A DNA stretch of 64,000 nucleotides, taken from NCBI GenBank assembly GCA_026545225.1, contig CM048846.1, forward strand, positions 82,849,270 to 82,913,269, given 5' to 3'. The notes below the pieces were generated by a model. It saw only the letters and a list, made by a program, of their open reading frames with translations. It had not been told where the DNA came from and ran no database searches. Of this stretch, positions 1 through 64,000 are shown piece by piece. Both the position numbers and the translations under genes were made by a program. Origin of the DNA: Cornus controversa. Taxonomy: Eukaryota > Streptophyta > Magnoliopsida > Cornales > Cornaceae. Each line of letters opens with the position of its first letter. Within the stretch, counting starts at the first letter, position 1.

Positions 1-405
1 TCAACTTCACATTAGTTTTTAATCAATTCTCTCAGAGTTGGACTAGTGCACAAATTGTATAGACTCAGAAGATTTACCTCTAAAGAGAAATAAATACATC
101 ACATTGGTTATCAATGTCTAGATCATAAAATCAAGTACTTCATTTGATGACAAACTAAGTGTCCCAATTATGCATTCACAAATCAAAGTGAAATTAAAAA
201 GAAATACAAAGAATTCACATTATTTCTCAGAAAAACATGATTCTCATAATCTCATATGATTATCATTAAAAATAAATAAAACCTAACCTATAATAATAGA
301 TATAGTCCAATGAAAAACAAATAAAGAACATAAGCTCAGTCCATGACCATAAAAGTCCTAATGACCTAGTTAGGGGTTTTGCACCCAAAGACCTATTAGG
401 AATAA
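1..405. other. Unassigned AT-rich sequence
   Basis: I see no coding frame, RNA gene or recognisable repeat end here. It flanks the 5' end of an LTR fragment that starts at 406. It could belong to the copia element whose gag lies to the right, but no pol motif is visible on the minus strand. Confidence 0.4.
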
Positions 406-434
406 TGTAATACCCCGTAATTTTGGAGGTCTTC
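406..434 (+). mobile_element. 5' end of an LTR (copy C) split by LTR copy A
   Basis: The sequence begins TGTAATACCCCG, the same start as the long LTRs at 3638 (minus) and 29125 (plus). After 29 bases it is interrupted by a minus-strand LTR of the same family and resumes at 3639. The bases just before the insertion (TCTTC) and just after it (TCTTT) look like a 5-base target duplication with one mismatch. Confidence 0.7.
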
Positions 435-3400
435 TGAAATACCCTAAAAAAATTTCACGCATGAGGTGGCCAGTCTCATACACAAAACTTAAGGGATACT
501 AATGATAGCAAACAAGCATAGAATACAATGACAAAAGAAAAAGAATTATAAATGCTGAAAGGAAAGTCTAACTGAAATAAATAATCATGTTAAATAACAT
601 TATATTATTCTGATTGATACAACTTGGAAGTTCGGTAGCCCACGGACCCCTTAACCAAAAAAAAACATAAAAGTAAAACTTTTTGAACAGATGTAAGTCC
701 CTACACTAAAGTATGGTAAGGAATGGATGATTGTCACGCTCTACGAACTCCACGTGCAAATTTCTAGGTAAAAACTATCTAGAACCTGAAATATCAACAA
801 AGTAGGTTAAACTACGACCAAATTCTCTCTACTACAACCCAATCAGAGAACCGGTAAACATACCCTCTATATGAGGACAGTAAAGACATATAGATATAAT
901 TATACCGTTTAGTCATTAAATCTCCTATCTTAGAAGTAACTAGAACTATGTTCTAAACTAACCCATCCATTATCACAATATAGATAAAACAAATTTCTAA
1001 GTTCAAACCATAGACAATCCTAACATGCCTTCTTCCATATATTCTACAAATGCCTTACAAGGTATTAGGCAAACCTTTCCTGCCTCCACCAATAATCCTT
1101 TCCCAAGACAACAAATTTATGTTTATATACAATTAAAGATAACCCACCAGCTCATAAATATATATCCCCAATTAATCCTGTGACCCAAGAATAGAGCCGC
1201 CCCACACCCTACACTAACACATCAGTTATCTTAATGCAAGTGCAGACTAGTTTTAAGTTTACATAAGAAACAATCGTAACATGCTCGAATATATAACGAG
1301 AAACGTTCTTACTAGATATTAGACAATCCTGACATGCTCCAAATAAAATATAAAGATACCATATTAGGTGTTTGGGGATCCCGACACGCTTTGGCAATCC
1401 CAACATGCCAAATATAATGCATAGATACCTTATTAGGTATTAGGCGATCCTGACACGCCTTGGCAATCCCAACATGCCAAATATAATGCATAGATACCTT
1501 ATTAGGTATTAGGCAATCCTGACATGCCTTAGCAATCCCAACATGCCAAATAAAATGTATAGATACCTTATTAGGTATGGGCGATCCTGACACGCCGGAC
1601 AATCCTTACATGCCAAATAAAATGCATAGACCTTATTAGGTATGGGCAATCCTTACATGCCAAATAAAATGTAGAGATGCAATTCCAATATGAAACATAA
1701 AATAAACAAGGTGCTTTATGATTTTTAATTTGCACAAACAAAGTAATTCAATTTATCTGACATGAAATTTATCACCATATGACAAATCATGCACAAGTAA
1801 ACTATATATAATCAAGTATTTCATGGGCATTTATATTTTTAAAGGAAAATACATTCAAGTAAATCCAATAACACAATCATCCATTTTAAAAGCAAACATC
1901 CAATCAAACCTCCAATTTATCTAAACCTTCAAGGGAGTCAAAACCTAACTCGAATTTAAGTTCTCGGCCTATTCTGCTTCTAAGAACCCTACTTCACATT
2001 TTAAAATTTTCTGAAATTTTAAAAATATTTTCAACAAATAAAAGAAGGTGAAAATCCAACTTTTAGGCACTTTAAAAATTAATTGAACATAATGGGAAGC
2101 TCATTTCGAGATGAAAATTTAAATCCAAGTTTATTTAACCTTCAGAAAGTTACAGTAAACATTTTGGGAATTTTTGGAACTTTTTAACTATTTTTTAAAA
2201 TTAAAGAAGTTGAAAAACCCAATTTTTAGACACTTTAAAAATCAATTTAAAAACAAGGGAAAATTATTTCGACATTAAATTTAAAAACCAAGCTCCTAAA
2301 AAACCCAGAATGTTGACATAAAATTTTGGAAATTTTTTGAATTATACAAGTATTTTTAAAAAATAATTTTTCAAAATTTTAAGTTTTTCTAAAAATTTCA
2401 AAAATTCAAAACAAATATCAAAATAATTCGGAATGGGCCCATATCGGACCCAGAGGTGGGCCCCCGCGAGTCGGTGCGGGCAGCACGCTCTCCCACGCAC
2501 TGGAGCGATGTCCCCTTTCTTTTTTTTTTTCTTATTCCCTTACCTGAAGCTACCACGATTCAACAATGGTGGCCGAACTTCCCGATCACTTTCCGATCAC
2601 TTTCGGGCATCGAATCGCACATATGAATATACCATTTAACTCGTATCGATCTAAGCTACGCATTGGTACCAAAATCACCCCCTCTCGCGGCCTAAATCAA
2701 AAACGCCAAATTTCAAGTTTCGAAAATCTAAAATTTCAAACTCAATTTCCCGTTAACCTACCCAATGGTTCACCACCAAATTTTCAAGGATTGTTCTAGG
2801 AAGTAAGATCTACCTTTTAATCGGAACAAAAATGTTTAAAAATAATGAATACAGTAAACCCAATTTTATATTAATATATATATATATATATTCGCCTATA
2901 CAGTCATATATACATGTATAAACATATGCAAAAATACCCTAAAACAGTACCAAAACTCCAAAATCTTCATGTTTAATTCACAGAAATATTCTTAGCATGC
3001 AAAATCATTTAATTTCATAATTAATTGCATACAAATTTCTAGCAACATGTCTATACAATTAATATATATATTATACATATATTCCAGCAACATGTATATA
3101 CAAATAATATATATGTATACAGATTCAAAGGGGAAGAGAAGAGTTCGAACTTGCCTTGTGATGTTGAGCAAAAATCACTTTTTTTTTCTCTTTTCCTGGC
3201 GTCTACCGTTTTCTCCCTATCTGTGCGTAGAAATTACTGAACCCTAATTTCTTTTCTCTTATTTAATATTCTTAAATAATTAAACTAATAAATATAAAAT
3301 ATTTAGCCCAACTATATGTAAATATATATATATATATACACATATATATAGCCCAGCCCAGCATTCTAACCCAACCTAATAATAATAATAATAATAAAAC

Positions 3401-3638
3401 AAAAATAAAGAAAATGCAGCCCAAACCAACATATTTTTATTTAACAGAAAAAATTATATTTAAAACAAATATTTAACACACAATTAAACTCAATCACCAC
3501 TTAACAACAATTCAAACATCCACATTAAACATATAAAAACAGGCATTGACAAAATTAATTAAAGCATTTAAATAATTAAAAACTCTATCAAATAAATAAA
3601 AATCCAATTTAGATATCCTCAAATTACGGGGTATTACA
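435..3638 (-). mobile_element. Solo LTR of a long-LTR retrotransposon, copy A (3.2 kb)
   Basis: Read on the minus strand it starts TGTAATACCCCG at 3638 and ends GGGTATTTCA at 435. It matches copy B (29125-32635) through its length in order: a GGGTTGGGTT-type leader, a GGCAAGTT...TTCTCTTCCCC segment, a GC-rich GGGCCC block, AT-rich tandem units of about 165 bases and a minisatellite. No primer-binding site or polypurine tract flanks it, so it is a solo LTR rather than one end of a full element. Possible target duplication TCTTC/TCTTT. At 3.2 kb it is an unusually long LTR. Clade not determined, since no coding region remains. Confidence 0.75.
1310..1680 (-). repeat. Minisatellite inside LTR copy A, unit about 69 bp
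   Basis: About four and a half head-to-tail units, each holding AATCCTGACATGCC, CCAACATGCCAAA and ATAGATACCTTATTAGGTAT. The same array occurs inverted in LTR copy B at 31496-31785, so it belongs to the LTR family. A 96-residue open frame across it is only the translated repeat. Confidence 0.85.
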
Positions 3639-3993
3639 TCTTTTAATTTTAATTTAAATGCTTTATTTCTTTTATTAGTTAAATTGAATTACTTATGGGT
3701 TGGATTAAATTCTTTAAGTGCTTTAAATATTGTGGTGTAGTTTACTTTATTTTTATTTTATTTCATTTTATTTTATTTGAACTGGATCTTTGTGTTTTTC
3801 TTTATTTTAATTTTGGATTGGGTTAGGGAGGAATCTGGGTTGAGTTGGGCTGGAATGGTTGGGCCAAGCGTATTTATTTTTGATGAGCTAGGGTTTGTTT
3901 TATTAATTTTTTCTTTTAATTTTATTTAGTCTTAATTAGTTTTTTGAAGAAAAAAATAATAATAAAAGAAAAGAAGAGGGGATTAAAACAAAA
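3639..3993 (+). mobile_element. Continuation of LTR copy C, truncated
   Basis: This resumes the plus-strand LTR that starts at 406. It shares TTAAATGCTTTA and GGGTTGGGTTAGGGAGGAA with copies A and B, the latter corresponding to about 29330. Homology stops near 3993 at ATTAAAACAAAAA, where minus-strand copia gag sequence begins, so copy C is cut off after roughly 380 of about 3,300 bases. Confidence 0.65.
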
Positions 3994-4296
3994 ACATTCT
4001 CTTTCTTGTTTGAAGTCTTTTTAGCTTGAGAATTTTTGGGTTTGTTCCAATAATGTGGCTTTTTAGCATGAACCCTATTCTTAGCAAAAGAATTATGCAT
4101 ATAAAAATCAGAATTAGAATGTCTTCTCTTTTTATAGCAATAGTGTTGACTATGTTTATTCTTACCACAAAAGAACAATAAAACACATTTGACACAACAT
4201 TAGCATGCAAAGACTCAATTTGAGACTTAGGTTTGGGTTCAAACACATTCAAGTTCTTGGGTTTAACAAAAACAGTTTTTTCCTTAGATGATAACC
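3994..4296 (-). pseudogene. Ty1/copia gag, distal part with zinc knuckle
   Basis: Minus-strand translation gives a basic, Lys/Pro/Asn-rich stretch and a Cys-x2-Cys-x4-His-x4-Cys knuckle (CGKNKHSQHYC core) at about 4128-4165. It is the continuation of the gag frame at 13452-15625: with the CACTA insertion and one CAA copy left out, the frame stays open across the junction. The copia sequence ends at about 3994 against LTR copy C. Protease, integrase and reverse transcriptase of this copy are not seen. Confidence 0.75.
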
Positions 4297-4319
4297 CAAC
4301 ACTACAAGAAATTTGTTGT

Positions 4320-4925
4320 TTTGCAACAAAAATATTTGTCGCTAAACATACCAAATTTGTCGCAAAAAGTTTTTAGGGACAAAAAAAATTTGTCGCGAGG
4401 TTGTCCCCTAAAGCCCGTCACAAAAGATTTTATGCCACAAAAAATTTTTGTCGCAAAAAATGCCATATTTTGCCACAAAAATACATTTGTTGCTAAAGAT
4501 GTCACAATTAGCGACCAATTATTTGTCACTATTTCTCTAAAAATTTGTCGCTTGTCACAACCTAATCCCGTGGGCTTTTGTCGCTAAATATATAGCTATT
4601 TGCGACAAAATCAGATTTGTCACTAAAGATAGATAATTTGCAACAAATTTTATTTTGTCGCTAAATGCTAAACAATTTGCGACAAAATTAGGTTTGTAAC
4701 TAAATCTAAAACATTGGGCAACAAAATAGACTGTCTCTAAAAAAATAAAATAATTTGCAACAAAACTAAATTTGTTGCTAAATAGTAAACTATTCGTAAC
4801 AAAATAAATTGTCCCCAAAAATAAAACAATTTGCAACAAAATATGTATTGTCCCTAAAAACAAAACAATTTGAAACAAAACTAGTTGTTACAAATATAGT
4901 TATTTAGGAACAAATGTTGTTTGTC
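4320..4925. repeat. Left subterminal repeat region of the CACTA element
   Basis: Dense array of short motifs around TTTGTCGC, TTTGTCCC, TTTGTTGC and their complements GCGACAAA and GCAACAAA in both orientations, spaced roughly 20-45 bases. The pattern matches the mirror region at the other end of the transposon. Open frames here are repeat translations. Confidence 0.85.
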
Positions 4926-7900
4926 ACCAATAATTTTTAGAGAAAATTGCTTTTTGTAAAAATAAATTAAATTTTTTTTATTTCTGACAATTTTTTTCTT
5001 GTCATGTGTATCAAAGATTCCAAACAAACTTAAAATTTTACAAATTCTATAAAGCATCAATCACAAATTATCCAAACTAATATTTTACAAATTAAAAATA
5101 AAATATTCTATCATATAAATCCAAAGGTCCGTACATATTCCAAATAAAGGATCAAAAATAGATTCATACACAGAGAATGATTTAATTATATACAACAATA
5201 GTAAGATAGGAGATCCATAAATCTAATCCCATGTAAAACAAAAAGTACAAAAGTGAGTTTAACCTAGATCCATATATAAAATAACAAAAAAAAGATAGTC
5301 AATGAGACTACAACAAAAAGGAGATCCAAAAAGCTAATCCCGACCACATGCAACCTGCAAAAAAAGGAGAGAAAAAATCTGATTAGTTCAGTTGCATATA
5401 AACATATTATTTCTATAATGATAATCATCATATATATATATACGACACTACCTTCTATTTTTCTGTTTTGAACTCTCACTATTATGAAAAGGAGTTTCAA
5501 TAGTTCAAAAGATAAAGCTAAAACAATCCAACTATTATAACACATATAAATGGAGTTAGAGGATTGACACAAGAAGAATAGTAAAGAAACTTAATCAAAT
5601 ATAGCTAAAGTGATAAACAATCTAAGATATTGCAGCTATCTTATTTCTACTTACACGATATCATTCAATTAATTTTAATTAATTTTACTCTCCTGATAAA
5701 GAAAAAAATATGTACACCAGGATTAAATTCCCCCAATCAATCCATATCTTCCAGGAGATCAAAAATTAAGAGGGCAATATCATTCCAAAGTGAACCATTA
5801 GTCACCTGAACACGATTGCTCTTTCAGGAGCACATATATGGTCGCCATTAGTCACCTAACAAATTTTATGCATCAAATAATAGTAGCATCAGAACTAAAT
5901 ATTGTTATCTTTCTATTGGTGTGAATTACATGCTCAGGAACCAAATAAATAGATTTTCATATATCTATCCTCACATCAAAAGTTAGCATTCCTATTCAAC
6001 TTAAGGGCCATATTACTTTTAATTTCAATCAAGATATAAACTCAAATCACACCATTTATTACCAAGCTTCTCCCCTTTCAAGCGAGCAGCCTCAAAAAGG
6101 TTTCTCCAGTTTTAGATTAAATCTAATAAGTATAAACTCATATGGCAACTTGCAGTACGATCAATCCGAGTTTACAAGCACAAATAGAGGTCTGTCTCCT
6201 AATCGTTCCCGACCCTAAGAGAAGGCAAAAATGTAAACCAATAATGACTTAATGAAACAATTACAAAAAAATGATTTAATAGAAGAGAGCAAAAACTGTA
6301 ACTCCAAAACAGTCTTTGTGGTAAGGTTGGCAACCTTAATTTATAGTGTATCACATTAGTAGTGACAAATGAGAGGTTGATTAACAATTTTCTTTCTTAT
6401 AATTTTTCAAAGTTGTAAATGATACGAGTCAACTAATAGGTTGCTCAATCTAACGAAAAATTAAAGACCTCCAATGAAGCTTTGGGTTGGTCTTTTATTT
6501 TGTTTTATTGATTATTAGTTGACTCAACCCTTAGTTCAAGTAGATTTGTTCCTCTGTAGCTGACTAAGTTATCAAATTGAAGTTGAGCTGGGCTTAATAC
6601 ATACTAAATATCAAGCACAACTCGTTATCTCATGAATAGATTAACTTATTTCTCAATCTCAAAATAGATTAATTTGTTTAATATTTTTTAACTAAGCTTT
6701 TTTGTCTTTAATCATCAGCATAGGGTAAGTTCACACAAGCTCTCCTAATAACAAGAACAGGGTTAGGTGATCTGAGTGAAAGAAAAAAAAAAAAGAAGAA
6801 AGAATCCAAAAGTCAAAAATGTTGTTTTAACTTGTATTAAGAGAATCGAATATAGGAAACCTGGAAATTAATGTGGACATGCACTAGGAGGAATTAGGTG
6901 GGGGATTGTTGGAGTGTTTTGCTTATAAGTGGAGTTAAAAATAGTGATGGTTGAAGACTTAAAAGCTTACTGGGATTTTGAATCCTCTGGTGGAAGCCAT
7001 GGTTCTGTAGTCAGCAAAGGCTACTGAGTGCTGACTGAATATATATATATATAGTGGGCTGATTTTGGATGTAGCAAATTTTTCCAGGTTGAACAAGGTT
7101 GTTACACTTACAAATTCCTAATCATATTGATTTGATAAGGAAATTTATAATCATGAAATATTTTCTTCCATATCACAAAAAAGTTTTAATAACTATATTT
7201 CACTCCGTCATCGACTGACACGATCTATTGTGGTCAATGATGACGTTGGGAGGAAAGGTCGGGAAATGGAAGAGATGAGTGATTAGTCATTTATTTTTGA
7301 AATTACATGAATAGCCATTTTTTTTTATGAGTTGACAAATTTTAATAAAATTTTTATTTCCAACAAAATGTAGGGGCAAAGCTTAACTCCTCTTTAAAAA
7401 GGAGTGGTTAGCTTTCCCCAATCTTAATATATGTAGTATTATTTCCATTTACAAAATTTATGTATGATTAATCTAAATGAGTCCAAAATCTTCTATGAGT
7501 ATTTCCAGATACTACTAGAATACAATTTTTGGGGACTTAAACTCTCGTATATAAGAGCAAAACAGAATCAGGATGGGGGCAAGGACATCCGTCACAGTCC
7601 TTATATGGGGTAGGAGGGCTAGAATGGGGACTTTTTAAATTTTTTATTTTTATAGTAATAATCGACGTTCTTACTCTATTTTAGAGTAAAACTACTCCTT
7701 TTATGATTGGTGACCTTTGATAGGTTTCAAATTAAAGGTCAGGTCTAAAGAATGGGTAAATGTCATGCGTGATATATATACAAGGACGCTAGCCCTAACA
7801 AAGGCAAAAATAAGAGCATCCCAACTGCTCCTCCACAATTTTGCTATGTTTTGTCTCTTCTGTAAAAATAATAGAGTGGTTAGATCGATGTTTAGTAACA

Positions 7901-9100
7901 TTGTCAATACAGATATATAAATTAAATTAATATATACATACATAAGATGATAAAGTCACCAAATTTATGAATGAAAAGATTTTACTTTCCCATTATTGGT
8001 GTAATCACTAGAATAATATATTTGTTATAGCATGATCAACAAATGTGCGATTAAAAATCTTTACTTCTATCCTATATTTCTCGTTTCATATTCAACTTTG
8101 TTCTAAACCTCCATTATATATATTGTTTTAATATTTTACGTGCCTTCCCAATCAAAACAAGCAAAATTACTACTCACAAATCTATTAATTTGTTCAAAAA
8201 AGAAAACATAAACAAAAAGAAGAGAAAAAAGAGAGAATAAACAAATTAGAACTCTTAATTGCAAAAGCCTACTTGGCTGCAAAACCTGTATATAGCTCAC
8301 AAGAATGTTTCTACACCTAGTAGGCATTTCAACAAATTGTAAAAGCTCGAACACATCAACGGTCTGACTGCCCCCTCCCATAAGAAGGTCACAAGAATTC
8401 ATGTTTGTAATATTAGTGAGTTTTTAGTAGAGACAGAGAAAATCATATGTGCATACTAACATGTTCTCTTAAAGGGACTATTGGGTACTATTCATAAGAA
8501 ATAAACTTCTTATCTCTAACATCATGCCATAATTGTATAATTTGTACTTCCATTAGAGCCCTCTCAAACTTCAAATCATGTTATCTATACATAAAATTCA
8601 CTTTCTTTTACATATACATTATGCCTAGCTTTATATATAAAAACTTCATTTTTTACCTTCATACATGCTGCATACATTAACATTCAATTTGCTTAAACTC
8701 ATTGTAACATGTTACAAAAAAAAAAAATGTGAATGAAAGCATCATTCCTTGTAGTTTCAAAATATCTTGATTTGCTTCTTGTCTTACCAAAATTCTGTTA
8801 GCTAGACTTGTTTTAAGAGAGCATGGAAATTCAAAAACAATAAGCTAGTGGACATATAATCAGAGAGTTGTTACTATAATAACTACAAAATCCATAATTT
8901 ACGTATAATCAAATTAAATTTAGGAATCAAAGAGAGCTTATAATCAATGTAAACATATGCAATGAAGAAGTAGAATTGTAAATTTAAATCAACTAGAATA
9001 GTAAAACACAATCGCTGATATGCATAGAAAGCAAATAATAATGTATTTATTTGTGTTTATAATAGTATATTACTGATAAAAACAAATAATAATTGAAACA
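4926..9100. other. Interior of the CACTA element, no recognised gene
   Basis: AT-rich sequence without a coding frame I can assign. An 88-codon minus-strand frame at 8136-8402 starts cleanly, but I recognise no family. There are short TA runs near 7040 and 8640. No transposase motif was seen on either strand. Confidence 0.5.
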
Positions 9101-9103
9101 TAC

Positions 9104-9204
9104 ATAGAAAGTAGTGACAATTCTTGTAGAGTTACCCTCCATGAGCTTTATCTGATTGGTGACTTTCACAAACATATACTTGCTTTTGGACGAAAACCCA
9201 GCCC
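9104..9204 (-). pseudogene. Captured exon 2 of a xyloglucan endotransglucosylase/hydrolase (XTH) gene
   Basis: Minus-strand sequence preceded by a good acceptor (TTTCAG at 9210-9205) and followed by a donor (TAT|GTATGT). It encodes AGFSSKSKYMFVKVTNQIKL and then MEGNSTRIVTTFY, matching the GH16 XTH segment with SKxKYxFGKVxxQIKLxxGxSAGTVTAFY. The exon limits (2+99 bases, leaving phase 0) agree with what I recall of XTH gene structure. Substitutions at normally conserved positions (FVK for FGK, STRIV for SAGTV) suggest decay. Exons 1 and 3, including the catalytic DExDxE segment, are not visible, so only a fragment was copied into the transposon. It cannot make an active enzyme. Confidence 0.65.
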
Positions 9205-9903
9205 CTGAAATTGCATAAATGAAATATAAATTATATTAGATATAAGAACAAATTTTTTAAGTATGAAAAAATAACAAAGAAGGTTAACAACTTCAAGTAA
9301 CAGAGAAGAGAACAGAGCAAGAGCATCAAGAACTACAAATAAAAAGTTTAGCTGAAAAATAAGTTCATGAAAACTAAAATAACATCAACTAACCTTTATA
9401 TATAACTACTTGGTGAATCATTGTCATTTGTTATCTAATTGCTGGGACTGAAATGGGAAATAAAAGGTTCCAAATTGTGGTTTTTTTCCCCTTATTTTCT
9501 TAGCAATTACTGGTGAGATAAGGATCCACTTAATTACAGATCATGTTAATGGTAGGCCCATGAACTGTGGTTACAGTGGATGTGTGGAGAAGAGAAGCCA
9601 CTACTTTCATGGTCGGCTTGGGAACTCTCAATTACAAAACAAAAACATATATTGCTTCCTCTTTTACACAACCAAAACATTAATACTGGAAAGTTCCAAG
9701 TGCATGGTTAGGCAAAATGAAATGTCAGTTTAATTGGGTCAATGTATCAAAGATAAATGAAAAAAAAAATCTAATTGAAACAGAAATTATCAAATGAATC
9801 AAGATAGACTTAAGCAGTAATATGCGACATCTCATGATAACAACACCAGCAACTCATCCATTACAATTTTTTCCATTTGAAGTAGCTCTAAAACAGAGGA
9901 TAC

Positions 9904-10076
9904 CTGATAGCAGGTAAGCTTCGGATTGAGAGTTCTGTCTGATGAGGCCCACAAAATTGGGGGAGTGGAGTGTGAGAGATGAGAGTGACGTCGGCAGGAA
10001 AGAGTTTAGGCCTTCGATGGAATGAAAATCTGATGAGAGAGATGAAGGGTACAGTGATGAGGGTTAGGGCTTCCAT
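9904..10076 (-). other. Possible captured or chimeric first exon in the CACTA element
   Basis: A minus-strand ATG at 10076 opens a 57-codon stretch (MEALTLITVPFISL start, rich in Leu, Ser, Arg, Phe, Pro) ending at a consensus donor CAG|GTATCC at 9904. It would splice to the acceptor before the XTH-like exon, but it leaves phase 2 whereas that exon needs phase 1, so XTH residues would not be read. Composition resembles an organelle-targeting leader; that is inference. I recognise no family. An open frame continues upstream to 10136. Confidence 0.3.
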
Positions 10077-10558
10077 CTGAAAAGGAAATCGGTGATGGAA
10101 TACTTTTCGATATGATAATGTTTGAGAACCACTCAAAATAGGAAATTGTGGTTTGTGTAGCAGACATTTTAGGGCTAAGATCGTTTCACTGTGGTTTGAG
10201 AAGCAGACATTTTAGGGCTAAAATTTTCAATCTTCAGAGAATGAGTTTGAGAGAGATTTTGAGAGAATGGATTTGAGAGCGGGATTTTGAGAGGGTAGCT
10301 TATTTTTTGACAATGGGTTTGTAAGGCTCAACCATTTAGGGATGGCATAGTAAATCACTTCACACAGTTTGAGACTTGAGAGTAGCGCCATTGTTCGAAA
10401 TATGGTGAAATTTTAGGCGGTAAAGACATGAGCCAAAATAAAATAGTTTGTGACAAATATTTTTATAATAAATATTTAAATAAAGTTATTAAATTTTTTT
10501 AAAAAAAATTAATAAATTAATTAATTTTAAATTACTTGAAATTTTATATAAGAAATGT

Positions 10559-10560
<2 letters not shown>

Positions 10561-10597
<37 letters not shown>
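10561..10597. repeat. (AT)n microsatellite
   Basis: Uninterrupted alternating TA of about 35 bases followed by a T run, inside the CACTA element. Confidence 0.9.
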
Positions 10598-10599
<2 letters not shown>

Positions 10600-11814
10600 T
10601 TTTGTATTAAGGTTATCAGATCTTAGTATAAATATCTAATAATTAAAAATTTTAATTCATTTTAAAATAATATCATAAATTCTTATAGTTCGACTATAAA
10701 ATTGATGATTTATGTTTATTACAATTATCTCATAAATTTTAATTTCATCATTACTTTCGGTCTACTTGTTATGTTTATATCTTATGCATTTTAACCTTAT
10801 TCGATAAGTTTGAGTTATCGGATGCAAAAAAATGTTGGTAAGTAGCTTAAAACAACTATCATACATAACTCTAAGTTTGTTTATAAAATTGTTTCTACAA
10901 AACATATAAGGACAACGCTTAAAACCTATCTAAGGGAAAAAAATTTAGTGCATGTAATATTAGTCAATATAGTAACCCTTTAATAAATAATAAATTGTAA
11001 AAATCATTTCACATTGAAATAATTTGCTTTGAAATGATTATAAGAAATTTATGTTAGGTATTAAATTATTTAACTAAGATATCATATCAAAAATCTAGAA
11101 ATTTAGAATTTGTTTTTATACTTTAGTTTCTTCGAGTTGCTCGAGTTGGAGTACATTTAGGCCAAGGGCTACTCAAAATAAATTAATGCTCTTAAATCTG
11201 AACTCAATCTCAATTTTGATATTTCAAAGTTTTGTTATTTCAAATGCTCTTAATGCGTTTTCGATTATTTGAAAAGTGCGTGGAGATTGAAGCTTACCTA
11301 CGATGATTGTAAAGCAATGGGGAGGCTATTGGGACAATGAAAGAGCTAAAGATATGTTTGGTAAGAGAATTTCAAAGACTGTTAATGCGGTTGAAATGTG
11401 ATTGAAGGTTGCAATTGGATAATAAAAAAGTACCACTTAAAATAAAAAAATCTTGGTTATGGTTCTATAATTGAAGAAGAGAATGGGTTTGATAATGAGA
11501 TTTTGACAAGAGTAATGATAGACACAGTGAAAGTTATCACCGAATTAGAAAAGTGAATCACTCTTATCCTTAGATAATGCAAGTGGGACCCACATTTTCA
11601 CAATCCAATTCATGGACACCATGTTCACTACACATTAGGTGATAACTTTTTACTCTACAAATCATTATCCTTTCAACAAATATGTAGAGTATATAATTTA
11701 TGATTATTTCACCTTCTTAATTTATACATATCTCAACATTTAACAATATAAATATACAATAAGCACTAGGCATGCATGATGATGAATTAGATTATAACAA
11801 CAAATTTAAAAGAG

Positions 11815-12376
11815 TAATTACTACGGATTCAGTGTTTTATAGCAAATACCCTAGTATTTATTACGAATTTTTTTCGTGGTAAATATGAAGGGTATTTTTC
11901 ACGGATTTTATTTTCCGTAACAAATACCTTTCTATTTACTACGAAATTGAATCCGTAGTAATAGGTATTTTATTACGGATTTAATTTTTCTTAGTAAATA
12001 CCTTACTATTTATTACGAAATTAGCTCCGTAGTAAATAACATATTATTTGCTACGACATAAATTTCGTTGAAAAAGGGTATTTACTACGAAATTAAGTTT
12101 TTGTAGTAAATAATTTAGTGTTTCCTACGCATTTAGTTTTTCGTAGTAAATAATATATTATTTGCTATGAAATAAATTTCGTCGAAAAAGGATATTTACT
12201 ACAAAATCAAGTTTCCATGGAAAATACCCTAATATTTACTACGAAATTTTTTCTGTGGTAAATACGAAGAGTATTTTCCATGGATTTTATTTTTCGTAGC
12301 AAATACCTTACTATTTACTACGAAATTGAAACCGTAGTAAATGGTCCATGGAAAAAAAACCTGTTTTCTTGTAGTG
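11815..12376. mobile_element. Nested CACTA-like repeat with one intact terminus
   Basis: Its right end reads TTTTCTTGTAGTG, that is CACTACAAGAAAA on minus, a canonical CACTA terminus. The roughly 560 bases before it consist of repeated units with TTTACTACGAAATT and TCCGTAGTAAAT in both orientations, a subterminal-repeat pattern different from that of the host element. The left end begins at about ATTACTACGGATTC without a CACTA terminus, so it is truncated or eroded. No coding sequence. Confidence 0.6.
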
Positions 12377-12769
12377 AAATTTGATATTGGTAGTAGCTTA
12401 TCTCACTAAATTGTGCAAGGCCTTGACGTCATTTTCAATAATATATATATATATATATACCATTGGTCGTTATAATTTATCATTTACAGATTTTTAGTTA
12501 ATCGAAAAAATAATATTTGTAGAGTTTGTAAAGTTTAATTATTACAATTACTTATAAATGTAGTTGTAAAGTTATTATTTACTTATCTATAGTTGACAGA
12601 CACTTATTATGCTAAAAAAATAAGAAGAATAATTTTGAAAAAAAAAATTTAATACTAAATTTATAAATTTATTAAAAAAAATAATTTTTTGTTGTCTAAG
12701 GCATTAAATCATAGTAATTAGTATAAATCAACATTCGCAATCTCAAAAAACTAGACATTAGATGACAAA

Positions 12770-13445
12770 TACAAATTTGTCCCAAAAACTAAAGAATTTG
12801 GGACAAAGAATTTTGTCCCTAAAAAGATATTTTTTTTTGCAACAAAGTATTTTGTCCCTAAAAAGAGTTTTTTTTTACAACAAAGCCTGTTTTTGTTGCA
12901 TAAAATATCACATTGGCGACAAACTCAATATTCGTCGCAAAAACTAAAGAATTTACGACAAAACATCTTTTGTCCCTAAAATGCATTATTTGCGACAAAT
13001 AGTTTTGTCCCTAAAGCTATCTTTTTACAATTACAAACCATGTTTTAGTCGCACAAAATATCATATTGGCGACAAACTGAAAATTTGTCGCAAAAACTCA
13101 AGAATTTCCGACAAAGTATTTTTGTCCCTAAAGCTATCTTTTTTGCAACAAAGTTTTCATCCCTAAAGTCTAACTTTTGCAACAAAAAAATTTTTTGTTC
13201 CTAAATACAATTTTTTTGCGACAAAATTTTGCAACAAATAATTAATTGTCGTCTAAATTGGCACATTTTGGGACGAACTTGTATTTTGTTGCAAAAAATA
13301 AAATATTGGTGACGAATTTATAAGTTTGTTGCAAAAAAAAAAAAAATTAGGCGACAAATTTATAATTTGTCGCAAATGACTACCTTTTGCCACAAATTGG
13401 GCTTTGTCCCTAAAAATTTTGTGGCAAAAAGCATAATTTGTTGTA
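12770..13445. repeat. Right subterminal repeat region of the CACTA element
   Basis: Mirror of the left region: GCGACAAA, TTTGTCGCAAAA and TTTGTCCCTAAA repeated in both orientations with longer units of about 110 bases (compare 12905-12975 with 13065-13135). Ends in the terminal TTGTAGTG. Confidence 0.85.
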
Positions 13446-13451
13446 GTGCAA

Positions 13452-14071
13452 CAAAGCCTAATCCAGTTCTATCTCCTACAGGCTTACCAACACTAATCAT
13501 GCTATCAAGCTTAATCTGCCCAGAAGTAAAATCAAGCAACTAATTTCTGTTGTGATTTTTTTAATTCAGGCTCAAAAAAATTAATTCTAGCAATAAGAGA
13601 ATCTTTGGCAGAAATAGATTGACTTACCTCGCTTTCGAGAAACTTGACTTTGCTTTGAAGGTTTTGAATGTTAGCTTTATTCTCTTCAATCAACTTCAAT
13701 TAATCTTCATTCGTTTTCTTCAAAGTTTCTTTCTCAGATTTCTTATTATAAGCTTCTAGCAATTTCTCAAAGAGTTTTGGCTTCTTGCTCTCACATGGTT
13801 ATACCTCAAATTGCTCAACTTCTGAATCATCAGACCCTACTTGGCTGGGAGTAATGTACATCTCTGTTTCACCTACATCAGAAGAAGAATCATTTGCAGT
13901 ATCATTATTCAATAAAGCAACAAAAATAAGAAAATCATTCTCAACAGAAGAATCACTATCAGAGTTAGAAGATTCAGACTTAGAAATAATAGCTTTTATG
14001 GCTTTCTTTTTAGTTTTTGAACTTTTCTGTGCACTAAAGTTATTTTTCTTAGGACTTGGACATTGATTAGA
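13452..14071 (-). pseudogene. Ty1/copia gag, middle part
   Basis: Minus-strand gag sequence between the TRIM (TSD 14072-14076) and the CACTA element. It encodes the last Cys of a zinc knuckle, a Lys/Ser-rich linker, a stretch of acidic Ser/Asp residues and then a Lys/Glu heptad-like region. In-frame stops occur, one just after EVEQFEV near 13799. The arrangement UBN2-type domain, knuckle, acidic linker, coiled coil, second knuckle resembles SIRE/Maximus-type gag; that clade call is inference. Confidence 0.7.
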
Positions 14072-14076
14072 TGTAT

Positions 14077-14648
14077 TGTAGTAACCCTTGTGGACGGGTG
14101 TGAGTGGGCGGGTGCGAAGACAGACACTAGGCTGAGCTACCACACTGACAGGGTACAGGGTGCTCAATCCCACATCGCCTGGGTGTGAAAAAGGGGATGT
14201 GCTTATATGTAGTATGTTCTCTTCAAATGGTATGAGGCCTTTTGGGGTAAACCCAAGAGCAAAACCGTGCAGGCTCAGGCCCAAAGCGGACAATATCATA
14301 CCATGTGTTGGAGCGGGGTATTACAGTTGGTATCAGAGCCTGAACCCAGCCGGAAGTAAGTGTGCCGACGAGGGCGTCGGGCCTCGTAGGGGGGTGGATT
14401 GTAGTAACCCTTGTGGACGGGTGTGAGTGGGCGGGTGCGAAGACAGACACTGGGCTGAGCTACCACACTGACAGGGTACAGGGTGCTCAATCCCACATCG
14501 CCTGAGTGTGAAAAAGGGGATGTGCTTATATGTAGTATGTTCTCTTCAAATGGTATGAGGCCTTTTGGGGTAAACCCAAGAGCAAAACTGTGCGGGCTCA
14601 GGCCCAAAGCGGATAATATCATACCGTGTGTTGGAGCGGGGTATTACA
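14077..14648 (+). mobile_element. Complete TRIM (terminal-repeat retrotransposon in miniature), 572 bp
   Basis: Two 249-base direct LTRs (14077-14325 and 14400-14648), both TGTAGTAACCC...GGGGTATTACA, differ at only about half a dozen sites. The 74-base interior has a tRNA-Met primer site TGGTATCAGAGC right after LTR1 and a polypurine tract AGGGGGGTGGAT right before LTR2. A perfect 5-base duplication TGTAT (14072-14076, 14649-14653) brackets the element. It carries no genes, so replication must depend on proteins of other retrotransposons. It interrupts the zinc knuckle of the copia gag and is younger than that element. The low LTR divergence points to a fairly recent insertion. Confidence 0.93.
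14328..14339 (+). promoter_or_regulatory. tRNA-Met primer-binding site of the TRIM
   Basis: TGGTATCAGAGC, complementary to the 3' end of plant initiator tRNA-Met, two bases after LTR1. Confidence 0.9.
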
Positions 14649-14653
14649 TGTAT

Positions 14654-15625
14654 GACCTTTACCACCATATGTCCAACAAGTAAGCTCAGTCTCCCTCGAG
14701 TCATCTTCTTTCTCTTTCCTTTCCTTACCTTTGGATGATGAGCTTTGATTCTGGAATTTCAAAGGATTTCCTTTCTCAAATTTCTACCTTTCTCATATTC
14801 AAGAATATTTCTAAATTTCCTAGCAAGGAGTGCAACATCATTATCTGAATCATATTCAAAACTTTCAATTTTTTCAATTTCAAATTTTGAAGAATTTGAA
14901 ATATTTGACAAACTTGAAGACTTGGAAGTCTTTGAGGTTTTTAAAGCCAAATTTTTTGTTTTCTGAAGCTTTGGATATTTCATCTCAAAAGTTTGAATTG
15001 ATCCAACTAACTCGACCATCTCCATTGAATCTACATCTCTACTCTCATCTAAGGCTTCCAACTTAGCTTGGAACCTATCAGGCAATGATCTCATAATTTT
15101 TCTGATAATCTGAAAAGATGGAGTTTTCTCACCAAGATTAGCACTACTTTGAACAATATCGTTAACCCTAGAATAAAAATCAGAAAACATCTCATCTTCA
15201 TCTATTCTAATTGTTTCAAATTTAGTGGCAAGCATTTGTTACTTAGATCTCCTTACCTTGGTGGTACCTTCATGAGTTACCTATAAAATATTCCATGCTT
15301 CTTTCGAAGTGGAACAAGCAGAGAGTCTAACAAATTCAGAAAGAACAACATAATTAAATATAGCATATAAACCCTTATTTTTATTATTAACATCTTCATG
15401 CTCAGCATTAGAACATGTTGCTTTATCCTTCTCTACAGACACAGCAGCATCACCATCACCAGTGTTAGTGATTGGAATTTTATAGCCATTCTCTACAGCC
15501 ATCCAAACTCTCTTTTCTTGAGATTTCAAAAAGGCTTTCATGCGAGACTTACAGAAAGTATAATTTGAATCATCAAATAAAGGAGTTCGTTGAATTGATC
15601 CACCCTCTTTTATACTAGATTCCAT
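14654..15625 (-). pseudogene. Ty1/copia gag, N-terminal part
   Basis: The minus-strand ATG at 15625 opens a 114-codon frame (SIQRTPLFDDSNYTFCKSRM...) with the DUF4219-type start of copia gag. A TAG after EAWNIL and a TAA about 15 codons later break the frame, which resumes at 15235 with a UBN2-type gag domain (VNDIVQSSANLGE..., IIRKIMRSLPDRFQAKLEAL). Near 14660-14690 lies a first zinc knuckle with its second Cys changed to Tyr (CWTYGGKGH), cut by the TRIM just before its last Cys. Start chosen because it lies 90 bases below the primer site at about 15702. Non-functional. Confidence 0.82.
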
Positions 15626-15701
15626 ACTAATTTTTCAAAGCAAAATAAATCTTGATTTTAAAAATACTTTGAAAGGAACTACTCACAAATTAGAGAACAC
15701 T

Positions 15702-15713
15702 GCTCTAATACCA
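15702..15713 (-). promoter_or_regulatory. Primer-binding site of the minus-strand copia element
   Basis: On minus TGGTATTAGAGC follows the LTR end ...CTCACA, a tRNA-Met type site with one change. It fixes the orientation and the inner edge of the LTR. Confidence 0.8.
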
Positions 15714-15715
15714 AT

Positions 15716-16923
15716 TGTGAGTTGCGCAGTGCGAACGCGGTTGCGAAAAGTACTTTTAAAACCTAGAGGGGGGTGAATAGGATCACTTGCTCGTTTGCTT
15801 AATTTTTAATAAACTCAATTTTAAGTCCAATTAACCAAACAATTAAAGCAAGTAAATAAGTTAAAGTGCAAGTAAAGTAAATAATGCACCGGATATACAT
15901 GGAAACCCAAGGCGGGAAAAACCACAAAGGGAGGCAGAATGCCTCAGGAAACCAATCCACTATAATGAAGCAAAGTATATCAGACTCTATCTCAGACTCA
16001 TACCCCTCTTCACTTTGTCAAGAATATGATGCAGAACACCTTATTCTTATGATTGCGATAACACGTCCAACTGCTGCAGACTTCTGGCTAACGTCACGAT
16101 CCTTACAAAAAGGTTGCTGGAAGAACAAAAATACTCAACAAGTATTTTGTTTCCTTCGTAGTGCGATATGGTCACCTTTCTTCCTCAGCAAGAAAGCAAG
16201 CGAAAAACCATCAATCTAATGTTCTGATTAGCGAATGATTTGATACAGTCTTTGTGCAGCTAATCAGAAGTAGAACACTATCCTAAATATCATTCGTGAA
16301 AAATAGATATGTGTTCTTAAAAATATATAACCCTAATTATACTGTATATACTTTCTCTCTTTAAAAATATTTATTTTTCAGGCTTTTTTTCTTCACCACT
16401 TTTTAGAGAAAATATAGATACATATATATAGGCAAGGGAGTCCTAATTCTACTTGGAAAAGAAGTTGTATACCAAAATAAAACTCTCCTAGAAGTTTCAA
16501 ACCCAATAGGAATCAGAATTTTCCTCAAAATTTGTTTCCTATTTGGAACAGGATAAGTGGGACCGGTGCCAAATAAATAGGACTGGTGGGACTTTGTAAA
16601 ATCCTGCAAAAATCAAACTACTGAGAAAAGTTGGAGCGGTCCTAAATATTAGAGACCGGTCCTAGTTTAAAAAATCCTAAATTTTTTATTTAAACCCTAA
16701 TTTTTCAAAATAGGCTTAGAAATAAAAAGTGCAGAGTGTCCTCACCATACTTACCTGTACTATATGGTGTTATTACTGATTTATCTACTTCCATATACTT
16801 GAATATCAGCTCGAAGTTGTCGAAGATCGATTACATAAAATAATACGAAAATTACAACTCAATCAATCAAGTTTTGATCACCGAAATATGCCAATTACAA
16901 TTATATATCTCACACTTCTCTCA
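15716..16923 (-). mobile_element. 5' LTR of a Ty1/copia element, copy 1 (about 1.2 kb)
   Basis: Bounded TG...CA on both strands (TGTGAGTTGCGC at 15716, CTCTCA at 16923), directly upstream of the primer site and of gag. Related LTR sequence recurs at 18080-19210, 25934-26145 and 57112-58440, sharing GTGAGTTGCGCAGTGCG, ACCTAGAGGGGGGTGAAT and GGATATACATGGAAACCC. The outer boundary is inferred from the CA end and comparison with copy 2; the partner LTR is outside the window or lost, so no target duplication can be checked. Confidence 0.75.
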
Positions 16924-17443
16924 TGGAATCCTTTCTAATTGCCCATTTGCTACGATTTTGATTAAAATTATGCATTAGTACATGGAGAAGTATTACAAAT
17001 GAATTATTATATGCAATTACAAGGGCATGGATGTGGACCATTCGACACTTATCAACAACATATAGTCTTAAAATATAAAAATTATAATTTTTTCTTATAT
17101 TTTGAGCTTCTCGGATTAGAAACCTTTGCTCAAATCCTGCTGAAAATAAATTTGGGCTCTAAAGTTTGTTCTCAGTTCTAGTCCGATGGTTTCAAATACC
17201 TTGCCCACGATTGTGAATATTTTGAACTAAACTTCTTTATTTATGATAGTATAAATAATCTAATTTAACTTTGTTTTATGTAAACAACATATAGTCTTAC
17301 AAATATTAAAATTATAAATTTTTCTTATATTTTAGCGGGTTTCTCGGGTTAGTAAAACTTTTGTCCAAATCCTATAGCAAAAATAAATTTGGACTCTAAA
17401 GTTTAATCTTAGTTTGCCCATGCTTGTAAAGATTTTGAACTGA
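16924..17443. repeat. Non-coding sequence with a direct repeat of about 230 bp
   Basis: Segments 17045-17235 and 17283-17445 are direct repeats sharing CAACATATAGTCTTA, TTTTTCTTATATTTT, AAATCCT and AATAAATTTGG. No coding frame beyond chance length. Confidence 0.65.
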
Positions 17444-17918
17444 TGCTTCGTTTGGTAGGGAAGAATGAAAGGAAAGAAAAAAATTCCTTCATTTATTAGA
17501 GAAGAAACAAGGAAAGAAGAGAAAAAAGGATGAATGAGTCATCTCTCATCTTTTACAAACTTTCATCCCTCCAAATATGGATGGGAAAACAGGAAGGAAG
17601 GAAGAAAGACAAGACTATTAAATAAGTTTTGAATTATGAAACTATCCTTATTTATTTGAGCATAATAAATGTTCAAAAGAGTACTATAAATAGTGATAGG
17701 TATAATGGTAAAAAAAATTATAACTCTTTCTTCTCTTCTCTCCCAACAAACAAAATAAGATTATCTTATTCTCTAGGAATGTCTCATCCATTCTTATCTC
17801 TTCCATCCCACCAAACAAAAAGAGAAAATAATACAATCTCTTCTCTAGAAATGTCTCATATATCCCTTCTTTTTCTACCTTTCATCTAATTTTTTTTCTT
17901 TCCTACTAAAAGGAGCAT
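17444..17918. mobile_element. MITE with imperfect inverted ends (475 bp)
   Basis: Left end TGCTTCGTTTGGTAGG and right end, read inwards, TGCTCCTTTTAGTAGG agree at 13 of 16 positions. Flanking triplets TGA/TAA hint at a PIF/Harbinger or Tourist-type 3-base duplication but are not identical. Interior is AG- and CT-rich and non-coding. Confidence 0.55.
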
Positions 17919-18079
17919 AAAACTTTTACTCCAACTATTTCTCTTTTCTACATCTATTGTTTAGTATTCTACTAAAATTCTTCTCACTTGTTATTGTTTT
18001 CTCTTATTCTGTTATACACTTTTTATTAGGTTAATTAATTACTAAAAACTATTATTTTAATTTTTCCTAATTAAAAATA

Positions 18080-19210
18080 AACCAATCACAAAAAACAAGT
18101 AAATGAGGTACGAGATGACATCGGATATACGTGAAAACCCAGAATGAAAGAAAACCATGGGTGAGGCTGTAGTCTCGGAGAAACAAATTCACTATCTCGA
18201 AGTAAAGTATAACAGATTGACTATGTCTCAGTCTTACACCCACTCCACTCTGCCAAGAATTAGGTGTTAAACACCTTAGGCTTACTCTTGCGACTCCACG
18301 TCCAATTGTTTTAGACTTTATATTAACTTCACATTCCTTGTAAATTTTGTCTCCTTCGTAGTGCAATTGATTCCTCCTTCCTCACAAACAAATTGTTGAA
18401 AAGAAACAACAAATCTAATGTGCTAATTGAACAAAATAATCTATAGTAGCTTCAATACAACGATCAAATTAAGAACACCATCCTAATATCACTCGGTGAA
18501 TATGTGTGTTCTCAAAAGAAAAACAAACAGAAAAAACAAGGATAATTTTCCTACCCTAAAAATACTTTCAAAAGCTCTCTCTTTAAAAATAATATATTCT
18601 AAAAGCACAATTGAAGAGAAAAGATAGAGTAATATTTATAGATGAGAGAGTTATAATATTACTTGGAAAAGTAGTTTTAAAACAATTTAGTACACTTCTC
18701 AAAGTTTCATGTAAAAAGAAAATCAAAATAATTCGTGTGGAAACACTTTTCTTTTGGAAATAGACCAAGTGCGACTGGTGCTTAATTTTTCTGTCTGGTT
18801 GAACTTCTTGCAGGTCTCAACTATCGAGAGTTGGATTGATCGTCAAAAAGTGCGACCAATCTGACTGTTTGGGAAACGAAAAATCAACATTCTATTACAC
18901 TAGTTTTTCCAAACTTGTCCAACCAACCTTGGGAAAATAAATTAAAAATAGGGAAATCCGTGTCAACCCACTTGGAAAACTAAATTAAAAATCTCTTAGC
19001 TGTTTTTTAAAATTAAACTACAGTGAATTGTGTTTTCATATACTTATCTGTTTGAAATGATGTTCTCATTGAATTATAAGTATCAATGCACTTATTTTTT
19101 AGCTCGTGGGATTGAGACCCAAATTAAATAAAATAAAACTATAACTTGATCAATTCCATTTTGGTATTGAAATTTGTCAATTACAAATAAAACATCTCAT
19201 AGTAACTCAT
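18080..19210 (-). mobile_element. Fragment of copia LTR, copy 2
   Basis: Collinear with copy 1 from its internal GGATATACGTGAAAACCC motif to its outer end (ATTGAAATTTGTCAATTAC...CTCATAG). The part next to the primer site is missing, so this is a truncated solo LTR or half LTR. Small open frames inside are chance. Confidence 0.65.
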
Positions 19211-20144
19211 TTAATACTATAAGTTTTCTAAATCGAACACAATATATAATATCAAATAAGACAATTCTTGCAACATTATACAAGCCGAGGTGGACTCAGA
19301 GAGGCTAAAAGTCTAGGCAAACTTGAGAGAGAGACAGAAAGAAAGAAGATGGCAGTATACAAGTAAACCATTGCCTCCTTGGTAAAGGGTGAGAAAGTGT
19401 GGAGAGATCATGAGTATGAGATGGGTGTGAGAGAGCATGGGAGCTCTCTTTTTTGTTCACTTGGAATCCTCCTGAGATCTCATTTTATTGGCCTTGGATC
19501 ATATCCTTTTATAAGCCAAGTGGGAAAGAGGGTGATGTCATCTATGACATTACATGTGAGTTTTTTAACATAATAATTAAAAGAGATAAATTTCTTAAAT
19601 AATTGTAAAGCAATGTTAATTAAAATGGAAATAAATTGTACACGAGTCAAAATGGTATTTCTTCCTTTACAAGTGAGGTCGATGATTAACTCGACGGACC
19701 TTGAACTTCAGCCACCAGCCAAGTAACTCCTCGGATCCCGAGTATCCCGAGTCCGGCTCCCAACTCAACTTTTTAGGTCTTCAATTCAATGACATGGTAT
19801 GCGTCATGTAACTTACGTGTTAACCGTTCCACAAAGCTAAGTAGGCCATTGTCATGTGGCATTTAAATTCGTTGTTCATAAACCTCATCTACCTAACGTT
19901 GGGTCCCAAATAGAGCTGGATAAGAGGATGCGGGTCAATGGTTTAAAAAATCAAAACTTAGTTGTTGTATAATCAGCAACTTGCCCATGAAATAAGATAC
20001 TCACAAATCGTGTCAAGTACAGAGAATTTAGCATGATATGAGGAAAAATATGTATTTGTCCCATCTGACAGGTAGGCAGGTAGGTAGGTAGCTTCTGCTT
20101 TTTGTAGTCACTCTTTTCTTTGGATCACAGAAAGAGATAGAGAG
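19211..20144 (+). other. Region upstream of the DC1 gene
   Basis: Non-coding. Contains the presumed promoter and 5' leader of the gene that starts at 20145; the bases before its ATG (AGAGAGATAGAGAG) also precede the related start at 50609. A CAGGTAGGCAGGTAGGTAGGTAG microsatellite-like run lies at about 20070-20090. I cannot place a TATA box with confidence. Confidence 0.5.
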
Positions 20145-22824
20145 ATGAAGATTAAACACTTCAGCCACAAGCATCGCTTGACCCTCTACAATCCGATCCG
20201 TAAAGAATCTGATCAAGAGACTTGCAATGGGTGCGGGTTCCGCATCGGGAGTGATTTCTATGGTTGCGACCGATGCCGTTATTACATATGCAGATCATGT
20301 ACTGAATTGCCGAACGAGATGCGACACCCCTTCCACGGGGAACATCCCCTCACTCTTCTCTCTAAATCACCTTACGAATCAGATGATGATTCTGAATCAT
20401 CAGATGAATCAGGTGGTATTTGCTGCAATGCCTGCTCCAATACATGTGACCGCTTCTTTTTTCACTGTTACGAATGTAAATTTGAGCTGGACATTAATTG
20501 CGCTACGCTGATGCCCACCACCAACAACTACTACGCAAGTGAGCAACAAATCACTCACCAGCATCCCTTGATTCCTTGTCATAGGAAAAAGGAGGAGGTT
20601 TGTTTTTGTTGCTCTGTGTGCGAGCTATCCATCAATGGCACCATCTATGTTTGTTTACATTGTAAGGCTATTCTCGATAAGTCATGTACCCAACTGTCAC
20701 AGCAGATCACACATCAGTTTCACCCTCATCACTCTCTCTCTCTCAAAGATTCTTCTCATGTTCATCGCCATTTTCATTGCGACGCCTGTCCGGATTTTGA
20801 GGGTCGCTTCTGCTATAGCTGTTCAGAGTGTGGAGCATTTGATCTGGACGTAAAATGCGCTTCTCTGATACCAAAAGTCATAATAAACAATGATGATCAA
20901 AGTTTAGAAATTGATCAAGCACCATTCTCCCACCAGCATTTATTGATTCCATGTGATGCGAATGGGAATTTTAGTTTTCTCTGTTCTGCCTGCAAGATAT
21001 CCATCAAGGGTACAATCTACGTTTGTCTTCAATGCAGGTTTTTCCTCCACAAATCATGTGCTGAATTGCCACCAAGGATCAAACACCCTTTTCATCCACA
21101 TTATCTTGTGCTCTATGATACTTCACAGAATTACGAATGCATGGCATGTGAATGTTCTTTTTGGGGCTTCAAGTACCAGTGTGCCTTCAATTGCTACTTT
21201 GCAATGGATATTATATGTGCTCCGCTGAGGTCCACTGTCAAATTTCAACTTCACCAGCACCCTCTTGCTTTCATCAACATGCAGTACGAAAATATTAACC
21301 TCATTACCTATCGAAGCAGAGGTATTCGGTGCAGCATTGGTGCAGTACATTGCTCCGGACGTGACCTCAGATTCCCTTACTTCCGTTGTGTGCCATGCAA
21401 TTTCAATCTCGACTTGTTCTGTGTTCCCACATTACCATATACATTCAAACATAGCAATCACATACATTCACTCACCCTCACTCATTCTCCCATCAAAGAC
21501 CATTCAGAAGACGATGATGACTCCGAATATTACTGTGACCTTTGCGAGGAAATTAGAGAGCTGCATGAGCCAACTTATTGTTGTGGGGAATGTCCCTATG
21601 TTGCTGAAGTTTTATGCGTGTTCGATGAGGTATGCCCTAATTTTTTCAGCTATTAGATGAGACCTACATTGATTACTTTTTTATTTCATATGAGTTTTTG
21701 TACTCCAGTTTTGGTCTGACATGATATTTTGATTGAATTTAATCAGCTTTTTGATTGAATCAAATTCAATCAAGGCAAGGGGGCTCACTTTTCGTAATCT
21801 TGTGAAAATTAATCGAATTTCAAGATATTTGAAAATTACCATGTAGACTTTTCAATATTTCCAACTCTGCTCCTCTTTTAGTTTTCTAAATTCCAAATGC
21901 ATAAACAAGATTTCATTTTATTTCCTTTTCTTCCCCAAAACCCCAATCCTAAAAAGATTTGTCTCTTCCATTGTCACTTGCATTTTTTTCCATAGGTTTT
22001 TACATGATTAAATTGTAGAGCACTGCTTCTATAATGTTTTTTGTTCATTTTTTTAAAATTCATTGTTGGCCAAAAATGTAAAATAATTTACAGAAGCTAC
22101 TCAACCTATATACTACTTAATATTAACGAGATGTATATATGATATCCTATTGACAAAGATTTCTATGTTGAGTAAAACGTCTCCTAGTAACAGGTCATCT
22201 GATTTTAAACAAAAATTTTGATTATATACTTCAAAAATGTTTGTTGTGAATGAATAATCATTAAATAGTACTCCATTGTATAAATTTGTTGACATCCATG
22301 CTTTACTTAACAATATAGTAGAGCCAAACTCTTTATCTTTTGGTTACTTGTCAGATTCTTCCTTTACTAGAGAGAGAGTGGTCTCAGGCACAAGATGAAG
22401 AGAAATTAATGCTTCAAGAAGAGGTAGATGCACTGACTACAAAATTAGAGACACTTATAACAAATTTGGATGAACTCAAGGAGAGACGTGTGCGGCATAT
22501 TGGCGACTACCATGTTGGTAAGTTGTTGTATACTCAGTTGTGTTTAGAAAAATTTGAAAATAATCCTTACCTAGTGGACTTGATGATAAAACTGATGCAG
22601 GGGTAATGGAAGTGGCAATTAAAAATGCATCAACAGATAAGAAAACGTTTTTAAGTGCTGCAAGAGATATTGATGAAGAGATTATAATACTTCAAGCAGA
22701 GGTAGATGCCCTAACAACAAAATTAGTGACAAAAACAACAAAACTGGATGAACTTAAGGAGGAAGGTGGGCAACATATTGGTAAGTACCAAATCAGTAAG
22801 TTGTTTAATACTCATTTGTTTTAG
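20145..22824 (+). CDS. DC1-domain (Cys/His-rich C1-like) protein, three exons, about 623 aa
   Basis: Exon 1 is 20145-21629, exon 2 22355-22517, exon 3 22601-22824. Donors GAG|GTATGC and TTG|GTAAGT, acceptors TGTCAG and GATGCAG; phases 0 and 1 keep the frame open. Exon 1 encodes eight DC1 repeats of the H-x-H-x-L...C-x2-C...C-x2-C...C pattern, beginning at about residues 5, 60, 132, 187, 249, 300, 351 and 405. Such repeats bind zinc and in other plant proteins have been proposed to bind lipids; the cellular role of this one is unknown. Exons 2 and 3 each encode a related Lys/Glu/Leu-rich segment (QEEVDALTTKLETL; QAEVDALTTKLVTK) predicted to form a coiled coil. It heads a local cluster with three broken relatives, whose last exons end VSYVDLK or similar. 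That ending is missing here, so exon 3 may be a replacement terminus. Start chosen by conservation of IKHFSHKHRLTLY with the copy at 50609. Confidence 0.85.
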
Positions 22825-23631
22825 GAAGAATGTTTCATGTTGTTATTGGGCATGTGGGGGGTGTGAGTCATACATAACATGATAAGTTGGGAGAAATTGA
22901 AGAATAGATGGCTTGGAAGTGCTTCCACAGTGGGCTTGGAAGTACTTCCAGATGGGTGAGGTTGTATGGGCAATTGAAGAATAGATGGCTTGTGGATTGC
23001 TAAGATGATGTGCATAGGCTACAAAAGTTGGGGATTTGCATATGCATATATGATGCATTTATTATAAAGGGTGGAAGTCTATTCAATAGGGCGAGCCAAA
23101 ATATAAATATGTTCTTAGGAATGGAGAGACGGCTCTAGACAAGGTGCGACCAATGAACATTTGAGTGTTTTGGGTTGAGAGCAATGTATGTGTGTTTGAG
23201 GTTGAATTTTTGATTAGAGGATGAAAGCCACATCACTTTGTCTTAGGTTGACAGGTTTGGTGGTGAGAGAGAGAGAGAGTGTGTGTGTTTTGAAATTGTG
23301 CATTGGTAGATGGTGGGAATTGACCAGGTAGAGGGTGTTGTTTGTGAGATGAATTGGCAGAGTTTGGTGGAGTTAGGAATTTCAGAATCTGAAATGAATT
23401 AGGTTCAATCTCTGAGGGAGGGAGAGAGAGCCATTTGGTGCCCAGTTGTTCTACAAGAAGAAGGTGAGTTCACCATTTCCAATTCTACACTTGATCAATG
23501 GTCTGACTTCTTAGTTAGAGTAGCTTCTTCAAATTCCAAGAGGCTTTCTGTTGAATGGGCAGGTCCCAAATGCTCCTTTCTTTAACTAAATGTGTTCTTG
23601 CCCACTGTCTAATTGCTGCCATTCTTGTTAG
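22825..23631 (+). other. Non-coding sequence after the DC1 gene
   Basis: No gene recognised. A short direct repeat (GAAGAATAGATGGCTTG at about 22898 and 22976) and a GAGAGA/GTGTGT run near 23265 are present. The usual last exon of the DC1 family is not found here. Confidence 0.5.
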
Positions 23632-24665
23632 TGTTGGAAATTAATACCCCATTCGTTCGTCACAAAAGAAGCAAATCATAAACAAACATACATAAAAACA
23701 TAATATTTTATGTGGTTCGGCCAACTCGATCTGCGTCGAGGGAGAGAAGAAAGTTAACTATATATATATGAATCAAGAACAGAATATACAATTTTGGACA
23801 ATGTCCACCCACTTTTGCATCTCCCTACTCTCACCCATTTTCTTCTCTCCTCACTCACTTCTTCATCCTCTTTTCTTCTCCACTGAACTCTCTCTCTATT
23901 TGTATAGAGTTCCCTACCTTAACTTGGTGAAAAAGTAATACAAAATTCTTATTAGGAAAGGAAAGCAAATACCAAAAAAAGTTACTTGGCGCGCTCAAGT
24001 ACAATTACTTGGGGCTAAAGTCTAACAACATTATAATTCAAATCCCAACTCAATTAGAATTTGAGACAATACATAACAAATCTTCACTTTGGTAAAACTT
24101 CTCCACCTTGACTGAAGATCACCAGCTCCACTATCATCTTCCCTTTTCTTTTCTATTTGTTTTATGGATCTTTACCAACCTACTATTGAACTCCCCAGAA
24201 CTAAATGTCGGCTCTAACAAACTATTCAGAACGAACCTTTGGACTCTCCAAGACCAACGTTCGGCTCTGAAATCACTTGTTGGTAATTAATACCCCATTT
24301 ATTTGACACAACGAAAATTAAACACACATAAAAACACAATGTTTTATGTGATTTGGCCAACTCGATCTACATGCATCTACGGAGTTAAGAAATGTAGAGA
24401 ATGATCACTCATTTATTGCATCTCCTTACTCTCACACACACTCTTATCTCCTCATTCATTCCTTCATCCGATCCTCTTTTCTTCTCTGCCTTCTCCACTC
24501 AACTCCCTCTTTATTTATAAAGAGTTCCTAACCCTAGTTTGGTGGGCAAAGAAAACAATTACCAAAAAAACTACTTGGGACTCAAGTACAATTACTTTAA
24601 ACCCAAGTCTAATAACATTACAATTCAAAACCCAACCCAATTAAAATTTGAGACAATACATAATA
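23632..24665 (-). mobile_element. Small non-autonomous LTR retrotransposon (1034 bp)
   Basis: Direct terminal repeats 23632-24078 and 24278-24665 both begin TGTTGG(A/T)AATTAATACCCC and end AATACATAA(C/T)A. A perfect 5-base duplication GTTAG flanks it (23627-23631, 24666-24670). The 199-base interior has no coding sequence. On minus the first LTR ends ...ACCAACA and is followed by GTGATTTCAGAGCC, resembling the tRNA-Met primer site, and AAGGTGGAG near 24100 is a polypurine-like tract, so the element reads on minus. Size and lack of genes put it between TRIMs and small copia derivatives. Confidence 0.85.
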
Positions 24666-24670
24666 GTTAG

Positions 24671-25920
24671 TGTTCCACATTTTACTTAGATTTGATGTTA
24701 ATTTGTTAGGTGTTTCCATTTGTTATGGTTGTATAATTTAATAAAAAAATCTTAAACTTTATTAGATTTAGTTTTTGTCAAAATTTTGGTAACGAGGAAA
24801 TCATAATTTATTCTGGACTTGATTTTCACTTGTAACGACTATAACTTAGATAACCTTCGCACACTCTTCCCCCTCTCTCTTATCTCTAATAATACTTTAT
24901 TATTTTCTAGACAAAATATGGTGTTTAGTGAAATTTCTGCTTCTCTAACTTGATGCTAAATTAGTAATTACTGAAGATGGCGTGTTGAAATCTATTGATC
25001 GAATATTCTTCGTATAGATTTGAGGAGAACAACGGATACACTAGTATTTGCTTGGATTTGTTTGCATCTCTGTTACACAGACTTTCCCTCTTCCCTTCAC
25101 CTACCCATGTCGTACAGGTACAAAATAAGTGTCCGGCAAACGAAACCAAATTGGACACTTTGATCCTTCGCATGGCAAATTTGAAAAAGAACAAAAATTC
25201 AAATTTAATAGTAGAGAAGATTTTTCTATTATTCGACTGTATACCGATCAACCAATATTTGGACGACTACGAGTGTGCCAGAGTCTATAAAAGACTCAAG
25301 GGAATGATGTTGAATTGGTTATCCCTTTGCTTCGCCGGAATAGTGTAGAAGATCAGGCGATTGTTGAATAGAGGGAATGAGAACTCCTCTTAAGGTTCGA
25401 GATGCCTACGGGGACTTTTTAGGATTGCAACTAGTCTTAGGAAAATAGTGATGAAGCGAAAGCTAAATTGAGTGAATGCTTGAAGCAAAACACACAAACA
25501 CAAGTTGTAGAGAAATATAGTATATTATTGATAAACGAATCTTTCGGTACCTGTATTTATAATAGAGATCGAATACCTAACGGATACCTGAAAACAAAAG
25601 GGAATTAGGACTGCTAAAAATTAAATTCTCCAAAAATTTTTAAAAACTAGAATGAGAAACCTAATGAATAAAAAGTAATGATTACCAAAAATCAAAAGAA
25701 TGTGAACCCTTCTAGACATCTAATAAAATTTTCAAAATTTGTCAAAAATGAAGAAACGCAATTTGGGAGTCCTAGATGAATGAATTTCAAGATGCATACT
25801 AGTGATAGACTTAGAAAATTGAGATAAAACAATTTCATTATTACAAGACACAATATAAGACATCCTAGAATTCACAACTAAATCAATCGAACAAAATCTA
25901 ACTTGAGAGTGAGCAACTCA
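24671..25920. other. Unassigned sequence with a 117-codon open frame
   Basis: The frame at 24995-25348 (+) encodes 117 residues with no motif I recognise and AT-driven composition; the opposite strand is also open, so it may be chance. The sequence from about 25700 onward resembles the untranslated leader between a copia primer site and gag, leading to the LTR at 25934. Confidence 0.4.
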
Positions 25921-25933
25921 CTTTGATACCAAA

Positions 25934-26145
25934 TGTGAGTTACGCGGTGCGGAATGATTCAGTTAATTTAGAGTGAGATGCTAATCCTTAAACTTAGGGG
26001 GGTGAATTGACCTTCTCGTCCAATTTTTACAATTGATTAATTACCCACAATAATTATCAATTAACCATCCAAACCATTCACAAAATAAATAAAGCAAGTA
26101 AGGAAAGTTAGAGATGACACCAGGAATTTTCTATGAAAACCTCAT
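25934..26145 (-). mobile_element. Copia LTR fragment, copy 3, with primer site
   Basis: TGTGAGTTACGCGGTGCGG at 25934 matches the inner end of LTR copy 1. The adjacent TTTGATACCAAA (25922-25933) is the complement of a tRNA-Met type primer site. Homology runs to about 26145, where TRIM-derived sequence replaces it, so the LTR is truncated. Confidence 0.65.
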
Positions 26146-26600
26146 AATCTTCACAATTCACCCCCATTCTACATGCCCGTAACTAAGGTCTTCATAATCT
26201 AGCCCCTTAAACGTCGTTGTTGGCATACACTTTTGGCTCGGTCCAACTCTAATATCATTTGTAATGGCCTACTTCACAAGGTACGATATTTTCTGCTCTA
26301 AGATCTTCACAATCCACCCCCGTTTTTACATGCCCGCTCAAAGTCCTTGCTGGCACACACTTCTGGTTAGGTCTGGCTCTAATACCATTTGTAGCGGCCC
26401 GCTTCACATGATATGATATTGTCCGCTTTGGACCAAGCCCGCATAATTTTGATGTTGGATTTTTATTTCAAAATGTCTCAAATCATTTGGAAATAAAACC
26501 CTACATATATAACACATTCCCTCTCCACACCTGGGCAATGTGGGATCGTGAGCCCCTTAGCCCCTAATACGGTAGCTCACCTTAATGATGGACATGTAGG
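26146..26600 (-). mobile_element. Rearranged tandem TRIM remnants
   Basis: On minus, an LTR (about 26600-26390, ending GCCGCTACA) is followed by a primer site (forward GCTCTAATACCA, 26376-26387), a CCACCCCC polypurine complement at about 26313-26320, a 45-base stub of the next LTR, a second primer site (ACTCTAATATCA, 26246-26257) and further interior fragments to about 26150. The order LTR-interior-short LTR-interior-interior is what unequal recombination of tandem TRIMs would leave. Same family as 14077-14648 (AAAGCGGACAATATCAT shared). Confidence 0.7.
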
Positions 26601-27105
26601 GGATAGGTGGAAGAATTAACCACTATTGAGCTACTACATTGCCTGATAAAGGGCTCACGATCTCGCATTGCCGAGGATTTGTTATTTATGTAGGGTTCTA
26701 TCTCCAAATAATATGAGATATTTTAAGGTAAAGTCCAAGAACAAAACTGTGTGGGACTTGGCCCACAGCGGACAATATCATACAATGTGGAGCCGACCGT
26801 TACAAATGGTATCAAAGCTGGACACAACTGGAAGTGTGCCAACGAGGATGTTGGGCCTCCAAGGGGGTGGATTATGGAAACCTTAATTCTGAGGACGTAG
26901 GTGGGGGGGTGGAACCATTGTCTAGTTACTGCATTAGGGGTTCACGATCTCACATCGCCTAGATGTAGAAAGGGGATGTGCTATATACGTAGGGTTCCAT
27001 CCCCAAATGTTATAATGCCTTTTAGACTAAAATCTAATAACAAAAATCGTGCAGACTTAGGTCCAAAGCGAACAAAATTATACTTCATAGAGTGGGTCTT
27101 TAGAA
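26601..27105 (+). mobile_element. Degenerate TRIM, plus orientation
   Basis: LTR1 ends GACCGTTACA at 26804. The primer site TGGTATCAAAGC follows at 26807, the polypurine tract AAGGGGGTGGAT ends near 26872, and LTR2 runs to about 27105. Both LTRs carry AAAACTGTG/AAAATCGTG, CA(C/A)AGCGGACAA and a TGTAGGGTTC block. Interior of about 68 bases, no genes. The two LTRs differ clearly, so this is older than the copy at 14077. It lies head to head with the minus-strand array on its left. Confidence 0.75.
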
Positions 27106-27114
27106 CAAATGCAG

Positions 27115-28233
27115 GCATGATAACCAACTACTTTTTCCTCCAATGCTATTATGTGCTGCACAAATCAAATACTAAACTTCCAAACAAGATGAAACACCCC
27201 ATCAATCCGCTACACCTCTTGTGCTTTACCAGATATATGATGATATTGGCAAAGAGTGTAGATTTTTTGTGGCTTCTTATACTACTGCAAAGAGTTTAGA
27301 TTCTTTTTGATATTGAATGCACTTTTTTGATACCCAGCATGACATTATATTTTAACCACGCGCGCTTTTTCTTTCTTCAACAGAATTAAATCCCTGTTCT
27401 TTCATCAGTTGTCTCATATACTTAAACAATGTGACCATTTTTTCTGTTATGTCGAGTGCCACTTTTTCAATCTTCATCTCCACTACATTGCAACATTATT
27501 GCATACCATGCAGCATGAATATCATATACATTCCTTACAATCGCATATTTCTACATGGACTCTGGAAGGTATGTTATGTTCCAAAAAACAAGCATGATAT
27601 GGGTATATGGACAAATCTTCCAGGTTTAAAAAATAACACACTATTCTATAAAATAGTTTATCGATAATGTTATTAATCTTTAAAAGTATACTAAGTATGT
27701 GTGTTAAGACACATATCTCATACCCTTATCCATATAGTATCTTTTTGTGCAGGTATGGGTATGGATAATTCAAAAGTCTTCTTATGAGGATAAGGAGTTG
27801 TATTATTACTGTCATGCTTGTGTCATGCTTGAGAGAAGAAAAAGGGGGAAAAAATCAAACTTCCAATGTCCAACTTAATTATTATTATATAGAATGCCAC
27901 TATGTTGCTCATATTCATTGCATCATCTCTGAGGCACACATATAATTAATCATTTTTCAAAATTAAACATGTAGTACCATAGTATATAATTAATTTCACT
28001 CTAAATCAATATATGTAATGCAAAATTATGTCTTGACTCTGTTGATGTTTCTTAGAAGGTATACCTTCACTAGGCAATGTGGAAAGTACCAAAAAGGAAG
28101 AAGATGACGAGGATAGTGATGGTGCATTCTCCACCCTTTCTGAGCTAGATAAAGAGATAGAGGCAATAACAGAAAAGTTAGAGGCAGTCAAGAAGAAGCG
28201 TGCACATCGTGTCTCATATGTCGATCTCAAATG
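27115..28233 (+). pseudogene. DC1-domain gene fragment (second copy)
   Basis: Starts in the middle of a DC1 repeat (LQCYYVLHKSNTKLPNKMKHPINP, matching LQCRFFLHKSCAELPPRIKHPFHP of the 20145 gene). It continues with broken repeat sequence in several frames, including HILKQCDHFFCYVECHF and, near 27780-27930, a last DC1 unit interrupted by stops. After an intron, the terminal exon (about 28055-28233) is still open: EEDDEDSDGAFSTLSELDKE, then a coiled-coil stretch ending VSYVDLK and TGA. The first four repeats are missing; the TRIM pair replaces them. Not translatable as a whole. Confidence 0.75.
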
Positions 28234-28499
28234 AGGAGTCTATAATCAAAATTGTGATAGTGTGTGTTGGTGTATTTACGTTATGAATTTACACAAGTGT
28301 TTCCTTGAGTTCTGAATTGATATTCTTGGGATGTTTCACTACTGTCAACAACCGAAATTAAACTATGAACAACAGGAGTGTTCAACATCTCAGCCACCCA
28401 CACCTTTTCGTTCCCTGTCGAAAGTAGTCGCTCAATTTACCTGCTCCGGATCTGAGTAAACCATTAAAGTACGGTCTATGTTTGGCTCCAAGGCCACTT
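28234..28499. other. Spacer between DC1 pseudogenes
   Basis: AT-rich, presumably 3' untranslated and intergenic remains of the second DC1 copy. Nothing else recognised. Confidence 0.4.
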
Positions 28500-28920
28500 T
28501 ATGCTTAATGATTATGCCTCCAAGATCAATTTGTGCTGCTGAAATCAAGCACTGGACTTGCATACAAGATCAAACACCCCTTTAATCCACTATATCTCTT
28601 GTCCTTGATCAGATGGACAATATTTTTTGCAAAATACCACCACATGCATAGAGAAATTTGTGGCTTCTCCTACTGCTGCACACAATGTGGAATCATTTTG
28701 GACATTGAATGCCCTTTGCTGCTACCCAGCATAGTATTTGATTTTCACCAGCATGCACCCTCTTGCTTTCATCAACAAATTAATATCCTTATTCTTGCAT
28801 CAGTTGTAAATGTAAAAATGGTCACCATTTTTCCATTTTGTTCTTTTCCGCTTTTTCAATCTTCATCTCCATTGCATTGCAACATTATTGCATATCATAG
28901 GCATCTCTCATGCTCACACA
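28500..28920 (+). pseudogene. DC1-domain gene fragment (third copy), 5' part
   Basis: DC1 repeat pieces in two frames: SSTGLAYKIKHPFNPLYLLS, then EICGFSYCCTQCGIILDIEC and DFHQHAPSCFHQQ, aligning with repeats 5-7 of the 20145 gene. The corresponding C-terminal end is at about 33205-33705, separated by two LTR insertions. Upstream repeats and a start codon are missing. Confidence 0.7.
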
Positions 28921-29124
28921 TGTTGGGGTTACGAAAATTAACAGAAAAGAATATCAAACATCCAAGCAAAAACACACAAATCTATGAGGTTCACCCAAAA
29001 TTTAGAGTTACGTCTTTGGTGTTGCAGGTTTTCACTATGATAAGAAAAACAAGATACAATTACATAGAGTTTAGAAGGTACCTTCTAGTTGGATCCGCAA
29101 AGTTGGACCAATGTGTACAGAATA
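28921..29124 (-). mobile_element. Copia-type LTR fragment interrupting the third DC1 copy
   Basis: Begins TGTTGGGGTTACG and contains ATCTATGAGGTTCACCC, the same layout as the LTR at about 34643-34959. It is cut by the 3.5-kb solo LTR at 29125 and continues after 32640. Far end not defined. Confidence 0.5.
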
Positions 29125-30589
29125 TGTAATACCCCGAAAAAAATTTAGGTGTCAATTTAATCTCTTTACATTATTACTTTATTTTATTAATTCATGTTAA
29201 ATGTTTTTTTTATATAAATTATCATTGTAGGTGAGTTGCTTGTCTTTTATACATACATATTGTCATTTTATGTAAATTGGTATCAATTGTGTGTTATTTT
29301 ATTTAAATGTTTTGGGTTGGGTTAGGGAGGAATTTGGGCTACGATGAGTGGGCTAAGGTTATGTTTAAAATGATGGGCCTAGGGTTGTAATAATATTTTT
29401 ATTGCTATTGTTAGTATTATTAATTTGATTTTTAATTAGTTTGGGGAAAATAAATAAAAGAATAATTAAAACAAAAAGGAAAAGAAAAGAAGAAGAAATT
29501 AGGGCTTGCCGTTGTTTTACGCACAAAATTAAAAGAGAGTAAACGAAAGAGAGAAGGGAGTGACGATCGGGTGAACAAGTTGATTCGTCAGGAAAAAGGC
29601 AAGTTTGATTCTTCTCTTCCCCTTTGAATCCGTATGCATAGTCTAGGTTTGAGGATTGTGTTTATTTTGGAAATTTGTATATAATTGTATGTTGTTTTCT
29701 CTGTTGATAAATTTTGTGAGAATTAATTATGCTAATTGTATAAACATGTTGCTAGAAATTTGTATGCATTTATTTATGAAATTAAATGATTTTGCATGCT
29801 AGGAATAATTCTGTGAATTAAACATTAGGATTTTAGAGTTTTGGTACTATTTTAGGGTATTTTTGCATATGTATATACATGCATATATGATTGTATAGGC
29901 GGGTGTATATATATACGAACATGAAATTTGGGTTTACTGTGTTTATCATTTTTGAGGGATTTTGTTCCGATCAATAGGTAGATCTTACTTCCTAGAACAA
30001 CCCTTGAAAATTTGGTTGTAAACCGTTGGGTAGATTGATGGGAATCTGACTTTGAAATTTTAGATTTCGAAACTTGAAATTGGGCGTTTTTGATTTAGGC
30101 CATGAGAGGGCGTGAATTTGGTACCAATGCGTAGATTAGATCGAGACGAGTTCAATGGTATATTCATACGCGCGATTCGGTATCCGGAAGTGACCGGAAA
30201 ATGGTCGGAAAGTTCGGCCACCATTGTTGAGCTTAAAGCTTCAGCCGTGGGAAGAAGAAAGAAGAAGGAAGAAAGAAAAAAAAAATGTGGGGGCAAGGTC
30301 GCCGGCGCGTGGGGGCGCGTGCCGCCGGCTCCGGGGCCGGCCGGTGGCCGGAAAATTATTTTCGGGCCCCACTCTCGGGGGCCCACCTCTGGGTCTAATA
30401 TGGGCCCATTCCGAATTGTTTTGATATTTATTTTGTATTTTTGAAATTTTTGGGAAAACTTGAAAATCTGGAAAAATCATTTTTTTAAAATACTTTTATA
30501 ATTCTAAAAATTCCCAAAATTTTATGTAAACTTCCTGGGAGCTTAAGGGGCTTGGTGTTTAAATTTCATATCAAAATTATTTACCATTA

Positions 30590-31010
30590 TCTTTAAATTA
30601 ATTTTTAAAGTGTCTAAAAACTGAATTTTTCAGCCTCTTTAATTTTAGAAAATAGTTAGAAATTTCCAAAAATTCCGAAATTTTTACTGTAGCTCTCTGG
30701 AGGCTAAATACACTTGGGTTTAAAGTTTCAACTCAAAGTGATCATTTCTTGTTGTTCAATTGATTTTTAAAGTGTCCAAAAGTTGGGTTTTTCACTTTCT
30801 GTAATTTTAGAAAATACTTTTATAATTCCAAAAATTCCCAAATTTTTACTGTAATTCTCTGGAGGATAAATACACTTGGGTTTAAATTTTCAACTCAAAA
30901 TAATTTTTCCTTGTTGTTCAATTTATTTTTAAAGTGTCTAAAAGTTGGATTTTCACCTTCTTTTATTTTTAGAAAATATTTTAAAATTCTAGAAAAATTT
31001 AGGTAACTTT
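30590..31010 (+). repeat. Tandem units of about 165 bp inside LTR copy B
   Basis: About two and a half diverged units, each with TTTTTAAAGTGTC(T/C)AAAA, TTTAGAAAATA and, where complete, CTGGAGG(C/A)TAAATACACTTGGGTTTAAA. Copy A holds related units inverted at about 2040-2400. Confidence 0.75.
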
Positions 31011-31495
31011 ATAGGATTAAAATGCACTTGGATTTTAAATTTCATGTCATAATGAGTCTCCCTTGTGATTGTGTTGGTTGTAAAAGTATGTCTCGAATTA
31101 TGTTTATTTTCTTTTTGCTAGAATAATAATTTTTAAAATTCTCAAAAATTCTAGGAAATTCCAGCATGATTTAATAGGGTTCTTAGCAGTAGAATATGTC
31201 CAGAAACCTAGATAAAAGTTAGGTTTAGACTCCCTTATATATTTGAGTGCATTGAAGGTTGAGTTGGGAAATTGCTTCTATAATGGATGCTTGGGTTATT
31301 TGGTTTATTGGAATATATTTTCCTTTAAAGATATAAATGCCCATCAAATACTTGATTATAGTCTACTTGTGAACGATTTGTCTTATGATAATAATTTCAT
31401 GTTGGATGATTTGAAATAACGGTTGTGCAAATTTAAATCATAACGCACCTTGTTATTTTATATTGCATATTGGAATGTATCTATGCATTTTATTT

Positions 31496-31785
31496 TGGCA
31501 TGTAAGGATTGCCCGGCGTGTCAGGATCGCCCATACCTAATAAGGTATCTATATATTTTATTTGGCATGTAAGGATTGCCCGGCGTGTCAGGATCGCACA
31601 TACCTAATAAGGTATCTATGCATTTTATTTGGCATGTCAGGATTGCCCGGTGTGTCAGGATCGCCCATACCTAATAAGGTATCTATACATTTTATTTGGC
31701 GTGTTAGGATCGCCCATACCTAATAAGGTATCTATACATTTTATTTGGCGTGTCAGGATCGCCCATATCTAATAAGGTATCTATA
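31496..31785 (+). repeat. Minisatellite inside LTR copy B, units of 67 and 47 bp
   Basis: Three units of about 67 bases (GGCATGTAAGGATTGCCCGG, then CGTGTCAGGATCGCCCATAC and CTAATAAGGTATCTAT) followed by two shortened units of about 47 bases that lack the first half. Counterpart of 1310-1680. Confidence 0.85.
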
Positions 31786-32640
31786 TGTGTATGCACATGT
31801 TTTCTTTATTTTGAACTTAAAGAATGTGTTCATTGTTGGATGATAAGGGTGTGTTGGAACAATGTATAAGATGATTTTACTTCTGAAAACATGAGGTAAA
31901 TAGAAAATGACTAGTATGTATATATCTATACCTATTAAGGTATCAAAAGATTAAATGATGGCATGTTAGGATTGCTTAAACTTGATATTATTTTATATTA
32001 TGTTTATTTCTGCTGAACGTAAGGAATGTGTTCACATTTGCATAATAAGGGTTTGGGTGGAATATTATAAATATTGACGGTGGTTTTGGAAACACGAAAC
32101 TGGGTAAAAGAATAACTTGTGGGTTAAATCTATAGACTTATTTTGTGTCCCTTATACTGAGGGTATGTATATTGGTTCTCTGATTGGGATGTAGTAGATA
32201 GAACTTGCTCGTGGGTTTAACCCACTGTGTTGATATTTCAGGTTTCAGACAGGTTCCACCGCGAGGATAGAGTTTTAGGATTTGGTTGTAGCAGACGTCT
32301 CATCTCATCAGTTACAGGGTAGGAACTTGTCTTCTTCAAGAGTCATACTATGAACTTTTGAGACTTTGATTGTTGGTATTAATTTTAGAATTTAAAAACT
32401 TTTGTTCTTTCTGGTTAAGGGGTCCTTGGGTTACGGGACTTCCAAATTGTATTACCAGAATATATTTATTTATTTATCAATTATTTCAGTTCAATGGGAT
32501 TTCTGTTCAGCTTTTAACAATTATTCTATTTCTTTCTTTTGCATCTATGCTTGTTGCTACCAGTTGTATATATCTCCCAGGTTTTGTGTATGAGACTGGC
32601 CACCTCATGCGCGAAATTTTCTGGGGAGTATTTCAGAATA

Positions 32641-33204
32641 ATCAGACTCCACACTTCTTATCACATGTTACAAATATGGGATGCGGTATGTTTCTAACTA
32701 CCAGAACTACTGAATCCCAAATTTAGGATACAGGTATATGGCTTAAAATCCAAATTTAGGATACAGGGATATGGCTTAAAATGTGAGTAAAACTTGGATA
32801 TCAATGTGTGCACATTCTTGCACATTATAAAGCAAAATAAAAATGTTGTACTCAGTGCAAGATGTTCCTGCCTAGTAAAATTTAAAAAAAGTGAATGTCA
32901 GTAAGTCTTAACGTAATTTTAAAGAGGTCGCTCTCAACTCTCGAATCCGTGACACACTACTTTGGAAGAAGACATTTATCGTTTAAATTATAAAACATAA
33001 TATGCTATATAATTGTGTACATACTAGGAATATAGTAAAAGAAGGGAGGGGGGTCCCATTTTTCTTCTTTGCTATCAAATTTGAATTTTCTTTTTTTTTT
33101 TTTTTTTTTTGTCATTATATATAAAGTATCTGACTGTCGAATTTTGGTAAGAGTCATGTAATACTGACGCTCGTCACTCCTCTGGTTAAAGAATTCTGAT
33201 TAGG
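32641..33204 (-). other. Remainder of the interrupted copia LTR and flanking sequence
   Basis: Continues the sequence cut at 29124. Contains a direct repeat of about 36 bases (CCAAATTTAGGATACAGG at 32718 and 32751) and a long T run at 33091-33111. No gene. Confidence 0.45.
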
Positions 33205-33240
33205 ATGAGACTCTTGGAGTTTTACTGCGATGTTTGTGAG

Positions 33241-33277
<37 letters not shown>

Positions 33278-33705
33278 CAATGCCAAACTTAATTTTTTTT
33301 TGGATAGGCAAGTCACATGTGCACCCATTTGTTCCAATTGGCACCGAACCCTCAACCTTATTAAAAAGGAGAAGAAAATACCATAAGTGCACTATGTTAG
33401 TCAAGTTCATTGCATCATCTCTGTGGTCCACCTCCTATTAATCAATTCTTAAAATTAAGCATAATATAATGAGTACTATAATCCCGAATTAATTGTTGTT
33501 TTTGACAACTTTGATGAGGTAGTTGAAGAAGACTACAATGTGAAAAATAAAAAAAACTGGAATAAGAAGACGAGGAGAGTGATGGGACATTCTCAACACT
33601 TGCTGAGTTAGATGAAGAGATAGACGCAATAACAGCGAAGTTGGAAGCACTCGAAGAAACGTGCACGTCATGTCTCACACCTCAAGCTCAAACGTGCGTG
33701 TCATG
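33205..33705 (+). pseudogene. DC1-domain gene fragment (third copy), 3' part
   Basis: LEFYCDVCEK begins the last DC1 unit; an (AT)n run of about 33 bases replaces its middle, and YHKCTMLVKFIASSLW matches the YVAHIHCIISE-type end. After a short intron the terminal exon keeps EDEESDGTFSTLAELDEEID and AITAKLEALE, then a frameshift turns the usual KKRARHVSHLKLK ending into another frame. Belongs with 28500-28920. Confidence 0.7.
33241..33274. repeat. (AT)n microsatellite within the DC1 pseudogene
   Basis: Uninterrupted TA run of about 33 bases inside what was a coding exon. Confidence 0.9.
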
Positions 33706-34642
33706 TATGAATACTTCAACAAATCAGCATGTTGTAACGCATCACTAGTGACGCCCTACGGGCGTATAGCACGAACTTGATTTGGGTATTATCATATTGT
33801 ATTCAGATGCAAATTGTTCGAAATTTATGGTTGAAAGGTTGTATGTGTTATAAACTGATGCACTTATATATATCTAACATTGTTTGACTCCCAAAAAAAA
33901 TATAAAATTGATGTAGTTTTTCTTATTTGTTTTGTGTTTGTGTTTCTCATATTATTGTGAAAAATTAGTTGAGAAAAAATCACGCATACAAATAAAGATA
34001 CATATTTACAAGATTCATATAAAATTTGTATTACGTCTTTGGTGTTACAATGTTTTTCTATAATGAAAAAAATAACATACTAATACAAAGAGTTCTGAGT
34101 ATATAGCACCTCCTAGAACTATATAACAAATGTAAAAATATCAAAATTTCTTTAAAAAAAATTTAAATAAAATTAAAAAAAGTATAAAATATTATCAAAC
34201 TCAACACTTTTCATCACATATGACAATAATTCATATAATAAAAGCTTAAAGTTTTATTATCAGAAAAGTGTGAATGCTCATCTCTCTGTGTGTCAGTGTA
34301 TGTGTTTCTTATTTTTGTCTAGTCAAGGACTAATACTTCACAACAGAATCTAATGGAATAATATCCTATCTTATCTTTTTGAAGATGATGAATTATATAT
34401 ATGTTCACTTTGGAATAATACCCTTACCTATATTTTTAGGCTATACCCTTTTTTTATATAATCTAATTGAAGTTCACTCTATAGTTTGTAACATAGCATG
34501 AAAGATCAGATTGGGTTCCGTTAATAACCAAAATATTTCATACATTTAAGATAAGCAAATAAAATCTCAAACTACAATCTTCTTATATTTAAAAATATTT
34601 ATATTTTCAGCATAGGATCGGATCAAGTTGTCAACTCGGGAT
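33706..34642. other. Intergenic sequence
   Basis: AT-rich. 34010-34130 resembles part of the copia LTR seen at 28980-29100 (TTACGTCTTTGGTGTTACA). No gene recognised. Confidence 0.45.
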
Positions 34643-34959
34643 TATTGGGACAACAAAAGTGCAAGGACATAGAGATCCAATAAAAAATAAATAAAACAGT
34701 CATGCACAAACACAAGATATAATGTGATTCACCCAAAGTCTAGACTATGTCCACGAATGAGAATAGATTTCATTATGATTCTACAAGGATATTACACATG
34801 CAATAATACAGACACCAGACCGTGTATTCAAGCTTTTGCTTAACTACCAACACTAAACACATATAACTTACGATTGAATTCAACGACTTCTTAAAAAACA
34901 GAGATTCAATATCCACAAACAAATCCACTACCAACGTAAATTTTGCATTACTCTCAACA
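34643..34959 (-). mobile_element. 3' LTR of a Ty1/copia element (approximate)
   Basis: On minus it starts TGTTGAGAGTAATGC directly after the polypurine tract ATTAAGGAGAG (34960-34970) and below the pol end. It contains the GGTGAATCACATT block seen in related LTRs. The outer end, near TATTGGGAC at 34643, is approximate. Confidence 0.6.
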
Positions 34960-34971
34960 CTCTCCTTAATG

Positions 34972-35372
34972 GAGAAATTACCAATTCCTAATTTTTTTCT
35001 TAAATAAACAAAATTCTCCAATGGTAATGACTTTGTGAAGATGTCTACAAGCTACTCGTGAGACTTATAATGCTCCATTTGGATGTCCCAATTGGTCACT
35101 AGATCACGAATGAAGTGATGACGTATCTGTATGCTTGTGCAACTATGATGCACTGGGTTCTTCATCATTGAGATTGTAGTTTGATTATCACAGTTTTAGA
35201 GTATAGTTGCCTTCTCTTGAATCTGCTTCATGTCTCTCAAAATCATCCATAGCCAAACACCATGGCACGCCATCATAGTAACTGCTATATATTCTGCCTC
35301 TGATAAAGAGAGAGTTGTTGGTTGTTGCTTCTTTGAGCACCATGAAATTGCACTTGAACCAAGGTTAAAAAT
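34972..35372 (-). pseudogene. Ty1/copia pol, RNase H and C-terminus
   Basis: Minus-strand translation gives NLGSSAISWCSKKQQPTTLS, then LSEAEYIAVT, the copia RNase H signature, and after an in-frame TAG at the position of a codon before NCDNQTTI the typical end VDIFTKSLPLENF..LRKKLGI. The upstream pol sequence resumes at 43903 beyond the Ty3/gypsy insertion, with frame continuity and the AAAAT duplication at the junction. Stops make it non-functional. Confidence 0.85.
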
Positions 35373-36010
35373 TGATGCAGGAGCATCCGAGTCAGATGAT
35401 GCTGAGCTATCAGACGACACGTTGCTGGCACTAAAATACCTTGAGTTGGCAGATCAGCGCAAAGATGGTAGGAAACCGTGACCGTGTCCCTAATTAGGGT
35501 AATTTTGGATGCGCTTCAGTATTTTGGCCATAACTTTGGCTATAGGTGTCAGAATCGCCTTTATGATCACAATTCGGAAAGCTTGGTTCGGTACCCACGA
35601 CGTACGCGCCTAGCTATGCTAGGTGTGTATTTTTTTCGAGGCCAAAATCCACTGTTTTCCCCTCTGAATCCCTAATTTTAGTTATTCCTTTCCTTTTTTA
35701 GTAATATTTGTTTTGTTGATTAGGAAAAAATTCTGGGCTTGATTTGGGTCAGATTTCTGGCAACTTCCTTCTTTTATTTCGTATTTTATTTTGGCACGAT
35801 TTTTTAAAATCCTGCTATTTTTGGTAATGTTGACGAAGTTCAACTATATAGCCCGGCTTGTGGGTTGATTCTAAGATACTTTTGATTTTGAATAATAATT
35901 TGAATACCAGAGATTTTTCTCTGAGTTTTTTGGGCAATTCTCGTGCATTCTTCCTGTTTATTTTCTGTTACCATTAGCCTACAGAATAATCACTATTCTG
36001 TCCGGCGTCA
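35373..36010 (+). repeat. 5' LTR of the Ty3/gypsy element
   Basis: 638 bases, TGATGCAGGAGC...TCCGGCGTCA, ending two bases before the primer site. Repeated at 41843-42096 plus 43536-43897. Confidence 0.92.
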
Positions 36011-36012
36011 GT

Positions 36013-36024
36013 TGGTATCAGAGC
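36013..36024 (+). promoter_or_regulatory. tRNA-Met primer-binding site
   Basis: TGGTATCAGAGC immediately inside LTR1, perfect match to the plant tRNA-Met type. Confidence 0.9.
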
Positions 36025-36061
36025 TTTCAGCATCTTCCTAAGTGAGAGTTCATCAGTTTTC

Positions 36062-39000
36062 ATGGCTAGTGGCCGTGGTCGTGGTCGTCGTGGGCAGGTT
36101 CCGAACGAGGAAGTCCCACACCATGATCGTAGTGTTCGGGATTTGATGATTGAGGATTTACAGAGGCAAGTTGCAGAGTTAACCCAACGTCTAACGGCGC
36201 AAACTATCAGTGACCGTGAGGTGGAAGATCACGAATCCAATTCCAGTTCTGACAACCCGTTTCACAATCGTGCTCAATTCTGGGGGCACCGTGGTCGGGA
36301 GGAAAGTCATGAAGACCTCGGTTTCAAAGTGGATCTGCCCGAGTTTTCTGGTACGTTACAGGCCGAAGGATTTATCGATTGGATGAACGAAGTGGAGCAT
36401 ATCTTTGAATATAAGGAAGTCCCAGATCGTGTCAAGGTGAAACTGGTTGACATCAAACTCAAAGGTAGAGCCTCTGCATGGTGGGAGCAGTTGAGGCGAT
36501 CACGAGACAGGCAGTGCAAGGCCAAGATCACTGATTGGGAGAAGATGAAGAAGAAGATGAAGGGTCACTTCCTTCCTTTTGGCTACATTCAAACCATGTT
36601 TCAGCGACTTCAGTCATTGAGGCAAGGCACAAGATCGGTTGATGATTACACAGAGGAGTTCTATCAATTGATAGCCCGGAATGATTTATCTGAGACGGAA
36701 GAGCAGACGGTGGCGCGATATTTGGGAGGATTGCGGCAGCCCCTCCAAGATGTCCTCAGCCTACACTCGTTTTGGACTATTTCTGAAGCATACCAACGAG
36801 CACTTGCTGTGGAAAAATAGCAAAATCGGAGGCCAGTGATCAGGAGCTATCAAAACAACCGGCCAGTTTGCCCTTAAGAACCCCGTCCTGTCCAGCTGAC
36901 ACCACAGGGTAATTCTCACTTGAACATTAGATGTTTCAGATGTGGTGAACAGGGACACAGAGCAAATGAGTGCAGGAAGCCTGCTAGTCAGAAGGGCAAA
37001 AATCTCCTGATTGAGGAAGACGTGGTAGACGAAACTGAGGAGACTAGAGAGCTTTTGTATGACGATGATAAAGATGAAGATGTGCTGTATGGAGATGGCC
37101 GTGAGAATCTGATCATTCGTAAGAGTCTACTGACCCCTAGGGGCGATTCAGGAGATGATTGGTTGAGAACCAATATTTTTTACACGACCTGCACAGTTGC
37201 AGATAAAGTCTGCAAGATGATCATTGACAGTGGCAGTTGTGAGAACGTAGTATCTGAAGAGGCTGTCCAAAAATTATAGTTGAAGACAGATTGTTATCCC
37301 AACCCGTACAAATTGTCATGGCTGAATAAAGGCAGTGAGGTAAAGGTGGATAGGCAATGCCTAGTGTCTTTCTCGATCGGCAAGAAATATTTTGATAATG
37401 CTTGGTGTGATGTTGTGGCTATGGATGCTTGTCATGTACTGTTAGGCAGGCCTTGGTAGTATGATCGCAGTGTTATTCATGACGGGCGAAAGAACACATA
37501 TTCCCTTAGCATCAAGGGGAAGAAGATTGTGTTGGCTCCTCGTCGGGAAGGAACCAGTCCTACCCCGGTAGCCAAAACTACTAACCTATTTTCTATGTCC
37601 AAGTTTTTAACTGAGATCGAGTATGGAGACGTGGTCTATGCTTTGCTGCCTTGTGAGAATAGTGCAACGGACGTGAACTTGAATCCAGATTTACCAGCAG
37701 AGGTGTAGCAGCTGCTAACAGAGTTTTCTGACCTGATGCTAGAGGATCTTCCTCCTGGGCTGCCGCCTATGAGGGATATTCAGTATCAGATTGACCTTGT
37801 TCCGAGGTCCAGTTTGCCTAATCGCCCGATGTTTCGCCTCAGTCCCAAAGAATCTGAAAAGTTGCAGCAACAGGTGGTAGAGTTGCTGGAGAGGGGCTAC
37901 ATTCGTGAGAGTATGAGCCCATGTGTAGTTCCTGCTCTGCTAGTGCCGAAGAAAGATGGCTCTTGGCGTATGTGTGTTGATAGTCGAGCAATCAATAGGA
38001 TTATAGTGAAGTACAGATTTTCAATTCCCCGTCTGGATAATATGCTAGACCAACTGTCCGGTTCTAAGATTTTCTCAAAAATTGACCTTAAAAGCGGATA
38101 CCACCAGATCAGAATAAGACCTGGGGATGAGTGGAAGATAGCTTTTAAGACGCAACATGGGTTATATGAGTGGATAGTCATGTCTTTTGGGCTGTCTAAT
38201 GCACCCAGCACCTTTATGAGGTTTATGCATCAGGTTTTACGACCTTTCATCAGAAAATTTATCGTAGTTTACTTCGATGGCATCCTCATCTATAGCCCGA
38301 CATGGACGTCACACTTTGATCACCTCTGTGCCGTCTTTGATACGTTGAGGACAGACCACCTGTTTATCAATCAGAAGAAGTATTCTTTCTTCACTACTTC
38401 TGTAACTTTTCTGGGTTTTGTGGTGTCTACTGATGGTGTTCATACAGATCCGTCGAAGATAGACGCGATCTTGGAGTGGCCCAAACCAAAAACCTTGCAC
38501 GATGTCCGAAGTTTCCATGGATTGGCATCTTTCTACCGTCAGTTCATCAGAAACTTCAGTACTCTGATTGCTCCTGTCACAGAGTGTCTTAAGGGACGTG
38601 ATTTCCATTAGTCTGAGGAGGCAGAGGCCAGTTTTCATCTAGTCAAGCAGAAGATGACAGAGGCACTAGTTTTGGCACTTCCTGACTTTGAAAAGGTGTT
38701 TGAGGTAAACTGTGATGCATCTGGGATTGGCATTGGTGGTGTTCTGAGTCAGGAAGGGCGCCCAATAGCCTTATTCAGTGAGAAGCTATCAGGATCAAAG
38801 AAAAATTATTTCACCTATGATCTGGAGTTTTATGTCATCATTCAGTCTCTAAAGCATTAGCGTCACTACCTAATACAGAGGGAGTTCATTCTCCTCACTG
38901 ATCATGAAGCTTTGAAATACATCAATGGCCAGCACAAGCTGAGTAGACGGCATACCAAGTGGGTGGCATACTTGCAAGAGTTCACATTTGCACTGAGTCA

Positions 39001-41813
39001 CCAGGCAGGGAGTTTGAACCGTGTTGCAGATGTACTGAGCCGTCGTACGTTGCTCCTCACCACCATGAGCATCAGAGTTGTAGGTTTCGATACATTCTCT
39101 GATATGTATGCTGCAGATCCTTCCTTCGGGAGGATAATTCAGGAGATAACTGATGGTCAACGCCATGATTTTATTTTGCACAATGGTTACCTGTTTCGTG
39201 GATTAAAGTTGTGCATTCCAGATTGTTCACTAAGCAACAGATTATTAGTAAACTTCATAACGAGGGTCATTTAGGCGAGATAAGACGTTGGGTCTGATCT
39301 CTTCCAACTATTATTGGCCCAAGTTAAGCAGTGACGTGGCTCGTTATGTGGAGCGTTGTTGTGTGTGTCAGATGTCCAAGGGAGTTCTCACTAATGCGGG
39401 CCTATACACACCTTTACCGATCCCTGAAGCCCCTTGGCTTGATGTCAGTATGGACTTTGTGTTGGGTTTACCTCGTACCCAACAGGCCGTGGATTCTATT
39501 TTGGTTATGGTCGACAAGTTTTCCAAGATGGCCCATTTTGTTGCTTGTAGGAAAACAATGGATGCTGCCCGGGTCGCCCATCTTTACTTCAAGGAGTTGT
39601 GCGTTTACATGGTGTTCCCCAATCCATTACCTCAGATCGTGATACCAAGTTCATGAGTCAATTCTGGAAGAGTCTATGGGAGAAACTGGGAACGAAGTTG
39701 AACTTTAGCAGTGCCTACCATCCTCAAACAGAAGGTCAGACAGAGGTGGTGAACCGGAGTTTAGGAAACCTTTTAAGGAGTTTGGCAGGAACTAAACCAA
39801 AGCAGTGAAATTTGGCATTACCTTAAGCAGAATTTGCCTATAACAGGTCGAAGAACAGATCAACAGGAATGAGCCCATTTGAGATTGTCTATGGTCAGAA
39901 CCCATCCGGGGTGCTTGACTTAGCCCCCTATTCTGCCGTGGGTCGTTTCAATGACAAGGCAAAAGAGATGGCAGAAGGTCTTCAAGGTATCCATGAGTAA
40001 GTGATAGGCGTTGAATGTTACGTATTCTAGCCTCTTAACTTGTGTATTTTATTCTCTTAGTAATAGATTATTTTGTTGTTTTACTTTGTTTTAGTGTTTT
40101 CTGTATTTTCAGGGCCTTAATGATTATTTCAATTAAAACCAAGCTTTTGGGCTTTTAAAGAAGACATCCAAGATGGTTAGATGAAGCCTACATCATAGAG
40201 AACCATTCAACCATTTATTTCAACTCAAATCAGTCCAAGAACGAGGTCCAAGAAAATTACAACTGCTTAAGAAGGTTTCGGGCCTGAAGCCCAAATCTGC
40301 GCATAATACAATCTTAATCCCGTTTTGGAAAATGGACCAGAAGTCTTATTTTCAAGCCTCAAATCGACATAATTTTCTTAGAAAGTTGAACGAAATTTGA
40401 TTCTGCACACTTTTGTATTTCACAAAAATTCCGTAAATCGGACTTCTAGTGGGTCAAAAGTTGGGCCGAAGTCAGCAGGAAAAACCCACCTGATTAGTGC
40501 TGCTGGAAATCCTAATTTATTCCTAATTGGATTAGGACTTTGGTGTATTCTCTTGGGGAATAAAGTGAAGAATTGGAGGCTGGAGTTGGGAGAGATTACA
40601 GAGTTTGGAGAGTCTAAAAGGGCTGAGAAGAGAACAGAAATATATTTGCAGAGCCATTAGAGAACGAAGTCATACGCATAATTCATGAAGATGATGCCTT
40701 ATTCCTGAACAGTTGAAGCTTCTTCTTCTACCATGAGCGGCTAGTTCATCCACTAGGGTTTTGATGTAGCCCTAACAAAGCATCAATGGTTTGATTGTTT
40801 TAATTATTGGGGACCTTTATATACATGCATAGATTGTGTAATTCAGAGGATTCTTATTATAGAATTGAGCAATAAAAGTCTTGTAAATTTAATCTCAATG
40901 ATTTCTTATCTTGTCTTAGATATTTAGTTGTTGTTATTGAACTCAATCTCTCTTATTTTCTGTAATTATGAGAGCGATTATTATACAATGGTAATCACTG
41001 AATATATTGTTAAGAGCTTTGATGGATTATGCCTAGAGAAGATAAACCATAATGCACCCTAGATTAGAGTAGTTAGGCAGATGGCCCATGCCAATTGAAG
41101 ATAGTCCATGGCTTAGCCTTAATCATATGTTATCTTCTTGATGGATGAAGGTGAGCTTGTAGCCACCGACACCACTTATGCACGATATAATTCCCAATAG
41201 TTGATTCAATTGACCATTAATTGTGGAGTTAGTGGTGAACTCAAATACCCTAGATTTCTCTCATATTATCTTCACTTTCTATCTGCTTTGAATTATTTTA
41301 TTTTACTTTTTAATTAGTTTAGTTTAAAATTCAGAATTCTTTTCTTATAAATTTAATTAGAATTAATTCCGTATTCTAACTCATCAGACCATAATCCCTA
41401 AGGTACGATACCCCTTTCGATAGCCCTATTCTGCAAGAAATTCGTTCTATTGCGAAGTGTGGAAAATTTTAATTGATATACTTTTTGAGTCACACTCACA
41501 CACGAATCAGCAGGTCAAGCTGGCCATTCACGAGAGTAATGCCAAGTACAAGGTTCAGGCTGACAGCTACCGTCGTCAAGTACTTTTTGACGTTGGTGAT
41601 TTTGTTTGGGCGGTATTAACTCGTGATCATTTCCCTGTTGGAAAGTATAACAAGCTAAAGGAGTGGAAGATTGGTCCTTGTGAGATCCTGCGGAAGATCA
41701 ATGATAACGCCTACAGACTGCGCCTCCCCAGTCATTTGAGGACTTCTGATGTCTTTAATGTGAAACATCTGAGTCCTTGTTTTATGGATTCTGATGAAGC
41801 TGTTGTAAACTAG
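36062..41813 (+). pseudogene. Ty3/gypsy gag-pol polyprotein, broken
   Basis: Gag opens at 36062 (252 codons; LPEFSGTLQAEGFIDWMNEV and KMKKKMKGHFLPFGY are the retrotransposon gag core) and is stopped by a TAG at 36818 before its zinc knuckle CFRCGEQGHRANEC (36932-36973). Protease shows DSG at about 37227. Reverse transcriptase (37736-38611) is open, but its active-site box reads YFDG in place of the usual Y-x-D-D. RNase H is at 38654-39060. Integrase runs from about 39288: zinc domain with CCVCQMSKG, core with DFVLGLP, a frameshift near 39600, then SDRDTKF and [14 protein letters not shown] or TGA codons stand at about 37279, 37440, 37708, 38609, 38858 and 39807, and a solo LTR at 40002 splits the integrase C-terminal region, which resumes at 41511 and ends at 41813. 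It cannot encode active enzymes; internal stops look like CAG/CAA or TGG transitions. Confidence 0.9.
40002..41509 (+). mobile_element. Solo LTR nested in the gypsy integrase region (1508 bp)
   Basis: Bounded TGATAGGCGTTG...CACGAATCA (TG...CA). Flanking pentamers GTAAG (39997-40001) and GCAGG (41510-41514) match at 3 of 5 with two transitions; leaving out the insert and one copy makes the integrase frame continuous. The same LTR occurs inverted at 42097-43530. Contains a TTTATATA motif at about 40817 and several AATAAA-type motifs, as expected for LTR promoter and poly(A) signals. Parent retrotransposon not present. Confidence 0.82.
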
Positions 41814-41842
41814 AGGACGAGTTCTTTCCAACTCGAGGTGAC

Positions 41843-42096
41843 TGATGCAGGAGCATCCGAGTCAGATGATGCTGAGCTGTCAGACGACACGTTGCTGGCA
41901 CTGAAATACCTTGAGTTGGCAGATCAGCGCAAAGATGGCAGAAAACCGTGACCTTATCCCTAATTAGGGTAATTTTGGATGCGCTTCAGTATTTTGGCCA
42001 TAACTTTGGCTATAGGTGTCAGAATCGCCTTTATGACCACAATTCGGAAAGCTTGGTTCAGTACCCACGACATGCACGCCTAGCTATGCTGGGTGT
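41843..42096 (+). repeat. 3' LTR of the Ty3/gypsy element, first part
   Basis: Repeats LTR1 from TGATGCAGGAGC to the insertion point in GGTGT. Continues at 43536. Confidence 0.9.
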
Positions 42097-43530
42097 TGAT
42101 TTGTGTGTGAGTGTGACTCAAAAAGTATATCAATTAAAAATTACCACACTTCGTAATAGAACGAATTCCTTGTAGAATAGGGCTATCGAAAGGAATGGGT
42201 ATCGAACCTCAAGGACTGTGGTCTGACTGTGTTGGATATAAGGAATTAATTCTAATTAAATTTAAAAGAAGTAAATTCTGATTTTTAAAACTAAATTAAC
42301 TAATGAAGCAATTGAACAAAAGCAAGAAAAACTAAGGAGTGTAGAGAATATAAGATAAGTCTAGGGTAATTGATTTCACCACTAACTTCACAATCAATGG
42401 TCAATTGAACTAACTATGGGCCATCATATCATGCATAAGTGGTGTCGGTGGCTACAAGCTCACCTCCATCCGTCAAGAAGATAACATATGATTAAGGCTA
42501 AGTCATGGACTATCTTCGATTGGCATGGGCCATCTGCCTAACTACTCTACTCTAGGGTGCAGTATGGTTCATCTTCTCTAGGCATAATCCATCAAAGCTT
42601 TTAATGATATATTCAATGAAAACCATTGTGTAATAATCACTCTCATGATCACAGAAAACAAGAGGGACGAGTTCAATAACAACAATCAAGTATCTAAGAC
42701 AAGATAAGAAATCATTGAAACTGAATTTGTAAGACTTTTATTGCTCAATTCTATAATAAGAATCCTCTAAATTACACAATCTATGAATGAATACAAAAAT
42801 TCCCAATAATTAGAACAATCAAACCAGTGATGTTTAGTTAGGGCTCCATCAGAACCCTGGTGGCTGAACTAGCCGCTCATGATACGCCTTGTTCTCCAAT
42901 GATTCTCTATTCCAAAAGCTCTTCAAAGCTGCTGCCAAGCCTCCCTATACAGCCCCAATTTGTCACTTTAAATAGCCAAGAGAATACATCAAAGTCCTAA
43001 TCCAATTAGGAATAAATTAGGTTTTCCCGCAGCACTAATCAGGTGGGTTTTTTCTGCTGACTTCGGCCCAACTTTTGACCTACTAGAAGTTCGATTTACG
43101 GAATTTTCGTGAAATACAAAAGTGTGCAGAATCAAATTTCGTTCAACCTTACGCGAGAATTATGTCGATTTGAAGCTCAGAAATAAGACTTCTGGTCCAT
43201 TTTCCAAAACGGGATTAAGACTGCATTATGCGCAGATTTGGGCTTCAGGCCCGAAACCTTTTTAAGCAGTTGTAATTCTCTTGAACCTCTTTCTTGGGCT
43301 GATTTGAGTTGAAATAAATGGTTGAGTGAATCTCCTTGATGTAGGCTTCATCTCACCATCTTGGATGTCTTCTTTAAAAGCCCAAAATCCTAGTTTTAAC
43401 TGAAATAATCATTACGGCCCTGAAAATACAGAAAACACTAAAACAAAGTAAAATCACAAAATAATCTATCACTAAGAGAATAAAATACATAAGTTAAGAG
43501 GCTAGAATGCGTAACATTCAACGCCGATTA
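42097..43530 (-). mobile_element. Solo LTR nested in the gypsy 3' LTR (1434 bp)
   Basis: Inverted copy of 40002-41509, flanked by a perfect 5-base duplication GGTGT (42092-42096, 43531-43535). On minus it starts TAATCGGCGTTG (the expected TG has become TA) and ends CACACACAAATCA. LTR1 shows the uninterrupted target. Non-coding. Confidence 0.88.
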
Positions 43531-43535
43531 GGTGT

Positions 43536-43897
43536 GTATTTTTTCGAGGCCAAAATCCACTATTTTTCCCTCCGAATCCCTAATTTTAGTAATATTTGTT
43601 TTGTTGATTAGGAAGAGATTCTGGGCTTGATTTGGGCCAGATTTTTGACAACTTCCTTCTTTTATTTCGTATTTTATTTTGGCACGATTTTTGAAATCCT
43701 ACTATTTTTGGTAATGTTGACGAAGTTCAGCTATATAGCCCGGCTTGTGGGTTGATTCTAAGATACTTTTGATTTTAAATAATAATTTGAATACCAAAGG
43801 TTTTTCTCTGAGTTTTTTGGGCAATTCTCGTGCATTCTTCCTGTTTATTTTCTGTTGCCATTAACCTACAGAATAATTACTATTCTATCCGACGTCA
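43536..43897 (+). repeat. 3' LTR of the Ty3/gypsy element, second part
   Basis: Resumes LTR1 homology (GTATTTTTTCGAGGCC...GACGTCA). A deletion of about 20 bases relative to LTR1 lies near 43590, where LTR1 has an extra TTATTCCTTTCC segment. Confidence 0.88.
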
Positions 43898-43902
43898 AAA
43901 AT

Positions 43903-44640
43903 ATAACCAGAAGTACTCATTCGATCTTCAATTGAACATGCCCAATCACTGTCAGAAAAACCATATAATTTAAAATTGTTAGTGTAGGTGTAACAAATAC
44001 CATAAATGAGATTCCTCTCAGGTATCTCAGCACCCTCTTTGCAGCCCCCATGTGAATCTTGCTCGGACTTGACAAGTATCTCAATAACAAACTTGTTACA
44101 AACATAATGTCGGACCAGTGCTTGTGAGTTACAACAAACTTCCAATCAAACTACGGTAAACATGAGAGTCCACCTTTTCTTTCTCATCATCCATGCAAAG
44201 CTTCTAATTTGTAATCATAGGAGCCTTCACCGAATTGCAATCGTTCATATTGTATTTTTCAAGGAAGTCTAGAACATACTTTGCTTCACTTACAATCCAA
44301 GAAAATAATTCATCAAACCAACGTCAATTCATTTCAAATTCAACAAAATATTTACTGTTATTCAAAGACAGTGTATGCATTGGACCACACAAATTAATCA
44401 GCATGCACCAACTCCAGTGGTGTGAAAGCCCTCCATGACTAACCCTTTAGGAATTTATCCTTGCGATGTTTGCCAAATTGACAATTCTCACATAATTTCT
44501 CAACATCTTTTTATGGGAGGCAGACCATACACCATATATACTTCTCTTATACAAAGTTTCAACACAACGGTGCTGCCCTTGAACATCTACACAATGCATG
44601 GCAAACATATTCTATTTCAAAACCACAAACTCTACATATA
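43903..44640 (-). pseudogene. Ty1/copia pol, integrase and reverse transcriptase remnants
   Basis: From high to low coordinate: integrase zinc and core start (NCQF and LVHAD, LCGPMHTLSLNNSKYFV in shifted frames, about 44540-44330), then a jump to the end of reverse transcriptase (KYVLDFLEKYNMNDCNSV, VYRSLIGSLL, PSKIHMGAAKRVLRYLRG, KLYGFSDSDWA..STSGYIF). Most of the integrase core and the reverse transcriptase catalytic part are deleted, and frames shift several times. Continues at 35372 on the other side of the gypsy element. Confidence 0.8.
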
Positions 44641-45164
44641 GTGTTATCAACCACTCTCTCTTTCAGTAAAACATATTTAATCTTATGTTTAATAGGATGG
44701 AGATTTAATGGACATTAAAAATACGAGTTTTTATATAGTTCCAACTTAAAGATGTAAATCCAAATTTTCCTATTCATTGTTTAGTTAGAATAATTAATAA
44801 GCAGGAACTGCTCAACTGCTGCAATAAAACTAATAACTCTTTTTTCTTTTCCTATTATTGTTGGAAAGGATAGAGAAAACTGTTTAAAGAGCTAAGCAAA
44901 TATATAATAGAAATAATTACATGGGCTTTCACGGCTGAAAAGAGACAAACCAAAATATACAATAGGCCCAAATAGCAGAAATATGGTCCAAAAAGAAATC
45001 CAAATAAACTAGAGTCCCTATAGGCCCAGTTGGTAAATGAACCAAACGTATCATAGCCCAAATGGATAAGGTACATTTGGATTTGCATCAATCATAGCTT
45101 GAGCACACAACTCGCGTCTCCGGTACACTGTGCTATCCAACCACCACATCTATCAACTGACTAA
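44641..45164. other. Intergenic sequence
   Basis: No gene or repeat end recognised. A 78-codon minus-strand frame at 44855-45091 is rich in Leu, Phe, Tyr and Ile and is probably chance in AT-rich DNA. Confidence 0.4.
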
Positions 45165-45503
45165 GGCCATCAGCGGCAAGTCTGGCCAAACAAACTCTTC
45201 TGTAGCCAATCAATGGCAAGGCTTGATTTGTGAGGATCGGCTAAGTGCTTGGCTGCATGGGGCGAAACACATAGCCAAGTAATTACTTTCTTTATTATTT
45301 TTTTTGTTATTGAATTCTTTTATAAAATCATTTCTATTAAAAAGATAATTTCGAGAACTTTAATTTGAGTACCACTTAGATTATTTTCTTGACTTAAAAC
45401 GAAAAAGCTAAAATGCTAAAATCTGAATAAGCTAAAATGCTGACGTGGTTGGCTGAAATTTAAATTTGGAGAACCAAATCTAATCAAGTCATAGTAGATG
45501 GCC
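45165..45503. mobile_element. MITE, PIF/Harbinger (Tourist)-like, 339 bp
   Basis: Inverted ends start GGCCATC (left GGCCATCAGCGG, right inward GGCCATCTACTA) with a perfect TAA duplication on both sides (45162-45164, 45504-45506). Non-coding. Confidence 0.75.
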
Positions 45504-45520
45504 TAACTTGTCAGAGAAAC

Positions 45521-46008
45521 TCAATTTGGGGGACGAGGATCAGAAGGGCAAGTTTCGCATTCTACTAGAGAGAGAAAAGTTTCAATTTTTGAACGGAGTG
45601 CTCTTGATTGAAGTTTCGCCTTGATAGAGCAGATATTGTTTAGAACAGCATTTTGAGACGTCGAAGGATTGCTGAAAATTCTAGAGTTTCGTTCTTGTAA
45701 GATGTGGTAGATGTATGTTGCTAGAACCATTTTTGAGATCGAATTATTGAATCATTTGTCCTTCCAGTGGTATGAAGACCATGAGATGAAGTTGCTCCAA
45801 CTTGAAGCATTGACAAGGAATGAAATCACATTTGTGCTGGATAAACTTCCAAATCGGGATAGAGAACCGACAATTGATGAATAAGTGTGTGTGGCTTTCA
45901 GGTTCAGATGCATAGGTTTGAGCTTTGTTGGTGGGACAAGCATGATTGATCCATAGTAGGCAACCTGTTCTGAATGGCCATCCACAGAGAGATTCTCTGC
46001 TTTGGGAT
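45521..46008 (-). pseudogene. LINE pol C-terminal remnant, distal part
   Basis: Minus strand: ISLWMAIQNRLPTMD at about 46000-45950 belongs to the zinc-binding zf-RVT domain that ends many plant LINE polymerases, and IYHILQERNSRIFSN near 45710-45660 is the conserved tail (IWxERNxRIF). Several stops and frame changes. Directly continues 47749-48420 once the PIF/Harbinger-like insert and one TAA are left out. Confidence 0.75.
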
Positions 46009-46011
46009 TAA

Positions 46012-46776
46012 GGCTCCGTTTGATTAGAAATGATAGAAAAAAATGGAGTGGATAACATTAGTTATGAGAGAGAAGAAAAGAAATGAGAGGATAAGAATCA
46101 CTTATATTACTGACAAAAAATTAAAAACTGTATTTGGATCTATTTTTTGGAAACTATTTTCAAAATACTGGTTTACAATAGTTACAGTTTTAAGAGAACA
46201 ATAAAAAGCTGTTTTGGGCAATTTTGAGAACACATACATGCACAAGTGAAAACACAGAGAACTCGTATACCTCTATTTTCTCATTTTAATCTGTTCAATA
46301 ACACCACCTATCTCTTCAAGTCCTTCTCTCTCAAATTTCGTCTCTTTCATTCAGGTAAAACACGCTTTCTCTCGTTTTCTCTCAAATTTAAGATGAAATT
46401 TGATCTCACTCAGTTGAGTTTATTTCTTACAGAGCTTTCTTTCACATTCATGCTTAAAATCCAATCTATTGTCTCTTTCTCTTTCTTTTTGTTTTGCTTC
46501 CTATCAGAGGTAATTCATCAATATCGCCTTTAGCTATTTTCCTAATTTTGTATTAATTTCTTTATCTAAAGAGATAAGGCTCCCTATATAAATATACGCA
46601 CACATATACATATATTTATATGTATATATAATCAGAATTGAGAAGTCAATTCATAAATCTTGGACTGTGATGTTTGGATTATGGATATGGATACATGAAC
46701 TGAAGCAATTAGAATAGAAAAATCATAATTAATCATGAAGGACGGAATCTCTCTCTCGCTTATAAGCCAATATTTT

Positions 46777-46812
<36 letters not shown>

Positions 46813-47745
46813 TCAATCTTGTCTTCCACTCCGTACACCAATGACCTGACTTTGGTCATATACTTATTCAACAAAATAATCATAAAAGACTGTATATTAT
46901 ACTCATAAGATATGTTTGGATACACAATTATACATAATGCACTTATTATCATAATAATACAATTATATAATTTGGTTAATTTTCAAAAAAAAAAAAATTG
47001 TATTCCTTTTATTTATTTGATATAATTTGAGAATTACTTTAATTAGTAAAAATTATTTTTTATTATAATAGTGCGTAATTTTTGTTATTTTATTTGTGCA
47101 AAATATTATTTAGAGTACAAATAGATTTATTAAGTTAAAAACACTTACTTAATTAAAAGTAATGCACCTCCAACCTTTATTAATAAAATTGCATTATTAG
47201 ATTTAAGAAAAATAAAGTAAAAATTATTTTTTGAAAACTGGTTAGTAGACACAGCCAAGTAGATTTATGAGTTTTTATTCTCTGAAAACTGTTATGTAAT
47301 TTTATCAACCAAGCGGATTTTTAAACTGCAAAAATTGAAAACTATTTTCTGTTTTGATTCTCTGAAAATTGAAAAATCAGAAAACTCAAAACTATTTTCA
47401 CAATTGCAAATCAAGCAAGCCCATAGTATTCTTATTTGGATAAGACAGGGGAGAGAAATGAAAATAAAGGATATCAATCAAATTATTGTCATATCCCTTT
47501 TATATTTATAGAATATAAGTGAAATAACAATTTTATGCAGTTTCGGAATTATGAAAGTACTACTTAACTCACTTTCATTTGTCCTCCAATCTTCTCATTT
47601 TTGGAATGATAGATATGAAATATTCCTTCAAATATCTCGCAATCATCTTGTTTCTCTTTATTTAAAGTACCCAAACACAAAATAAACTATCCTCTCCTTT
47701 CTTTTCTCTCCTTATCATTTCAAATCATTCCATCCAAACAATGCC
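46012..47745. mobile_element. PIF/Harbinger-like non-autonomous element (1734 bp) inside the LINE
   Basis: Left end GGCTCCGTTTGATTAGAAAT and right end, read inwards, GGCATTGTTTGGATGGAATG are inverted repeats of the GGC..YGTTTG type. A perfect TAA duplication flanks it (46009-46011, 47746-47748). The interrupted zf-RVT frame is continuous across the target. No transposase or Myb-like frame is seen, so it depends on a helper. An (AT)n run lies at 46781-46810. Confidence 0.82.
46781..46810. repeat. (AT)n microsatellite
   Basis: Alternating TA of about 30 bases inside the PIF/Harbinger-like element. Confidence 0.9.
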
Positions 47746-47748
47746 TAA

Positions 47749-48420
47749 GAGTGAGTTCCAAATGAGGTGACCCACGGAACATGGTGGGGATAGGTAAGAG
47801 AAGAAACTTTTGAGTGAGTATTTGCTGGAGGGGGAAATAGTCCATGACAGAGTGTCCTGTGAATCAGTGGCCTGGCAAGTGATCTGAGCTGCATTGGCTT
47901 CCTCCGACAGTCGACACCATGAAGAATTCTGAGGTATTTTGATCTCCCATATGCGTTTATTTTTTATGATGCAAGTCTTGCACCACATAACCCAAATGCT
48001 TTGGGAGTGAGGTGTGCTGAGAGCCCATATGTGCCTAAGAATGGCATCTTTGTTGCTTAATTCATGATTAGGAAATTAATTCATGATTAGGAAATCCGAG
48101 ACCACTTTCATCCTTAGGTTTGCAAAGTGATTGCCATGCGATTTAAGCACCATGAATCTTCAATTCTAAACCTGACCAAAAGAACTTCCTCAAAAGGGAG
48201 TTAATTTCAAGTTTTCAACAATGACAGCTTTTAGTAATAGGAAAAGACAAGTCCAGGATGTGATTTAGCTGATCAGAACAGATTAAATGAGTTGAACTCT
48301 TCCTGCGTAAGACAAGGATTTGCTACTCCTCCAATGGGTTATTCTGTTGGTGATTTTCTCCACAAGAACCTTGCAATCAGAAGCCCTTAGGCAAGTTGAT
48401 ATGAGTGGAACACTTTCCTA
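47749..48420 (-). pseudogene. LINE pol remnant, reverse transcriptase end and zf-RVT start
   Basis: Minus strand, high to low: VLVEKITNRITHWRSSKSLS and YAGRVQLI (about 48385-48290) is the reverse transcriptase-to-linker motif of plant LINEs. KIPQNSSWC and DTLSWTISPSSKYSLKSFFS (about 47940-47800) is the start of the zf-RVT domain. Stops are frequent. The catalytic reverse transcriptase core and the endonuclease are not in the window. Confidence 0.78.
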
Positions 48421-50360
48421 ACTGTTCCAAAATTATTAATTTATTAATATTTTGTCTTTTAATTAAACAACAAACAAAAATAAAAGACATTTAAGTTATG
48501 CAAGTTTTAATGATACGCGTGGGATTCATATATTAAATAATAGGAACAAGTTATTTGTCAAAGAATTGTATGTCAAATTTGACAGATATGATTCTATACT
48601 GAATAACAACTAGACATTTGACTATTCGGTCGAAGAAATTTGTACGTCAAAACTATTTATTCAATGCGCCAAGTTCGGAATTGGAGATTAGGGTGGAGAT
48701 GCTCTTACTTTCTTTTTCTTTTTTCTTTTTTTCTTCTTCCCAATTCCTTTCATTCATATATCCTGCAGTAATAAGTATTCATGAATAATGGAATAATTTA
48801 AACCATAGACCTCATCATAAATTTCAAATAAAGAGCAATTAAACACAAACTGACAATACCCAAGTCAAGATGGTGTTATAGATCCACAAGGCCTTACTTC
48901 TGATATTGTGAATTTGTAATATGCAGAGTATATATATATATATATTATGACCTGATGTATCTTTTCCATTTTGTTTTGTGCTAATGCTATTGATACGAAG
49001 ATGATGCATCTGTTAGTGGCTTACAGCTAAAAGTTTGTTCTGTTAATCAGAAATGTGATTGTGTATGTAAGGTGCTCTTTAATAATTCAATTCCTATTAA
49101 GCGCTTATCAATTAACTCTGTTTGATAACACAATTTGAATATCACCGAAAGCGATAAGCACCACTTAAAATGGGATAAAATTTTAAGTGAAAAGGATATC
49201 ACTTATGACTCTGAACAATCAAAATTCAAAAAGTTGTCAAAAAAAATTATTTTTTTTTTATTATCATTTAAGAACTTCAGCACTTCAAATTCAATTTTTA
49301 ATTTTCAATTTTATCAATCAGCACTTAAATATATATGTTGACGTATACGTGTGTTTCTTATTTTTGATTTTTCAGTTAAAGGCTTCCACATCACAACATA
49401 AACATGATCTTATAGACTGTTAAACAGCTTATTTTGCTTTAAGCAATTAGTTACATTGGCACCAAAGATTACATTCAAAGCTCTTCTCTTTCTTAATATT
49501 TCAATATATTTCAATTGAATAAACAGATCTACGTTAAGAGTTTGAGCTTCTTTATTTTCTTCTTCTTTTGTGGAGCTTTAATAGATCCAACATTTCTCAA
49601 TTTTTATAATAATAAAAACCTAAATTTTATAGCTTTTGCTGATGTGTCGTTGCTACGTCGACAACCAGAGAAAAATATCACAAAAAAGGAAAAGATATTT
49701 TAGTTCAAATTTTTTTTATAATTTTAATGTCCTGCAAAAACTAAGCCACCTTAATGCTACATCATCAGCCGGTTGACGATCGTGTTAAATTAATTGGTTG
49801 ATGTAGCATTACTCGAATAAAAACAATAGTCAAGTAAAGTATTATCTCGTTTTCTTTTTCTTTTTTTCTCTCTTTCTTTGTTTTGTAGAACTTTTTGATA
49901 TTTAGAGGCACAAGCCGAGTTAAAATTTAACCCTTTTAGTATTCATTTAAATGGATGCATTTCATTGATATAGCAAGTGCTCAATGGAATATGTCTGTGT
50001 TGTAGTGGGGTGTGTTGCTTTTAGGCGAGCTCAAATCACCATCAAGACAAAAGGCAAGCAAGGCCCTGGCCCAAATCCAAATTAGCTTAGAGCGGCGAAG
50101 ATCTGAAGTTAGCTCTGTTTGAGCGCTTTATTTATGTATAAAGTGTACGTACATATATGACTATATGTATACAAAGTTATATAGACTAATACTAATCCCA
50201 ACTGTAGAACAATTTATATGGTGTACATGTCATGCATTTGTGACAATCTTTTAAGTCACTAGGGTAAGCAACAGCTACAACTGAGATGAAAGCTGCACTC
50301 ACTCCATCAGTTCGGAGTTGGAGGACAAAATTACTATAATAAATTATTACAACAATTACA
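48421..50360. other. Intergenic, AT-rich
   Basis: No gene recognised. 48640-48712 ends GGTGGAGATGCTCTTA, which resembles one terminus of a common plant MITE (TAAGAGCATCTCC inward), but the partner end was not found. Short TA runs at 48932 and a CTTTTTCTTT tract at 48707-48740. Open frames up to 78 codons look like chance. Confidence 0.45.
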
Positions 50361-50475
50361 GAGTTAGCTTGGTGCAATAGTAAAATTGTTCCATTGTAAC
50401 TCGAAGGTTATAAGTTTGAAATAAGAAAACAACCTCTCCTTGTGTAGAGATAAAATTGCGTGCATCTATTTTTCA
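50361..50475 (+). mobile_element. tRNA-derived SINE, Au-like
   Basis: TTAGCTTGGTGCAATAGTAA fits the A box of the Au SINE family, AAGGTTATAAGTTTGAA the B box (eroded GGTTCGAGTC), and AACAACCTCTCC is a conserved block that follows. The end is blurred. Such elements are transcribed by RNA polymerase III and moved by LINE enzymes; this copy is degenerate. Confidence 0.7.
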
Positions 50476-51011
50476 CAGATTTCACAATAAACACAAAGTA
50501 AGTACTATTTGTACTATTAAATTATGAAGTGGTGGTTCACTGCTCCTCTGTCTGTTTTGGGTTTGGCTTTCTCACTCTTTTATTTGGATAGCAGAATTAA
50601 GGAGAGAGATGGAGATGGAGATTAAACACTTCAGCCACAAGCATCGCTTGACCCTCTATGATCACAAACGTAAAGAATATAATCTGGATTACTGTAGAGG
50701 GTGCTCGAGACGCATCTCAAGTTATGATTTCTATATTTGCGAACGATGCAATTATGACATTTGCAAATCATGTGATAGATTAATAGCGGGAGAGATGCAA
50801 CACCACCCCTTTCACAAGATGTTTGGTGTGTGGCTCAAATTCAGTTGTGACAGTTTCCTTTTCCGTTTTGGAAGCCTAAAGACTTGTGGAGTCAGGCTGA
50901 AGACTTGGAGAGAAAGTTATATACATCTATTTTAGAGTTGTGATTGAATTAATAACTTCTTATTAGACTAGGTATGAGAATTCTTCTTCAAAAAGGAATT
51001 GATTTTAGAGA

Positions 51012-51023
51012 CTCTATAAATAG
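51012..51023 (+). promoter_or_regulatory. Probable LTR promoter TATA box
   Basis: CTCTATAAATAG inside LTR1 of the small LTR element; the equivalent in LTR2 is ACTCTATATATA near 51981. Fits a polymerase II TATA box; start site not established. Confidence 0.6.
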
Positions 51024-51364
51024 AAGTAAGGTTAAAGGAAAAAAGAGAGAGAGATGAAAGATGTAAGGGGTTGGTGAATATTGTGAGGAGATGAGAGAGT
51101 ATATGTAATTTCGGAAGGAAGATGTAAAGAGAGAGTGAAAGAGTGTGTGTGGTAGGCATGCTTTTCGCGTGTTGTATATTCTCTTTTCAATATAATGGAA
51201 GCTCTCTCTCCATGGACGTAGCCCTATAGTTGGGTGAACTATGTAAAATATTGTGTTGTGCGTTGATATGTTTGATTATTATCTCCCTATATGCTTGTGT
51301 GATTATTGATGTGATGATATGTTTCCAATTTGCCATACGAAAAGGGAATTAAATTTCCAACAAA

Positions 51365-51376
51365 TGGTATCAGAGC
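51365..51376 (+). promoter_or_regulatory. tRNA-Met primer-binding site
   Basis: TGGTATCAGAGC, two bases after LTR1. Confidence 0.9.
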
Positions 51377-52879
51377 CAATGATGGGTCAGAGCCTATGGT
51401 TGGTCCTGAAAATCAGAGCCGAAAATTGGTGGTGTGTCAGAGCAGAAAGTTGATCGTAAAAATTTATAGAAATATAACCAGAGCTGATGAAGACACAGTG
51501 ATGATGAAAGTGTGAAGCCCATGAGGAATAAATCTTGGAACAAGTCAGAGGATGCTCGTTTTCAAGATATGGCAAGATGATGGTATAGAGAAGAGAGATT
51601 TGTTATTTTCGGCCCAGAAAAATAGTGAGTGAGAAAAGAAAAAGGTGTGGGGGTAGAGATGATGATGATTGATTGGTGGGTTATCATGCATGAGCAATTA
51701 AGTGATGGAGTTCAATTTGAGGTGGAGGAATCTTCAATCGAGGTGAAGCTATGGAGGAGCGCGTTGATAGAATTTGAGCCAAGGTGGAGATTGTTAGGTT
51801 TGTGACTCAAACTCAGTTGTAGCAGTTTCCTTTTTCGTTTTGGAAGCCTAAAGACTTGTGGAGCCATGCTGAAGACTTGGGGAGAAACTTGTATATATCT
51901 ATTTTAGAGTTGTGATTGAATTGGTAACTTATTATTAGACAATGTATGAGAATCCTTGTTCAAGAAGGAATTGATTTTAGAGACTCTATATATACATAGA
52001 TGTAAGGTTAAAGGGAAAAAGACAGAGAGAAAGGAAATATGTAAGGGGTAGGTAAGTATTGTGAGGAAAGGAGAGAGTATATGTAATTTTGGAAGGATTG
52101 AATATACTAAGAGAGAGTGAAAGAGTGTGTGTGGTAGGCATACTTTTCGCGTATTATATATTCTGATCTCAATACAGTAAAATCTCTCTCCATGGACGTA
52201 ACCCTAGAGTTGGGTGAACCATGTAAAATATTATTTTATACATTGATGTGTTTGATTATTATCTCCCTATATGCTTGTGTGATTGTTGATGTGATGATAT
52301 GCTTCTAATGTGCAGAATGAAAAGGGGATTAAATTCCCAACACAAGAAACATCCCTCACTCTTGTCACTGAATCACCTTATAAATCAGAAGATTCTTCTA
52401 ATTCCTGCCGTGACTGCTCCAAGGAATGTGACGGCTTCTTATTCCACTGTTACAAATGTAAATTTGACCTGGACTTTAATTGCCCCAAGTTAATGCCCAC
52501 CACTGACAAGAAGAAAAATAACTACTACTATGCAAGTACAAGTACGGCTAACGAAGATCAACAGATGATCACTCATTCACATCTCATATGACGAACACGG
52601 AGATTAATTTTGATTGCTTTGTGTGCCGACTACCCATTAATAAAAATGGAACGATTTATGTTTGTTTAGAATGCAATGCTATCTTGGATAAATCATATGC
52701 CCAACTACCACAGACGATCGCGCATCAATTTCACCCTCGTCACTCTCTCACCCTTCAAAAGGGTACTTCCGAATATATTAATTATCATTTTCCTCATAGT
52801 TGCATTATGTTGGTATTGTGAGGGTCCCTTCTGGTACAGCTATTCTGAGTGTGAATTTGAACATGAAAAAACCAAAAGC

Positions 52880-53120
52880 TCTGCCCTGCCCTCCTTCTCT
52901 ATCTATCCAAAGGATGGAAGGGCAGAGGCCTTTGGTGTTCCCTCCAGTCAAAAATTGGAGCCTCACAATCACTAGCCAATATGCTTTTCTCTCATGCCTT
53001 TCTTCGTTCATAGTTCGATATTCTTCGTTCATAATTCGATATTTTGGTGTCCTAGGCATAGAGGAACCACACTAATCCATCTTGAACTTGGTGGTTAAAC
53101 TCTACTGCGGTGACGATACT
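52880..53120 (+). other. Nuclear insertion of chloroplast DNA (NUPT): 4.5S-5S spacer and partial 5S rRNA
   Basis: GGCAGAGGCCTTTGGTGTTC, CTCACAATCACTAGCCAATA and TGCTTTTCTCTCATGC are recognisable as the plastid rrn4.5-rrn5 spacer. From about 53040 TATTTTGGTGTCCTAGGC, then GAACTTGGTGGTTAAAC and CTCTACTGCGGTGACGATAC, is the first 80 or so bases of chloroplast 5S rRNA (full length about 121). It ends abruptly at GACGATACT, after which DC1 pseudogene sequence resumes. Differences at several positions normally invariant in plastids (CATAG for CGTAG, CACTAATCCATCTTG for CACCAATCCATCCCG) show C-to-T and G-to-A decay, as expected for an old nuclear copy. Confidence 0.88.
53040..53120 (+). pseudogene. 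rrn5: Partial plastid 5S rRNA (rrn5) pseudogene
   Basis: 5' two thirds of chloroplast 5S rRNA within the NUPT. It lacks the 3' strand of the closing helix and cannot fold into 5S rRNA. Confidence 0.85.
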
Positions 53121-53578
53121 AATCATAACAAAAAGCAATGATAATGATGATCATAGTAGTAGTTTAGAAGTGGTGCAGGAGGAGGTGATTGAAATAGTAC
53201 CATATTTCACCCACCGTATGTTTTGATTTCCTGTTTAATAACCAAGAGGAATTTTAGTTTTTTCTGTTCTACCTATGGGATATCCATTAAGGAGGGTACG
53301 CTACGTTTGTTTTCAATGCGTGTATTTTCTGCACAAATCATGCACTGAATTACCACAACAGATCAAACACCCCTTTCATCCACCACATCCTCTTGTCATA
53401 AACAATAATGTTGAGCAATATGAATGAGAGACATGTCTAATTTCTGTTTACGGCTTCAGCTAAGTTTGTGCCTTTCCTGATTGTTGCTTTGCAAAGGATA
53501 TTATATGTGCTTCGCTGAGGTCAACTGTCAAGTTTCAACTTCACCACCATCCTCTTGCTTTCTTCAACAAGCAGAACC

Positions 53579-53923
53579 TGTTGGAAATAGTGGCTAATTC
53601 ACACACACACAATAATAAAATAAAGGGAGGAACTCTTGGAAGATACTTTATTTCTCACATTTTTTTTTGGTAGAAAATATAACATTATATAGGCTTCAAA
53701 ACAAATATGTAAGACCTATTTGTATATGTCATTACACCCACTAACATAACATTAACTCTCATGTCTTCTACTCCACTAACACAACTTAACTTCCATGTCT
53801 TCCAACAACTCCACCAACACAACTTGCTCCACTAACACAACTTAACTTCCATGTCTTTCACTAGCACAATAATAGCTCCACTAACCTAATAACAATTTAT
53901 TTAATCAAGTTTAATTTTTAACA
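53579..53923. mobile_element. Solo LTR, copia-like, in DC1 repeat 7 (345 bp)
   Basis: Bounded TGTTGGAAATAG...TTTTTAACA; the flanking pentamers GAACC and CAACC match at 4 of 5. DC1 sequence is collinear with the intact gene on either side (CAACAAGCAGAACC left, ACCTATCAAAG right). Contains repeated CCACTAACACAACTTAACTT blocks at about 53772 and 53829. Orientation not determined. Confidence 0.75.
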
Positions 53924-54029
53924 CAACCAACCTATTAAACTCAATAGTACCTATCAAAGAGAAGGTCTTCAGTGCAGCTTTCGTGTAGTTTGCACCAGAT
54001 ATGATCAACTCAGTGTCCCCTATTTTAGA

Positions 54030-54238
54030 TGTCTGCCATGCTATTTCACTGTTGATCGACTTGTTATGTGATCCATTACACTCGCATTTAAGCATAGCAA
54101 TCACGGGCATTCACTCACCCTCATCTATTCTCCCATCAAAGATTGTCTGCCATGCGATTTCACTGTTGACATTACACTCAAATTTAAACATAGCAATCAC
54201 GGGCATTCACTCACCCTCACCTATTCACCCATCAAAGA
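54030..54238 (+). repeat. Tandem duplication of about 100 bp within the DC1 pseudogene
   Basis: CTGCCATGC(T/G)ATTTCACTGTTGA and AGCAATCACGGGCATTCACT...CATCAAAGATTGTC occur twice (about 54030-54150 and 54146-54238). The intact gene at 20145 has one copy, so the duplication is specific to this pseudogene. Confidence 0.8.
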
Positions 54239-54397
54239 TTGTCCAGACGACGATGATCTCTCCGAATATTACTGTGACCTCTGCGAGGAATTAAGAGAGC
54301 TGCGAGAGCCAACTTATTATTGTGATACTGATGGCCACCGCGCATATGTTGCTCATATTAGTTGCGTGTTTAATGAGGTACGTATGCCTGAGAGATA

Positions 54398-54603
54398 GGT
54401 GCGGTTTGATAAAACAAAATTAAGTAGTGAAAATTTTAGGTGCGGTTTGAATTTTTAGATGCCTCTGTTACTTAAAGTTTTATCTCATTTTAAGTGATGT
54501 TTATCGTTTTCAGTGATATTCAAATTTTATTATCAAGCACACTTAATTGGACAAATACTTAATCTTTGTAGAATTAAGCTTTGAATTGAGTTATCAAGCA
54601 CCG
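54398..54603. mobile_element. Probable MITE in the first intron of the DC1 pseudogene (about 205 bp)
   Basis: Left GGTGCGGTTTGATAA and right inward GGTGCTTGATAACTC are imperfect inverted ends; the intact gene lacks this segment between AGATAG and GTAGATT-like sequence. The target duplication is unclear. A GGTGCGGTTTGA direct repeat occurs at 54398 and 54440. Confidence 0.5.
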
Positions 54604-55449
54604 TAGATTCTTACTTTTTTATTTCATATGTGCTACTATATATACTCTAGTTTGGTCTTTGCATACCATTACCTACCCTTATTTGGATTTCGATGGTTAA
54701 TTTTATAATAGAATTTATGGTATTAATAAATATTATTTAAAAATCTCATGAAAATTAATATGATTTCATGCTGCTCTTTTTGGTTTTGAAGCTTAATTTG
54801 CTCATGTCTTTTTATGTTTTGAACCTTAATTTGTTCATGTTACACTTACTTATGTTCTAGGAAGCTTACCAATACTTTTGATGGTCTGCTTCTTGGTTTT
54901 TGCTTCCTATCTTTTCGGAGCTCTCTGTACATTTATATCTATCAATACAATCACTTACTTTACCGAAAAAATAAAAATAAAAAACTGCTCCTCTTTTACT
55001 TGTCTAAATTCCAAATTATTCCAAATGGGTGAATGAGATTTCATATGATTTCCATTTCTTTTCCGAAATCCCAATCCAAAAAAGATTTGTTTCAACCATT
55101 TTTCTTTTGCATTCTTTTCCCAATAGATTTTTAAATGATTAAATTGTTGAAAACCTTTACTATTTGTTTTTTATTTCATATTTTGTTAATACATTGTTGA
55201 CATAAACAAGAAATTTACATAAGCATTTGTAATATGCCAAACCTATATACTATTTAAAATAATTAACAAAACATATATTTGATATTTCATTAACAAAGAT
55301 TTCTATGTTGAGTAATGTCTCCAAGTGATGGGTCATTGGATTTTAGACAAAATTCTGATTACATCTTTCAAAAATGCTTGTTGTGAATAAAAATTATTAA
55401 ATAATAGCCCGGCAATTATATAAATTTATGTAAAAAAAAATTTGGTACA
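54604..55449 (+). other. Intron-1 equivalent of the fourth DC1 copy
   Basis: Aligns in outline with 21660-22340 of the intact gene (TTTCTATGTTGAGTAA, GGATTTTAGACAAAATTCTGATTA, TTCAAAAATG). No other feature seen. Confidence 0.55.
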
Positions 55450-55560
55450 TTATCGAGAAATTAGAGACACTAATAAAAAATTGGATGAACTCCAGGAGAA
55501 ACGTGTACAACATATTGCTGACTACAAAATTGATAAGTTGTATTGTACTTAGTTGTATTA
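55450..55560 (+). pseudogene. Coiled-coil exon remnant of the fourth DC1 copy
   Basis: EKLETLIKNWMNSRRN-type sequence in broken frames corresponds to exon 2 of the 20145 gene (KLETLITNLDELKERRVRHI). The usual acceptor and the first half of the exon are missing. Confidence 0.6.
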
Positions 55561-55666
55561 AGAAATTAGACATAACTTGGTGATGAATGAAACATTATAT
55601 TTAATTAGATTTTTATGTGTTTATTTTATTTAATTAGATTTTTATTTTCATTTTTTAAAAATATAT

Positions 55667-56110
55667 ATGTTATTAATATATCCATTATATTTTCAAAAGA
55701 TAGTTTCCCAAAAAGTTATATCAGCACTTGTGATGTCTGATGAGAAGAGTTGTGTGTTAATCAAGCTAGGAGAGTTGATTTTGAATTTTACATCTGGTAA
55801 GGTCTTGATGCTAAAGGAGGTTTTACATGTGCCTGAAATTTGGAATATTTTGTTCCTGGATCTTTGTGAGTGTTTTTTCAAACCAAATGTAATTTTAGAA
55901 CTATCTAAAAAAATGTCTTCTACTTATTATTGAGTCTATTGATGTGTTGCATAGATTACAAAGACTAATAAATTGAGGATTAATTTCTAAAACACCTATG
56001 AATAAGGATTATAAATTTGAGGTGTGTATGGAATCTAAATTTTCAAGAAAACCATTTAACAATTTAGAAGTTCAACGGAACCTTTGCAATTAATTCTTAG
56101 TGTTTTGTAT
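55667..56110 (+). pseudogene. Ty1/copia pol fragment (protease end and GAG-pre-integrase)
   Basis: The 88-codon frame at 55667 includes LILNFTSGKVLMLKEVLHVPEI, the region after the copia protease; beyond its stop, LHRLQRLIN and EVCMESKFSRKPFNN fit the GAG-pre-integrase zinc region that precedes integrase. Stops and frame changes show decay. It lies between the last two DC1 exon remnants. No LTRs are attached. Confidence 0.75.
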
Positions 56111-56232
56111 TGTTAACAACCGTCTACTTCAAAAGTTTAAGCGGTTATAGAGAATGTAGCTTAAATATATAAATCGTTGAATAAGTTCTCTCACGTATGA
56201 CCTTCTTTTGGTCCAACACGTACTCTGATACC

Positions 56233-56292
56233 AAGTTAGAAGCACTCAAAAAGAAACATGCACGTCATGTCTCATGTGTCGAGCTAAAATGA
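56233..56292 (+). pseudogene. Terminal exon remnant of the fourth DC1 copy
   Basis: LEALKKKHARHVSCVELK followed by TGA matches the ending of the second copy (LEAVKKKRAHRVSYVDLK). It is preceded by ACTCTGATACCAAG, a copia primer-site complement, so the exon start was overwritten by LTR-related sequence. Confidence 0.7.
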
Positions 56293-56745
56293 GGAGTGCT
56301 TTGACTGGGTTTTTAGCATGGAGTCACCATGCTCTGGGTGGTTTCTACAGTGATGCTATGCTAGATATGTGGCATGTTGGTAGTTATATATGTTATGTTT
56401 ACAAGTTGGACAGTTAGATTATTTGCATTTTCTTGGCTACTTCAATAAAACCATATGGATCAGATTTCTATGGCTTAAATATTTAACTGCACACCTTTCT
56501 GTTACTCCTGGTTCTGTTCATAACACCTGTACCGAAGATGGAGTAGAACCTACCTTATGAAGGAAGAAAATTTCTGAAATTTGAAAATTCTCCATTGTTG
56601 CTCATGGACTTGAAGAAAAATCTTTAACATCACACCAAAAGTCAAAACCTCTTCCAAAATAGGTAAATGGCATTCATACATTCAGTTGGTTGGTTTGACT
56701 GGTGGCTGCCAAAAAGGGATAGAATCAGTATAGAAGTCACACTGA
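56293..56745. other. Downstream remains of the fourth DC1 copy
   Basis: Likely 3' untranslated and intergenic sequence. No gene or repeat end identified. Confidence 0.4.
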
Positions 56746-56900
56746 ATGAGAGCGGGAGTGTAAAAGCGGCAAATTTTATGTCATATAGAGAGTGGTAGAA
56801 TACAGAGGCAAATTCTATATCATAGAGAGAGAGTGGCTGAGCGAGAATGGAAGCATGAAAGGGGCAAATTCTATGTCATATAGATAGAGTGGCGTAACTC
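56746..56900. repeat. Minisatellite, unit about 60 bp
   Basis: About three variable units with GGCAAATT(T/C)TAT(G/A)TCATA(T)AGA and GAGAGTGG. A shorter relative (CAATAAATTCTATATCATATAG) lies at 58525-58565. Origin unknown. Confidence 0.65.
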
Positions 56901-56997
56901 GAAAACGACACTCATTTAGAATACTTATGTGACTTTATGTACAGACTCAGACTTAAGTAGTCTAGCCAATGTAGCTGATACCATTGGAAGTAGCCAC

Positions 56998-58440
56998 CCT
57001 CTTTCATACTAGATTCCATAATGATTTTTCAAAACAAAAATACTTTTGATTTTAAAAACAACTTTCGCAAGACACAACTCACAAATTAGAGAATATTACT
57101 CTGATACCAAGTGTGAATAGCGTGGTACGGAAACGGTTACGAAAGCTTGATTAAAACCTAGAGGGGAGTGATTAAGTTTATTTGTCCATTTGCTTAATTT
57201 TTCAAATTGATTTAATTTTAAGTCCAATTAAAAATTAAAGCAATCCCACAAAATAAGTAAATGAAATAAAGTGCAATAAAATAAAAGAGTGCACCAGATA
57301 TACGTGAAAAACTGGGAACGGAAAAAATCACCCACAGGTGAGGCTTGTAGCCCCAGAGAACCAAATCCATTACCTCAAAGCAAAGTACATCAGACTATGT
57401 CTCATACTCACACTCATTCCACTCTGACAAGAATTTGATGTAAAACATCTCAGGGTTACTCTTGTAACTTCCTGTCCAATTACTGGAGACTTTTGGCTAA
57501 CATCACAATCATTGCAGAAGAGGAATTGGAAGAACACGAACACTTAGTAAGTATTTTGTCCTCTTCATAGTGCGATCTTCTTTTCCTTTCTCGCCAACGA
57601 TCAGTTGTAAAAGAAACCAAATAATTCAATAACTTGATCAATAATAAATCTTTGAAACAATCTTTGAACGATTGATCAAGCAAAGAGAGAGACACAACCT
57701 AATCATTCATTGTGTACGTATGTTTTCTGTCAAAAATATCAATAAAAAATCAAAGTTCTCCGTCAAAAAATATCTCAATGTTTTCTCCCACTAGCAAATA
57801 ATCATTTTGATGTATTTTGAAATCTTATCAAGAGAGAAATCATATGAGGTTTTTATATATGTTTCAACCCTAATTTTCCTTAAAAAATACGTCAAAAACT
57901 AATAGGAAACAAGTCCCAACATTTGAGGAAAGTTCAAAATCAAAACCCAAACAAAATAGGAAGCTAGCATAGCCAAATTCGCCATCAGAGGACAAGGACC
58001 TGTCCAAGGCTCTGCCTTGTTAAAACTAAAGTTCTGAGACTTTTTGAATCAGTTCAGGTTTGGTTTGGAACGGTCCAATCTTGAAAATATTAAAAAATAA
58101 ACTCAAAAACCTAATTTTCAATATCAAAACCTCTCATTTTGAAATCTGTGTTCTCACCACTTTACCTAGATTACGTAACTCTCATACTTGATCAACGATG
58201 TCCACATGCAATCAAAACCTCTCAGAAATTTCAATCTATCAAATCCTTGTTCAATATATTGACGTCTTCTTTCGAAGTTACAAACTTCATGCTTGGTGTA
58301 GAAGTTCATGCTCACTCTCTGTCTTCATGTAAAGTGAAGTTTTCACACCGAAGATTGTCAATTTCAAAATTTACAAGTCACATGAAAGATTGTCAATTAC
58401 AAAATTTATACGTCACACGTAGTACCTTCAGTATCTTCTG
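56998..58440 (-). mobile_element. Copia fragment, copy 4: gag start, primer site and LTR
   Basis: CCACCCTCTTTCATACTAGA at 56998 is the complement of the gag start seen at 15625. TTACTCTGATACCAAG at 57096-57111 contains the primer-site complement, and the LTR begins TGTGAATAGCGTGG at 57112. It shares ACCTAGAGGGG, CACCAGATATACGTGAAAA and TGTGTTCTCACCA with copy 1. Everything downstream of the first few gag codons is missing. The outer LTR boundary is approximate. Confidence 0.65.
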
Positions 58441-59506
58441 CTTGGAATAGTCTTAGACTTCATAAATCTGAAATCATATGGCATAAAGTGGTGCGGTGCG
58501 CACAGAGCGAGAACGGAAGTACAAAAGCAATAAATTCTATATCATATAGATAGAGTAGCGGAGCGCGAGAACGGCATCCATTTAGAATAATTATGTGACT
58601 TATGTACAGATTCAGACTTAAGTAGTGTAGCCAATGTAGCTGATACCATTGGAGGCAGCCAATGAAATTGGCGGCTAAAAGATCCAAAGCTTGTGCAGAT
58701 TTATTATAGCTCAGAAACAGCATGCCTCCTAAGTTCCTAACTTGCTCCCAAGACCTGTAACATTGACGATAATCTAATTTGGAAGCCTAACAGTACCTTC
58801 AGTAACTCTGCTTGGAATACTTTCAGACTCCAGAAATCTGAAGTCAGATGGCATAAAGTGGTGCGATTCCCTCGAACCATTCCCAAACATGCCTTTATAT
58901 TGTGGCTTATCATACTAGATAAACTGGACACTCTGTAAATTTTACAACAGAGGGACATTTCTTCCTCCTCAACATGTGTTTTACAAAGCTCACTGTAAAG
59001 TTCAAAATCACCTGTTTTTTCAATGCAAATTCACCACTAGAACACGGTGGTATATTAGATCTAAATCCTTTTTGGGTTATTTAACCCCCGCAATAAATTA
59101 AAATAAAATATATAAAAAAATAAATTCCAACCAAAGCACCTCAGTTTATGGTACTCTTTATCAATAAAATAGAGGTAAGTGTAGGGAGGGTCCACAATTA
59201 AAACATCATGGTATATATGATAATTTCACAAGCCTGACACAATAGTACAACTCTTATAATAAGATTATCAACAGATTTTATTTCCTTGAAAGTTGTAGAT
59301 CAAACAAAAATTTCAACACTCGAAAGTTTGGATTTTCATTTGTGCTAGAAAAAACAAACCATTTTTAAAGCATCAAATGAGTTAATATGACAGGACATTC
59401 ATAATGGATGCTGCTAACCTAGAAGCATTTTCTGCAATACAAACTACTCACTGCCAATTCTGAAATGCTTGTCCAGTCTAGCCCTGATTCTTCCACATCC
59501 TCTTAC
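58441..59506. other. Duplicated non-coding sequence and 3' flank of the SUA-like gene
   Basis: GTAGCTGATACCATTGGAGG and its neighbourhood (58605-58672) repeat 56935-56997 on the other side of the copia fragment. CTGAA(A/G)TCA(T/G)ATGGCATAAAG occurs at 58468 and 58840. From about 59100 to 59506 the sequence is AT-rich and probably includes the 3' untranslated region of the minus-strand gene. Confidence 0.55.
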
Positions 59507-61495
59507 CTACGACATCTCTCGGAACCTTGCAAGGGCCTTCTTTTGAATAAGAGTTCGATAACTGTCCCCAGCCTGCACCTCGAGGCTCGGATCCAACTTC
59601 TTTTGCTGACTCCCCAGACCAGCTCTATTATCCACGGCTTTCGCTTGGACAGGCTCTGTCATGCCACTCCCATCCTTCCCCAATCCCTGCACATCAAATC
59701 AATACAGAAAACAACAAAAAACAACAATTGCCCAAATGCAATGTCAGAATACTGCAATACATTGAAAAAATGCCCACCGTCCAGGTGTTCACCAATATAC
59801 CGTTCAAAATTCAGAAGACTTGCATTACCAAAAAGTAATGAGACTAGCAGAATCAGAGATGAAAGATATGCAAGGGCTATTTACAATCATAATTCCCCAG
59901 CAACAATCTAACAAAATAATGGCCTAGAAGACATCCCACGATGGATGGGGCACAGGAGTGTCGTCATTATTTTTATTAAGAGAGAGTGCATTTCAGTAGC
60001 ATCTAAGAAATACGCAGCATTTGGCATTATACACAAGTGCAAGAGAGAGAAAAATACCAAGCCCTCTTGCCAGCCCATGTTGCGGAGCATCCGGTTGCCA
60101 ACATTACTCTCATCAATAGCTTTGTCTGCTGCAATAACCTCATAACTCTGAACATTGCTATTAGCATCTCCAGCACCGCGGCCTCCCCCAACACCAGGGG
60201 GAAAAGGCATTGAATCCATTAAACCCCTTTTGATTGCCAAATCACGATCTTGAAAATACAGAAATTTTTAAAACAGAATTTTCTCACAAGTTAATACAAA
60301 TATTGAGATAATATAAAGCAAGCAATGAACAACTGAGTTCATATAACTAACAAACATTCCACAACAATTTTTTGTCAGATGACGCATAGCTAGGCATATA
60401 AGACTAAAGAAACCACAATGGTCCTAAACTTTTCGCGCCATTTTATAGATACAGAAGATGCATAAAAAAATGAGCTCATAATGAGGAATCAAAAGAGATG
60501 CCATTCGATAAATTATTAGGGAAGCTTACTCGAATCGCCAATCCCCAGGTTGGACAGATCATCTCCAATAGAAGATGAAGAACCATATAAGCTCCTACGC
60601 TCAGCTGCACGGTCCCTATAAGTAGTCTGAGGCTGTTCCTTGTGAGCTGAACCCGGCGGCAGTGGCATCTCTGAAAACCTCCTCTTACTACCAGTAGCCA
60701 CAGGCGGTGTATAAGAACCCAATGCAGATGCATCTGTTCTAAAGGGCATCGCAGTTGTTGGTGCATCTGTATTTGTCGATGAAGATGAACTTGTAATATA
60801 TGCAGCAGAAGACGAAGAGGTGGAAACTCCTCCTAAAGATCCTGAATATAGAGTATCTGATCTCACCACACCTCTTCCAGAGCCCCTAATTACCCCCATT
60901 ATAGGCCGCCCTGAGCTGCTACTAACAGGCCTTGGCCTATCCTGAGCCTCCAACCCTACAGATTGAGCAGCAGGTGTTGTTGCTGTAAAGATAGAACTGG
61001 CTGCAGTGTTCTCCTTCGTGGTCACTATCTCAGTTTTGAACTTGCTCTTGGTGGATGGACCAACAGAATTGGATCTTTCTTCAGCTGAAGCAGATGGCTG
61101 ATTGTCATCAAGAGACACACGGGGTGCTTGCCCTTCATGACTCCGTTGTTTCCACATTGTTAACACGTTATTCATTTTCTTCTTGTTGGCAAGAATACTG
61201 CTCTTCGAAGCAAGTCTTATCTCCTTCAGCTTCTCCTTTTCTTTCTTCTCTGCAGCAATAGCTGCATTGGCAGCAGCCTGGACAGCATCTGGTAATGAGG
61301 CAGCCTTCTCATTTGATGTTATGGTAGCAGCTGGAGCAGAGATAACTATTTTTCTATTGTTAGAGCCATCAGATGCCTTGAAAGATTCAGTTTGTTTTGC
61401 AGATGTTTTATCATTCTGGTCAGTGCAGGGGACATACTCCTGAGTTTGGTGATCATACGAGTACCAGATCCCATTATTACCATCATAGTATAAAC
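59507..61495 (-). CDS. SUA: SUA/RBM5-like splicing factor, C-terminal part (OCRE end and G-patch)
   Basis: Three minus-strand exons: 61495-60530, 60248-60058 and 59686-59507 (stop at 59507-59509), about 444 codons, joined by GT-AG introns of 281 and 371 bases in phases 1 and 0. The first visible exon opens inside an OCRE domain (LYYDGNNGIWYSYDHQTQEY), followed by an Ala/Lys/Glu-rich helix, a Ser/Thr-rich linker with RPIMGVIRGSGRG, and DRAAERRSLYGSS. The last two exons form a G-patch (NVGNRMLRNMGWQEGLGLGK, then DGSGMTEPVQAK) ending KKALARFREMS. OCRE plus G-patch in this order is the layout of Arabidopsis SUPPRESSOR OF ABI3-5 and animal RBM5/RBM10, nuclear proteins that regulate alternative splicing; G-patches activate DEAH-box helicases. 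The RRMs, zinc finger and OCRE start must lie beyond the right edge, since no upstream exon is seen to 64000. The frame is intact. Confidence 0.85.
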
Positions 61496-62169
61496 CTGCA
61501 GTGTAAAAAAATGTACAAGAAAAATTAAGTAACAGCAACTACAATAGGAGGCATTGATGTCTGCAAGCTGGGTCAATTTCTGAACATATTCTCTACTAGC
61601 AGTAATAACCACTATCCAGAATTTAGCAGCGAAAATTATACATGGATGGGTGTTTCCTCTTCCCAAGCATACATTTAGAAGCTGATTAAAATAAAAATTA
61701 AAAAGAAAATCAGTTCCGATCTCCAGGCTCAACCAATTAGAGAGAGAGACCATATAATTGCAGATTACTGCTAAAAGGTTCCAAAAATAAAAATACAGCA
61801 TGGAGAATGCTGAAAGGTCAAACAAGGCTATATTAGCAGAAGTGTATGTCCAATCACAATATACACATATAGACATACAAACAAATAGATGCATACAAGA
61901 TATGAATATACAATTCACATTGTGCTTTTCTATAATGGAAGACCACTGAAAGAGTTATTCCTAGATTAAAATGCAAGCTCCTTACAAAAGAAAGAAACCA
62001 CGACAATGGGCCTCTAGAGATCATTCTTTGTTCCCAAAATCAGAACCCAAAACCAATAAAACCTCAATTTCTCTTGCCAAATTTCAAACATAATTCAAAC
62101 AAACATCAGAGGATGCAATATTTACCGGGGGGAAAATCAGAGAATGCAAAAAGAATAATTTCTGCAATC

Positions 62170-62320
62170 AAGGAATAGGAGCATTGGCAGTATTTACTAT
62201 TTAAATTCCAAATATAAAGTGATCATAGCCAAATTCTGGAGTATATATCTAATAAATGCATTGGCAATATGTCCTATTTAAATTCCAAATATAAAATGAT
62301 CATAGCCCAAATTCAGCTGT
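62170..62320. repeat. Direct repeat, about 90-bp spacing, in the intron
   Basis: CATTGGCA(G/A)TAT..CTATTTAAATTCCAAATATAAA(G/A)TGATCATAGCC appears twice in tandem. Confidence 0.7.
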
Positions 62321-62961
62321 ATATAATAAACAGAGTGATTGAAAATATACAATTAAAACCCATGAAACAGTTACGAAAAACTCATATCAACCCTGTATCT
62401 CCCAAGCGCGTCATCCCTAAATTCTCACTCTCTTTCCAAAGCAAGAAGTGACTGATACAAGATATGCAATGCATCCTATGTTCTACTTCTCTCTTTCTTT
62501 CTTTTTTTTTCTTTTTTTTATAAGTAAATCATATGTTATATTTCTATCGACTATTTGTAATAACCAATACTCCATGAGCCTTCGCATCATCCTTTATTGC
62601 TAGCAACATCTATAGACAGGTTTATATTAAATATATCCCTGTTTATATCAAAGGAATCCTCTATAACAACATAACATTTTGCATAATATTATTTTAGAAA
62701 ATTAGCACAAGTGTGTTAAACAGCAATCATTAAATGTAGAAGCTCATCAAATGAATTATCAAATTAAGCATACCAACTACCAAGTCATGGGTAAATACTC
62801 CAAGGAACTAAGATATGTTCTAAATCTGCTTCAAAGTTCAAACTATTGCATTTCAATTCATAAGTGCAATTACTATACTGCAATTGATTGGGAAAAGGTT
62901 CAGATGTAATAACAAGTGGAATCAGTGGATGCAGACAGATAGACACGCGTGCACGTGCGTG

Positions 62962-62963
62962 TG

Positions 62964-62995
<32 letters not shown>
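62962..62995. repeat. (TA)n(GA)n microsatellite
   Basis: TATATATATATATATATA followed by GAGAGAGAGAGAGAG, preceded by a CACGTGCGTGTG run. Confidence 0.9.
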
Positions 62996-62996
<1 letters not shown>

Positions 62997-63147
62997 TAAC
63001 CCACAAGCTTACAACACTACAAGGAGAAATTGGTTTCAATATTCACTCATTGTTTAAGAATGAACGGCAGAAACTTGTCATGTCTCTATGTGGATAGAAG
63101 CTCCAGATATTCAAGGAACCAACTTGGTATTGTAGTTAAAAACTAAG

Positions 63148-63201
63148 ACTACAACAACAAGAAGCTTTTTTCCCAACTACTTAAGGTCGGCTATAGTTGA
63201 T
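63148..63201 (-). mobile_element. Possible RTE-type LINE 3' tail
   Basis: ACTACAACAACAAGAAGC, TTTTTTCCCAACTACTTAAG and GTCGGCTATAG resemble the widespread plant tail AACAACAA..CCTTTTCCCA..GGGGTCGGCTA that ends RTE LINEs. Short and diverged. Confidence 0.45.
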
Positions 63202-63263
63202 AACTAAAGACTAATTAGCCAAAAGACTGATGATAACAACTATTTCCCTAAACCACTCTTAAC

Positions 63264-63820
63264 CTAGGAAGCACGGACACACCTAAAAGGTCAAAGAATC
63301 TGTGTCGGACACTGACACGCGTCGGATACTCCCCGACACGTGGCGGACACACCAAAATACGTGTCCTAATTTTTTTATTTTTGGACACACCACGGACACT
63401 GCATAGACACGTGAAGGACACGTGTCCGACACGCGTGTCATATCATTAGGGAGTTTTCAGAAAGTTTTAAAAAGAAATATAGTATAAAGTGTAAATATGA
63501 TGACCCTTTGAAATTTTTTAATAAAATATGGCAGTCATAACATATAATATTTCAATTTTTTTTGTTTAGAAAACATCTATTATCATTATTGTGGAGTAGA
63601 TTCAATTGTGTCGTCCTTTAAATGATAAATTTATTGTTGTTATACTCATTAATTATTATGATTTGTGAATTTTTCCAGATTGATCTTATATATATAAAAA
63701 GATATATTTATTAGTCACGTGTCCTCGCCTTGTCCATATCCTAGTTTTTTAAGATCCGCCGTGTCACTATGTCTGTGTCGTGTCGTACCCGTGTCCCGTA
63801 TCCGTATCGGTGCTTCTTAG
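63264..63820. mobile_element. hAT-like MITE (557 bp) in the SUA-like intron
   Basis: Inverted ends CTAGGAAGCACGGACAC and, inward from the right, CTAAGAAGCACCGATAC agree at 14 of 17 positions. A perfect 8-base duplication CTCTTAAC (63256-63263, 63821-63828) flanks it, the length typical of hAT transposition. Subterminal regions carry repeated GACACG, GTGTCC and CGTGTCCGAC motifs. Non-coding. Confidence 0.85.
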
Positions 63821-63828
63821 CTCTTAAC

Positions 63829-64000
63829 ATTTACTAAGCAGTACATATTTAAAATAAAACAGTGCAAATGCATATATATACATGCCAAATTATTGGATAA
63901 TAATTAAATACAACTTAACTCTTCTATTATGACTATTATCATAACCCCTCTCCCCCCTTTTCAAGCTTTCTGTTGCCAAAATACCATATATTCTTCAAAT
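63829..64000. other. Window end, intronic sequence
   Basis: AT-rich, no exon or repeat recognised. Confidence 0.4.

Follow-up and report, generated by a model that had tools for sequence, protein, structure and literature searches.

A stretch of 64,000 nt from Cornus controversa (assembly GCA_026545225.1, contig CM048846.1, positions 82,849,270 to 82,913,269, forward strand; hereafter the window) contains a copia gag reading frame interrupted by about 9 kb of other DNA. What is this interval, how could it have moved, and where does its interior come from? A sequence-only reading had proposed that a CACTA transposon spans 4297-13451. We find there a non-autonomous CACTA (En/Spm-type) element with true bounds at 4300 and 13448, since the range first given takes in both CAA triplets (Table 1). 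Both termini and the perfect CAA duplication, as that reading had reported, are present and directly readable in the window.

Termini, empty sites and a second insertion

Three features by which the CACTA superfamily is recognized are found here: inverted repeats that begin CACTA (CACTACAA at both ends), a 3-bp target-site duplication (CAA here, TTT at a second insertion on C4 and AGA at a partner element on C2, both described below) and, at each end, an array of short subterminal repeats that run in either direction. The window contains 16 occurrences of the subterminal motif TTTGTCGC compared with 0.94 expected in shuffles, and every occurrence lies in one of the two ends of the element (9 at 4335-4686 and 7 at 12916-13373), which bears out an earlier claim of subterminal repeats. 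The DNA fold of 4300-4900 has a z-score of -6.85, with equal stability reached in 0 of 20 shuffles. Equal triplets also flank 3 of the 41 CACTAC/GTAGTG pairs in the window, so a triplet match is by itself weak evidence. Decisive for the element are the empty gag sites and the recurrence of the same two ends elsewhere with a different duplication (TTT).

Both flanks are directly joined in all 20 of the gag relatives fetched, from 39 listed, and none of the 20 shows the discontinuity at the insertion point that had been named as evidence against the insertion. The triplet at the empty site is CAA in 17, CAT in two and TAA in one. The host frames carry the Retrotran_gag_2 domain (PF14223), above the cut-off at 14762-15238 (E = 2.8e-7) and below it at 15284-15634 (E = 1.8e-4), in support of the proposed insertion into a copia gag. 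The frame had also been described as continuing from 13452 to 4296. It is open over the junction, but only locally: the gag is shifted near 13540, stopped at ~13.8 kb, split by a miniature LTR-type element (14072-14648) and without homology to its relatives to the left of ~3986. The host gag copy is itself defective. The extent of this damage, the captured DNA and the inner CACTA-type end had all been missed by the sequence-only reading. Neither the element ends nor the gag flanks recur in the 274 kb around the element, an Rfam search of window positions 1-20000 returned nothing, and plasmid records gave no match.

Table 1 Features of the element and its host site, in window coordinates
Feature	Position	Strand	Basis
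Non-autonomous CACTA (En/Spm-type) element, 9149 bp	4300..13448		Ends, target-site duplication, empty sites, second same-ended insertion
Target-site duplication CAA, left copy	4297..4299		Single triplet in 20/20 gag relatives
Target-site duplication CAA, right copy	13449..13451		Perfect match to left copy
Left terminal inverted repeat CACTACAAGAAATT	4300..4313	+	Pairs with right end at 13/14 bases
Right terminal inverted repeat CACTACAACAAATT	13435..13448	-	Pairs with left end at 13/14 bases
Left subterminal array, TTTGTCGC and variants, both orientations	4325..4942		Repeat motif
Right subterminal array, same TTTGTCGC motif	12764..13398		Repeat motif
Left segment common to Transposase_21-bearing elements (their end downstream of the transposase)	4300..5718	+	Sequence match
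Right segment common to C2 transposase partner	12377..13448		82.5% over 12377-13421; terminus seen
Second CACTA-type end, TACTACG array, terminus CACTACAAGAAAACAGG	11808..12376	-	Array and terminus
Captured xyloglucan endotransglycosylase-like (GH16) exon with its AG acceptor and GT donor sites	9104..9204	-	PF00722, PDB 1umz
Patchwork piece 1	6698..7209	+	C3:72798792-72799332, 82%
Patchwork piece 2	7218..7701	+	C3:72802978-72803463, 85%
Patchwork piece 3, inverted	7701..8129	-	C3:72808197-72808630, 91%
Copia gag downstream of insertion; homology to relatives ends ~3986	3986..4299	-	Gag relatives
Copia gag upstream of insertion	13452..14071	-	Gag relatives; frame over junction
Copia gag N-terminal part, PF14223 in two open frames	14762..15634	-	Pfam

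Copies of the repeat with different ends had been named as evidence that would speak against the unit. Two copies on C4, examined at both ends, have exactly the termini of the window element, with TTT duplicated on both sides. Their flanks are common to both (100% identical over 154 bases, 99.5% over 403), so the two copies represent one more insertion, which brings the total checked at both ends to two rather than three. In the interior, the C2 copy and the C4 copies are 98% identical (5441-base query). Between the two C4 copies, the right parts diverge more than do the flanks or left ends (97.3% identity over 2607 bases, lower in the array), a divergence not accounted for by a simple recent duplication.

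A second CACTA-type end, with a repeat family of its own, lies inside the right part of the element, and its 5' mate was not found within the element. This end, together with the rate of chance triplet agreement given above, would fit a composite in which the outer ends come from different CACTAs (the element that terminates at 12376 being one) and nested insertions happen to be paired over the 9.15-kb interval. Such a pairing is extremely improbable and we reject it, as both C4 copies hold the inner array within the same outer ends flanked by duplicated TTT, the gag flanks meet directly in all 20 relatives fetched and the same TTTGTCGC motif fills both outer arrays. The inner end travels inside the 9149-bp unit.

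Transposase-bearing relatives

The sequence-only reading had suggested looking for autonomous elements that share these termini, and one with both ends was found on C2 (C2:10709266-10729004, 19.7 kb). It is flanked by AGA on both sides and holds a 797-aa frame that matches Transposase_21 positions 1-213, the match being uninterrupted by stops. The left terminal repeat CACTACAAGAAATT is also the end of three loci (L058-L060) that lie close to Transposase_21 matches. Thirteen sequence matches cover most of 5000-5718 and stop there; 5 of the 13 sit 5.8-8.7 kb downstream of a listed Transposase_21 match, and none of the other eight is near one among the 150 matches listed of 492 candidates. The C2 partner is, on sequence grounds, a plausible source of the missing transposase. 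Identity between its ends and those of the window element is only 82-88%, however, and the window element may have been moved by proteins other than those of the partner.

Within 5 kb upstream, 0 of 12 transposase sites fetched (from 150 listed) had a TTTGTCGC array, and a single motif was seen in one of them (L053). These array-free upstream regions do not indicate that a transposase partner is absent, a reading we rejected because the end of the C2 partner lies ~9 kb upstream of its domain. Four of the 12 sites (L046, L049, L051 and L053) contain CACTACAAGAAA or CACTACAACAAA followed by different sequence. A genome-wide pattern search for CACTACAAGAAA with TTTGTCGC at most 10 bases away returned 0 matches because the motif spacing in the element is wider than 10 bases.

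We infer that proteins of such a relative mobilized the window element. An autonomous relative would make a transposase and a repeat-binding partner protein, which would excise the unit by acting on its TTTGTCGC arrays and 14-bp ends; the unit would then reinsert with a 3-bp duplication, here CAA within the copia gag copy. Studies of other CACTA elements (PMC2613891, PMC8978399) describe binding of subterminal repeats by TNPA-type proteins, possible action of both proteins in trans, and a 3-bp duplication on insertion.

Interior of the element

The earlier description of an element without a transposase agrees with what we found: of the 53 stop-to-stop frames (at least 40 aa) in 4960-12760, the 25 longest were scanned with Pfam and none resembled a transposase, and no Transposase_21 match fell inside the element among the 150 listed of 492 candidates. 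The window element is very probably a non-autonomous CACTA that keeps the end segments of a transposase family (~1.4 kb on the left, 1.1 kb on the right) around an interior of other DNA, partly from host genes. Those shared end segments would also fit a decayed autonomous element whose interior consists mainly of what is left of its transposase gene, and the Pfam scan covered the 25 longest frames. We consider such decay highly unlikely, given the negative transposase searches (25 of 53 frames; 150 of 492 candidates) and the matches of parts of the interior to a GH16 exon and to a stretch of C3.

The GH16 exon matches PF00722 at E = 0.0017 and 18.3 bits, below the 22-bit cut-off. We retained it because a PDB search (1umz, E = 0.00092) and the exon borders agree with it: the borders equal those of two GH16 exons in the genome, with 16 of 34 and 15 of 33 residues in agreement (2 of 97 matches compared). 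The element carries host coding DNA, as Pack-CACTA elements do, in the form of one GH16/XTH-like exon whose Pfam score is below the curated cut-off. Other sub-cut-off Pfam matches in interior frames were dismissed as chance (SDF, 0.024; DUF996, 0.075; Cys_rich_KTR, 0.009; LIF-R_Ig-like, 0.015; DUF7672, 0.062). NCBIfam on seven frames gave nothing useful, and a PDB search on two other frames gave nothing.

Three adjoining pieces of the interior, one of them inverted, each match a different part of a single ~10-kb stretch of C3. The match to four relatives, of which three are on C1 and one is on C7, ends at window positions 6716-6722, about where this patchwork starts. The apparent cargo could instead consist of other transposons nested inside the element, with the C3 matches being pieces of dispersed repeats: the window is crowded with nested repeats, ~11506-11604 recurs elsewhere, and the pieces are unequally diverged (82, 85 and 91%), which is unexpected for one single capture. 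We regard this as unlikely, as among the 50 matches listed (40 of 123 candidates scored) 7064-8144 is matched only by the window itself, the two C4 copies and C3, and the borders of the GH16 exon agree with those of two genomic GH16 exons. Under the preferred reading, of an element that carries host DNA, cargo would arise when faulty repair within the element copies host DNA. More tentatively, 6698-8129 might be the footprint of one faulty gap repair that copied three C3 pieces in succession, the last reversed. Such a footprint, if real, would be an unusually readable record of host-DNA pickup by CACTA elements.

Relation to known CACTA elements

The window element is a Pack-CACTA-like non-autonomous member of a known superfamily, well documented and not surprising; gene-fragment capture by CACTA elements and nested insertions have already been published. 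Its value lies in completeness, with empty sites, a second insertion, a transposase-bearing partner and partly readable cargo in one genome. The family could thus serve as a test case for cargo capture and for trans recognition of diverged ends.

Pack-CACTA elements, described in Arabidopsis and others (PMC8903248), are likewise non-autonomous, with CACTACAA ends, a short target duplication, host coding DNA inside and like-ended autonomous relatives in the same genome. The coding cargo here differs in being one short diverged exon beside other DNA, with no parent gene identified from the two GH16 exons compared (of 97 matches), and the duplication is 3 nt compared with 5 nt in the rice and maize CACTA sets (PMC8903248). 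Soybean Tgm/Tgmt* elements (PMC2613891) share 13-bp CACTA ends, palindromic subterminal repeats and a 3-bp duplication. In soybean, too, a single species has more than one family of subterminal repeats, and a potentially autonomous element of ~20 kb exists (20.5 kb in soybean, 19.7 kb for the C2 partner). The subterminal motif of the soybean elements is not the TTTGTCGC of the window element, and Tgmt* encodes its own proteins, unlike the window element. Chenopodium CACTA elements (PMC8978399) also contain captured gene fragments and make a 3-bp duplication, but the cases considered here bear their own transposase-associated domains. The terminal repeat of the radish RsMYB1-CACTA, CACTACAAGAAAA (PMC7210773), is near-identical to the left end of the window element, and its first 13 bases are identical to the inner end. 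The radish element lies within a promoter, with whose methylation it is associated, whereas the window element lies in a broken retrotransposon gag.

Element structure and the empty gag site

The element interrupting the copia gag is a member of the CACTA superfamily, with every structural feature tested being present. Its termini, CACTACAAGAAATT on the left and CACTACAACAAATT on the right (reversed), match at 13 of 14 bases, and the same triplet lies directly outside both ends, confirming the paired termini and CAA duplication proposed in the sequence-only reading. By itself the duplication is weak evidence: of the 41 CACTAC/GTAGTG pairs that the window contains, 3 have matching triplets. The subterminal repeats proposed in the same reading were also borne out: the window contains 16 copies of TTTGTCGC, compared with 0.94 expected from shuffles, and all of them fall in the two ends, 9 in the left (4335-4686) and 7 in the right (12916-13373). 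The left array has a predicted DNA fold with a z score of -6.85 (0 of 20 shuffles were as stable), as expected because the repeats occur in both orientations.

Features of the element, its surroundings and its transposase-encoding relative (window positions unless a chromosome is named)
Feature	Position	Strand or orientation	Details
CACTA element	4300-13448		9,149 bp
CAA target duplication	4297-4299 and 13449-13451		Directly outside both element ends
Patchwork piece 1	6698-7209		82% to C3 part
Patchwork piece 2	7218-7701		85% to C3 part
Patchwork piece 3	7701-8129	Inverted	91% to C3 part
GH16-like exon	9104-9204	Minus	E 0.0017, 18.3 bits, below 22-bit cut-off
Second CACTA-type end	11808-12376		TACTACG array; closes with CACTACAAGAAAACAGG at 12376
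Presumed TRIM-like element splitting gag	14072-14648		577 bp; two 254-bp direct repeats, 97% identical
Copia-type gag, PF14223	14762-15238	Minus	E 2.8e-7
Copia-type gag, PF14223	15284-15634	Minus	E 1.8e-4, under cut-off
C2 partner	C2:10709266-10729004		19,739 bp; AGA on both sides

A search of the 771.7-Mb assembly, in which the window is C2:82849270-82913269, with the right flank gave at least 42 matches (40 of 1,379 candidates scored), of which one was the window's own and two were secondary pieces. From what the window contains, the source is probably a flowering plant. The insertion point was fetched in 20 of the other 39. In all 20, which are gag paralogues and not the orthologous locus from another plant, the left and right flanks adjoin directly, and one triplet stands in place of the window's pair: CAA in 17, CAT in 2 (L031 and L039) and TAA in 1 (L023). 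The left-flank match ends 8 bases before the insertion point in L037 and is only 49 bases long in L039.

Related copies and a candidate source of transposase

Searching with window 5000-10440 yielded 50 matches from 40 of 123 candidates scored. Besides the window, two copies covered the full query, both at 98%: C4:8387498-8392972 and C4:8106215-8111695. These lie 281 kb apart (L054/L055 at 8.39 Mb, L056/L057 at 8.11 Mb), and have the same flanks. Both end at exactly the window's end positions, with TTT on either side. Because their outer flanks are mutually 100% (154 bases) and 99.5% (403 bases) alike, the pair looks like one insertion duplicated afterwards along with its surroundings. What argues against this being simple and recent is that the right parts differ more (97.3% over 2,607 bases) than the flanks or the left ends (identical over 697 bases); the right array is also about 140 bases shorter in one copy. 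In any case, the window and C4 sites represent two insertions of the same unit, and at 7e-9 substitutions per site per year, the 2% difference would correspond roughly to the order of a million years. At C8:21005159, where the left end only was fetched, a copy starts at the same base as the element (92%). Window 7064-8144 is missing from the copies on C8 and C10.

The sequence-only reading had noted no transposase inside the element, and of the 53 frames of 40 aa or more in its interior, the 25 longest gave no transposase match with Pfam. Transposase_21 had at least 150 matches in the genome, all above the cut-off (150 of 492 candidates scored), and none of the 150 listed lies within the element. 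Thirteen matches from the 5000-10440 search cover most of 5000-5718 and stop there (query 604-719), with shorter matches covering parts. Five of the 13 (one each on C2, C3 and C5, two on C8) lie 5.8-8.7 kb downstream of a listed Transposase_21 match in the same relative orientation; the other eight had no listed match nearby. The three fetched of these five, L058 (C2), L059 (C3) and L060 (C8), start exactly with CACTACAAGAAATTTGTTG and are 86-88% identical to the window's left end. The Transposase_21 matches near L059 and L060 contain a stop; that on C2 does not. Farther upstream of the C2 transposase, an 82.5% match to the window's right end (12377-13421) is followed by a terminus, delimiting a relative with both ends, the C2 partner. 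In this partner, positions 1-213 of the Transposase_21 profile are matched within a 797-aa open frame with no internal stop.

In En/Spm-type systems, as described in PMC2613891, transposase acts at the CACTA ends and a second protein at the subterminal repeats, which it binds, and both can come in trans; a 3-bp duplication is also described in PMC8978399. The element has the cis parts, and no transposase or repeat-binding protein was found among its 25 scanned frames. The likeliest route of mobilization would be action in trans by proteins from a relative, for example the C2 partner.

No start matching the inner CACTA-type end at 12376 was found within the element. The inner array is present in both C4 copies. 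A similar end, CACTACAAAAAAATAG, occurs in the C2 partner as well, oriented alike and 1.4 kb farther in. The inner end is an old resident of the element's family, probably the remnant of a nested element.

Probable captured cargo

The GH16 match was the best among the 25 interior frames scanned, and the exon also matched a xyloglucan endotransglycosylase structure (1umz, E 0.00092). A genome-wide GH16 profile search gave 97 matches with E up to 0.001, the window's own fragment not being among them. The same profile stretch (30-65) forms a separate exon at C2:79905187-79905300, where the next two exons come after it, and at C2:91473689-91473802, with no other exon listed nearby. Since the fragment has the same borders as both exons and keeps AG before and GT after, we infer that it was picked up as intron-containing DNA and not as an mRNA copy. 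It agrees with the first exon at 16 of 34 residues and with the second at 15 of 33, so neither is a recent parent.

The three patchwork pieces match separate parts of C3:72798792-72808630, and four relatives, three from C1 and one from C7, cease to match at 6716-6722, near the start of piece 1. The simplest reading is that 6698-8129 was copied from one C3 place via faulty repair; the unequal identities (82, 85 and 91%) speak against a single capture event. By its cargo the element is Pack-CACTA-like (PMC8903248); the two GH16 exons compared gave no recent parent.

Host gag and surrounding sequence

The gag frame, described from sequence alone as continuous, is indeed open across the junction but is broken beyond it by a frame change near 13540, a stop at about 13.8 kb and the 577-bp insertion. 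Between the 254-bp repeats of this insertion lies TGGTATCAGAGC, which we take to be a primer-site-like motif, the whole being presumably TRIM-like. A relative, L001 (89-94%), sits outside the window, some 6-7 kb to its left.

Copia homology ends at about window 3986 in 18 of 20 relatives compared (left-flank query base 16 or 17): the retrotransposon is either truncated there or interrupted by other sequence to the left. No second copy of the two gag flanks was found in the 274 kb fetched around the element. By the gag start, 15600-16167 is 73% alike to 56994-57576 in the same orientation, and these stretches may be LTRs from a pair of related copia elements. Large inverted copies (75-82%) at 1308-3061 and 29733-31785 contain 67-69-bp tandem arrays, and further copies occur left of the window. 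A Cys/His-rich, 522-aa stop-to-stop frame at 20088-21656, with related stretches at about 50572-54324, presumably resembles DC1-domain proteins.
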